Assembly: GCF_949628265.1 (NCBI RefSeq)
Contig: NC_088787.1
Location: 12,638,501-12,702,500, forward strand
Source of the DNA: Cloeon dipterum
Taxonomy: Eukaryota > Arthropoda > Insecta > Ephemeroptera > Baetidae
Direction of reading: 5' to 3'
Length of the DNA stretch: 64,000 bases
Positions 1-64,000 of the stretch are shown piece by piece. Below the pieces are notes generated by a model. The model had not been told where the DNA came from. It made no database searches and worked only from the letters and a program-made list of their open reading frames with translations. The stretch's first letter is position 1. The number at the start of each line of letters is the position of its first letter. Both the position numbers and the translations under genes were made by a program.

Positions 1-1489
1 CTTCCTTCCCTCCTTTATTTGCGGCCGACACGTCGCTTGTAATTGAAACAAAACGGCCCGACTTTTCCCCCTGCAAATATGTGTGTGACGAGAAAGCGAG
101 AGTGCATTTTTCTTTGTTTGCGGATGGCAGTTCACGCGCACCCTCCTCAAGATTCATAGCAGTCCTTACGCGGCTGCGGTTGAAGTGCGGAATTAGTAAA
201 AAGTGCGATATTTCCGGATCAGCACGATAGGAAAATGAAATAAAATAGAACCTTTAATACTCTTTCGGTAAATTAATTAAAATGCTTAAAATGAAAATTC
301 TGTTAAATTCCAATATCCTTTACAAAGAAATTTATGGAATATGAACAAGCCAGAGGTAGAATAATGTTCCTAGTGACATCTTAAAAAATCTATTGTTTTT
401 TTTTTCAAATACACCCCACTTTTTGTGTTAAATAAAGACATACAATTAATTTTCAAAATGTTTTTCCAGTGTCTGAAATATTTTTTGTGCAGTGATGAAG
501 ACTTGACAGGCTATATTCATGTTATTTTACTGCAACGTCAGAATGTGTCATTTTGACATCAAGATATAAACTGAGCGGTGTATAATTCCATGCGTCACAC
601 ACACTTTCGTACTAGGTCGACATCCGTTTTGCGTTGCCACCCACGAGCCATATCCCTCGGTAACCGCAAAACATGATATATTTTCATTTGTTTTCGTGTC
701 TATTAGCAGTCAGGACAGTTTTTGGGCTGCCTGTTATCCGTCTGTCCGTCCTCCGTCCGTCCATCAGTCACTCATTTCCGTTGAACGTACCCCTTTGCTT
801 TTAAAAAACAGCGACGAGAGAGTCCTATTAATGACACGTTCAATTTTCTTGAAAGCTTCTCCCTCTCTATCAAAGGATTTAGTGACGTGATCCGATATTA
901 ATTGATCTCTGCTGCAATTGCTTGCAATTAGCGTTAATGCATGTCTCATGACGTCATTTTATGTAGAGAGAAATACAAGAAAAGGTGATCTAATTATGCC
1001 TTCCATTAATTTTCTCCAGAATAAAATTAGCAGATCTAAATTCATTTCATTCTTACGTCGCTTACGTCAGAGCACAAGATTTCTCTCTCTTTGCGAGAAA
1101 ATAATTATTTCCTAGGTTTGCATGAAATTTTTGAAAGAGGTGGCAGATGATGGAAAAGAGTAGATTTGCGTGGGTATATATAGACATCAATTTATTCCAT
1201 CAGCTTTTTCCTTTGTAACCAACATCAATTTTTTAACATGCTTCCTTTGAATGAGATCAGGCAGAATGAGTCTTCTCAATCACCAATGAGTAACGTCTTA
1301 CCATGTTGTATGTTAGGAGTGGTGCCCTTTCTCACATTTGTCCAACTCCTTGACAATAAGCCATATTATACATATATGTGACATTTAATAATTGAGACTA
1401 AACATCAAATAATTTTCGCCATCCTCCCCGTTGTCTGGCTTGTGTAAAAAAAAATAAAACAATTATTTGTTTATCTGGTAAGGATCTAG

Positions 1490-2340
1490 TGTCGTGTCGT
1501 GACCGTTTTAGGGAGTTAACATTATGGCGGTTTATTCTTTGTACATCCTTGAATTTCTCAAAAAGTACCCTGTTGATTTTCAAAAATGTAGCACTACATT
1601 TAGGAAAATCAACAGGGTATACTTTTTGAAAAATTCAAGGATATACAAGGAATAAACATCATCACAGACAAAAAATTCGTCCAGGTCATAGAATTTGTGG
1701 TGCAAAACTAGCTGCTTGACTTTAAAGATGAACTCTTTACAATCTGGATTTTTTTGCACAGCCTGCTTAAAATTACAAGGTTTAACGTACAGGTCATTAT
1801 CACATGCGTTATTTTCTTTCCAACTACGAGTGGGTATACCACCTTCATTGGGAACATCAATTGATGATGTCCTTTCTAGGGAAATTAACATTATGACGGT
1901 TTATTCCTTGTGCATCCTTGAATGTATGAAATTTCTTAAATAGTACCCTGTTGACTATCCCAAATGTAGCACTACATTTTAGAAAATCAACAGGGTAATT
2001 TTCGAGAAATCTCATACATTCAAGGATGTGCAAGGAATAAACCGTCATAATGTTAATTTCCCTAAAAAGGTCATCATCAATTGATGTTCCCAATGAAGGT
2101 GGTACACCCACTCGTAGGAAAGAAAAGAACGTATGTGATAATGACCTATACGTTAAACCTTGTCATTTTAAACAGGCTGTGCAAAATCCAGCGAGCATCA
2201 TACCGAGGCTGTTTAACGCGCTTCCAAGTTAAATCAAGCTAATTGATGATAGTAAAGAGTTCATCTTTACAGTCAAGCAGCTATATAGTCTTGCACCACA
2301 AATTCTATGACCTGGACGAATTTTTTGTCTGCTTTGATTA
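1490..2340. repeat. Compound foldback (palindromic) element
   Basis: A large inverted repeat is centred near 1970 on ATGTAGCACTACAT. Paired blocks include 1676-1705 with 2292-2321 (TTCGTCCAGGTCATAGAATT and its complement) and 1827-1860 with 2081-2114. The right arm carries about 60 extra bases near 2188-2250. A second, shorter hairpin with the same core, 1530-1660, abuts the left side, so two related elements or a partial duplication are present. No protein is encoded, so it would be non-autonomous. Confidence 0.85.
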
Positions 2341-2647
2341 TGTTAAATAGCTTAAATAGGCATTTCTTGAAGTTTTTTAGAGCCATTGTAAATAATTTCG
2401 GCTTTACAAAATATAATCTTTCTGGATCTGGATCTGATCTATTTTCGTATAGCTATCAACGGAAATAATTTTTTAAGACTACGAAGAGGAATAGGGTTCG
2501 GCGGAGCATCCAACGCGTCTCATAATCAGTTGTTTTCGATGTAACCTTTAGACATCATGTGACGGAACCAGTTCTTCCAGAGGTCCTGCCAGTTACTGAA
2601 ACAAAAAGGTGGGCGAATTTGGAGACTGCCACAATTCAATTCATTTT

Positions 2648-2870
2648 ACAGGTCTCCCGCGTTAGCCGTCAAGCGCTGGACAAAGAAAAGAGAGCGGCCA
2701 TAAATTATGACGTAAGGATGCGTTAATTATAAAAGCGATTTTCATTCTTTTAAAATCGGCAAGGAACAACAATCAGGGCGTGTCCTGAACATCAGCAGCC
2801 GCGACACTGATGATGTCACATTATGGCCGCTCTCTTTGTTCAGCGCTTGACGGCTAATGCGGCGGCCGTT
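2648..2870. repeat. Inverted-repeat element with GC-rich ends
   Basis: GCGTTAGCCGTCAAGCGCTG near 2660 is answered by its complement near 2855; the arms continue through AGAGAGCGGCCATAA. About 100 bases lie between. This is the form of a short non-autonomous DNA transposon (MITE). Confidence 0.75.
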
Positions 2871-3123
2871 TCCCAAAATTCCAACGGTGCGCACTCTGAT
2901 TTTCACAATATTAAATTATATTTTTCCCGTATTTGGTTATCTTATTTATATTTAAAACCAATTTAATTTCCAAAATCAAATCGGTGGAGAAGAATTTTAG
3001 GCTTCTTTTTTTAGAATTAAAATAAAAAAAAACTGAATGAATAATTTTTTCTCTAGGGAAACATAGTTATAATGTTCAATCTGCGAATGGAAAAGTCGCA
3101 TTGCAAAATAAACAACCTGCTGG

Positions 3124-6100
3124 CTACCTGTTTGCTTTGTGCTCTTTGCCGACTGGCAGTTCATCGTCGATCTCGTTCCCGAGAGCATACTCCTGCTTCA
3201 AAGTGGTCCGCATCCCTGGTGTGTCCATGTTGTCCATGTGGCGCGGGCGCTCCTCGGTGCCGTGCAACACCAGTCGGCACTCGCTCAAAACTGCGCCACC
3301 AGCCTGCCATAGGAAATGGAATTGAGTTTCTCAGACGATCGACATTATTTTCTGCACAGTGTTGATCACTGTCTGTCTGAGTGCCTCATTTTTTGTATTA
3401 AAAAATAAATATGTATAAAAATTGTGTTTTTTTCGAGGGGTTTGAAATATTTTAACACGCTCTAATCTCATCAGCTTCTAACGGTCGGATTTTCAAAATG
3501 CATACACCATCATGCACTAGAATCGTCTTGACCTCTCTTAGGTACCAAAGAAGCTTCAACCCCCTTTTTGTACCATAAAACAGATTTTTTTCATTGTTTG
3601 CAACTCACTGACAATGAGCAGAGCAAAGGAGTTGAGAGATTTTAATCTTGAAACCACTTTGAAAAGATTGCAGTTTTTATAAATTGGACTAGAATCCGAT
3701 ATTTAGTTGACACGGTGTTTCCTCCGAACGAAAAAAAAACGTTGTTTTCTATATGTCGTCTTCTAAGCGTCAGATTTACAAAAACCATGCACTGTTTGAC
3801 TCGTTATGGCCTTGCTTTGGTTGCTGAAGCAGTGGAAGAATGCCAAACCCTTCAAATCCCTTTACCACCTATCTTCACTAAACGGGAGAAATTATTTTTA
3901 TGCAAGTTGGAAGCAAGTGATGCGACTAATTAAGCGTGAAAACAAGTAAAAATGGCTAAAATTCAATCTTACAAAACAACCCCGGAATGTGAGTGCTAAG
4001 ACCTGCCCAAGATTGGTTGTAGTTAGAAAATTACCATTTTTCAGCACAGTTTAGCATTTTCCATTCGTGGGTGGGATTGAAAATGAAGTTGGTTTTCTAA
4101 AACGTCCACTTTCAGGGCTTTTCTGACATGTATGATTTCTGAGCAAATGAAAGGAAATAAAGTACTGGCACACACGCAAATATGTGAGATGTGAGATCCG
4201 CGCAGTGAATGAGAACTTTTTTAATTTTCCGCGCTACCGCCGCGGCCGCACACTACTTGTTAAGCCGGCAGGCTGTTTGCATTTTACCCAGTCGATGATT
4301 TGCACAGTCCACTCTCCTGCAGGATTCTCGGCCCAAGTGTGCACCGACATGAAGCTCCAGTTGTGAAATCCGAGGTTCGAAGTGTCCTCGGGACGCCGGC
4401 CGAGTAGCTGCACGCGCGTTCCTGCGAAAAGTTTGCGCGCCATTTAAACTCTCGCTCTTCTAGCACTAGTGCAGCAGCGCGATTCTTGAGAAACTGGGAC
4501 ACGAGGGAAAAGCCGGGACAGCCGGCGTGTAATTTGTGCAGAGTGCGTTTAAATATAGAACAGTAGCGAAGTCGCGCGCTCTCAAAGTTACTTTACCGTA
4601 AATTTGCAACTTCCGTATTAAGCCTTTTTTCCCGAGAACATAAAAATGCAGGTCTGATGCGTCCTAATGAGATTGTTCAGGAAGCACCTAGACGTACAAA
4701 ACAGCAAAAAGCATTCAAGAATGGAATTTTGTGATACCTGCTGGTAGTGCTGGAAGCGGAGCAAAAATATATTGCCTCCAAGAATTGGAAAATACATTTA
4801 TACTTTATACAGGGACGGGCAATATTGAACTTTCAATGAGATCGAGTGATTGGGTTAGAGTGAAAATTCCAACGGAAGGGTGTGAAGAAATATAGTCCTT
4901 GAAGAAATATAGTTTTGACTAACGCGCGTTCGTCCATGTCCCTATCTTTTCCAATATTAAATGAGTTTGGTCGCACGTTAATCCGCTAATCCGCGCGACT
5001 CTGAATATAATGAGTACTCTAGTAGAAACTATCCGAGTTTTTGTGGTGAATTTTTGAGTGGTCACTTCGCTGTTTTCACGAGAGTGAAGTTAAAGAAATT
5101 TTCTTCTGGCATTCTCATATTAAATGCCGTTGGAATAAAGTTTCAGCAATTGATCCTCGACCAAAGTTTTGCACTGATTTCGAACCTGAGGTCCTTTTTA
5201 TGATAATTCGACCGAAAGGTGCGTGTCATATTGAAAAAAGTCTTTCTGGGGGCGGATCACGGCAACGCAACCTTGAGAAAAAATGGCAACGCTGGGCATA
5301 AGGTAAGCATTGTACAGCGTTTCAAGGTCGAGCTAAAAAACGGTGCCGTGATCCGCCCCCTGGTGGGAAATTTCCCGCACAGAACAGTGGTGAGAGCAAA
5401 AAATCGATTTTTTTAGGGGGGGGGGTGGTGGAAATTGGTGAAAACTACAACTTGTTCGATCTAGGAGAAAGCCACAGGCCGAAGGTAGACCAAACCAAAA
5501 ATCTCTATGGTTATATTTCTCTCTTCGTTTTAAGTCGTTTTTTTATCAGGTGAGGTCAAGGCATGCCGCATGTGTGCCCGCGACGTGCCTCTTTCAGTAT
5601 TTGAACACCGTTTTCCTGCTTTAACCTACCTGCCGGTGACGTGAGGAAAATCTCGAGTTGTCCCCTAACAGGATGCTCGATCGTCGCTTTCAACTCGACG
5701 TGCTCCAAAAAGTTGACTGTCTGCTTGCAGCTTGCCGTCGAAAAGGAGAGCAGATCGCCCATCGTAATTTCCCTGCGGACCAACGGAATTGACATCGTGC
5801 TCAAATTTCTTTAACTTTCATATTTTGTATATCGGTGCGCGAAATGTGTTTATTTTGTGAATGCGGCGGTGAGACGCGCGGGAGGAAATGGAAAGGGAAG
5901 TGCGTTATTCGTGCGCCTCCCAGCTCGATCGAAATAGCATAGGAAATGGCGAGCGGCCACAATGGAAAATGCTCGTATATACCTTGTTGAGTTGATGAAA
6001 ATAATTTTTTTGCAGTTTTATCGCTGAGAATCCTAACAACAAATAGGACTCATCGAAAAAGAGGTTACTTGATGTGTTTGTAATATTTAAATTACAAATT

Positions 6101-9100
6101 TAAAAAAAAAGTTGGAAATAATCAAATTCGGGCTGATTTAAATATCACATTTTGCCACATTTATTTGTCTTAGTTAAATTGCCCGCAGTAGAGGATTAAA
6201 TTTTGATCTAACTTGAGTGTAATGGTGCAGTGCTTCCACGGCGGCACGGTGGTCCAATTAGCGGCCGCTTTGGTGAGGGCAAGTGCATCCATGAGACCGA
6301 ATCCGAATCGACGATTGACGTGCAAGCCAGCGGCGTTCACTTTCCAACCCTCGTTGTACGCAAGAGGAGTCATGTCAGCTGTCCAGACCACCAGGTGCTG
6401 CACGTCACGCCACGTGAGCTTCGGGCTGCCAAATGTCGATGACAGTATTAAAATTAATGATTTCGATTAAAATAAGGCTAAAATTTCTTCTTAATTTTTA
6501 AGATGTAAATAACATGACAAATAAATCTCGAAATGGAATTAAAAAATTGTTCCGAAATTTTCTGGCTAGAATGATTAAATAATTAAACAATAAAAAACTC
6601 GTGCAAAGAAAACAATCCTACAAAATTTAATTATGTCTTTTTATTAATTTTTTCGTGACTTAGGAAACTGTTCTTTTTAACACATTAAAAGTATTTTGTA
6701 TCAATTGGGCAAGCCATAAATTTATGTAAAATACTGTCAATCGATTTTGCTGATTTAAAAAAAATACTTTTTTCAATAGATTTTTCGGTTACAATTAGAA
6801 TTTTTGTTGCAAAACGTTTGTTTTCTTTCTAAGAGAAATTTAAAGAAATTGAGAACATGTGTATTACTTCACTTCAAGAACGAGCGCGATGATTCCTGCT
6901 GCAATTGGCGCTGCTGCTGAAGTTCCGGTGTGTTTGACAGTGCACGAGTTGTGGAGATCGGTCGTGGCCTGCGGCAAATTTTGCTCAATTACGCGTCTCC
7001 CTCGATTTAACTTAGCGAGCGGGGCTGTGTTATTATTACAAAGTTGACGAGCATCTCAGAACAAAGAGCTCAAGCGCAGCTTGCAAATTACTCAAGTGAG
7101 AAGTGAGACGCATGGGTATAAGAGGTGTAAGAGGTGTGTGACTGTCTGCTAAAAGGAAAAATCATTTGGCAACTCGCAATGCATTTCAAAAATAAATTTT
7201 ACGAATTGGTTGGATGACAAAATTTAAAACTTCAGGATCTCATCTCCCCGTGGTGCAATTTCAAATTCAAGGTGTGATTAGGATTTTCCCGAATCAAACT
7301 GACACCAAATTTGTTGTCCAAGATCAAGGTCAAAGGTCTAATAATACATTAATTTTGGTTTATAATAAAAATTTGTGGAAATGAATCAAGAAAATGTGTT
7401 AAAAAGCCATGGACATAGGAGAACATGAGTAAAAATTTAAGAGTCGTTTTCTGTTTTGCTTTCGAGAAATTACGCATCATACACTGCAAGTCAGGGGTTA
7501 GAAAATGTCACTGCGCTGCAGTAAGCAAATCTCACCCCGCCGTATGTCACCTGGGGTGTCAAAGGTGAGTTTTTCGCACCGCGCAGCACTGACATGCGGC
7601 GCAGTGACATTTTCTCACCCCTGACTTGCAGTGTATCTTGTAACAACACGAATTTTTCTACTTTTCCGTGCTTTTCAAATATTCTCGATGCCAAATCTCG
7701 GGTTTTAACCATCGGAATTGCAAAAACTGCATACCGTTAGTAACGTTTCCACCTCCTCTGACCAGCTGAAGGGTTTAGGGGCTGCTTTACAAGTGCACGT
7801 GTTGAGGAATAATGCGAAAAATAGCGTGAAACCCGAAAAAACAGGGTTTTTTTGCAATGCAGTGTATACCAGATAATCCAGACGGCTTTGCAAATAATCC
7901 TTACTCTAAATTGATATTTTGATTTAGAAGTCAATACAAAAATTAAAAAATATTCAGTTGAATTTGGCAAAAATGAGAATATGCCAACGAAATAAGAGAC
8001 ACAAATTTACATTAGTTGGTTTCGACTGGGTCGTAATAATATGCTTGAAAAATCCCAACTACTAATTAGCGCTGTAATTTTTTTCACATAAATGCGTGTT
8101 TAAATTAGTGAGTAAAAAATTAGCTTTATACAATTATCATCGTAAACAAAATGACGCGTCTGTGAAATAATGACACAAACATGTTGAGCACGCAGCAGGA
8201 AAGGCCTTTGAAGTCGCTTGAAAGCGAATTATAATCAGGGCCTTTGAGAGATGATTATTCCAGAGGGTACATTTATAATAAAAAAGTCACTTGCGATCAT
8301 TTGGTCGGAGTAGGCGCCGCTCGAGTAGGTGGAGGCCAGGGTGGACGGGCAGAGCTCGCCGTACCACGGAAACTGGCCTTGCTCGGAGGCGCTGCCCACC
8401 GACAGGGTGAACACGCTCGAAGTGTAGCCGTCGCAACTGCAGTCGTCCTTGTTGCCGCCGTTGCCCGACGCCCAAACGTATATCACGCCTTTGCCTTTTC
8501 TACCCTGAAAACACAATTAAAAAATCGGCTAGATTTCAATAGGACCTCCCATTAAATACACATATCCTTTTTACATATTTCTCATTTGCTCTTTTTATCC
8601 CTGTCCGAGGACCGGGAAGGCCGCGCACTGTACTGAAACCCGGGTCCCAATAACACCGCGAACGGAAAACATGGGCGCACCAGGCCGCACAGGGACCCAG
8701 CCCACTCAAGGGCCACTTGCCTCCGCACCGAGGACTGCATTTTGAAACGATAGACATTCGTCCCGTGAAGCCAAATCACGCATGCTGGAAAGGTGCAAAG
8801 CAGCAAGTAGCGAGTCTAACCAGTCCGTTGAGCAATTTGAGCATTTCATCAACTGTGTCACTAAACTAACCACTTTTTGCCATCTCTGACATCGGGTAGC
8901 CAGTATTAGATCGCCGAACTGCTCAAATGCCTCCCATTGCATTGACACTCCTGAGAGTGCCTTAACGATGCGAGCCAACGGGCTGGTTTAAATTAATTTT
9001 ATGTAATTTTAATTTATGTCAGAGAAATTTGGCTCTTTCATTTAGCTTATCACCTTTTCCGGATAATCAAAAAATATATATACGTATTTTTTAAAATATA

Positions 9101-12100
9101 TTTTTCATTCAATTAACTTAATTGTCCCTGAGTGTTCCTGCTGTCCCTTACCTTCCTAACACCCCTCTCCAACGCTTCCTGAGCAAGACGTCCCGGTCCT
9201 TCAACGGTGACACCGTCATCAGTCGGTCCCCAAGAAGCACTGTAAATGTCCACTTTGTCCAGAGCGAAATTAAGCGCCTCTCCCTCGATACGGTCCATGG
9301 CACTCCCGCCTTGACCGTCCAGCATCCTGATTCCTGTCAAATTTTACACAACTTAGAATTAAGAAAAAAATCAATAAATAAAAAACTCTCCATTACCTCC
9401 GATCTTGGCGTTAAATGCAATTCCAACTCCGCACTTCTTATTATTGGCGACCATTGCGATCTCGCCAGCACACCGCGTCCCGTGGTTGTTTGGCGTTAAG
9501 CTCGAGTACCTGGGAGTGGGATCAGTGTCCCCATCGTTCAGGTCGTGGCTTATTTCAGGGTCCTGCGATTTTACAAATAAAAATAAATAAATTAAAAGGG
9601 TGAATTATGTATTTGCAACAAAATCTCTATTTTTCTTAATATGACTCACAATCAATAGTTTTCCAATTTTTCGAACTAATTACCTGGCCATGTAGCTACA
9701 TTTTCCAAGTTCCATTTGAATAATTTTTCCAAAATAAAAAAACACACTAAATTCATAGTGAATCGAATGAACACCAAATTTGAGATCATCAAATCAAAGG
9801 TCAGCAATGGTCATTTTTTAAAATTAAGGGTATTTTAAAAATCCAAAACGCTTCTAAAAAGCGGCCTCAGCGTACGTGTATACGTGATTGAAAATTTCAA
9901 GGTGATGTTGAGATGTTCGGCTTCGTTTTCGAGAAATTCAATTTTGAATTTTGAAAAACGAAATTTATCAATTTTAACAAAATTTGTGAGCGCCAAATCT
10001 TGGGTTCCAACTGTCTGAAATGCCAAAAGTGCACACCGTTCGACTTGGCTTTTCCTGGTGAGCTGAATGGTTTTTGAGGTGCTCAACCCTCACCCCTCCA
10101 ACCCTGTTGGCCATAATTTCATTCCCCCAGTCGTAATGTGAATAATTCTAACTGTCGCGATATTTTTGTTCTGTTATGTCTAGAATTTGAAAAGCTGGAG
10201 GGTATTTATGCAGGATGATTAAATAAATTTTGAATGGGTAAGACGCATTAGGCGTTTCAACAGCAAACGGTACAAAGGAAGATTCTTGATAAGTCCAGCC
10301 CAGCAATAAAACAAAATTAAGTAATCTAAGCTATAAACCATGCATTGCAATAAAAATGTTCTGATTAAAAAGTTTAAAAAATGTTATTTTTTAACATCAT
10401 AATTGAAAATCACTTTTTCCGGACACAGATTTCGGTTGTTTCACTCTAAATTGGTTTATAATTTTGCTAATTTTATCGAAATTAATTAACCGATGATTTA
10501 AGATAAATTAATGTCTTTCGAAGCCAATGCATAGTTAATAACTGTAACTGATTGACTAATAATTCAAAAATAGTCTATAAACGAGTTAAAATTAAAAAAA
10601 ACATTAAACATTTTGTTCTTGTGAGAAAAAATATAGTTTTCCATTAAGAGTGTGGCATAAAGATTCTTTTGCTCTGGAGTTTCAGAAATTATTGCCACGT
10701 ACCCATATTTTCAATCAGGCCATATACATTTCGTTTGGACACATAGATGCTTTTTGCTCTCGACGCGTGAGCTGCCCTTATTAAATTAATGCGCACGGAG
10801 TCGTGGAGAGCGGCAAAAAAACAGCAGGGGCTCTCGTGTTACACAAACAGCAGTCTCGCCCTCGTCTCATTTCTGATTCAATATGGACGGGCACGCAGGC
10901 AGGTGGCGTAAGGAGAGGCAAAGCTCGTGAATATTTCAGCACAGCGCATCTCGCGGAAATCCTCTTGGCGCACGCGAGCCTCGACTTCCTACTCTGCGCG
11001 CGCGAGATTTACGCACGGTAATTCGCGGCGAGCGCTTTTTGCAAATTATCGCGGCAAAGCCTTCTTTCTTTCTTCTTTTGAACACGCTGCCCCTTTTTCA
11101 GCCTTGAATTAAAATTTAAATATTTACGAGCTCGTGAGAGCCGTCTCCTGAGAATGACGACTATGCTAAAATGTGAGTGATCGCGCCCCAACAACAGGAG
11201 GTAAATAATTAATTGGGAATGATACGGATGCACAATGTTTTTTTAACGTGGGCTGTAGAAAATGTTTAAGTTCTTTTAGAAAAATGTACTTACAAATTGA
11301 AAAATAAAAATTTATGAATAGCTAAACATTCAAGAAAGGTACATTGTTCTGGCAGAGGCCTGAGCATCTCAATGGGAATTTGTTACTGAAACTTAATTTT
11401 TAAATTTTGATATTGACGTCTTGTAGAGCGTTAAATGTCAGATTAGAATCGTCAAAATATGAAATGGTGTTTTGCCTGATTTGAAAAGTAAAATAAAAAA
11501 CATAAAAAATTGGTGCTTTTTGGGTTTTAAAAAAATGTTTACATGCCCAAATCTCAGCTTCTAATGGTCATATTTTCAAAAACCATTAGACTTTTCTCAC
11601 CTTTCCCTGTAAAGCCAAAGTAGTCTAAGGGTGTCAACCCTTAAAACCCTTTTTTGCAACATAAAACATCTAAAATAAAAAAAAAACTTTCTTGTTTGCA
11701 CCTCACTGCGTGACGGAATTTAATGTTTATTATTACCCTGAAACTATTTCATACGAGTATAGCGGTATACAATTCTCGCAAATGTGACTCTTGGTAACTG
11801 AGATTTAGATATGACACAAATGTATTTTCATTATGCTGGTCTTCCGAAAGAAAACACGTTTTTCACCAAGTCTTAGCTTCTAGCCCTCAGGTTTGCGAAA
11901 ACTAAACACTGTTCGACTCATCATAATCTCACCTTGAGACCTTGATAGCTGAAATAGTCAAATGGTATATGTCAACCCCTTTTCAACCCCATGAAGGTTA
12001 ACCCCGGAGAGGTTAACAACAAAAAATTGTACATAATTATTTACTTTTTTAGGGTGCAAGAAGAGGTTATAAGGGTTAGCACCCTTTAACAACTTTGGCT

Positions 12101-15100
12101 ATCTAGGGGAGGTTGATGTGAGTTTAGCGGTGAGTGGTGTTTGAAAATCTGACGTTAAGAAGCTGAGATTTAGGCGTGTAAACATGGTTTTTTTAAGTCA
12201 AGAAAGCCCCAAGATTTTTCGAGATTTCATTTTTATAAATAATTCATGAAAAAACCCAATTCAAATTTTCATTTGTCTACATAGCCGACATAGCCTAAAA
12301 ATAGCAATATCGAAAATTTGATATTAGTGACCTTGGCCTTTGACCTCACACTTTGTCTCAATTTGAAATCAGTATCTGGTTTTACAAGTGTTAAAATCCT
12401 TGAAAGAGAAAAGATAACTATTAATAAGGTAAATGTCGCACATAATTTGGATAAAGGTCGGTGTGTTGGAACTCCAGGCCATCGTCAAGAACCACCACCC
12501 TGATGTTTCGGCCTGTGATGCCTTTCTGGTACACAGGAATCACCTTCAGGTCGAGTCGTGGCAAACCGGGCTCGGTCCTCGTGTCTTGCTGCAGCGAAAA
12601 TGCAGTCCATAAACACTGTATCATCGGGAAAAGGGCAAGGGAATAATCACCATGTACCACTGGTGCTCCCAAAGCTCGTCGTTGAAAAAGCCGACGGAGC
12701 CGAAGTAGTGGCGCCGGCTCTGGATTTTGTTGTCCAGCATACCGCGTTTATCTCTGCGCCGCCAAGCTTGCTGCTCTGCCCACTCGACCTGAAGCATATA
12801 AAGGGTTTATTCAGCGAAGCACCATTAAATGTCAATAATGTGGCTTGGAGGAGGAAAGGAAAGAAGATAAAAACACGCGTGGACCGGGGGATGGATTCTC
12901 GTGGTGTAGTGTAGGACTATTTTCGTTAAGTGGCTTACAAATCCGATTTTCTGCCAGCATAGCAATTTTATTTATGTCAGTTGATGGATACAGAATGGAG
13001 AAAGTTCATAATTTTTCACATTGGTTTGTGCTGCCTGAGAATGCAGCACAAACCAATTAATTTCAAAGTTCAAGATTATATTCTTTTAAGGAGACGACCT
13101 TAAGCAAATTTTGACCATAGAATAAAATAACAAGCCTGAGTTGGAAATAAGATTTTAGGAGTCGAAAACTGAAGGACAAGTATATGATTTGAATTTTAAA
13201 ATATTATCAATGAATATGATCAGGTGGACAACTCACCCTGAAGTCGTCGGAGAGTCGAAGGGTCAAGTTGGTGTTGCTGCGTTTTCCAATCGACGGTTGG
13301 CTTGAGTGGCTGAATATGTATGTATCATCGAAGCCAAGGACCTGAAATTATTTTCATTAAAAAATTACAAAAATTTAAAAAAAAACTTCGAAAACTATGT
13401 AGTAGCACCCTCTGAACCCTTCAGCTGATTATGAAATGCTTAGACGAGTCTAACAGTGTGCAGGTTTTGCAATTCTGATAGCTAGAACTCGAGATTTGGA
13501 GTTGAAAATTTAAAAAAAGTGGAAAATTTTAGTTTTTAAGTGGGATTTATCGAAAACTAAAAAGAACTCCAATCCGAAGTTTTCCCAAAAGTTCCAACAT
13601 GTCATGGGACAGCTTTAAAAATATTTTAAAAATTTAAATATCGTTAACTCCGTTTCCAAAATTTTAATTACAATCCATAATAAACAGTATAGTGATCTTT
13701 CACTTTTAACCTTGAGAAGTAGGTTAAAAGGGATGGAGTGTAAACACCCCCTATAAACCCTTCAGCTGGTCAGGGGAGGTTGAGACGAGTATAACGGTGG
13801 GTAGTTTTTAAAATAATGATAGTTAGAATCCGAGATAGGTAGTTTCAAATATTTGTACCACACGAAAAAGTTTAAAATCGTGTTTATTCGAGTTTTTAAG
13901 CATACAATTTCTCGGAAAAAAAATAAATAACACCACACTGAAATTTTACTTAAGTTCACTCATGTCATGGGACAACTTTTAAGCACATTTTAAAAATACC
14001 AAAATCCTAATATAATTTCCAAAATATAAATTATGAACAAAAATTAACAAAGTTAACCTTTAACCTTGATCTAGAACATAAAATTTGATGTCTGTTCGAT
14101 CCAAAGCACACCTTATTTTTAAAAATTTTCCACGGGGAGATGAGTTTTCAAAATTTCCATTGTTTTATTTTTCAAATAAATAATGTTTTTTGATTAACCG
14201 GTGTACACAATTTTTGTAGCTGCTCCAACTCAATTAAGTAAAGCTAAAATTCATTATCTTCTTGTGACGAGTCTTTAGTTTGTCATTCTAGAACTCAAGT
14301 GTCATTTCACAAACGACTTTTTTTTCATTTTACTTTCACGAACTCAGCTGTTCGTAACCCGAGCCTTTTTTATTAAATCCAGCACAGCCACTGTCGAGTT
14401 CGCACCTGGACGCGCTCTAAACGCCGCGATACCGCAGAGAAATATAAACGCGGCCCACGTGCGCCTGTTTGAGAGTGAATAGAGAGGCGAATTGTATAAG
14501 GTACCCACTATTCAATTTGAATGCGCACGTGTGTAGGCAGACAGGGCTCTCGACGGACGGCACGCTCGAGTGAGCAGCTATTGCAAAGGTGCCGGAAAGA
14601 AACAAAGGAGCATATGGTCGGCACGCGGCTGCCCGCCGCCCGTGGAGCGGAACAAAAGGGGTCGATCGCACCCTGTGTGGTGCAAGTTCCGCCCACGAGC
14701 AGAGCGCAGGGGACGCAAGGAGCAGGAGTTCAGCGCCGGCCAGGAGGTCCTTTCGCCACTGCATTCTGCATAGACCAGCCACCCCCGTAAACACCCACCC
14801 ACCCACCATCGACCCTTTCTCTCCACCACCGGCGGCTCGGCAAACAGAATATATCGCTCTCCTACCAACCACTTGTGGATAGAAAACGACACCGACTGCT
14901 TATCGCTCTCGCTGCTTTTTCGCTGTTTGCGCTTCCGCGGCGTTTCCTGCTGACGGAGCCACGCGGTTTATTCAAAGTGGCCACTTGCTATGTGGTATCA
15001 CTTGCAAACAGAAGGGTTGGTTCCCTGAAAATGTGGCATCGTAAAATTTTAAACTTCTTCGTGTCGTAATTACATGCAAACTAGTCGTAAACTTTATCAA

Positions 15101-18100
15101 TCTAGATAAAACCTTTGATGAAATTTAATATAATGTTATATATTATTCATTTATTATTGGACACCATCGGTGTACGACCTATGGATTAATTAAAATTTCG
15201 ATTCTTGTAACAGGATGCTTGGGAAATCGTTCAAGGTGTTTGACACAGTCAAGTAAATGTTACATGATAGTAAGCGAATAATCACAATAGATACAGTATT
15301 TACAATTTACAGTCACGTCCAGATGAAAGATTTATGAGAGCAGATGAGAAAGTGATAGCCATATGACAGGAGTGTCTTGTTAACATAGCCCAAATAAATT
15401 TAGTCATAGCGGTAATTACATCAAATTTTTGGTTGTCGTTTAATAGTCATATTGTTTAAAAACTTTTCCTATGCAGTTGTAAAAGGAATGGAATATTAGG
15501 ACTTCAGGTCATTTCCAAAAAATTATGTTTGAACTAATTCATATACGAATCTAGATTTCATTCGTTTGTCTACACAAAGAGTTTTTTTGAAGAATCCTAG
15601 ACTTATTCCAATTTATTGAGATCATTCAGCGAGAGGTGCTTCCAGATTGCTTCAATACTATAATATATGAAGCTACATGAGAAATGGCCAGATTAAAAAG
15701 CGTATTAGCAGTATACTAATGGAAAGATTTTGAAAGGTTTTTAATTTTAGAAGTAGCAAAGATAGAAGCTTTGTCTCTCTTATCAATATGATTGGTAAAA
15801 CAAGTTCCATAGACGTTTGAAAGGTAACACCAAGATAATTAACAGAAGTTAAAAATTAATAGTAAAATGTATATATCTTTTTAGATGTATGTGTTATTAA
15901 AAAGAAAAATCGATTCAATTCAATCCAGTTTTCTCCTTCCGACTTAAAAAATTATTTTCAGTTTTGTTTTCCATATTCATTTCAAATATTGGGATGATTC
16001 CCGTAATTGTAATAGGTGGCAGTGTAAAGGCCGGTGAAGCGCACCTTTGCTGCACCTTCACCCACACAGCGCACAATCAGACTCGCACCGAAGCAGTCAC
16101 ACCAAAATGTTTTGTCTCTCTGACCTGAATCGAGAGTCTGTGCGAGATTAACCCAAACTTAGTTTGTATTAAATGACTGAACCCAAAACGGGGTAAGAAA
16201 CAATTGTTGTTGATTTTTCGTTAGTTAATGTGAAAGTCTGAATTGCTAATTTATTATTGTGATAAATGTATAAATAATTGTGATTTTTGTCTGTTAATTA
16301 TAGTTCAACTTTCTACGATCCTTGCCACAAGTCCAAATAATATGATGAGCAATTAGGACGTAAAGCTGCCCTTGTATTAATTACGGCTCCTCGATATCCC
16401 ACACCTCATTGATTGTTGATTGTTGAGGTTGTTGCTTTTTGACCAACAATCAAACCGAGGTAATATATAGAAGTAAATATCAGGAAACAATACGAACACT
16501 GCGAACTCCTACACAACAAAGCACAACTCTCCAGCCCAGAACGCCAAGATGAAAACCACAACCACCCTGACGATGCTGCTGCTCTGCACCCTCTACGAGA
16601 TCGACGCCCAACGGATGCCCGACGGCCAGGACACTAGGATCAACGCCCGATGGACCCCCAAGGACCGAAGAAACGGTGAGTCTCTGACCTCGGACACTAA
16701 TAGACGCCTGCCAAACCCCCAACGCCGCACTTGGCGCAATTCCCCACCAGCAAAAACCTACGACTCCCACCCCTGGAACAACCTCCGAAAACTCTACGAA
16801 AAGGTCGAACTCCCCCTGCCCCCGACCAACTACCTAAAAACTCATAATCAGACCCAACAAGGCCGGCAGCGACGGCCCCAAAACGAGACAAACCGCGGAT
16901 GCCCATGCCACCTCCCGTGCAGGGAAATAAACCAACCCCCACGGCCCCTAAAAAATCCCCAACGCACCCAAAAGCGACAGACGATGACAATCACTCGCCC
17001 AAAGACCTGGAACAATACCCGACAGCCCCAAAAAATCGGCAAAGGCCCCGAGCCCCCAATAAACAACCGCGGCCACCAGCCCCAAACAGGCCGGCAACGA
17101 AACCAGCCCTCACAAAAACCGATCACGCGCCCAAAGACCTGGAAGCCAAAATGTCGCCACCAACCTCAGGGCACGACCAAGCCCCTAAAGCCACAGCCCC
17201 TCACCAAAAATCCCGAATCCAAACTGGAACTCCGAAAACTCCCCACCACCGAGCTTCCCCAAACCCAACAACAAGCACCCCCGAAAACCCACCGATGCCG
17301 CTGCTACCTGAGGAAGGCTCGCCTCCAAAAGTTACTGGCCAAGATTTTCCACACTGAACTTTAACACTGAATAAACACTTCTTCTTCAAATGAAAAAAAA
17401 ATATTTCAATCAGCCCACTCCCCAGAAAAAGAAAAAGAAATATAAAAGAAAATAAAAATTACGGTTTGGCAATAACATCAATACATCGTTAAAAAATTAA
17501 TTTGTGTTCATCTCTCCGATCAAAGAAGTTTTTATTAATAAACTGCAGACAATGCTAATCAATTGCAGAGTAATTTTCGTAATTTTCATTGTTCTGAAAG
17601 GAATTATTGGGTGAACATTATGAAAACAATATGCCACATACATTGTTGCTGGTTGTTGCATTGCCGTCAACAATCAAACCGCGCGAGGTTGTATGTATGT
17701 ATGTATATTGAGGTTAAAATCAGGAAACAATTCAAACACTGCCAACTCCAACACAACAACGCACAACTCTCCAGCCCAGAGCAAAGATGAAAACCACAAC
17801 CACCCTGACGATGCTGCTGCTCTGCACCCTCTACGAAATCGACGCCCGATGGACCCCCGAGGACCGAAGAAGCGGTGAGTATCTGACCTCGGACACTAGA
17901 CTTTTCCAAACCTTTACAAACCCCCGACGCCGCACCCCACCAGCAAAGACCTACAACTCTCACCCCTGGAACAACCCCCGAAAACTGTACGAAAATATCG
18001 AATTCCCCCTGCCCCCTACCAACTATACCTAAGAACTCATAATCAGACCCAACAAGGCCGGCAGCAACGGCCCCAAGCCGAGACAAACCTCGCCGCCTCC

Positions 18101-20097
18101 CTTGCAGGGAAATAAACCAACCCCCACGGCCCCTAAACAATCCCCGACGCACCCAAAAGCGACACGCGATACAATCACTCGCCCAAAGACCTGGAACAAT
18201 ACCCGACAGTCCCAAAGAATCCGCAAACGTCCCCTGCCCCAAACAAACCCCTGCCCCCAGCCACAAACCCTGAACAACCCCCAGCGCCGGCGACAAAAAC
18301 TAATCACGCGCCCAAAGACCTAGAAGCCCCGAGGTGTGCACTAACCTCACGGGGCGACCAAGCCCCCACAGCCCCTCACCGAAAAGCCCGAAACCACACC
18401 CAAAAGGCCCCTGCGAACCCTCCCCCTCTCCACCACCGAGACTCTCCAAACCCAACAACCAGCACCCCCAACAACACCCCGACGCCGCCAAAACCTGAGG
18501 AAGCCTCGCCTCCACAACCTGACCAGGAAAAACCGAACTGAACTTTAACCCTAAATAAACACTTCTTCTTGAACTACAAAAAAATGCTTTCCTTTAGCAC
18601 ACTCCCCAGAAAAATACCAAAAATAATAAAAGAAAAATTGTGGTTTGGCACAAATTAAATTGGTATATACATACATGAAAAAAACAAAAGTTGTTCATCT
18701 CCTATTAAATAATTTTCATTTAAAAAAATGCAAATTTTTATTGTTTTGAAAGGGAATTATTGGGTTATAATATGTATTATGCAAAATCAATGCCTTATTC
18801 ATTGTTGGTGTTAAGCAGTGGTGTTGCACTGTCGCCAACAATCAATCCGACGTGAAAATCGGAAGCAATTCAAACAGAGCGATTGTTACCCACCTTCAAT
18901 GAACATGGTTGTTGTTTGCGTAATGTTATCGCACAGTTCTCCTCTATGTAACAAATGGAATAAAAATACGTCGATTCCACAGAATTTCCTCAACTTATAG
19001 CAAAATATCATTATCTTCTCTTGGGAGCGAGAGTGGCGGCACGTGTTGCACGGTAAAAACGCAAAAGCCGAACTGAATCTATTTCTGTCTTTTGCGCTGC
19101 TCTCTGTGGTTAGGCTTTCCGCTCATTATGCATGTGGCTCCGGTTGCCTAACTTGCGCCGTCAACCCCCTGTGTGTGTATGTGACGAGTGAGCGCGTGCA
19201 ACACACACTCTGCCACGCCACCCACCCTATTATCCATATTCAGCGCCAGCTCATGTCAGCAAATAAAATATTTAGCAGGTTGGCCCCGTCGCTTTTGCAG
19301 CGAAAAGCAAACACGCCGCCCACAACGGCCAGAGAGGAAACCAGTTTTCTGCATTAAACACAACATTAAATTATGTAGTTATTTCTGTATGATTCTCGTG
19401 ATTTCATTTAGCGAAATGTTTACGACTTTCGTTGAAATTGCTGCTTTTATAAACTAACATGGGTTTACGTGTGGTTTGAAAAGCGAAAGGCTCCGAATTT
19501 TGCCTCCGTTTAATATTAATTAGTTAAGACGTTAAAATTCTGTTCCTTTCCAGAGACTGGAGCAAAACTACAAAAACGAGACCGTGGTGAAAAGTTGGAG
19601 GTGGAGGAGAATGACAAATTATTGCCATGTCCAAAAGGCTTAATGTGGGTGAGGCGGCACGCATTAATTTTCTCGCCGCCCCCCGTCGCGGGGAGCAGGG
19701 AATCTCTGCACCTGCGTAATTTGCTTGATTGATGTTCATCAGGGGCAAACATTTTAGCGTATTTGCCGCCTGTTATCGCAGACCAACTGCCTCTCGGCGT
19801 TTATCTCGCTGCTCGCACACGCAGCACACGCGTAATCACACACCTCTTTCTCGGTGCCGCATGCATTCAATTAGGCCCGCCACTCCATTCATGACGGCAT
19901 TAATTAATATAGTGTGAGCAGTAATGATTGCGGAAACTTGCCGATCATCTGAAGAGTTTGCCCGATATTTTTGTGTGCTGGGCCGAAGCCATCCATCAAC
20001 ACGAACCTGCTTCTTGTCAACTGGCAAACTTTAGAAGGGTGCCTTTTGAAAACGATTTGCCTATAGAAGTTTGCAAATCAGGTTTCTGTCTACTCAA

Positions 20098-20183
<86 letters not shown>

Positions 20184-23100
20184 AATTTTTTTTTAGAATC
20201 TTATTTATTTGAAAAAACATTACAAGTCCAGCCAATTCTTGTTGGGTAATTTAAAATCTCTGAAATGGATTGTCTTTTTTCTTTTTTCTGTCGAAAATAA
20301 TTTTTCGCCTCCAGAATTCAATGAAAATCAGCAGAAGACTTTTGTTTTAAATTATTTTAAACAATTTAAAAACTTCCCCAAAAAAAATTTAGCGAAAGTT
20401 ATTTGTAATTTTCAACGGTCAGAATTGACAAATATTTGGTTTAAAGCAATGCTTCCCACCTTGAGAATCTAAAGAAAATTGGCAGCCTATTTTGCTTTCA
20501 TTTTTTTAATTGATTTCAAAGTGAAATTTATCCTCAAAGTCAAAATTCTAACTTGCTAAATTAGTTTAGCCATCAAGAAATGTTTTCCCCTATCATAAAT
20601 CAACGAAAATTGGCTTGGGGTTTTTTAATAATTTTAAAATGATTTTCAAGTCAAAAATATCCCTAACAAAAAATGTGATTAATTCACCAGTAAGCCCTTA
20701 GTGTTTGAAAGCTGCCAACAGGTGGCACCAGCGTAAACTTGTGATTTTAATAAGGCACTTGCGCTGCGATTTCAGACACAATCCTGCCACTGTGCACTCT
20801 TCACATGATATATTTTCTTTTAACGTGCTTAAAACCAAAATCGGTTTAGCCAATAAAATCGTAAAAACCACTATTTTATGAATAAAAACTCTTTTCCGAC
20901 GTTTCTGCGGTGGATGGTCGGACTGATTTTTGTTTTCAGCACGTCTAAAGAAATAATTCTAGAAGCAGAATGCTCAGCAGCAGGACGAAGCCTGAAATCA
21001 CAGCGCAGAGCTCTCTAAAATCGAAAGAAACCGCACTGGCACCATCTATTGGTCGATTCAAACACTTGGGTTTACGCAGCGGTGAAATTCACCAGACAAT
21101 TAGAAATAGTCGAAATTGACCAAATTTGGTTTAAATAAAATTGGCTGATCGGTTCGTTGTGAATTTCTATTAATGAAAGCAAAAATTTTCAAAATAAAAA
21201 AAAAATATTGGGCAAACACGTGAAAATAATTTGGATATGATGCGACCCACCCTCAAATTTTTAACAAATAAACATAAAAACTCTTTATTTTGTTAAATTT
21301 GATTTGTTAATGTTTTAGAATGGCAACATTCTAAACGGCCTACAAAAAGAAAAAAACTCTTAATCAAGTTTACCGCTATAAATAATGGCGATGTGTATCA
21401 ACTGTCAAAATTGGAGGTAAGAATAACTCGCTTCTCACCACGAATCGTTATTAGTTTTTTTCTTTAAAAAATTAAAAGTTAAAAAATTGGAAATTTATTT
21501 TGTCAAAAACTATGAAAATAATTTTGTCCCAATTTTATAAAGAGTTAAGAAGGCCATTTATTTCATTAATGACCGATAAGCAAATAAATCGAGTTTTTCA
21601 AGAATGCTCTGAGCATGGAAGATCTGTACTCAGAAATAGTCTGTGTTGTTGTTATTATTACTTTCCTGTTGAAAAATTTGGTGCGTGCTAATGAAGTGCG
21701 TTGGCTGGCTTGTTTGTGTTCAAGCAGCTGAAAATAAATTTCCGGCTGCATTACCGGCAGCGAGTAACATATTGGCGGAGACATGTGACACCGGGGATTA
21801 AAAGCCGCTTCTGTGTCCCACTCATTAAATCTGATCCGATCACACTACGGTTCACGTCACACACACATTTTCACCCACACAACCCAATCGCCTCCCTCTC
21901 TACGCTCGCACACTCACGGCCCTGAACGAAATAAAATTTTTGCCTCGTGTTGACTTAATTAGGGATGTGTTAGCTAATTAGTGCATATGTTATCGCAGAC
22001 ACATAAAACTCTAAACAAAAACATCCAAACCTTATTTTAGCCCTCTAACAACCACAATGTGCGACGTTAACCTGTTTGGTAGGACACGTGCACATCGAAT
22101 GAAACTGCTGGCCCCGTTTCGAAGACGTTCGTGCGGTAGCGGGAAATTTGCGCATCGCTCAACAAACACAGGAGTTTTAATTGTTGCCCTTTTCTTGCGA
22201 CAAGGATATTCGCGTTTGGTTATTGAGCTATGCGCAATTTTTCCGCTACCACGAAAACTGTTTTCAAATTCTAAAAGCTACCGCCTGCGTGGAACGATTT
22301 CCCCATCGCGTAAAAGAATTCTTAAAAGAACAGTTCCTCAAGAAATATTGAAGCAAAGTTTCATCTCTCTTTTATCAATTATGTTCAAATACATTTTTTG
22401 CATTTATTTGTCTGGATATGGCAATGTATGGGGCAAAATAGGCCTACAGAACCATAATATAGATCATTTGAAACTAGTGATGGGTGTGCAAATGATCTAT
22501 TGCGTTCAAAATAAAAGATAAATCTAAAAAAGCAGAGTTCAGCATTTATCAGTAGAGTGGAGGAGATTTCCCCGCTGATAATGATAAGGAGTATCAAAAA
22601 ATATTTACAAGGGGAGCGTACCTTCTAATCTAAAATTTATGGTGTTTTTCGCAACCATTCGATAGTGTGTGTGATAAAAGATGACAATTTGCCTGAAGAA
22701 TGATTCCCGTTTTATTTTTAACAAATTTCAAACCATGTTTTTGGATTTCAACAAATATTTTTTTGTATCTGCTCAGCGAAGACAAATCAAATAATACTTT
22801 TGCAAAAGTTCGTGATTTTTCCAAAATTTTTCAACTGAAAATCTCGTTCACAAATGTACTAGTATTCAAAATTTAGTTTTTGTACTGTACAAAAGAATTT
22901 TTATGTTTTTGTCGAAACGATATGTTATTCGATTTGTACTTTTTTAATCGCTGGAGCGTTCTCTGCGATGTCTTGAAATAATTTCTTAGAATTTTTGAAA
23001 ATGATTAACAATGGCCTAGCTCCATTTAGACATTTGAAAGACTTTTTAAAAATTAATTAGTTTTAGTATTTTAATAATTTAAACCAACAAAAACCGCAAA

Positions 23101-24686
23101 ACAAATTAATTGGAAATTTTATCGCCTCTCAGAAATTTTTGAGTGTTTGCCCTACGGAAATGAAAATAAATCAGCCGACGCAAAATATTTTGAACATTTT
23201 TTGCGCTATGCAGCTTATGATTTTTTTTTAAATTTAACCAACCAAAGCGACTGATAGCACTGCAGCAAAGCTATCAGTTGCGTTAATCACATGTGATTAA
23301 CGTTTATTTGATTCAAGAAGAGAATTTTCGTCAACACGAGAGAAAAAGGGGAGGTTTTAATTAGTTTTATGCTTGCAGAGTTTTATCTCTTTTTAATGTT
23401 TGATTAAAACTTTTGTAATCGTTACCAGAAGAAGTGAGAGAGATATTGATCACTAGAAACAGTTTATAATTATAAAGAAAGTGTGAAAACGACATTCAAT
23501 ACGCACATTTATTGTGAATGCTTACCATTATTTAGTGTGTGATTTAAAATAATACAAAATAAATAAATTGTGTGCTAGTTTCTTATATCTAATGAAATAC
23601 AAGCTAAATCAAATAAAAAATATTGTTGTCAGTGTTACATGACGTAAAGAATTAAAGACAAATTCCGGCTTTTGTCCGGTCTAACATGTTTTTTTACCTC
23701 AAGCATCAAACTTTGTGTGATGTTATATACAAAATAGAGCAAAAATATTTTATATATGTAAGCATTGATATCGGTTTGGACAAAATTTGAAGGAAAAACT
23801 TACAAATTAATTGAAAAATCGTTTTTTGTTCAATAATTATATTATGTTTAATGATGCTATTAATGTTAATAATGATTTTTGGAATGTCGATTCCCTTCGA
23901 CAAGAAGATTCGATTGATGGGTTATTTTTACTTACCAAAACTCTTGGAGATTATACCATAAAGGTAACTACAGGCGATTATCTTACGTTTCTTAACGCAT
24001 GGTACAATTTTCATTTTAATTCAGTATTGTATAAATTTAAAAACCACTTTCGACTAAAACATATATCCAGTAATAAATAAATAAATGCCTGTGATTGTAA
24101 ATGTTGTGCAGCACAGGCTGTAGCATGGCGAGTGGTTGGGGTAGAAGAAACTTTTGCTTTTATTTCGGTCGCGAGTTTCAGCGGGTTGCTCGCTGATACT
24201 ACAATGGCACATTAATGCTGCTACAAATAAATGCCTAAATTTCTCCAATAATGAGATTATTGTGATATCATGCATATTATGTTTTTAAATGTTCGACCTA
24301 TTATGGAGAAATACACGGAATTCAATTGAATTGAGTAAACCTCAGTGAATAAAGTGTATTGTTTATTCAATTCAATGTGTTCAAACACATTCAAAATCAA
24401 TCAACTGTTAATTCATGTCTGGACAGGAGCAAATTAATACCGTCCACACTTCATTTAGCACGTGGGCGAGTGAATTGAAGTGCTACCTAGACGAAAATAA
24501 CAGACACGCGGACACAATCCAAAATAAGCCCATTATTACCTGTCTGACGAGGTCGTAATGGAGTTCGTCGGCGAGTTGTCTGGCAATTTGCACACCTCCG
24601 AGGACCCTTACGACCCACTCATTTGCATAGAGCGCTCCAACCAATCGGTAAATTGCAATCAGTACCAGGACTGATTGAACACGCAT
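3124..24686 (-). CDS. Furin/PC-type proprotein convertase (kexin-like subtilase), 12 exons
   Basis: Calcium-dependent secretory-pathway endoprotease that cuts precursors after dibasic sites. Exons 5'-3': 24686-24540, 13341-13237, 12788-12651, 12588-12442, 9562-9397, 9333-9152, 8504-8295, 6968-6868, 6425-6213, 5772-5630, 4421-4288, 3303-3124; phases all agree, giving 621 aa. A signal peptide ([18 protein letters not shown]) is followed by a propeptide ([10 protein letters not shown]) and an autocleavage site RRRDKR at residues 94-99. Catalytic residues are Asp165 (VVVLDDG), His206 ([10 protein letters not shown]), oxyanion Asn310 (WASGNGG) and Ser382 (HTGTSAAAP). A P domain follows ([33 protein letters not shown]). 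Asn at the oxyanion position argues against PC2/amontillado, which has Asp there. The readable form ends 43 residues after the P domain, with no Cys-rich or transmembrane part; the TAG stop overlaps a possible donor, so longer forms may exist. Which furin paralogue it is remains open. Confidence 0.93.
3470..3950. repeat. Dispersed repeat family A, copy 1
   Basis: Shares with the other copies the run: CTTCTAA(C/G)nGTCnGATTT, CATGCACTGTTTGACTCGT, ACCTC-type purine block, and GAAGnnnnCAACCCC. Two partial copies appear side by side. Confidence 0.55.
4925..5007. repeat. Internally deleted relative of the ATG2-intron foldback element
   Basis: CCAATATTAAATGAGT and GCGCGACTCTGAATA, both found at opposite ends of the element at 26047-26694, sit only about 50 bases apart here. 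Confidence 0.6.
5248..5360. repeat. Short MITE-like palindrome in convertase intron
   Basis: GGGGGCGGATCACGGCA (5248-5264) and its complement (5344-5360) form terminal inverted repeats, with weaker inner pairing around CCTTGA/TCAAGG. Confidence 0.75.
7230..7810. repeat. Dispersed repeat family A, copy 2 (interrupted)
   Basis: Segments CATCTCCCCGTGGTGCA, AAGATCAAGGTCAAAGGTC (7230-7340) and AAATCTCGGGTTTTAACCAT, GACCAGCTGAAGGGTTTA (7690-7780) match family A; a palindromic element sits between them. Confidence 0.65.
7481..7634. repeat. MITE-like palindrome in convertase intron
   Basis: ACACTGCAAGTCAGGGGTTA through GTCACTGCGC (7481-7515) is mirrored by 7600-7634. The interior is GC-richer than the flanks and contains CACC/GGTG pairs. 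Confidence 0.8.
8289..8300 (-). other. GC-AG splice donor in the convertase gene
   Basis: The exon ending ...SDQMI at 8295 is followed by GCAAGT on the minus strand (8294-8289), the classic strong GC donor. Joined to the acceptor before 6968 it gives [14 protein letters not shown] in phase 0, as in other convertases. The nearest GT option (one A later, at GCAA|GTGAC) would shift the frame before the catalytic serine. Confidence 0.75.
9770..10140. repeat. Dispersed repeat family A, copy 3
   Basis: AAATCTTGGGTTCCAACTGTCTGAAATGCCAAAAGTGCACACCGTTCGAC followed by AGCTGAATGGTTT and CAACCCTCACCCC, as in the copy at 50640. Confidence 0.65.
11530..12360. repeat. Dispersed repeat family A, tandem/inverted copies
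   Basis: Contains AAATCTCAGCTTCTAATGGTC, TCTTAGCTTCTAGCCCTCAG, and an inverted version near 12100-12180 (GAGGTTGATGTGAGTTTAGCGGTG), plus TGACCTTGGCCTTTGACCTCA. At least three partial copies. Confidence 0.6.
13390..14150. repeat. Dispersed repeat family A, copies 5-6
   Basis: CCTTCAGCTG(A/G)T..., GAGGTTGAGACGAGTATAACGGTGGGTAG, GTTAGAATCCGAGAT and the tail CTTGATCTAGAACATAAAATTTGATGTCTGTTCGAT...CCACGGGGAGATGAG define two near-full copies in the reverse orientation to that at 9770. Confidence 0.65.
16455..16475 (+). promoter_or_regulatory. Possible TATA element of tandem copy 1
   Basis: TAATATATAG lies about 85 bases before the ATG of copy 1. Copy 2 has a TATGTATGTATATTG stretch at the matching place. 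Position fits a TATA-type promoter; no transcript start is known. Confidence 0.35.
16549..17364 (+). CDS. Unknown secreted Pro/Thr/Lys-rich protein, tandem copy 1 (frame uncertain)
   Basis: I do not recognise the family. A clear signal peptide ([20 protein letters not shown]) opens a 271-residue frame rich in Pro, Thr, Gln, Asn, Lys and Arg, running to TAA at 17364, six bases before an AATAAA (17370). Compared with copy 2, codons match with mostly silent third-base changes up to PPTNY (about residue 98); there copy 2 stops, while copy 1 lacks two bases and reads on. A second frame, 16923-17357, is also open in the matching part of copy 2 and holds two HxPKDLE repeats. A consensus donor GTGAGT (16676) and acceptor CCCGTGCAG (ends 16922) could remove 247 bases, but the spliced form stops at once as ...RRNGK. 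So the product may be about 100 aa or longer, or a 44-aa peptide. The gene lies inside convertase intron 1 on the opposite strand. Confidence 0.5.
   Translation: MKTTTTLTMLLLCTLYEIDAQRMPDGQDTRINARWTPKDRRNGESLTSDTNRRLPNPQRRTWRNSPPAKTYDSHPWNNLRKLYEKVELPLPPTNYLKTHNQTQQGRQRRPQNETNRGCPCHLPCREINQPPRPLKNPQRTQKRQTMTITRPKTWNNTRQPQKIGKGPEPPINNRGHQPQTGRQRNQPSQKPITRPKTWKPKCRHQPQGTTKPLKPQPLTKNPESKLELRKLPTTELPQTQQQAPPKTHRCRCYLRKARLQKLLAKIFHTEL
17370..17375 (+). terminator. Polyadenylation signal, tandem copy 1
   Basis: AATAAA follows the last stop codon by six bases and is conserved in copy 2 (18554-18559), each followed by CACTTCTTCTTC/G. Confidence 0.55.
17787..18032 (+). CDS. Unknown secreted protein, tandem copy 2
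   Basis: Paralogue of the copy 1.2 kb upstream, with an identical 20-residue signal peptide. The unspliced frame gives 81 aa: a short Arg/Pro/Asn-rich mature part with [20 protein letters not shown] and LPPTNYT. It lacks a 12-residue insert (after the signal peptide in copy 1). As in copy 1, a GTGAGT donor (17875) and a CTTGCAG acceptor (ends 18107) exist; splicing would give 31 aa ending [10 protein letters not shown], a Gly-Lys terminus like an amidation signal. Beyond the stop, homology to copy 1 continues to an AATAAA at 18554, and the PKDLE frame is open there too after a one-base offset. Which form is made cannot be told without RNA. A short Pro/Arg-rich antimicrobial-type peptide is one possibility, not shown. 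Confidence 0.45.
   Translation: MKTTTTLTMLLLCTLYEIDARWTPEDRRSGEYLTSDTRLFQTFTNPRRRTPPAKTYNSHPWNNPRKLYENIEFPLPPTNYT
18554..18559 (+). terminator. Polyadenylation signal, tandem copy 2
   Basis: AATAAA in the block conserved between the two copies, about 15 bases after the TGA that ends the PKDLE frame. Confidence 0.5.
18720..18870 (+). pseudogene. Truncated third unit of the secreted-protein tandem
   Basis: The stretch resembles the region upstream of copy 2: a TTGTTnTGAAAGG-AATTATTGGGT block, an ATTGTTG/GTTGCA...GTCAACAATCAA-like block and a following GCAATTCAAACA. No signal-peptide start follows, so only the upstream part of a third unit survives. Confidence 0.6.
20100..20180 (+). repeat. 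CT dinucleotide microsatellite
   Basis: About 40 uninterrupted CT units in convertase intron 1 (GA on the convertase strand). Confidence 0.98.
20705..21070. repeat. Degenerate palindrome related to the 56.1 kb element
   Basis: CAACAGGTGGCACCAGCGTAAAC on the left and GCACCATCTATTGG...GTTTACGC on the right are partly complementary; the arms are diverged. Confidence 0.45.
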
Positions 24687-25652
24687 TTCGCTGCAGACCT
24701 ATTGTGGCCGGGCAAGTGCAATTAAAACTAACTGGACGGAATGGCAACCAGCAGTCAACTGCCACCACTTCTCCATCCGATCCACCGCCGCCGCGAGATC
24801 GGGGCGCGAATTAAGCGTGAGACACTAATCACTCCGCAAGGGCGCCGCGTTAACCTATTATTATATGTTCCTCCCTCCCTATCTCGTGTGTGTCGAGGCT
24901 ACAGATTTTGTCTGGGTAAACAACTGACAATGAGACCACATTCAGCAGAGGGGTTTTTCGTTTTTCTCTGTCTCAAATGGGTAATTCGAAATCGTCTGAA
25001 AATTTCAGCAATGGATGGTATTTTATTAATTTACCCCAGACTTAAGAAATCGCTCTTCAGCAGCAGGTCAGTCGAAAAGTTGCTCTAACAGGATTAAAAA
25101 AAATCGAATCTACAAATTATACATTTCATCAGATATTAGAATGTTTGTCTAGTTATTGCTCTTCGATGATCCATTAAAACTTTCAAAGCCTGGGAAATAT
25201 TTCTCTCGACGTGTCTAAAATGAGCCGCCGATCGATTTGTCTCAGCAAACACTCTATGAACCAAAATTCATTAAATTGATCAAAAGCTGTATTTTTAGTA
25301 TTTTAGTATTTTTAGTGAGTTCCCTTATTAGAACTCTGCACTGTCAGAAAAATTTGGTTTCGGTAGCAATAGTAATGTCTAAAGAAACTAGAATTGAGAA
25401 AACATCCAGTCTTGTCCTGCTGGAATTTTAGTTTTCATTTCCGGTCTTGACAAAAAAGCAGTTGTTTCATTCAGATTGCGGAGAGTGGAACATTTTTTAT
25501 TGAGATAAAAACATCGAAAATGCATAGTCCAACACAACATCGCATAGTGAAACTATACCAAGGATAGTAAAAGAAAATATATATATTATATATTGCTATT
25601 TGCGAATGGAGAAAACACCTTCAGCTATATAATCGATCTGAGTATCTAGTTA
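24687..25652. promoter_or_regulatory. Interval between convertase start and ATG2 stop
   Basis: Carries the upstream region of the convertase and the 3' end region of ATG2. The part 24690-24900 is GC-richer; no gene is seen. Confidence 0.4.
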
Positions 25653-28600
25653 TCACTTTTCGCCCTTTCTCCACTTGTCTTGCGCTTCCCGCCTCGCATC
25701 CGGCGCAAGTTGGCTCTTTATGCCACCCAGCACAGAGGCGGTCGCTTCAGACGCGATGATCACGGGCGTCATCACCGTTGGTGGGATTTGGCGCAGGACA
25801 CCACCGACGGCACCGTACACGCCCTTCTCCTCATGCTCTGCGCTTGCCACGGCGACAAAGTTGCGTGCGGTGTCACCCAAACCCTGATGAAAAAAAAAAC
25901 ACGAAAAATTTGCTATATGAGACGGATTCGTCAAAAAGTGGAAATTCTTTTCAAATAATTAATAAATAAAATCAGGATGAAAAAACATGTCCTAAACTAG
26001 GTGAACCAAATCAAAAATCTCAAAATTGCCTTGAGATTTTTTTTTCAGAGTCGCGTAGATCCACGTCCCTATGTTTCCAATATTAAATGAGTGTTCGTTA
26101 TGGGCTCTGTGTCCGCATTACTGGAAGCCTTACGAGTCTCAATTGGTGTCAAATGAGTTGATGTACAACATAAGTCGAAACCAGGACCGCGGGAAATAAA
26201 ATAATCGAGAAATTCGCGTTCGAAAAGGCCCCTTTCGTCTGGAAAGAAAGCTACAGCTTGTGCAGGGGACAGTAGACACATCTGCTCATACTCAGAAAGA
26301 ACAGCTCGAGCAGTCTCAAGACTCCATCCCGCCATCTCATTGGCCAAGAGCAGGCACGCGCATAGCCGAGAGGCTTCTCTTGTTTCTCCCTTCCACTAAC
26401 TCCAAGCAGTGCGGTTATCAGCAGATGTCTCTACTGTCGCATGCACAAGCTGTAGCTTTCTTCCCAAACAAAAGGGGCTTTTTTGTTCTATTGCCCGCTG
26501 CCATGGTTTCGACTTATGTTGTAGATCGACTCGTGCGCTTTCGATTGACACCAACTGAGACGCGGATGGCTTCAGTAATGTTGACACAAAGCCGCTAGCT
26601 AGAACTCATTTAACATTTAACACGGGAAAAGATAAGGACGTTGATCTGCGCAGGGCGAATGCGCGTCACTCTGCTAATCTGCGCGACTCTGAATAAAAGA
26701 ACTCTAATTTTACAGGGGAGTTATTTTCGCCTACCTCTTGGACGAGCATGATCGCATTCGAGACGCCCTCCCTGATGTCCGCAGGTGGTGCGTGTCGGTC
26801 CCTCCTCCTCATCCTGTCCGTTCCGTACAGCATCCTCCTCTGTCTCATGCTGGGGCCCGGAGACAGCATGTCGTAGGCAGTCTCGGCAGTGATCTGTCGA
26901 TTTCACCCAGTGCAGGTTGATTAATATCCAAGCATTAAATTTTAGGATCATGAATTACCTGGACAGCATTGACAAGTCTATTTGTGAGCTCCAACGCGGC
27001 AATGGCGGTACTCGAAGTGAAACTGTGGGCCCCACGCTGTAGGCCTCTCACAATCCTGCCGTCTCTTTGATACTGCTCCATCGGTAGTAGAACCAGGTCT
27101 CTGATTCCCTGGACTGAACAAATATGAAAAATTTTAAACTCACTTTTATTTAATTTAACTAAAGCAGACACTTACAAAGTTGCATTATCGAATGCATTGG
27201 TCCGACGCCCCCAAGGACGCTCGGCAGTTGGTTTTTCTTGATGTCGGTCAGCCACTCGTTCATCATGTGAGAAAGCAGTTTATCCACGCCAAGCAGTCTG
27301 AAGAGATTTTGTTATGAAATGCATTTTAGTACAAGTATTCAACTTACCCGTATCTGTAGCTGATTCGTTTCAACGTCACTTCAGAGCAGTTGAGTTGAGC
27401 CAGGCCCATCAAAATTCCTGCAAGCGGTCCATGGCTCATATCCACTCGTTTTCCCTGGTAGTCAATCCTGATTGGCACATCAGGAGAGAAAAGCAGAGTC
27501 CTGTTCACAAGGGGAAAAATAATTACATGATATTTTTGTAGAATGATGAAGGGATACAGACTTCAAGTTTTCAATTTAAAATAAAATCATGAAGTTAAAT
27601 TAATTTGACACTATAAGAACTTTCAGGGTGCTCGGGTACGAGATTTTTGGCACATCAGGGCGTTTCCTGGGCATCCTGATGACTTCCAAAGGGTACAGTT
27701 ACAGTTGCACAATTTCTGAACTTGGCCGTTCTTGCAATTCAAACCATTAGAGCCCACAATGCGCAAAAAAATGGAAATTTAATAAAAGCGTTTGCTCTAG
27801 GTTAACCCTGACGCCAGGGTTCAATTACTTGACTGTTCTGATGGACCTTACTGACCCCCAGCTTGTTCCAAAGTTCAAAATCAACCGATTGTCCAATTTT
27901 TATTTCCTGACTTTTCACCTGAACTAAAAATGTACCCTTTTTCAACCTTTGTCCCTGCATATCTAACAAACTAAAAATACTTAAAATTTCTAGGCATGTT
28001 ACATACACACACACACTTTGGGCAGTATTTCTTCTAAGAAAACGGTAATTTTAGAAATACATCAAAAATTACGGTTTTATTAATTTTTAGGTTGTTTAAT
28101 TGGGCATCTTTTGGTTCTAGCTTCATTAAAAAACGAGATAATCTATTTTTTGTGAACATCAAAAGGCCTGTTTCTCCAGATTTCACCTAGACTTTCTGGA
28201 AATTTGTATTTCAACAAACCAAATACTAATTTTAAAATGCCCTGATTTTTCTTCCAAAACGAAATGCTAGATAAAAATAACAATTCCCGACATAAAAAAT
28301 AACTGTACAAACCTGAAGAAGATGGTTTGTGAGCCTTTAGAGTCATCGTTCTCCATTTCTGGGACAAGAGGCAATTCCTCTGTGACCACCTTGGTGGGTG
28401 AGGCGGGACAGTTGACCAGCATCACCGGTGCCTGCGGAATCGAACTGATGTCCTCGCTGCTCTGCGAGGGTGTCACCGTGGCCAGGTCGTTGAAGTACGA
28501 ACACAGAAACAGCAGCGAATCTTGGTCAATGTTGAAGCGCAGAGGCTGCAGAGACACTTTCAGGCAGCACTCCTGCTGATACGGCAGACTGACGTCTGGC

Positions 28601-31600
28601 CGTAAGTTGACAGCCTTCACCACGACCTTCATCAGGGGATATATTTTTAGTTTTGAATATTTCAATGAACAAGAGTAGAAAAACAATAATTAAAGAGAGC
28701 TGGATTTTTCTATAACCCTCTGGAAGCCATCAGAAGACGCCCTAATATTCCTAAAATCTCGATCGTGAGTGCCTGTAATGTGCTCTAAGGCCAAATTGCA
28801 CATTTTCTGAATTATCTCAACTTTGCCATTCCAAAGATCGCACCAATATAGAGCCCGTCAGGCGTCGGTTAAGTGGTTACCGATCGCTCGAGGGCTACCC
28901 TGACGCCAGGGTTCAATTTCTTACCTGTTATGATGGTCGTTAATGACCTGAGGGCATGTTTTTAGGGTCAAGATAAACCAATCGTGCAATGATGATTTTC
29001 TCAAAATACCCTTGAATTAAAAAATACCCGTTTACCTACTTTTGACCCTCAGTGTCTCATAAATGCAAGTTTCACCATCCTGAAAGGTTCTCGGCATGTT
29101 ACATATACTTAGGGTAACATTTCATTCCATAGTAAGAAAATAACTAAACAGGCCATTTTTGAGATATTCAAAACGTAATAATAAACTCAAATTTTAAACG
29201 TATTAATAAATGTTTTCGAACATAAAAGTTATTGACCGTTTAAAAAGGCATCTTTTGGCACAAAATTTGATGTTCCATCCTCATTAGAATTAGAGATAAT
29301 CTCAATTTTTTAGCTTCCAGGAAAATGGCCAAACATTTTTCCATTAAACTTGGTTATTTCGAAACCCTGAGATCATACCAAAAAATGAAAATGGTGCGCT
29401 TAACAAAAAGTTATCAATTTTATCGCAGAAACACTCTTTAGCGGAAATTTTTCTTTTGATTCATACCATGTTAGCGTGTGCCTGTTTGGGTTGTGACTCG
29501 CTACTGTACAGGTACATAAACTTGTTGATGGCAGATGACGCCAGACGGTCACGCGCCTCCAGGCTTTGAACTAGGAAGACTTGCCTGGACGCAACAGACT
29601 CGTTTTCAGGGTAGACTTCGTGCCTGAAGCGGACCTATATTTCGTTTTAAATTAGCTTTAAAATGATTTCATCGTTGGAGATGTTACTTTGTTGAATTGG
29701 AATTCCATTAAGACGTTGTGGTCTCGGCCGGGTCCCCCACGTTCTTGCCAGTCTGTGCGAGCTAGATTTGGCTTTGGCTTCGTGGTATTGAACATCACCT
29801 CGCTTGGAGATGATTTCGAGAAGCTTATTGAGGTTGATACTCCAGAACTTCTGATTGGCGAACTTGTAGCTCTGAATGTTTGATTGGTTTTTCATGTATT
29901 CCTTATTAATATTTTAAAATTTTAAAAGTAAAAGAAAATCTTTTATTTCTGGTTGTAAAATCTTAGAACCAATTCTCTTTCATCTAGAGATCAATTTTCC
30001 TTTTAATTTTAAATTATACTATCTTCCCAGTCTTTATTCCCTAGCGAGTTGAATTGGAGTTTCAAAATTTACTTACGTAGAGGTTTCTCCTTTCACGCGT
30101 ACAGACTTCTTCTCGGTAGGTTGGAAGTCGCAGCCGCCGTACAAGTGCCAGACTAAAGATAAGTCACAAATTGTATAGCGGAGTTCAGGACTGGGGAAAT
30201 TCTTTGGTGTCTCCAGCAGGTCCATTCTACGCAGGGGTACTCCGAAATGGTTCTCCACTATTTTAATCGGACCGACGCAGAGCTTCCTGATTTCCGGTTC
30301 GCCGTGCTGAGGCTGAAGATTCGCATTGTGAAAAGCAGGAACAAAAATTTCAAGGGACAACTGACTTACAATGATTCCAGTGCCTGGGTCTTCTCCTAAA
30401 ATGCAGAAATCTTCTTCGTCACTAGGCAGTCGGCTGTATTCCACGTTATATTCCTCAGTCGCTCCAAAATTGTCCCAAGCTGCATTTTCTGATTTCGCTT
30501 CATCCTCCTTCAACTGGAGCTCGTCAGCGTGATTGTCCTGCATCGCCTCCTCCATCAGGGTGTTCACTTGGTCCGCTTGCGTCGACAGAGAGGTTTGAGA
30601 GCCTCTGTCACTCTAAAAATCCAAGTTAACCAATCATATCACCTAGTGTCTCAAGCAATCCTACCTGAAGTGGAGTAGTGGATCTACTTGACGCGTTCGT
30701 GGGCTGAATTAGATCGCCGTCACTGGCAAAATACGAAAGCACCTCAGCCAGGGCCCGACACGAGTCAGCGCAGGTCCGCAAATGAACCGATTTGCTTGAG
30801 GCCCTCAAATCAACCTTTACAAAATTTTAAATTACTAGTTTCTAGCTGAAAAACATTTATTTGCAGATAGACGCTGTTCTCGCTACAAAGAATATATGTT
30901 TAGTTTTTTAAACAAATCATCAGCTCAAAAATATTTTTTTAAGTATTAAAATAGATTAAAAATTATTTTGGGACGATAACATTGCCTGATATTTATAATT
31001 TATTTTCTTAAAATTTTATCTGTAATCTTTACTGAGGTTATATAGTAATTTTAAGCGAAGAAAAAATAAATAAATAAAAAAGCAGACGAAGACGTTTCTG
31101 TTGACTCCATTTTTTATCAGGAAGAATATGACTTCAACAGAAAATTTATATAAAAATCTTAGGCTTTCATATTGGTTTTTAATTTCAAGCACAAGATAAA
31201 CAGCACTGTCCAAATCATGCATTTTACGCACCAGCTGGCAGAACGAAATGATAAAACTTTAGACCTTCAATTGAGAAATATTTTACCTTTGGTGCTCGTG
31301 AGTCATCGCTGAGTCGCAGTGACAACTCAAAACAGCCGAGAGTAAGGACTGACACATAGTCCTTGGCCAATTCTGGAATTCTCGTTGATGGCACCTTGTC
31401 GCTGATGAAGAGAGACCCTTTTTCGGCCACAAATCTCAACGACGAAGACCTCGTTTTGGCAGCCAGGTTGCTCGACACAGAGAAGCTGTCCATCGTGACC
31501 ATGCAACGCATGGGCAAGTAAAGTGGCCGGTAGTCGACGGCGCAGTTCCACAGGTGCAGGTGCAGCTCTGTGATGACCCTGGGAGGCAGGTAGCCAGGCA

Positions 31601-34600
31601 CAGGGTAGTCGATTACGTCCAGCATGTCAATCATTTGGGACAACCAGCTCTGGGGGCCCGGCACAACCCTGTGGTGCAAGGTGGCGCCACGAACACCAGT
31701 GGCTACTTTGATCATCTAAAAATTAAGTAGAAATGAAAATTAATCATGATTTGAACTGACTACCAGGTCACTTATCATTTAGCTCCATTTTTCAATGAAA
31801 AAAAATAGAAAATGTTCAAATTTACTTAATTTTTTCTTACTTAAAAACAGCATGACAAATAGGATATTTAACTTGATTTTTGAGTACGTTTTGTTTCTTG
31901 CTCTTTTATAAACTATTAAAAACTTAAGAGAGCTTGTAACTAACCCTTGGTGGAAATTTATAATGTTTCCCAGAACGTTAAAAATGACCCACCGGTCGAT
32001 TTTGATTTGTCTTGTTAAAACAATATTTACATACAAAAATAAAGCAAAAACTGTATTTTTAAAAAGTTTTTAAAAAGGTCATTTTCTTAAAATATAAAAA
32101 ATCTCTTAAATCGGAAAGTTTCCAAAACTGTCTCATCAGGGCATTCAGTGGAGATTTCGCAAAATGGTAAATTCACGTTTAATATCTAAGGTAGGGAATA
32201 ATTGTTTCATGTTTGGTACCTTCAGGGCACCAGGCTGCTTCATGTGAATTTTGATAGCGACGCAAAGCATGTCGAGACTTTCTCCGCCACATCCGACCTT
32301 TTCTAGCGGCTTCATATTCACTCCAGGAACGGTTTGAATGATTGTTGGTAAAAGAGAGGCGCATCCAATATCCACCGAAACTAAGCCTGCATGAACACTT
32401 TTTAGAGGAAGCAACACATAGAAATAAAATATCAAACCGGCATGATGCAGGGCAGCTTGGTTTGCCTGGATACAGATGTAGCTCAGGTCGGGGTCGCCTC
32501 GGCACTCGGACGCTACAAAAAGGGAGCCCTCGCCAATCACCAGCTTCAGCTCACCTTTTTGATTTGGTATTACGCAATTTGCTGCATCCTGAGAGGAATT
32601 TCTTATTGGAGTGGTGAAATTTGGTTGCGAACTTACTCTGGCAGGTGCACTCAATGAGATGGTTCCTTCGTTGATTTTAAGGCTGATTGTGACCTTGCTC
32701 TGGCCGAGAGGCACTCTCGGTTTTTTCAGATTTAGTGCCCTCTGCCGGTTCTCGTGCACAGAACAGTAATAATCTTCTGAATCTGAAGATTCTGAATCAG
32801 GCTCTGGATAACAAAATGTAAGTTAGCAATAATCTTAACTGTTTTAAAAATGAGATTTTCTTCTGTTGAAATAGTTAATAAAAGGTAAATAAATTCTACA
32901 GTTCAACTTCAAGGAATTGGAACATAATACTTTAGAAATTAAATCAAATTATTTTTCATTTTCCACTTTTAAAGAAATACAAATTTAAATTAAAGGTCGA
33001 TTTAAAATTATTACCCAAGTGAAGTCCTGATTTGCACATGCTGAACGCTGTCATGTAGATGGACGTATTGGACATCAAATCAGGTGAGGGCGCAGCATTT
33101 GACGGTCGTGATGGCTCCCATAGCATGAAGTCGGTTGTGATTCTGCAAAAGTCAATAAGTTTAAAGTAAAATTTCATGAACATTCTCTAAATTCACCTGT
33201 TGTAGAGCAGTTCATAAAAGTGTTTTGACGGAATTGTAAGAGCTGCATTTGGCAGAATCAAATCTATGTGAAGCTTGCTCTGTTTTGTCGCGTACTCTAT
33301 GAAGTCGTTGATTTCCTTTTTGTCTCCTGGTTTCACCACTTCGTAAGTTTCATCAACTATGAAAAAAAAACATTTTCAATTTTTCAAATCGTAATAATAA
33401 AAACCAACGGACCATCAACATGGCGTGTGTCACTTTCATAAACGACTTTGACTGAGCTGAATGGGCTGGGATCCTTTCTCCGGGTTTGTTTTTCAAATGA
33501 AAATGAGCCCAACGGATCCATACTCTCCTCAGAGGATTCGTCATTGGTCTGATTTATTTCAGAGAGTTGGCTGTTGGTTGGCGTTACGATAACTACCAGT
33601 CTGATCAACCCGAAGCCCCTGCCATTGTTTGGCAGCGACTGTGCCGCTTCTTCCTTATCACAAACCAAAACAGGTATATCGTTTTCAGCAGTTCCATCCT
33701 GAGACAAAAGGCATTATTTTTTAGTCTAAATATTTGTAACAAATTATTATTGAAATACCTGGAATATGACTTGCAGGTCAGTGCAAAGAACTTCGTATTT
33801 CGAAATCGGATCTCGGCTGTTGATGGTCGATTTAAATTCAGCATCGTTGAGGCAGATCAGCAGCCACTCGTCCCGAACGTTTCGCTGCCACCAAGGCACT
33901 CTCTCCATGTCACTTAACGGACGCAAATCAGGACACGGAAATCTGCGGAACGTATTAATTAATTAGGTGAAAAATGGTAGAGTATTTTGAAAAATTTTCA
34001 GGTTTATTTAATTCTTGTTAAAAAAAATTAGCAATATTATATCATGATTCCGTTCCTGGATATGAAAATGACTTGTTCGGGACACTGAAAATATTTTTAA
34101 TTTGTTTCAATAAAAATAACAATTTACATCTGAGGACACCTTTTCGGATATTAAAAATTGTACAAAATAAAATCAAGAGGGACTTTAAAATGTTTTGGTG
34201 CGTTTCTTTCAAGCTTCTCAAGTAGGACACCATCAGATTTTCAAAGAAATTTTGTTAAAACAATGTCAGCCCTGTAAAACATACCTTAATTTGATCGACA
34301 CTTCCTTGGGGAACTTGATACTGATGTCGAGTCTGCTATCTGGAGAAATACCGGACTGAACAGCCTCATAGACTTTGATTGGGTTGTTTAAAGGCGACTG
34401 CCGCTTCTTGCTGTAGTGGCAAATCGTGTGCATAGGGTTTGTAATGCTTGAAATTCTATCAACCAGACTGAGGTCGACTTCAATTACACAGGACTGCAGT
34501 TCAAATCTGTTGAGAATGGAGCCTTAGATTTAATTCCTACAAGTTTTAAAATGCACATACTTGATCTCTGTTCTTGGGCAGGAAGTTCCTCTGTTGGTTT

Positions 34601-37600
34601 TGATTCTGTGGTTGAACGAGATTTGGACGTCCGGATAGGAGCTGAAGGCCTTGCTGTCTTGGAACACCAACAGGTCAGAGTCTTGTCCTGGCTGGTCGTT
34701 GAGCAATTCAACGATTTCAAATCTCGCTGCTGTGAGACGGCCTTCAGTTTGCGATCCGCCAACCATTAATTTGTCCGTCCCCTCGATTGTTATTGGCGCA
34801 GCCAAGAGCCTATATTTACAATGTCATGAAAATTAAAAATTAACTGTGATGAACGGCTGTATTTGTTTCAACAGTGATAAAAATATTGTAACTTTACATG
34901 GAGATGTCAGTGTGAAACTTTCAACGGTTCTGTTTTTATCATAATTTTTTAGTCTTTTGTACCCTTTTTTTAAATAAATTTATTTGTTAAATAAATTAAT
35001 AAGTCATTCAAATAATATACGTGCGTCGCACCTCAGGTGATTTGGTTTAGTTGCTTCTCGTAGGACCTTTTGGGCAGCTTGGAAGTCTTTCACGCCAAAA
35101 CCATCGCTCATGGCGGCATCGATGCGCTTGAAAAATGCGTTCGCAAGATCGATCATCTGCTGCTTTGAGGAAGCAGTTATCTGTCTCAAGCTCTGTGAAG
35201 TTGGCAAGGACGATGCCACCAAAATGTCCTCCTGATATTTATAAGTGTTACAAATAGTAAACAAAGTTTAAATGAATACCTGAAGGACAATTAGAGACAC
35301 AGAACTGATCCTGATGGAAAATGAGGTTAGATCAGCACTTCCTGGTTCCTCTTCCATCACGTAATGGTGGGACTTCTTTTTGCCCAGTTCCGGAAGGCCA
35401 GATGCAGCCAAACACCTTAAATATGGTACCAATTAATTTTCCAAGAGAGAGAGAGAGAATACTTTTTTAATAAATTAAAATAGAGGGTCGTACCCATATC
35501 GTAAAGTCAATGAAATGAAACTAGAAAATTTTTGACGCCTCCTAAGAAATCAAATTATCATCTTCTGAATAGCTTTAGACTCACTTGTGTGTGAAGGGGC
35601 TCACACTCGAGGAAGAGGCTGTCATGGAAGAGCTGACCATGCTGTCTCCAAACTCGCTGGAGGTGCCACAACTGCTCGCTCCCATGCTCGCCTTCATCTT
35701 CGACTTGGCCATTGCGTAGAACTCTTCTTCCTCATCGCTGTCTTCTACATTTAAAACAATTTTGAAGTTAAAACCAATTTCTTAAAATCTCCAAAAATCG
35801 TCAAAATTGTAAATCGAGAAATTTCCACCAGTATACATCAATGGTTTCGCCAAAAACGAAAACGCCCAAACCCAAGCATTTTTATGAAAGGACTTTCCCA
35901 ATTAGTGAATTCAGATTTAATTTTTATAATGATTTACCTGCCATAGACCAGCCTTGCTTAGCTTGTAACTTTCCTGAAGGGCCCGCCTGCGTTTCGTTAG
36001 ACAGGATTTCCTGGAGACGCTGCTCCACAAGTTGGAAGTCCTGAGCAACCATGGGCTTCTGACGGGTCATTGCCGGCTTGTCCTGGTCGTCGCCGGGACT
36101 GAGGAGGCCGCTGATCAGCTCCTGCATTGCTTGAAACTGCCTTGGCGACAGAAAGCAATTTAGGGAACCCAGCAGCACTTCCAGAGACACTTTGGCGCCA
36201 GAAATGTTTTCCGACGACTTCACTTTCAGTCGGATGTCCTGACGAGCGGACAGTGTGGCGGCGAGAATTAGGTTGTGCTCGACTCCGTCTTGGTACTGCC
36301 ACACAGAGGTTTCCATGCTTGGTAAGTAAAATTCGTCTGTGTACAGCGAAATTCCCTCCAGGGAGAACTTTTTAATGCTGTAGGCCGAGTTCTGGAAAAG
36401 AGAATTGAGAATAATTAAGATAGTCAACCACTAAATATTTAGAATAAACAAGGGGAGCGCAATTTTTGGGATTTTTCGCTATCATTCGATGAAGTTTGTT
36501 AAATGGTATTATACATAGTTGCCTCACTTATTTAAAAGTTAAAATTATAACAAATTTCAAAATAGAACGTCCATCTGGATCGGGAAATTTTCGGTTACCA
36601 GGGAACCCCAGGAAATTCGGATGCTGAGCAGAAGTACGTAAAAGCGGTTATATGAGAATCGGGGTGGGATCGGGTATTTTTTTCGGGACAGGAACCCCGA
36701 TGAGCAGTTCCAGGCGAATTCGACCTCCAATATTTGGACGTCGATTGGATTGGAATTTCTGAAGTTGAAATTTTTAGTTGACACTTATTGTTTGCTTAAA
36801 AGTACTTGTGTGAAATTCCAGGTTTGAAGCTCAGGAATGGGGGACGCGGTCAATAGTTACAGTCCACCTTTGATTCACAGAACTTGAGTTTTGGATATTT
36901 TTGAGATAAGGAAAAAATTCCCAAGCTTCGGTCCTGGAATTTCACCATCTGTATAAACAGGAACAAGCAGTAATTTGTTAAGAAAATATAAGTGGCACAT
37001 ACAAAATTTCAACGTCCGATGTCCAATCGACCTCCATGTCCAAATCGCCTGAAACTGCTCCAATGGTAAAATTTGATAACATGCTCCATGGACGGGAAAC
37101 AAGATAACGATTATTATTTTTAGTTTTAAATTAAAATTTGACACATTTTTCTCCAAATTAAATAATTTGTTACATTTTTGCATGGATTGACCAGCAAGCT
37201 GGGATTTCCCAGGAAGTTGTTTTCAGGTTTCTGGTTTTCCCGAAAATAATTAGAACACTGTCCCGGGACTGGGCCAAACCCGGGAAATCAATTTTGGTAA
37301 AAGATAAACTCTCAGGATAAAAAATATCCCGATGGACGCTCGATTTCAAACTGCCATAATTTCTTGAAAAGTGAAACAGAAAAGTATAATTAAAATTTAC
37401 CTGCTGTTTGTCACATTCATCAGGGCTCACCGGTGCGTCAAGGCCCGCCTCGTCCAAGTACGTCAGTCTGAGGGAAAATAAATTAAAAAGAGACTTGAGA
37501 AAAGTAAATTATCTCACTCTTTAATATGCACTTCAGCAGCCACTCCAGTTCTACTGTCCTTTGGCACGTGTTCAAGACGAAGCGTCAAGTCCTGAAACTT

Positions 37601-38986
37601 CACTTTTATCCTGCTCAAAACTATAAAATTTGGTTGTAACGACTGATATCCTCAGCTCTAAATCAAAATCATACTGCTCTCGATCATTTGTGCGAATTTC
37701 TCGAGTCCTTCCATAGGAGTGGCGTCCTGCTCCATATCCTGCTTGAGGCAGTCCTCGGCCAGTTGCATGCTGCTGCTAAAGCTGTTCCACATCGACTCCA
37801 GCATTGAAGCACCTGAATAATTCCTCCCTGAATGCGACTCAAATAAAAATATTTATCCAATTACCTGTATCAACTCTGTGCTTTGGCCGAACGGTGATGC
37901 TGAGCCCACAAATTTCCACATAGCTTGAGTCGGAGAGGAGCGATGTCCACGGCACGGAGACACAAACTTGCGCCAAGCTACCCTCGACAAACCAGAAGGG
38001 CAGTTTTTGTTGTGTTGACAGCTCATTTAATGCCTGTAAACGAGATAAAGGCATTAAATTTGAGGTTCATCGCCAGCGAGAAAAGTTATTCCACCTATGA
38101 CGTCAAATCACACCGTCAATGTCGACTTATTCAGCACACTCAGTTTTTTAAACATATTTATATGCGTATTGAATTATTTCAAAGTAAAAACAGCAAATTT
38201 ATTCCGTATTTTATTAAAAGGAACTTGTTTAATCTGTATTTAAATTCAATGTATTTTGTTCCAACTTTATTTAAGCATCCAAATTAAACGAGACAGTTTA
38301 ACGATGTAATTGTTTAAAAACTACTAAGAGAATTATTGTACTTAAATTTCATTACTCTAAATTGTCCGAATATTTTTCCTGCGAATAATAAATTTTATTT
38401 TATTTAAATGAGTCGCCCTTCATATTGGCTCAAGAAAAATAAACCAATTGTCGACCGTGAAGATCGCTTGCTGCATCATATCATTGAGATTATGTAATTT
38501 TTGTTTGTTTTTCACGCAATCGAGGAACAATATAAGATTAAAATTTATTACGACTTTAGATAACGCTAATTCAATAAAGAAATTACAAAATAATTTCCCA
38601 TGCATGCATGGCAACAGAACATACATAATATATCCATATTGTAATAAATAGACAGCTGACCTTGGTAAGCTGTGGCAAAGCCACAAAATGCGCACTAAAG
38701 GGGCATGAAATAAATTCTCTTTTCGATTGGCAAGTGTTCGGACGGTGAGGAGGCACTAGATGCAATGAAGGTGATGGTGCTTCGTGGACTAGCAAAGCAT
38801 GTGGACGTATTTACGCACCTGGACATCAAGGCTGACGTCATTGACAATGCACTTGCCATTGTAGAGATCAATCGTGAGCTGGTCGAGGGTCAGTTTTTCC
38901 TCGAGGAACTGGCCGAGATATCGCTGCAGCAGGTAACGACACAGTCGCTTTTTTATATTCTCGTTCCAGATACGCAGCCACGACAT
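25653..38986 (-). CDS. Atg2: Autophagy-related protein 2 (ATG2), 30 exons
   Basis: Rod-shaped lipid-transfer protein that feeds phospholipid from ER to the growing phagophore. Thirty exons with matching phases give 1950 aa, close to human ATG2A (about 1940). Exon ends, 5'-3': 38986-38819, 38033-37865, 37812-37675, 37620-37518, 37467-37401, 36391-35938, 35744-35585, 35415-35280, 35231-35032, 34809-34561, 34506-34285, 33942-33759, 33698-33413, 33356-33197, 33142-33015, 32803-32637, 32588-32438, 32386-32220, 31715-31287, 30814-30665, 30612-30370, 30312-30077, 29871-29688, 29634-29467, 28626-28313, 27500-27348, 27297-27176, 27113-26959, 26893-26735, 25883-25653. Landmarks: N-terminal chorein helix (RYLLQRYLGQFL), the conserved RFPCPDLRP block near residue 690, a LIR-like DEEDFCIL at about 1361-1368, and the C-terminal ATG2 blocks GILMGLAQLNCSE, LGGVGPMHS, LQRGAHSF and AVGGVLRQIPPTV. 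The tissue or stage of expression cannot be read from sequence. Confidence 0.95.
26047..26690. repeat. Foldback element in the last ATG2 intron
   Basis: AGAGTCGCG at 26047 and GCGCGACTCT at 26681-26690 mark the ends. Long inner arms pair around a centre near 26350: TTCGAAAC/GTTTCGA, GCTACAGCTTGTGC, and TGTC(C/A)(G/A)CATTACTG blocks. It lies wholly between the two last exons. A short relative with both end types occurs at 4925-5007. Confidence 0.8.
27590..27960. repeat. Dispersed repeat family B, copy 1 (ATG2 intron)
   Basis: Core CCCTGACGCCAGGGTTCAATT followed by a TTCTGATGGnCC block and TGACCCC, shared with 28780-29060 and 59940-60260. Confidence 0.7.
28780..29110. repeat. Dispersed repeat family B, copy 2 (ATG2 intron)
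   Basis: GATCGCTCGAGGGCTACCCTGACGCCAGGGTTCAATTTCTTAC, preceded by AGAGCCCGTCAGGCGTCG; both blocks recur at 60080-60175. Confidence 0.7.
36560..37340. repeat. Diverged repeat block in ATG2 intron 5
   Basis: GACCTCCAATATTTGGACGT...CGATTGG near 36720-36750 and CGATGTCCAATCGACCTCCA near 37015-37040 look like related inverted segments; GGGA-rich motifs (CGGGAAA, CCCGGGAC) flank both. Too diverged for firm boundaries. Confidence 0.4.
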
Positions 38987-39140
38987 TTTCCAGAGAATCC
39001 CGTCCTGTTAACCATGCAAAATGTCTGGGAGACCTTCTATTATTCGCAGCGCACGAAAGCAGAGGTTGAATGCGACGAGTTGTGTGTGTGTGCCCCTCAG
39101 TATTTGTATACAAACAGGTGCAAGAGCAGCTGATCTCAAG

Positions 39141-39190
39141 GTTGGCCAATCAGCGGCCGCTGCTGCTCACATTCGCAGCCAATCAATGAG
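39141..39190. promoter_or_regulatory. Paired CCAAT motifs upstream of ATG2
   Basis: GGCCAATCAGCG (39144-39155) and AGCCAATCAATG (39177-39188) lie about 155-200 bases upstream of the ATG2 start, in a short GC-rich stretch. NF-Y-type sites are plausible there; no transcript start is known. Confidence 0.4.
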
Positions 39191-39249
39191 TGAATCAGCT
39201 CTACTTGCATACAGCCACTCGTGACGGCGCGAAACTGTTTGAGAAACAC

Positions 39250-41092
39250 TGGTGCAACAATGACTCGGCTTTTCGTTTTATTTAAAGATATAATTATGTA
39301 GTGTGTTTTGTTATTTTTGGTTTATGAAGTTTTTAACAGAAAATGCTGATAGGAAAAAAATAAATAGTGATGTAATCATACACGAGCATTGCAAGATAAT
39401 AGAAGTAGTTATAAAATTCGCAGACAACTATAGTAATCGGTAAAGGAGAAAAAAGGGATTTCGAACTGAAAACAACGAAAACAATATATTTTTTATTTTC
39501 AGCCACGCGTTAGACGCACGCACGGACCTGCACTGACCGCGCTGACGAGAAACCATATCATCGTGATAGCTCGAGTGCAAAACACATCATCGCTGTCTCC
39601 CTTGCTTCAAAAGATGATTTTTTAATTATAAATAATGACTAAAAAGACAGACGATAAATGTTAGTCATATTTTTTAACGTATGTTATTGTTTTGTTCTAG
39701 CGGAAATAATAATCCTAAATAACTGTGGCATACACATTCGAAAATAAAAGTTGATTAAAATCAGCCGTAAAAATGAAAACTAAAAATGAATTGTTAGAAT
39801 TGTAAAATTATTGCTCAACTTTTTTGTGTTTGGCTTTTTTAAGATTCTAACTTGTTTTTTACCAAAACGGCTTTTACCCAAAATAAAAACTGACGAAATA
39901 TTATGTTGTTGGAATGTGAATTTTACACCGCCTTTGACAAAAGGGATAAGCGTGAAATGATGAAATTAAGTTCATAATTGAGTTTGTCGTGTTAAGAGGG
40001 CCAAAATTCGGCTAAAGCCGATTCAGTCAGAAGCCAAAAAATTTTACAGCTGAGATCACTAGATCGAAATAAAATTTCAAAATATGATTCTTCTTCATAG
40101 ATCTTATCAAATATGTTATGAAACTACATCTAACCATTTTGATTTTAACTCAAAAAATCAGTTCTCAGGACAATGACCTCAAACAAAATTAAATATTTTC
40201 CACAAAATGTGTAAAAGTCGCTGCAAAAAAAATTGCAAATGTATTTTTATAAATTATCGCCTTTCAGGGTGCAAAAAACTTTATCCAACTTTGACTTTTA
40301 TTTTCCTCAACAAAGGAGCAATAAGAAAACGTAACCAATTATTTTTGTAATTGTGTTGCTAACAAGTGCATGGTCTAACAAAAGTTTTGTCAATTGAAGA
40401 TTATTTTCAAAATTTTATTTTAGAGGGTATGCCAGATTTTTGCGACACTTGCCGTTGACCTACGAAATTGGTCGCCAGAGCAACTTCCGTTTGGAGTCGA
40501 ATGTAGAACATTTTATGTATATTTTTTGCCTCATCTAGGCACAAGATATCATTCTAAATAAATCAGTTTGCCCAAGGAACTAATTTTTAAAAATTGTATG
40601 TTGAAAATTTGAAATGAAATTTCACAAAAATTCGTTATTGTTGTAGAAAGAGTGTTGTGGATTAATAAACATTAATTGAATTTTCAAATAATTTATTCAA
40701 AAGATATTTAATTAGAAATAGATTCGTGTACGTAGAAAGCAAACAAGCAACAGCGTACGAGTTCAAGATCTTCTAGGCCTTTAGATTCAATGTTTGTCCC
40801 ATTGTTTAAAACAAGATTTTGTCTTCAATCGACAAGTTTCAAGCAATCAAAACAATTTCTTGTAAATCAATGCAAATCCTTCACTCGCTGAGTGCAACAC
40901 TTTAAATAAGAGATATTATTTAGCTTCAATACATAAATTCAGAATTTTAGCATAAGAAGGGAAATGGAATATCCATTCATTTTATCATTAACCATCAATG
41001 GAAAAGTGGAATAACTTGAATCACGCCACTTGCTTTCAACATCAACATAAAAAAAACATTCTTGCAACTCAGCATGAAACACAAAAATCACG
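39250..41092. other. AT-rich interval between ATG2 and WDR76
   Basis: Only short AT-rich frames, no recognised repeat and no conserved protein block. It should contain the WDR76 3' untranslated region and the ATG2 promoter. Confidence 0.5.
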
Positions 41093-44000
41093 TTACATCA
41101 GGACAGACACCTTTCCATTGGCATTTCCGACTGCGACAGCAGGCATGCTGGGATGGAAGGCAAAGACAACCTCACTGGCGCGCGTGGATCTTATGTCGCA
41201 CTTGTGGCTCAGGCTGGTCAGAGGTTCAACCGCGTGGCCTACCTGAAACAGATCCAACTTTTCCAGCGAGCCAGTGAGAAAGACATCTTCTCTCTGAGGG
41301 TGCCAAATAGCGACTTTTCTGTCACTGTTGCTTGAGGGATATGTCAGATGCAGTTTGGGCCTGTCCAGATCACGAGTGTCGACGATATTTAAAAACTTGT
41401 TGGTGGTCACCAGAGCCAGGTTGCCAGTCACAGGCGAGAAGAAACAAGACCTGCCACGCTCGTTAGAAAACCTTCCAAGAGACACTGATGACAGCTCCTC
41501 TTTTGTTTGTCGCACATCCCAAATGGCCAGCTTCGTGCTCATGGACAGCGTGGCAAAGTACATGTCAACAGGGTGCGCGCTGGCACAGATGACTTCATCT
41601 TTGCACCTGAAAAGGTAAATATTACTGAGATACTGATGACAAACTTTAGTCATAAGTTTAGAATTTTAATTCCATAGTAAAAAATTGATTTTGATTTTTT
41701 CAAAAATATAAATAATGCAAGAGAATTTTTGTCAACTTGAACAAATTACAGGAAATTTAATCAGCTTTCAGATTTTTTTTTTAAGTTTTTACATCTTAAA
41801 TTAACCATTAAAAACTAAAAAACAAGCAATATTTTTTATTTCTCATTTTTCCCATCAAAAATCAAGGTTGCAAAAAACCCCGCGTTTAGAAAAATGAAGT
41901 GCAGTGTGATAAGTCGTTCTTTGTTCAATTTTTACCAGTTTCTTGCGGCGAAGTTCACCCTTATTGTTGGTTTTCAATATAATTTTCTAATAACTTAGCT
42001 CGACTTAAAATTTATTCAGAGAAAATGATGCAGAAAATAGCAATTTTAAAGAAAATTTCTGCACATTTCAGGAAATTAAGACCACTCTGACTGCAAATTT
42101 TAGACTTTCAAAGGGGAAAAATAGAAAAGATTCATTTCTTGCGCAAGAAATAGGAAAAAAGTGAATGGTAAACCCAGTGGTGAGCAAATGCAACCGTCAA
42201 CCCACAAATCGATGTGCCTCATTTAACAGTGTCTACAACCTGGATTTCTATAAAATTGACCAAATTTGTTTAGTGTGAATTGATTTTTAAATTTTAAGCA
42301 TTTTAGTTAACTCTCAAAATTCACAAAATTAAAATACAACCACTGTGCGTGATTCATATTAGGAAAGGCTACAAAAATTCAACAATTTTCGCCAGAAACT
42401 GAGGAAGTTAAAAATATTTTCCACCAAACCAACAAACCTGTAGGTAGTAAACCGAGTAGACTCTTGCCGAAGATCAACAATGGCGACGCCTCTACATCCC
42501 TGGCTGAGCAGAAAGACCTTTGGCTTCACCTGGGAATGCCAGCTCTTCCCGCGCATCCCACTCTCGCAGACAAGCGAGAAGCTCTGCTTGTTCAGGTCGC
42601 TCTCGTAGAAAGAGCCGTTAGAGCTGCTCGAGTACATGAGATGATGGTTGCTGGCGTCGAAAGAGATGCAATCTACGGAGCTAGAGTGAAAACCGAATAG
42701 CATCGAAGTTGCACTCTCGTCCTCCGAGGCAAGCTTCCACAGGCTGACCTTTCCCGAATGACTGCCGGCTGCAACCACAATGCTCGACGTCATGGGGTTG
42801 AATGCCAAAGACGTTATTATTTGAGACACAAACTGCAAAAAGACATGAGTTTATTTATTAAAATAAGCACAGAGATAGGAGCAATAAAATAAAGAAATTC
42901 AGAGATGGCGTGATTTATGGATTAAAACATAAAAATGTGAAATCAAATAAATTTAATATAATTTGATTTTATATTCTTACAGAGGAGTGATAGTGCGCTT
43001 CCCCGAAAAACCCCTTTTATAATTCTATTGAATAGATCATGACGACCTCGTAGAAGATATTGATTGACAGAAAATTCTCGAGAAAATTTCCACCTAAGTT
43101 TCCAATCTTTAGTTATTAACTGAATTTCAGCATATCCTCAAAAATAGGCTTTTAAATCCCATAACAAAACATGGTCTTGCAATGAAATGTTTTGAGAATA
43201 TCAGCAAAAATCGAAGCGCGCCGATTTTGGCTTACTTCATAAAAATATATTATGCTGATGGTTAACACGGAGTGACGATCGCAGAGTTTCAGTTCTCGGC
43301 CAGCATGTCGTTTCCAGTTGAATATACAAAACTTTTTAATTAATAATCTCGCTAATCTCTAAATTATATGAAAAACAGGACGAAGATCCGCGAGATTTAA
43401 GGTGGCTATACCAGGACCAGCTTATTACAATTAGCCAAATTTTTAGCCCGACGGAGGCGGCTGGCCATTTTCATCTGTGGCTGGCGGCTGATAATATTTT
43501 AAACGTTTTGATATTGCTTTTTACTCCTGACAACCATTTCTCTCCTGCAATTTTAAATTTTTGACCATTTTTCACTGAGGGCTGACAGCTGCCCACGGGA
43601 CCCAAAATTTGCTGGCTTGCACAGACCTCTAATTTAAATATGTTTTACCTTTGAAGAATTCTGCTCAGTGAAGGTGAGAGAGCCAATCTTCTTCTGAAAG
43701 TTCTCCAAAGATTCCATATTATTTTGTTTTGGAATCAATTCCATTTCCCCCTGGTCCTCCGCAGCTATTTCAGCCCTCTCCTCAGATTCGACGGGGGTTG
43801 GAAACAAGTTCAGAAGGATCTTCCGAGCATCACGCACCTTCAAACTACAATTTGCATCCTCCAAGCTCAACACTTGAGTAGAGGGGCTGATGCAAGAGAA
43901 GTCCTCCTTTTCTTTTTCAGTCGTGTCAAAATTAATACCACCTCTGCGCGTTTCCGGCGTGAAAACGTAAGTCACAGGCTGCTGGCTTTTGATACGGTCA

Positions 44001-44386
44001 GACCTTCGAGGCTCCATTAGATCCACTTCTAATTTGGTGCACTTCCGAGTCTCCTTGACTTGCTGAACATTCTCTTCCATTTCCTGCTTCAGCTCGAAGA
44101 GCTTTAGTTGTTCCAACATTTTCTGTCTCGCCTCAATGTTTTTCCTGCGCAGTTTCTCCAACTCTGACTCGAATTTATTGTTCTTGCTGGAGCGCTGATT
44201 CTCATTGTTAGCCCTGTTGGCTTTGCTGGCTTCATTTTCCTTAGGATCATCCTCACTCTCCCAGTCCGATGAAGAAAAGATCTTCTTACTACGCTTTGCT
44301 TTGGGCTGTTCTTGCTTAGCCTCGCCGTCTTCTTTCATTCTCACTGGCACAGCCCGTCTCTCTCCTTGAACCACAGAGTGACTCAT
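41093..44386 (-). CDS. Wdr76: WD40 protein, WDR76/CMR1-like, 3 coding exons
   Basis: Nuclear WD40 protein; the family binds DNA-damage and ubiquitin-ligase (DDB1) complexes. Exons 44386-43649, 42832-42438 and 41606-41093 join in phase to 548 aa. The first 246 residues are charged and low in structure: a Lys-rich basic patch, a coiled-coil-like stretch (ELEKLRRKNIEARQKMLEQL) and the family motif EPRRSDRIK. The rest is a WD40 propeller: FNPMTSSIVVAAGSHSGKVSLWKL, then AHPVDMYFATLSMSTKLAIWDVR, and the C-terminal HPSMPAVAVGNANGKVSVLM block close to the WDR76 terminus. An acceptor 35 bases upstream of the ATG (about 44421) suggests a 5' untranslated exon near 45090-45200 that ends in a GTTTGT donor; its frame has no ATG after an in-frame TAA, so I keep the first ATG of the large exon. 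A short missing exon between exons 1 and 2 cannot be excluded. Confidence 0.85.
43398..43632. repeat. Dispersed repeat family C, copy 1 (WDR76 intron)
   Basis: GGCGGCTGGCCATTTTCATC, ATAATATTTTAAACGT, then TTTTTCACTGAGGGCTGACAGCTGCCCACGGGACCCAAAATTTGCTGGC and a terminal AGACCTCT. Confidence 0.75.
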
Positions 44387-44469
44387 CTTCAGGGGGCTGA
44401 AATTCTTCCAATATAACCTGAAAATGAAATTAATACATTACATAGACGGTTTTTGTCTTCAATATGTAT

Positions 44470-45070
44470 GCACAATTATTTAGTATTTATATTCATATGT
44501 ACTATTTTGCATACATAAATTATGAAAATCTGCCGTATATCATAGAGGAACTGTAGATATTGCACTACATAATTATATTATGTACAATGTATGTAACTAC
44601 ATACATAATATGTAATGTAATGCGCTATGCACACTTAATCAGGCAAAATAATCCTGAAAAATATAGAGCAGTATGTATGTATTCCTTTCTATCAATTTGC
44701 CTAGTTGATCGTTTGAATCTTTTTCTCCTTTTCGTGGATTTTAGGCAAAATGAGCTTCATGGGATGGCCCTAATACATACATAGCTGCATGCACGCATCA
44801 TTTTGGACGGATTATTTGTTATTACGGTTATAACGATTTCAACAAGATCAATGATCTGAGGGTTAAAGCATACATACGTACATGACCCAAAAATTACCTC
44901 TTCTTATAAATTACGTACATATCATAACATATGTACATAATATATTTATGTTGAAAGTTGAGATGTTCATTAATTGTGCCAGAGACAAGAGAACAGAGAA
45001 CAATAAACGAATTATGTATTATGTAATAAATAATATGTAATACATAATATGTATGAATTATGAATACATA
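44470..45070. repeat. TACATA-rich low-complexity region in WDR76 5' intron
   Basis: Dense repeats of ATGTA, TACATA and TATGTAAT in both orientations, able to fold on itself; no coding sequence seen. Confidence 0.6.
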
Positions 45071-45199
45071 TGAATGTAAACAAACCTGCCACAAATCAAG
45101 GAGAGCGTCGAGGCTGTGAAGTGGGAATTTTGCGAATGTTGCTGGTGCTGGTCGGAATCGGTGCTCAACAGTACACTCCCTTACTCAACAGACTGCAGT

Positions 45200-47191
45200 G
45201 ACTGCAGTAAAGATAGATAGAAATTAGAAAATTCAAACGAAAAAAACGCGGAGCCAGCAAGCAGCGCGCCTGCTGGCGAGACAGCAAGCTGAATTCAATT
45301 CCGATTGCGGCTATTGGTGTGGGTTTTAGGTTGTAGGTCATTTTTTGTTAAGTGTCATTTACCTGATTTTATTACGAAAAATTGCTTCAAAATTCTTGCA
45401 TCAAACCAAAATTCGAAAGTTCTTTCAAATGACCCGGACACCATGCAACCTCTCGCCTCTCGCGGACACCTGCGGTCAGCGCAGTTTTAATATGCATGAA
45501 TTCTTTCCTCAAGTTTTTCGTCTGAGTAAATTTAAAAAATCATATTAATTAATTGACTGATTTTAGAGCAGAAAAGCTAATAGGCTTAAAAAATTGCAAT
45601 CTTTGTTCATCGCTGACAGGTCAGAATTTTCTGACAATGAGAGCCATATATTATTTGGAATTATTTTTGTCCGTGCAGACTGTACCGCTGTACAGCACAG
45701 AGCAGCAGGTTGCATACTTGCGAGATCGGAAAGTTGCATTTTTTGTAGAGGTCTCATTGTCAGCTCAGCAGCGAGATTTAATGCGGCGTTTGGCGGGACC
45801 GGCCTACAATTAGCCGAAATTTTTGCCCGCGGCGGCGATGGCTGGCCATTTTCACCGGCGACAATATTTTAAACGTCAAGTTTGAAAGTGCTTAACGAAA
45901 GACATTTAATTTTGTAACCTTTTTCACCGGCGGCTGGCGGCTGCCCACGTGACCCAAAATTATTGGCTGGCGCGGCGCAACGCGGCTAGCTCAAACCTCT
46001 AATTTTACTGATAGTTGGATGTCTCAAATAAAGTGAATCAAAATCAAATATGTATTTAACTGCCATCAGAGAAAGTATGCCGCCTAACAAAACAAGAGGA
46101 CGGTTTTTTTTGGAATCAGTTTCGATTGACGGTAGCAAAACTAGCAAATCCTGCACAAGTTCAAAGTCCGACTCTAAGGAGTGCCACTCTCATTTAAAAA
46201 CATTGTAATTTCAATTACCATATTTTTGCACTCGTCATGATTTGCAGGAAAAGGCCAAAACACTGTTGGAAGCTTTTCAGGTCAAATATATATAGTTATA
46301 CAATAGTGTGCTGAAAGTACTGTATCCATCCTTGGGATTATTTAATCAATCTCGTTTGCGCAGGGATTTCAGTTATCTGTAAATTATGACAATGAGTTAA
46401 TCTTTTGAGGTTTAATTTTCGTTTAATAAATGATTGATGAAGGCAGGAAAAAATAGCGATTAAGATAAAGCATGTCGGCAGTTTTCGTACGTCATGAAAA
46501 AATTTGCCAATTGTTCATTGGAATCAGCAAATATTGTTATGTAATTGACCTGTTGTTTCATTTATGAAATACGAAATGCACACGAGATAAGCATCAAGCA
46601 AGCGGCAGTCTTTCGCTAAGAATTTATGGGTCAGATTTAATGCTAATAAGATTCAGAATAATAGATCCCTTGATCCAAACCAACGTGAAATGCGTTGGAT
46701 GGGTATTACCTGTCTCAATTATATTGGGAACCAGAGAAATATCCTTTTATTAAATTTGAATTTGATTTAAAATGCCACTTAAATCAGCAAGTATTTACAA
46801 TTAGTAATTTTGATTGTAACGTTGGGAAACGAACCAAATATAAGACATATACATTTTTTCAAATTATTTGCTATTTTTGCGGCTATTATGTAGGGAAGAA
46901 GTATATTTTTTTAAATTATATTATCACATTATAATTTGTATTGTTTTAAAAATTATAATATTATTAAATTTTCAAGAAAAATTGACATGCTCGTGCCTAT
47001 ATAGAAGCAATTGCTCGTAAGATTGCAATTCGTCACCGCAAAGTCCACAAGTTTGACACTTCTTAAATCATTATTTACGATGTTTTTAAGATAAGATAAA
47101 ATGTGCATAAGAACAATTATCGGGAATTATTATAAAAACTAGAAAATCCCTCCTGCGTTCGCATTTTTTGTTTGGAAATCTGTGGATTAAG
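45200..47191. other. Interval between WDR76 5' exon and protease homologue
   Basis: Holds repeat family C copy 2 and the divergent promoters of the two genes; no further coding sequence supported. CCTATATAGA lies about 190 bases before the protease-homologue ATG. Confidence 0.45.
45740..46005. repeat. Dispersed repeat family C, copy 2
   Basis: Starts near AGAGGTCTCATTGTCAGCTC and runs through GCGATGGCTGGCCATTTTCACCGGCGACAATATTTTAAACGT to CGGCTGGCGGCTGCCCACGTGACCC and CAAACCTCT. Confidence 0.8.
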
Positions 47192-48635
47192 ATGAAGATT
47201 GCCATCGTCCTCCTCAGTGCCTTCGCTCTAGTAAGGCTTATATATATATATATATATATATCAATTTTCTTTCCTACTGTTTCACTTGTGTTTCTGCACA
47301 GGCCCAAAGTGCGGCCATCGACGATGTCAGCCCCTATTTGGACGGCGGCCCAGTCGCAACTGCTGGTCAATTTCCGTGGCACGTTCAAATTGTCCCCGTC
47401 AATGTTAATGCGAACTTTTCTGGAATCCTCATCGCTCCTAATTGGGTGCTGACCTGTGCTGCCTGTATCAACAAGTAAGTTAATCAAGAGGATATAATTA
47501 GTCTCAGCCAACCGTGCCAACTGGCAATTTTGGGTCACGTGGGCAGCCGCCGGTGAAAAAGGATCAAAAATTAAAAAGAATAGCAAAGAATGTATTATCC
47601 CGCCTTTCAGGCCATTAAGAACTACCAAAAATACCGTCAGCCGCAAGCCGCCGGTGAAAATGGCCAGCCGCCGCCTTAAATTTCACGGCTGAGACCTCTC
47701 TAGATATATGTATAACTAAATTATGCCTTTTGATTGATCTTATTGCTCAGATCTCCCATTGGGCACGATTTGATCTTCGGAGCTCTCGACTTGGACAACG
47801 ATGCTGAGCCAAACAGAATTACGAGAAGCATCGGCCCTGACGATGTCATCACTTTCCCTGATTACGACCCAAGTCAATTCAACGTCAACAACATCGCGCT
47901 TATTAAACTGCCCGAGCCAATTGTGTCTAGCTGTGATGCATCACTTTTGTTAATACTTCATCGTTATACTAAATTTTAAATTTTAGTTTACGTTGGATAT
48001 ATTGGCGGGCTAGGTGAGGCATCCAGCACATACGAAGGTGATATTGCAAGGATATCTGGCTTTGGATTCGAGTCCACAAGTGGTATTTTTTCATGTCACA
48101 CATTAGATTAACAGGGTCACAAATAATTTAAATATTTCAGTTACCTCCGGGCAGCAACTTCTCAGATACACTGATTTGAACATTTCTCCAGACTCAGAGT
48201 GCAGGAACTTGGAAACAGGACAGATGTGCGCTACGCTTGTTACTCCTGAAACTGGACCTTGCAGGGTTTGTCCCCATTATTTTGTGTATTATTAGTGATT
48301 AATTTAAAATCGTGCAGGACGAAGGCTCCGCTCTTTACGTGTCTGGAACTGCTGGAACTGGAGTCGCCATTGGAATCTTCTCCTACGGTTATGCAGAAGG
48401 CGGTTGCCCTGGATCCACTACCCTGTTCACCAGGGTATCCAATTACCGTGAATGGATCGACAGCACCATTAATGGTGCTTCATCAACAACACCAGCAGTT
48501 TCTGATACTACTCCGGCAGTATCTGATACTACGGCAGCTACTGATACTACAGCAGTAACTGATACTACGGTAGTAGTCACAGATACTACACCAGTTGAGA
48601 CAACTCCTGCATTGACAGTGCGAAATTTGCATTAA
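47192..48635 (+). CDS. Secreted serine protease homologue, catalytically dead, Thr-rich tail
   Basis: Six exons (47192-47230, 47302-47474, 47751-47932, 47987-48082, 48141-48265, 48318-48635) give 310 aa in consistent phase. A signal peptide (MKIAIVLLSAFALAQSA) precedes a trypsin-like fold: AGQFPWHVQI, GILIAPNWVLTCAACI, NNIALIKLPEP and the C-terminal TLFTRVSNYREWI. All three triad positions differ: the TAAHC histidine is Ala67, the DIAL aspartate is Asn118, and the GDSGGP serine is Glu207 (CRDEGSAL). It therefore belongs with non-catalytic serine protease homologues, which in insects act as cofactors or decoys in immunity and clotting; its own role is unknown. The last 40 or so residues are repeats of SDTT/TDTT, a likely O-glycosylated mucin-like tail. 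The donor of exon 3 (GTGATG) is the least certain boundary. Confidence 0.85.
47505..47705. repeat. Dispersed repeat family C, copy 3, reverse orientation (protease-homologue intron)
   Basis: TGGGTCACGTGGGCAGCCGCCGGTGAAAAAGG and CCGCCGGTGAAAATGGCCAGCCGCC are the complements of blocks in copies 1 and 2; it ends GAGACCTCT. It fills most of the intron between exons 2 and 3. Confidence 0.8.
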
Positions 48636-48709
48636 ACTACAGCATCTAATTTTTAAATTGTCTATAAAATTGCAGCATTAAATCATAAAACTGGCAAGCA
48701 CTGTGAAAA

Positions 48710-48715
48710 AATAAA
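48710..48715 (+). terminator. Polyadenylation signal of the serine protease homologue
   Basis: AATAAA lies about 75 bases after the stop codon, a normal distance for a 3' end signal. Confidence 0.5.
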
Positions 48716-49246
48716 CCGTTCTCTTTGAATTAAAATAAATTTCATTTGGGCAAATTACCGTATGAAATATTTTGTTTTATATTTTCACCCGCCTTAGCGT
48801 TTCGAGGGTAGTTTAACGAGTCATAATTATCATATTTTTCGTTGATCTATAGGCCATCGTTTCTTAGGGTTGTAGGGGGATACTTCTGTAGGAATAAGGG
48901 AGGTAATGAGGAAAACAAAGGAAAAATTTGTGCACACGTGAGTGCTCGCCTATCAAGAGAGAGGTTGCCCATCTTGAAAGAGATCGATTGATACAAATCC
49001 CTTCGATGCTTGCGAAGTCTACTTATTGAAATTATAAGCAAAACAAATCAAACAGAAGTTTTTGCTTACTAAAATATTGATTTCTCTATTGAGGCAGTTG
49101 AAAACTGATACCACACGACACACAAGAAGTTTCCAGAATCGATTTTACGGACTTTCCTTGTTGTAAACTTTTGTCAAACGAAAGCAGGCTGATCAAACTT
49201 TAGTCCATTGTTTTACTTTGAGTTAGAAGGACGGCACTCTCCAGAA

Positions 49247-51851
49247 ATGAAAACAACCGAATTTGACTTTAACTTGCAGCTTTTGCGCTGGGCAGGTATT
49301 TTAATCAGCTGCAGTAATTATTATTATAATAATAAGCGTTTTCTTTTTTGAGGTCTTGCAAGTCCTGATGACGAGCGCATCTCTAATTTAAACCTGCTCT
49401 ACATATTTTTCTTTGCTGCGCCTTACTTAACCATGTCACTTTTAGCGATAGCTAATTTCCTCCTGTCCCCCTTTTCGCTGATTAACGCAACGATTTACGG
49501 CTACATTTTGGTGAACCTGCTCATAACCATATTCCGCATCAATTTCTTTCTGCGTAAACAGACGAAACTGGAACATTTGATGGGCATATTTTCAGGTAAA
49601 TTTTGAACTAAACAAACTCATATCCTCGTTTTAAAATATATTTTACTAGAAAATTTTGGGCCAATCGACGAGCTAGACAAGGAGAGCAGGCACATGCGAT
49701 CCGCGTCCAAAATGCGCATCCTGAAACTCTCAGTGACGGCGGTGGTTTACAATATTATTTCAGTTTTGATAACAGCAATCATTCCTGCTTCAAACAGGTT
49801 TTCTAATAATTGCATTAATCAATTTTATTAGATATCAATCTCATTTGCAGAATATCGCGTGCACTCGAGTGCCAGGAGGCGCAGTGTACGCGAGAAATGA
49901 GCTACGAAATATGGTTCCCGACCGACAGCCACCTTAAACCAACGTATTACTTTTTAATTTTGTGGCAAAGTAATTGTATAATAGCTATATTTGAATGATG
50001 TTAATTTTAGTCGCAAATCTAGTGTTGTCGGCATTGGTGTTCACGGCAATTTCCTGCTCGTGCGACGCATTTTGCTTCTCCTTGGTCGTTGCTGCGTCGG
50101 AAAGAGCTGATTTTTTGGCACAGACTGCGCCTATGGCTTTGGTCCCTGGCACAAGGGGGCAAATCACCCCCATTTTTAAAACCTGGATTAAGCACCATCA
50201 GTGCTACTTGAAGTAAATTTTACGATTAGGTAAAATCTACAGAGTTTGAAATTATTTCCATGCAGGGCTGTTGCAGAAATCAACGAAACTTTAGGATCTT
50301 TGATTTTCCTGACGCACGGATTTACAGGCGTCAGCATTCTTGCGTATTGCTACTTTTTCATGAGCGTAAGAACTAATTTATACAAAATATCACGGGTCGG
50401 AGGACAAAATTGGCATGAGCCCAATCGAATAAACTCAAAATTGGATTTCGTTAGTCAAATATTAATATTTATTTACTAAAATTTAAGAAATTGAGTAAAG
50501 CATTTTAGAATGTTGACAATGCACCCATAAGTTTTCCCATAACGTGTGTGATATTGTGGTGTTTTTTTAAGAAATTCCATTTCAAAACTCGAAAAACGCA
50601 ATTTTTCAGAATTTTTCATAATTTACGCATGTTGTCTACTACAAATCTCGGGTTCTAACCATCAGAATTGCAAAAACTACCCACCGTTCTTGACCTCCCA
50701 TTAATAGCTGAAGGGTTTAGGGGATGATAGACACCACCCCTTTCAAACCCCAGTAACAATTTTAATAGCAAATATTTACTAATAAAAGCACGCTTCCACG
50801 GCTCAAATTTTTTTTTAAATTATTCATTACTCACCTTTAATTACCACCACCACCCCATACTTGATTTAAAAATTAAAACTTTATGTATGTATATCAAAAT
50901 TAAATGCAAAGTATGTTCGTTATAAGCTTTTTTAATTTTTTTTCAGTGGGGGTGTAGCTAAATCAGCTCTTTATCATTCAGCTGGTTAGAGGAGGTCGAG
51001 ATGAGTCTAACAGAAGTGTGCATTTTTTGCAATTTTGATGGTTAGAACCCGAGAAGTGGAGTTTACAATGTTTGCAAAATATGAAAAAGCTGAAAAATTG
51101 TTTTTGAAGTAAAATGAACAGGATAATGACCTTTGACCTTAACTTAGAACATCAAATTTAGTGTCTATTCGATCGGGCCGGGTGAGAGCAATTCATAGCA
51201 CACCATATTTTTCGAAACTGCACCACGGAAAGATGAGATTCGTCCCAGGTTTTCGAAATTTTCCCTTAAAACCCGTAAAAAAAATTGACGAATGATATCA
51301 ATGCCAATTTCGTCTTTCAGAAACCATCTTTATCTTTTTATAACGTCACCTTTTAGTATTTTTCTAAAATAACTCTCATTGTCAATAACAAAGTACCCAG
51401 ACAACCCGATCAACTCAGTGACCGTGATGACTATGGCTGGCTTTCTCGTCCAGATATTTGTTTACTCATCGTGCGGCCAGCGGCTTATAGACAAAGTAAG
51501 CGAACCGTCTCTTTTATCTCACGGGAAACTGACATCATCTAATTAATCCACGCAGAGCGAGAATTTGGCGAATCGCGTGCTGAATGCAACGCAGGTGGCA
51601 CGAGGCGGGCTTCAGGGCTCTGGCGGCGCGCGTGCAAGCCTGCTCGTCGTGATAACGCGCCTCTCGGCCGGGGCGCCGCCCGAGCACGTCGAGCCGCTAG
51701 GCTTTTTCACCTCCTCCATGGAGCTGTTCGTCAGGGTGAATATATACGTTTAAAATGTATTAGAGAATTCATATTTCATGAGAGTCTTATTAAATTTCAG
51801 TTAATCACGACGTCCGGCCTGTACATCATGATTTTGTTGCAACTCCAATGA
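49247..51851 (+). CDS. Insect odorant receptor (7tm_6 family), 9 exons
   Basis: Chemosensory seven-transmembrane protein that forms odour-gated channels with the co-receptor Orco. Exons 49247-49295, 49353-49595, 49650-49797, 49851-49969, 50011-50212, 50266-50365, 51394-51495, 51556-51735 and 51801-51851 keep phase and give 397 aa, the usual size. Family features in order: N-terminal FNLQLLRWAGL, two early membrane spans (LNLLYIFFFAAPYL and INATIYGYILVNLLITIF), the loop before TM4 with EIWFPTDSHLKPTYYFLILWQ, a C-terminal half with VFVY-like IFVYSSCGQRLID, then SMELFVRLITTSGLYIMILLQLQ, matching the conserved LE.F..ii..sYsy..LL terminus. The intron before 51394 is about 1 kb and contains a dispersed repeat. 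The stop codon falls inside a short stretch shared with the P450 3' exon copies downstream. Confidence 0.88.
50640..51270. repeat. Dispersed repeat family A, copies flanking in odorant-receptor intron
   Basis: Forward half 50645-50760 (AAATCTCGGGTTCTAACCAT ... AGCTGAAGGGTTTAGGGGATG) and reverse half 50985-51245 (AGCTGGTTAGAGGAGGTCGAGATGAG ... CACGGAAAGATGAGATTC). Together they form an inverted pair inside one intron. Confidence 0.7.
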
Positions 51852-51965
51852 AACGTGGCGTCACTTTCGTTTTTTATGGTTTTGGTCTGAGCGTGAATAA
51901 GCACCAACCACCACTTTGTTATAGAACACAGAGCATTTCTGGCGTACAACAGCAGGAATAGTTAT
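51848..51965 (-). pseudogene. Older degraded copy of the P450 last exon
   Basis: ATGAAACGTGGCGTCACTTT, TATGGTTTTGGTCTGAGCGTGAA and CACCAACCACC are shared with the last exon of P450 gene A, followed by a patchy match up to ACAGCAGGAATA. It begins within the stop codon context of the odorant receptor. Confidence 0.7.
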
Positions 51966-52966
51966 TTAAGGGGGTGTTAATCTCTCAAGCACTGGTTTTA
52001 AAATAACAAAACATGAGACATAATATAGAGGAAAAGTTTTTATTTATTTCAACCAAAGATAAGTTCTTAATTGGTGATTTAACCTTTTAAAAATAAATAT
52101 AGTATAAACCGAGCTTAAAATTCAATTTTATCAATGTAGATGAAACGTTGTGGTAACGCATTTTTTAAGTTCATATATTTATATACTCGTGTGAGAGAAG
52201 AAAAATCACGCATGGCGTTGGGTCTTATGAAGAACAGGGAGGATATTGTTTTTGTAAGTTATCTGTGGCTGACATTTTAGTCTTTAAAAGTTTAATTTTA
52301 GATTTAGCAAAATGATTGATGCGGATGGAATATTTGCTGAACTATTTTCGTAGATTTTCTTATCTGTAGAGCACAAAAAGCGTAAATTTTACTTTGTAGG
52401 TTTTATAACCGATTAAAAGTGACATAAAACTGACAAGCAAAACAACTATCTCGTTTCTTCAACAATGTTAAATCCATTTATAAGAAACATTTGTTCGGTA
52501 TCACAAAAAGTGTCGACTTATGAGAAGAACCAAGGATAAAGTAGTTGATAAAATAGAGGGCACGATAGTCTAAATTGTGAACTAAATCTTCACCATAAAA
52601 ATCACCACTCTTTTTCGATCATCACTTATGCTGTAAACCTTTTATTGCATTTTACTTGCTTTTACGTTACAGACAGAGAATAAGGCGCCCCCACTAAAAA
52701 AACGTAGACAGTGCGCGTTATTTAAGCTTTGATCATTTTGATAACCACCTTGTTTTGAGGAAAAGTTCGAGCTACTCTGAAAAAAGCCCCTAAATTAAAA
52801 TTGAAATTAATTCTTTCATTATGAATTGTGTTTGATCAAAACACAGTTAATTAAAATACCCCTTTAATCTTGCTACAACAAAGTACAGAGCGAAAACAGA
52901 GTTGAAAGGAAATTACAGACAAAATATGGAGTTAATTTTTTGAGTGAGTCTCTTTTACATTTTCAA
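51966..52966. other. Interval between odorant receptor and chimeric pseudogene
   Basis: AT-rich, no coding sequence or clear repeat recognised. Confidence 0.4.
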
Positions 52967-53187
52967 TGATCGCATAACCATTCATTTGTAATTTCAGTGA
53001 AACGCATTGACGTCAAACGATGAAACGTGGCGTCACATTTTGGCTTTGTATGGTTTTGGTCCGGGCGCGCAAGCACCAACCACCCCTTTGCTGTTGGGGG
53101 GAGCACACCCTTCTGGCACTTCTAGCTTATTGTAACGCTGCATTAGCGAGCGCGGAGAACAGCAGGAAAAAACTGTTTTTGGCTGCT
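52967..53187 (-). pseudogene. Duplicated last exon of cytochrome P450 gene A
   Basis: This stretch matches the last exon of P450 gene A and its 3' flank (about 53960-54175) nearly base for base, including the segment for TLGPKPYKAKVTPRF and the downstream ATAACCATTCATTTGTAATTT. Small insertions break the frame (extra bases in the segments for MQRYKLEV and FTLGP). It stops before the heme-binding Cys and is joined at about 53185 to serine protease homologue sequence. No other P450 exons accompany it, so it is not a gene. Confidence 0.85.
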
Positions 53188-53560
53188 CTGGATCCACAAC
53201 CCTGTTCACCAGGGTATCCAATTACGTTGAATGGATCGACAGCAACATTAATGGTGCTTCATGAACAACACCAGCAGTTTCTGATACTACTCCTGCAGTA
53301 TCTGATACAATGGCAGCTACTGATACTACGGCAGTAACTGATACTACGGTAGTAGTCACAGAGATACTAACACCAGTGGAGGAGACAACTACTGCATTGC
53401 CAGTGTGGGATTTGGATTAAACTACAGCATCTACTTTTTAAATTGTCTATAAAAAATTGCAGCATTAAGTCATAACTGGCAAGCACTGTGAAAAAATAAA
53501 CCGTTCTCTTTCAAATAAAATTAATCTCATTTGGACAAATGACCGTCAGAAATATTTTGT
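53188..53560 (+). pseudogene. Duplicated last exon of the serine protease homologue
   Basis: Matches 48406-48780: GSTTLFTRVSNY, the linker and the whole Thr-rich tail, then the 3' untranslated region with its AATAAA. TCATCA has become TCATGA, giving a stop just before the tail, and the 5' exons are absent. A one-base insertion (CACAGAGATAC) also shifts the tail. Non-functional fragment, fused head-on to the P450 fragment at its left. Confidence 0.85.
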
Positions 53561-54010
53561 TTTAGTTACACCCGCCTATTTCTAATCTAGAGGAGAAATA
53601 ATATACACTCTGTGTGTTGGAGTGTGCAATTTTTTCAAGTAATTAGGCAAGGACGTCCCGCAAGGACATTTTCACACTACAAAAGGAAGACACGCTCGTC
53701 TCATTGCATTAAACTGAGTCATTGGAGTAAGTTATTCTAACGGCACACTGCATTTCAAAGATAGTTTTTTGGTCGTCCTTGGCTTTCTTGTGATCTTCCT
53801 CAACATTAAAATTCCAATATTTGAAAAATTCGACCTTCGGAGGTTGTTTTCGTGTTGAATATAATTCCACTATTTGATGCTTACGGAAAGCATATAAGAA
53901 TATATTCTAATGAAAAGCAAAAGCAAATGAAATGAATTTTAACCAACAAGCTCAAATGGCAATATGATCACATAACCATTCATTTGTAATTTCCGTGAAA
54001 CGCATTGACG

Positions 54011-57005
54011 TCAAACGATGAAACGTGGCGTCACTTTGGCTTTGTATGGTTTTGGTCCGAGCGTGAAAGCACCAACCACCTCTTTGCTGTTGGGGGGAGC
54101 ACACCCTTCTGGCACTTCTAGCTTGTAACGCTGCATCAGCGCGGAGAACAGCAGGAATAAATTGTTTTTGGCTAGCGTTTCTCCCAAGCACTGCCTTTTG
54201 CCTAAAAATAAACTTAATTTATAAATTCGATAAATTCAGTAATTTTTTTTAACTAACCAGATCCAAATGGCAATAAATAATCGGGTTTGAGCAGTTTGTT
54301 GTCTTCGGAGATGAAGCGTTCCGGCCTGAAATTTTCTGGATCACCCCAGATTTTCGGATCCATATGCACGTGTGCAAGATTTAACAATATTCGCGAGTCC
54401 TGGGCCGTAATTTTTTGTGTGTTACTAGATTTTTGCCTCAAGTTTTGCGGAATACCTTGGGGAAAATGTAGTTGCCGAACGGAACGTCCTGCTTTGCGTA
54501 GAGTGGAGCGTGTGGTACAGCCAGCGGTGCGACTGTACTCATTCTCAACGACTCTTGAATTGTAGCTTCTACGTAGGGCATTCTGAAAATTAAATCATTG
54601 ATTGGAAATAAAAATTGCCTCGCTTGATCACTTGACTAAACAGGGAAAGCGCCTATTTTTGCCCGGCCTGTTTTTGATGCGTATTTGGCTTTTTTAAATT
54701 CCAAAAACTTTCAAAAAATTTCAAAAAATTTCTTCTTCCAAGCAAATTATGCAAATATGCTCAATACTACTTAAATAATCAATTAAAACTTCGATCTACG
54801 GATTAATGGAGGCACCGAACCTAAAATATACATTTTATTTCAATTTTTGTACTTTGGCCGATCGTTGAGGCTCGGAAGTCGGTCGCTTCCAACCACAGCG
54901 TCAATTTCCTCTTGCACTCTCCTCTGCACCTCTGGATTGCACACCATGTAGACTAAAATAAACGCCATTGCGTTGAAAGTCGTGTCAACTCCCGCGAGGA
55001 ATAGGTCACCCATCACGAAAACAAGCTGCTCCTCTATCACAAAAATATATGTATTTTCGATTTATTTCTATAATCAGCTCACCATGAAATGAGGTATCCT
55101 TGTTTGCTTTATTTTTCTCAATCTCTATTAAATACATGTCCAAGAAGTCCCTGGGATTGTCTGGATCGAGACTTTCTTTGTGCTTGTTTGCGTCATCCTT
55201 TGGAGAAAATTTCGGTTTTACATTTACTAATTTAAAATCAAATTAAGGTAAATTGACACAGGGCAACAATTTATAAGTTTTATCAATTTGTTCTAAAATT
55301 AATGTGCAGCAATCAAAAGAGCTTTGCTACAGTTAAAATTTTATCCAAAACTTCCAGCGCTTGATCATATTTTCTAGGCAGATTTCGATTTCTCTCATCT
55401 ATCCAACGCACACACATTTTAGGGTAACTCTTCTATTTTAAATTAAATAAGATTTCAAATTGAGAACATTCCTCGTAGTGCTTCCTCTGTTCAATTTTGA
55501 CTTTAAATGTTTCTCAAGGATTTTATTTTATGCGTATAGGCAGTAAGGATTTTCCGGGATTAGCAATAATCTTTAAATGTGTCCCATTTTTTAAAACTGT
55601 TCGTATCAAGTTATTCTGGTCACCATGATAAAATCCCTGACTCTCTGTCGCACGTCCTTGAACTTCTCGAGTTCCGTGAGCCAAGGCGCGACGTCGATGA
55701 CGATTGGGAAGCAGACGGCCAGTCCACCGGCCGCGTTGAACTGGCTCGAGATGTCTTTGACGATGCTGATGAGCTGCTGGAGGCGGATGTCGTCGTGCGC
55801 GTACCTCTGCCCGGCCGTGATGTACCACAAAACGTTGATGCTGGCCGTGCCCAAAATGTTGTACAGCTCGACCGGCTGCGAAAAATTTGATCCCGCCTTT
55901 TTGGCCACCTCGGTAACCAAGCATTCTGCTTCTTCGTGAATTATGCACTCCATGCTCTTCTTGCCGAATCCCAAATCCTTGAGGTGACGCAATGTGAACC
56001 GTCGCTGCTCCTTCCATTCCTCGCCGTGGTTAAAAATTAGTCCTAGAGAATTATAGGAATTAAAATATATTTATTTGCGAGCTTAATATCTCAGCGAAGA
56101 ATATCATTCTTGGAAAACGACTTAGTGTTCGGAATCACCAACAGATATAGCGCCACCGTTTATATACAGTTCTCGGGTCCTTGAACTGAAATTCCATAGA
56201 TTCAATCCTGCTGCTGAAAACCATATCATCTGTTCTGCAAGTCCCGAAAGAAACTACAGAATTCTTTAAACTAGAAAATGGTAAATTAACTGTGGCGCCA
56301 TCTGTTGGCAGCTCCGGACATATTAGGTTCGTTCCAAATTGGCAACTTTTCCCAATATTTAAATTTTGTAATTTTTAAATTTTGCTTTAAGCTCCTTGAA
56401 TAAGGAAATTAATCAATAATATATGTTATAAATTAAAAAACCTTCCAAATTTTAATAACAATATCTAACTCTTTTTGGTAAAATATTTTTATGCTAACAG
56501 TAAAACGTCAAAGAAATTTTAAATTAATTTTCAATACTTCCAATTCTATTTCACTCGTCAAACCTAGTACAAATAGTAAAAAAATGTATCTTCTCGTCAA
56601 TGACCTTACCATATTTCCTCCCTTTTTGCATTATTTGACCAATTTTATTAACAGTGCGGCCGCAAAGGTCTTCTCTCATGCCAATTGATCTGATTGCCTT
56701 GTAATCGGAGATAATTATCGTTGGTTGTGCTCCCATGTACATGCCCATAACAGGACCGTACCTTTAAAATAATAAATATATATAATTCAAATTAAATATA
56801 ATTTAAAAAATGCACACTTATTTGAGAGGCCGGTAAAAAGTTCGTGAATGACCCCGCCTTTCGCTCCTCTCATAACCTCTAGCAGGTTCCCGACGATTGG
56901 CCATCGCGGTGGTCCTGGTGGAAATTTATCCGGCTTCGAACTGAGCCACCGCAGCAAAAGGAAAATCGACGCTAAAAAGAGAATCACTGGCACAAATCCG
57001 GCCAT
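54011..57005 (-). CDS. Cytochrome P450, CYP2-clan-like, gene A, 8 exons
   Basis: ER-anchored heme monooxygenase; substrate unknown. Exons 57005-56818, 56761-56610, 56042-55624, 55197-55083, 55033-54853, 54582-54456, 54399-54258 and 54201-54011 give 504 aa in phase. Seen in order: hydrophobic anchor (VPVILFLASIFLLL), hinge FPPGPPRWPIVGN, C-helix WKEQR, I-helix AGVDTT, K-helix ESLR (ExxR), FRPERF, and heme loop FGSGKRQCLGE with the Cys ligand. I start at ATG 57005, since the anchor begins there. The hinge and heme loop resemble CYP2-clan (CYP15/303/305-type) enzymes, but I cannot assign a family. It stands head-to-tail with gene B and shares the same eight-exon structure and intron phases, so the two come from a tandem duplication. 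Copies of its last exon lie at 51848 and 52967. Confidence 0.92.
56120..56320. repeat. MITE-like palindrome in P450 A intron 2
   Basis: CCAACAGATATAGCGCCAC near 56139 and GTGGCGCCATCTGTTGG near 56293-56309 form inverted ends. A related pair (CAACAGGTGGCACCA, GCACCATCTATTGG) bounds 20708-21055. Confidence 0.7.
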
Positions 57006-57211
57006 GGTCACCGGTTTAAACTGACTGGCAATGATTGTGGGGGCCAGGCTGATAACTAATTTGAACCCATAATATCTTATCTCAAGTGACTATAAATTTG
57101 ACTCTGTTTACCCTAGCGCTTCGGAAATCCCGTGTTACCAATTATTTGAAGGATTAATTTGTTTGTAAATTGCTATTTTATTTATTCAGGCAGAGACGTA
57201 TATAAACCGAA

Positions 57212-60200
57212 TTAGTACGAGATCCGCGGTGTGAATTTGGCCTTGTACGGTTTGGGGCTGAGCGTGAGAGCTCCGTGGAAGTCTTGGCTGTCGGGCGGAT
57301 TGCTTCCCTTGGGCACCGACAACTCGAAGCGCTGAATAATTGAAGTGAAAAAGAGAAACATGTTGCTGCGGGCCAGGGTCTCGCCCGGACACTGCCGCTT
57401 CCCTGAAACGATCAATTAAACAAGTGCGCCCCGCGACGGAATTAATAAAAACGAACCGACGCCGAAGGGCATTAGGAATTCCGGCCGCTTCACTTTGTTG
57501 TCTTCCGTGAGAAAGCGCTCGGGACGAAAGTTCCTCGAGTCACCCCAAAGTTTGTCGTCGCCGTGGATGTGCGCCAAGTTGATCAGAATTCGAGACGCCT
57601 TTATTGGCAAAATAATTATAATCTTTAGATAAATTATTCTTATTTAAACGCCAAAAACCTTTGGAATATTATAGCCATGGAAATTCACATCTTTTTCCGC
57701 GTGCAAAACAGCGTGCGGCACCGCAAGTGGCAGGACAGAGCTCATCCTGAAGATTTCTTCAATTGTTGCTTCAACATACGGCAAACTAAATACAAAAAAA
57801 ATGATTAATTTGTTAAAAATCCTAATTTTAATCAACCTTTTCCTATCTTCAAGACTCGGTAATCTGCTCCTGCCGACCGTGTGAATGATTTCCTCATAAA
57901 CCCTTTGTTGCACTTCAGGGTAGCACACCATGTAGAGGAGAGCGAACGCCATTGAGTTAAAGGTTGTGTCAAGGCCGGCCATAAACATGTCGCCGATTAC
58001 AGCAATCAGCTGAGCACCTTTTATAATCGCACCAAGAGGTTCAAAATTATGGATGGTTTCTTTAATTATGAAATTTCTTTTCCGGTTAAATATTTACTCT
58101 CTATAAATTAAAATTTCATCGAAACTGTGGAAGTTTTCGTTTTTTTTATTATACGCAGTTGATTTTATCTGATCGAGTCCATTATTTGGGTATGCAACTT
58201 GCATGACTCAACTGTGGTGCGTGCTGCTTGACATAAAACTCTGCAGGGGACTAAAATCTGCGATATTTGTAAAGTTTAAATGCAACATCTACCCAGCTAG
58301 CAAATTGTGTTCTTTTAATGTTGTTGTATTCACTCACTCGAAAATGAGTCATGGATTTTATCCTCTTCGCTCTGCTCTCGTAGTTTTAACAAGTAAATAT
58401 CGATGAAGTCTCTGGGATTCTCCTTGTCTAATGTTAAAATGTGATCGTGTATCCTCTCCTGCGAAAAATGTATTTTCAACTAAATCCAAGAACTAATAGT
58501 CTAAAAAATCTGCTTAAAAATGTGGACTTGATTAAATAATCACAATTTTTAAATCAAAATCCTGTTCTCAGGCTTGTTAATTTTACAATTTTAATATTTT
58601 GAGTACTTTCCCGGATTTTCAGGTTTTTTAAACACGAAGAATCGACAATATCTCGGAATCTATTGAAGATGACATCCAGTTGAATTAAATTTTATTTTAA
58701 ATACCTTTTTGGTGTTTCGTCACCAAAACTTTCAAAGTCGGCGAGTTTCGAAATAAAATTTCAAGCACACACATTATGTTTTTTTAATTTCAAGTGAACA
58801 CAAATAAATATTGTAAATTTCGTAAATTTCAAATTCAATGTACCTTGAAATATTTATGATATATTATGTTTTGGCTGAGACCTCTAATAATGTATTATTT
58901 TGTCTCGATATAATTAACATACCTGGATGAACTTTTCCAACCTCTTCCTGACGTCGATGGCGTCTCGCAGTTTGGACGCCGAGCCGGGCAGCAGCGACAT
59001 GAGCCAGGGGAAGGTGCTGTGCGCGGTGCCGGCGGCATCAAGGTTGTTGGCCAGCTTCCTGATCAGCCCGGCCAGCAGGTTGACCCTGGGGTCATCGTGC
59101 GAGTACCTCTCGCGGGCGATCACGAACCACAGCACGTTGACGCTTGCCACGCCGAGGATGTCGCTTAGCTCGACGCCGTGCGAAAAGTCGGCGCCGGCCT
59201 TGGTCGCCACCTGCCGAAGGAGGTCTTCCACCTCGGCGTGGATCACTCCTTCCAGGCTCATTTTGCCGAAGCCCAGCTCGCGCATGTGACGCAGCGTGAA
59301 TCGCCGCTGCTCGCGCCAGTCATCGCCGTCATTGAAAATTAAGCCTGGGACAAAATAGCGTACAGTTGGAATTATAATACTATATTATATAGAGTCAAGT
59401 GATTTTTTTCCCCCGGAAATTTCAGGAAATAACTATTTTCTTCCGATGGTTTTTAAAACCTACTATTTTCACAATCAGCAATGACTTCCACCAAACATCC
59501 TAAGGAAACGTCTCGTTACCCTTAATAATCTCCCAATTCAATTTAAACCTTTTTTCAGGTGTTTTCCCAATAGAGGAGGACCTTTCTGTCTATTAAGTAA
59601 TAAATAGTGTCATCCCTCGTAGGTTGAAATTTTAGATTTGATTTTTCTGCAGACATGTCTTGACTACAACTTTTGCTCTATAAATGGGAATTTAAATTTT
59701 AGTGTTTAAATTTTTATTAAATATTTTGCTTTTTTCAACAGAAGATTTATATTTTATAGACATAAAAGAATTTTTCTCTCAACTTTCAAACATCGAGAAA
59801 AACGATTTTTAATTAATTTAAATGTTTGAAGAGAAAACCAAAAATTCCCCTCCAGAATATTTTTGAACTTGACGTTACAGTTTATTTAAAATAATCAGAA
59901 ACGGCGTACCCACCGTTGGAACGGCGAATTCATGTGCAATTTGACCCTTAGAGCAAATTGTACTCAGGGATATAATCAGGGTGTTTCCTGAGAACCCTAA
60001 AGAGTTAAATTACACACGTTTTCTGAAAGCTCTTGACTTGGCTGTTCCAACGGTGTGCAGATCTTGCAGCTAGAATTTACAGAGCCCGTCTAGCGTCGTT
60101 AAAGAGGCTACACATACAAATGAGAATTCAATAATATAGCGATCGCTCCAAGACTACCCTGACGCCAGGCTTCGATTTTTTAATTGTTCTGATGGGCCTG

Positions 60201-60926
60201 TCTGACCCCAGAAATTGCCCAGAGAGGGTAAAAATTACTCAATCGAAGCAAAACATGATTTTAATTTTCACCATCCTGAAAATTTCTTTTTTGGACAACT
60301 TTTTGACCCAATACTTAAAACAATATAAATAATACTCTGTTTAAGATTTTAAAAAATGAAAAAAATTGGAAAATTCCATAAAACATGGGTTACATAATTT
60401 AAAAGTTTTAAATGACTCAATGAGCATCTTTCAACCTCTTTAGCCAATCAGGAGCCAAATACTTAATCTTATATTTTAATTTTAATGTTTGTAAATAAAC
60501 CAACTCTATATATTTAATTAGAAAACGTATTTTATCCATTTATACCAAACTTTTTCTCGTCTTTGTTATGAATGCGCCTTCTTGGTCTTCCACACAATTC
60601 ACCCATAGAGCTGAGTTCCCTTGCCATTTTAAAATCGCTAACCACAATCGTCGGTTGGCTGCCCAAGTGGATTCCCATGATGCCGCCATAGCTAGAAAAA
60701 AAATCAATCAAACAATAGAAAGAAATTAAAATCCAGAGTCAACACACATTCTCGAGAGCGTTGCAAAGACCTCTTGCTTCCCTTTGTCGCTGGACAGAAC
60801 AAAAATCTCGAGATAATTCCCGATGACTGGCCATCTGGGCGGGCCAGGAGGAAAGTTCCTGGGCTTCCTGCTTGCCCAGAAAATAAAAAGTAGAATTACT
60901 GCCGCAAGCAACACAAAATGAAGCAT
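57212..60926 (-). CDS. Cytochrome P450, CYP2-clan-like, gene B, 8 exons
   Basis: Paralogue of the neighbouring P450. Exons 60926-60748, 60691-60546, 59344-58923, 58458-58338, 58017-57837, 57785-57659, 57598-57457 and 57402-57212 give 502 aa. Motifs: N-terminal anchor (LHFVLLAAVILLFIFWA), hinge FPPGPPRWPVIGN, C-helix WREQR, I-helix AGLDTT, K-helix EIFR (ExxR), FRPERF, and heme loop FGVGKRQCPGE. All key residues are present, so it should be an active enzyme. Exon lengths for exons 5-8 (181, 127, 142, 191) equal those of gene A exactly, while introns differ greatly; intron 2 (59345-60545) is longest and carries a dispersed repeat. The acceptor at 58017 has a poor pyrimidine tract but is the only one keeping phase. 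Substrate and family name cannot be decided here. Confidence 0.92.
59940..60260. repeat. Dispersed repeat family B, copy 3 (P450 B intron)
   Basis: AGAGCCCGTCTAGCGTCG, then GCGATCGCTCCAAGACTACCCTGACGCCAGGCTTCGATT and TTCTGATGGGCCTGTCTGACCCC. Confidence 0.7.
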
Positions 60927-61338
60927 CCTTTGCGAGTGACTTGCACAATGAGCTGTCAGACGCACTTGTCAGTTCGTTTCTATTCCGCTGATACCACATT
61001 ATCTCGTGTTTGCTAGCTAAATATACTATTTCTCCCTTATCTGCTTGCACGGTTAATTAGAGAAATGAAACGAAAGTGCTTAAAAACACAACTTTTATTA
61101 TCCCATTGGCAAAAATAATCTCCAACTAGAAAGTTCGAGGCGCGCAAAAATAAAAGATTAAAATCTATTTTGAGCAAAAGAAGAGGAGTCTCATTTCCCC
61201 AAAAATTCACTGTCTGGTCACGCAATTAAAATAAATCAACATTGGTCCAAAACTATTCTGTCGCATGAACCTTAGAGGCAAGAGTATTACAAAAGACTGA
61301 ACATTTTTATACAAAATAATCAACAAACACCAGTCACT

Positions 61339-62502
61339 TTAATTCTTCTTCTTGCTGGCGCCACCACCGAGCACCTTCTTTCGCTGTCCAAACATGTGCA
61401 GGTACATTTGAGGGAACACTGCAAATACATTAATTAGATATTAATTGAATTTGCTTCAAGAATTGCTTCTTACGTGGAACATAGAGAGCCATGACGATGA
61501 CCAAGAAGTACTGATAGTTGAAGGTGGCGTTCCAGCTGTTGGGAAAGGTCAAAGTCCACTGTTTGCTCGCGCCCACAAGCTGAGAGGCCGCCCACAGGCA
61601 CAGCAACTCGCCAGTAACTCCAATTGGGTAGAGAGCAATGAAGAAAGTGTACCTGAAATTGAAAGAGATTGATTTTTATCAGGCATATCCATGAGATTTA
61701 GATTTTGAAAAAATAGCAGAATTAAGTTGGTTATTTTGGGTAAATTGTTGATTTTAGCATGGAATCAAATTGCTTGAAACTTGTATTTTTATGTACATTT
61801 CCTTTGGAACTAATCTGATCTATTTAAAATAAAATTTTGCTAACGATAATGCAACATAATTATGAACAAATTTTCAAATCACTGGACTTTTCTATTTTTA
61901 TTATTTTTGGCGTCAGGGTATAGCTTTTACCTGCACCAGACGATGGGGTAGATGGAAACACCGAGGATTCCCATGGCGTAGAAGCTGTAGCGAATGATCT
62001 CAGTGACGGTCCAGGCGAAGAGCAAAAAGTGCAGACCCTGACTGTCGGAGGCGCCCTCGACGCCGATCAGCACGCCGCACACGACCATCACCCTGGAGGC
62101 TACTTGGAACAAGGTGACCATGGCGTTGGAGGAGACCAGGCCGAAAATGGCATGGAACACCTGCAGTTGGAATTTTCAGTAAGATTATTTTTTGTTTAAA
62201 AAAATATCGTAAAAAAGCAAACCTCAAGGACGGCGGCGTTCTGGAAAATAATCAGGGCGGTCCGGACGATCTCCCAGAGGGACTGCTGGGGCTTCGGGTC
62301 GGCCGTGTAATACTGGCCCATCAAATACAGAATGTAACTCCATCTGCAAGGTGTCCAATTCTTATTTCAAATCATTTGTTTACATTTGAAAGGTGCCTCT
62401 TTTGACTCACCCTGCAACCTGAGCCCCGTTGTACGCGAGCAGGTAGGTTTTGCCGAGGAAGCCGACTTCTTTCTTGGACTTACTGGCCGTCTTGTTCGCC
62501 AT
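61339..62502 (-). CDS. Hacd: Very-long-chain (3R)-3-hydroxyacyl-CoA dehydratase (HACD/PTPLA/Phs1 family)
   Basis: Third enzyme of the ER fatty-acid elongation cycle; it removes water from 3-hydroxyacyl-CoA to give trans-2-enoyl-CoA. Exons 62502-62411, 62343-62223, 62160-61931, 61652-61474 and 61418-61339 give 233 aa. The sequence carries the family blocks YLLAYNGAQVAGWSYIL, LEVFHAIFGLV, TEIIRYSFYA and RYTFFIALYPIGVTGE. Tyr156 and Glu163, seven residues apart in YPIGVTGE, match the catalytic Tyr-Glu pair of Phs1. Several hydrophobic spans agree with a polytopic membrane protein. The C terminus is Lys-rich (GASKKKN), compatible with a dilysine ER-retrieval signal although the spacing is not the strict KKxx. 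A palindromic TTGGCGCCAA lies 150 bases upstream of the ATG. Confidence 0.95.
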
Positions 62503-62651
62503 CCTGTCGATGGAACTAAATTTTTCTTCGCTCGAGATTGTGCAAATTCACCGCTAGCTTATCCAGTGGTCGGTCAGTGTGACCTAGCAGATTTTAAGTG
62601 CCTGGTCACTACGTCATCGAGGTCACGTGACCTCGTAGATGACACGCCCCC

Positions 62652-62663
62652 TTTTGGCGCCAA
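62652..62663. promoter_or_regulatory. E2F-like palindrome upstream of HACD
   Basis: TTTTGGCGCCAA contains the palindrome TTGGCGCCAA, an E2F-type core, 150 bases upstream of the HACD start codon. Confidence 0.3.
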
Positions 62664-62764
62664 GGATTATTTCTCGTCAGCTCAAACTTGAGTATTGAGA
62701 TTGCTGAATGAACAATAATAATTATATGTAGATTCGAGCGACAAAATGAGAACCTCTTTTTTGT

Positions 62765-63218
62765 GTGTAACAAAAGTTATAGCCGATTTGAGTAATAGAT
62801 GATGTTAGCTCACTCGTAAAATCAGTAAATAATATGAATTTTTTCATTATTTTTTTATGATTTTGTTTGTAAATAAATATTTGTGTAAATTGTACGCTAG
62901 TGGAATGACGATGATCGTCATCCTGCGCAACGGCAACGTAGCAAAACAAAAAGATTCCCACGGAAAGTCAAATTATCGCCCTTCTCGCGCCTGCCCGTCC
63001 TCACAGAATCCGTCCCTGATTTTAATTGCTGTGTGATTTTACTCAGCCTATTTCGTATCGTGTCCACTCGTATCTTATTTTTATATGTCTAATCCAGTCT
63101 GTTCTGTCGCGATCATCAATTCCACTAGCGTACAATTTATACAAATATTTACAAATGGAAAATCATAAAAAAATAATGAAATTCATTTCATATTATTTTC
63201 TGATTTTACGTGTGAGCT

Positions 63219-63249
<31 letters not shown>

Positions 63250-63275
63250 TACTCAAATCGACTATAACTTGTTAC
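62765..63275. repeat. Foldback element upstream of HACD
   Basis: 62768-62796 (CAAAAGTTATAGCCGATTTG) pairs with 63247-63275; inner blocks pair too: GTTAGCTCACnCGTAAAATCAG, CATTATTTTTTTATGATTTT and TTGTACGCTAGTGGAAT. The spacer near 62950-63100 is GC-richer and unpaired. A TA run of about 28 bases lies at the right inner arm. Confidence 0.85.
63221..63250 (+). repeat. TA dinucleotide run
   Basis: About 14 TA units within the right arm of the foldback element at 62.8-63.3 kb; a shorter TA run lies in the first intron of the protease homologue (47239-47260). Confidence 0.9.
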
Positions 63276-64000
63276 ATGTATGAATCAAATAATATAATTT
63301 TTCATCCAACCTTAAAAAGGTTTAATTCAGGGGTTCACTCTGTCCATCCGATTTTTTTTTCTGAAATATCAAACAACTTGCAGGCTTTATTATATTTAAT
63401 AGAAAGTAATATTTTCCTACTTTTCTTGATATTTCTAATCTTTGTATATATCTTTATGTGTCAATTTAGGTTTCGAACCTGAAACAAGCTGGTAAAACTT
63501 AGGGATCGTGTACCTGTCTGCTCTGGTTATAAAAGTTAAGAAAACTGCAAGGTCGAGAGCTTACGTTAATTCATTCTACTGTGTTGTCGATTTCTTTTAC
63601 CTTATTTTAAAAGCTTGTAACCTCCGGTTTTCAACCACGGATTTTAATTCAGAGGTTCGTCCGATTGTCTGTCTGGTTTTTCCAAATAGAAATAATAAAA
63701 ATAGCACGACGAGCCTCAAAGAAAAACGTTTTTCTGCTGTTCATGTTTATTTTTAAATCTTTGGCGTCCTCGATTTTTTCTTTTTTGAAAAAAACGACTG
63801 CTTGATGAGAGCTTGCTGGACAGCCTCTTAAGAAAAAATGAATGTGTACAAGGTGAGAATTGAAAAAATAAAACTTTGCAGGTTCGATTTAGTGTAGCCA
63901 ATAGAGGTGCTTTTTTCCTTTTATGTTATTGGCGACCGTAATTTTACAACACACATAAGTATGAACAGTTTTCCATTTTCCTTTTGCTCAGATAATCATT
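63276..64000. other. Right end: nothing recognised
   Basis: AT-rich and without a supported gene or repeat. Confidence 0.4.

Follow-up and report, generated by a model that had tools for sequence, protein, structure and literature searches.

Probable single-exon gene for a putatively secreted, strongly basic proline-rich protein and its damaged duplicate in Cloeon dipterum

Introduction

Genes placed within other genes are common in flies. About 6% of Drosophila melanogaster genes are described as nested, often on the strand opposite to the host, as exemplified by 2mit in tim2 (PMC3786989, in the part dealing with nested genes). Several genes for secreted proteins show the same arrangement. 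According to the sections of two papers devoted to them, Sgs4 and the “ng” genes of Drosophila are intronless, encode a signal peptide and lie inside an intron of dunce, an unrelated gene that hosts Sgs4 together with four of the ng genes; ng copies are numerous, Sgs4 contains internal repeats and occurs in one species subgroup only, and both types of genes are described there as having Thr-rich repeats or composition (PMC6352337, PMC10835880). Another type of secreted product is represented by the precursors of drosocin/Buletin and apidaecin, from which, as stated in the relevant part of the source, several peptides are released by furin cleavage (PMC9233930).

Here we analyse a 64,000-nucleotide stretch of the Cloeon dipterum genome (contig NC_088787.1, positions 12,638,501 to 12,702,500), hereafter the window, in which a preliminary description had placed two tandem genes with competing reading frames and an intron that breaks the frame. 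Most likely, nothing unusual is present in this stretch apart from a damaged duplicate: the gene beside it would be a conventional one, with a single exon and a very basic, Pro-rich, secreted product.

Results

Organization of the locus

The features considered below are as follows (window coordinates).

16416..16548, plus strand: core promoter of copy 1 with a short leader, assigned by match to family promoters
16444-16456, plus strand: CAACAATCAAACC in the promoter of copy 1
about 16463-16469, plus strand: TATA-like ATATATA in the promoter of copy 1
16549..17364, plus strand: coding sequence of copy 1, single exon, 271 aa, intact, from ATG to TAA (17362-17364)
16676..16922, plus strand: putative intron of copy 1, 247 nt, GT..AG, 58% GC
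17370..17375, plus strand: AATAAA poly(A) signal of copy 1, right behind the stop codon
17590..17786, plus strand: promoter-like repeat of copy 2, which is also the repeat 3' of copy 1
17787..18032, plus strand: open part of copy 2, 81 aa, with the stop at 18030 behind a 2-bp insertion
18033..18559, plus strand: decayed remainder of the copy 2 frame, with frame 0 interrupted by inner stops at 18321 and 18342
18554-18559, plus strand: AATAAA of copy 2
18733..18930, plus strand: third promoter-like repeat without a coding part, a relic or a conserved downstream element

Two diverged copies were indeed found on the plus strand, and both have a signal-peptide-like start, as judged by eye. In copy 1 the frame opened by this start (frame 0) runs through 271 codons without a break, spanning the putative intron and the region in which a second frame spells “PKDLE”. 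Since this frame stays open up to 17364, there is no conflict of frames: the “PKDLE” DNA reads RPKTW in frame 0, and the donor-like GGTGAGT is a part of Gly-Glu-Ser codons. The signal-peptide-like start is followed by an Arg/Pro/Thr/Gln-rich chain with only one module, and the whole protein has a net charge of +38. Judging from the sequence, 16549-17364 is very probably a compact, intronless, TATA-driven protein gene. The suggestion that the 5' frame alone makes up the gene was therefore right in kind, while the size expected for it was not: copy 1 encodes 271 aa, and 81 aa remain only in the frameshifted copy 2.

A dispersed gene family with a common promoter

The genome that contains the window (190 Mb, 10 contigs) was searched for relatives of copy 1 at both the DNA and the protein level, and such relatives were located on contigs C2, C4 and C5. 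Five of them are further intact single-exon frames, three on C4 (C4a, 396 aa; C4b, 400 aa; C4c, 518 aa) and two on C5 (C5a and C5b, 250 aa each, seven substitutions apart), and two short or decayed relatives (C2x and C2y) lie on C2 at about 21.51 Mb. Since searches of this type score best candidates only, the number of members is a minimum. The number of modules in the intact relatives varies from one to three, each module being about 118 residues long; in the C4 genes two or three module copies of 117-119 residues each are spaced by 351-357 bases. Other copies occupy different contigs or are megabases distant. One can assume with little doubt that copy 1 belongs to a dispersed family of which it is one of six intact members, differing in the number of modules and sharing a promoter.

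The absence of a known family, as anticipated in the preliminary description, was borne out in the sense that no Pfam family matched at E<=10; no match was found among PDB sequences at the same threshold either, and the literature search yielded no paper on such a family or on four peptide strings taken from it. Viral relatives were rejected, as a scan of viral contigs gave seven stretches with the pattern and none was confirmed. A high-copy mobile element was rejected as well: the promoter repeat had 11 matches among best candidates, every one at a family locus.

About 120 bases 5' of ATG are alignable among the copies and contain CAACAATCAAACC-like and TATATA-like stretches followed by a short leader; in copy 2 the TATA part is altered. 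The pattern CAACAATCAAACC-NAGGT-ATATA gave nine matches, some of them overlapping, at six places, all of which are family loci, while the control gave none. The hexamers AACAAT/ATTGTT, which we take to resemble SOX-type sites, occur 4-6 times per 170 bp in all seven promoters, against 0.12-0.19 after mononucleotide shuffling. At the other end, AATAAA lies close behind the stop codon in the six intact genes.

A second promoter-like repeat was observed 3' of every one of the six intact genes. Its end has a weak inverted similarity to the 5' repeat, as judged by eye. This downstream element may be a relic of a tandem array or a conserved downstream element.

Splice signals and the second reading frame

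Both signals on which the idea of an intron was based are present: donor-like GGTGAGT and acceptor-like CAG/G sites were found at 16676/16922 in copy 1 and at 17875/18107 in copy 2. The Pro-rich alternative frame with PKDLE was also confirmed. They could be reconciled in a model with a 5' frame that is short or undergoes splicing and a separate product made from the PKDLE frame. In its favour, CAG/G is retained in the codon alignment of all six intact genes and GGTGAGT in three of them, and the PKDLE frame of copy 1 is long. However, frame 0 is unbroken across the whole region in six of six intact genes and is the frame that the intact set keeps open; competing frames and a frame-breaking intron were not supported. 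The donor GT, present in copies 1 and 2, C5a, C5b, C2x and C2y, is changed to AT (GATGAGT) in C4a, C4b and C4c, and is thus missing from half of the intact set.

Nor do the conceivable products resemble each other. Splicing would shorten all seven copies tested to 31-53 aa with differing ends: 44 aa in copy 1, 31 aa in copy 2, 53 aa in the two C5 genes and 51 aa in the three C4 genes if the missing donor is disregarded, so that even the intact genes would yield unlike peptides of 44-53 aa. The mini-peptides predicted earlier do have the lengths of 44 and 31 aa, and the former does end in Gly-Lys, but with the acceptor kept in six of six genes, the donor in three of six and no product in common, splicing itself is unlikely. 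A spliced mini-peptide was therefore rejected, and 16676..16922 is most likely translated rather than removed.

The length of the second frame was estimated against synonymous shuffles that preserve the frame-0 protein and its codon use. From stop to stop the PKDLE frame of copy 1 has 169 codons, and 58 of 1000 shuffles reached at least this length (P 0.058), so that the length attributed to a separate PKDLE product stays within what composition and frame-0 coding give. In C4a, C4b, C4c and C5b the longest open stretch of the same frame covers 83-102 codons and is below the shuffle mean in all four. Conservation of the second frame beyond chance was thus found neither in the shuffles of copy 1 nor in these four relatives, and dual coding was rejected. 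The model with a spliced or short 5' frame and a separate PKDLE product is extremely improbable; the second frame and the splice signals look like by-products of A/C-rich sequence and of codons that happen to spell GGTGAGT and CAGG.

Retention of the reading frame

Long open frames may also arise in DNA that codes for nothing, and a non-coding repeat with frames being artefacts of composition has to be considered. The A/C-rich DNA of the family has few T and hence few stops in any frame, substitutions are spread about evenly over the three codon positions, and most pairs give dN/dS values near 1 whichever frame is read, as should be expected for such a repeat. According to permutation estimates, which cover 7 of 15 pairs of intact genes, frame-0 dN/dS is 0.76-1.20 in six pairs and 0.57 in C4b/C4c, and the values for frames 1 and 2 are 0.82-1.45. 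Synonymous changes are in excess in C4b/C4c (28 versus 18.9 expected, P 0.009), and for C4b/C5b the probability of so many synonymous changes is 0.045. A ratio near 1 in every frame had been named in the preliminary description as an outcome that would refute its proposal; for most of the seven pairs this is what was found, and frame 0 is retained nonetheless.

Evidence against a non-coding repeat came from the frame itself. The identical frame is open in six of six intact genes, with no stops, whereas frame 1 contains 10-16 and frame 2 contains 5-14 of them. For five of the six genes, dinucleotide shuffling leaves frame 0 without any stop in only 0-3 of 1000 cases. The 15 pairs of intact genes, which are not independent of each other, were also aligned locally at the DNA level; in the best alignments codon phase is kept at 10070 of 10136 aligned bases (99%), as compared to 74.6% (2839 of 3808) when the decayed copy 2 is aligned in the same way with the six intact genes. 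Gap lengths in coding and flanking DNA also differ: with the same reservation as to independence, 51 of 77 gaps in the coding sequence are divisible by three in local alignments, the corresponding count for the 3' flank being 30 of 166, and global alignments with other settings gave 115 of 166 for the coding sequence. The avoidance of stops is weak in each single comparison: with the observed substitutions placed at random the probability of a stop-free frame 0 was 0.0095-0.2035 in ten comparisons, and 0.89 and 0.72 in two comparisons of C5a with C5b.

Divergence of flanking DNA gives a mixed picture. In the recent pairs the coding sequence differs less than the 3' flank (5.6% versus 13.3% in C4b/C4c and 0.9% versus 8.9% in C5a/C5b), which may reflect constraint or gene conversion, while between copy 1 and the others the coding sequence, with a divergence of 17.7-19.6%, is not better preserved than the 3' flank (14.1-18.5%). 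In 12 of 15 pairs divergence in the 5' flank is below that in the coding sequence, the exceptions being copy 1/C4b, copy 1/C4c and C5a/C5b.

Because of this frame retention we read frame 0 as coding despite dN/dS near 1 and consider a non-coding repeat very unlikely. The values of 0.76-1.20 imply that amino-acid constraint is weak, and in our reading the frame would be under selection while the amino-acid sequence is loosely held.

The duplicate and its surroundings

Copy 2 lacks 39 bases near its start and, relative to copy 1, contains the 2-bp insertion that leads to the early stop. Protein alignment reveals three inner stops, and two more frame-0 stops (18546 and 18552) are present at the 3' end. 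With high confidence the copy at 17787 can be regarded as a frameshifted duplicate of copy 1.

Both copies had been assigned to an intron of a convertase gene on the opposite strand. Exons resembling an S8 proprotein convertase do lie on the minus strand at 6173-12530 (about 6.2-12.5 kb), where the Pfam S8 family matches 8238-8516 above and 6173-6466 below the cut-off and the remaining exons were delineated from motifs by eye. The S8 prodomain family has six matches in the genome and none inside the window, where no prodomain exon was found; location of the copies in a convertase intron is therefore no more than plausible.

The region 16001-20000 is characterized by strong strand asymmetry, with GC skew of -0.26 and AT skew of +0.26 at 16-18 kb, which is in line with the A/C-rich coding strand. 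A segment of 62 bp at 20124-20185 is 95% identical to a site about 1.3 kb downstream of C2x on the opposite strand and is perhaps a small dispersed repeat. Neighbouring open reading frames at 31227-31715 (minus), 42362-42850 (minus), 47191-47475 (plus) and 55609-56070 (minus) resemble ATG2, WD40, trypsin and cytochrome P450, respectively; by the curated cut-offs of Pfam, the first three resemblances are below and cytochrome P450 is above.

Discussion

The six intact genes encode proteins with net charges from +38 to +84, containing 10-13% Thr, 11-18% Arg and 13-17% Pro; after residue 20, Pro, Arg, Lys, Thr, Asn and Gln account for 65-72% of the chain. Behind its start the product is hydrophilic, Arg/Pro/Thr/Gln-rich and strongly basic, and it is probably disordered. 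As to its secretion, tissue and role, we infer that one tissue or stage would secrete the protein in bulk, with the AACAAT/ATTGTT-rich promoter as a driver, and that it would act via charge, disorder and repeats rather than via an exact sequence. It would serve as a coating, an adhesive or a mucosal protein, in the manner of the glue and “ng” proteins of Drosophila. A tissue-restricted, bulk-secreted, disordered polycationic repeat protein of glue-like or mucosal type, gene model included, has in our estimate about an even chance of being the correct description.

The same gene structure can be combined with another product, namely a precursor from which several proline-rich antimicrobial peptides would be released by cleavage at dibasic sites, like those of the apidaecin or drosocin type. 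The signal-peptide-like start, the Arg and Pro contents, the strong positive charge and the repeated modules, one to three in number, are all consistent with it. Moreover, G-K/R-R, a possible signal of amidation and cleavage, is present at seven of the eight PLPP-like sites that were counted in C4a, C4b and C4c, though copy 1 and both C5 genes are devoid of it. Furin-type R-X-K/R-R sites are not clearly above the composition control: each C5 gene has 3, against shuffled expectations of 1.95 (C5a) and 1.93 (C5b), but copy 1 is near expectation (1 versus 0.76), and the C4 genes do not exceed it (0 versus 2.92 in C4a, 3 versus 3.04 in C4b and 3 versus 4.03 in C4c). Also against this interpretation, the strict NF-kappa-B consensus does not occur within 1 kb upstream of any of the six intact genes; since 0.00-0.02 strict matches are expected per 170 bp by chance, this absence speaks only mildly against an immune gene and tells little about the presence of weaker sites. 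The lack of matches among Pfam families and PDB sequences points the same way. An antimicrobial precursor is the main rival of our reading, though a rather doubtful one.

It is also conceivable, with the gene structure unchanged, that the family belongs to proteins of the male reproductive tract (seminal). Rapid divergence and turnover of copies would suit seminal proteins, and the core HPWNNPRK may be reminiscent of a sex-peptide motif; a literature search with such terms found nothing, which is weak evidence either way. We consider a seminal role unlikely.

One can also take a broader view and tentatively, at rather less than even chances, see here a family not described before, made up of hypercationic Arg/Pro module proteins that are secreted. 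It would have been copied to no fewer than six places, three of these places with two copies, on three contigs, each copy with its own compact AACAAT/ATTGTT-rich promoter. Frame, charge and modules would be maintained by selection, with the sequence left free to drift, and the members may form a novel class of effectors, either multi-peptide antimicrobial or reproductive.

Dual coding in this locus, which would have been a surprising property, finds no support in the evidence. An apparent dual-frame mini-peptide gene is thus removed, and a defined small gene family takes its place. If expressed, it would offer a secreted protein in which frame and charge persist while the sequence drifts, and a useful case for how repeat genes spread and decay.

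Comparison with the described systems, made within the limits of the cited sections, reveals partial likeness in each case. In contrast to nested genes of the 2mit type, nesting here is putative, and the other copies are on other contigs or megabases off. With apidaecin and drosocin/Buletin (PMC9233930) the family shares the character of secreted, Pro-rich or multi-product precursors, but its furin-type sites are not clearly above composition, strict kappa-B sites are lacking and G-K/R-R is found in some members only. Sgs4 and the ng genes, compared here by their descriptions, are Thr-rich, whereas this family is Arg/Pro/Gln-rich with modules of about 118 residues; as repeats or composition dominated by Thr were not found in the six intact genes, the family was not filed with the glue and ng genes. 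What it has in common with them is a signal-peptide-like start, recognized by eye, a compact intronless gene and internal repeats in the large members.
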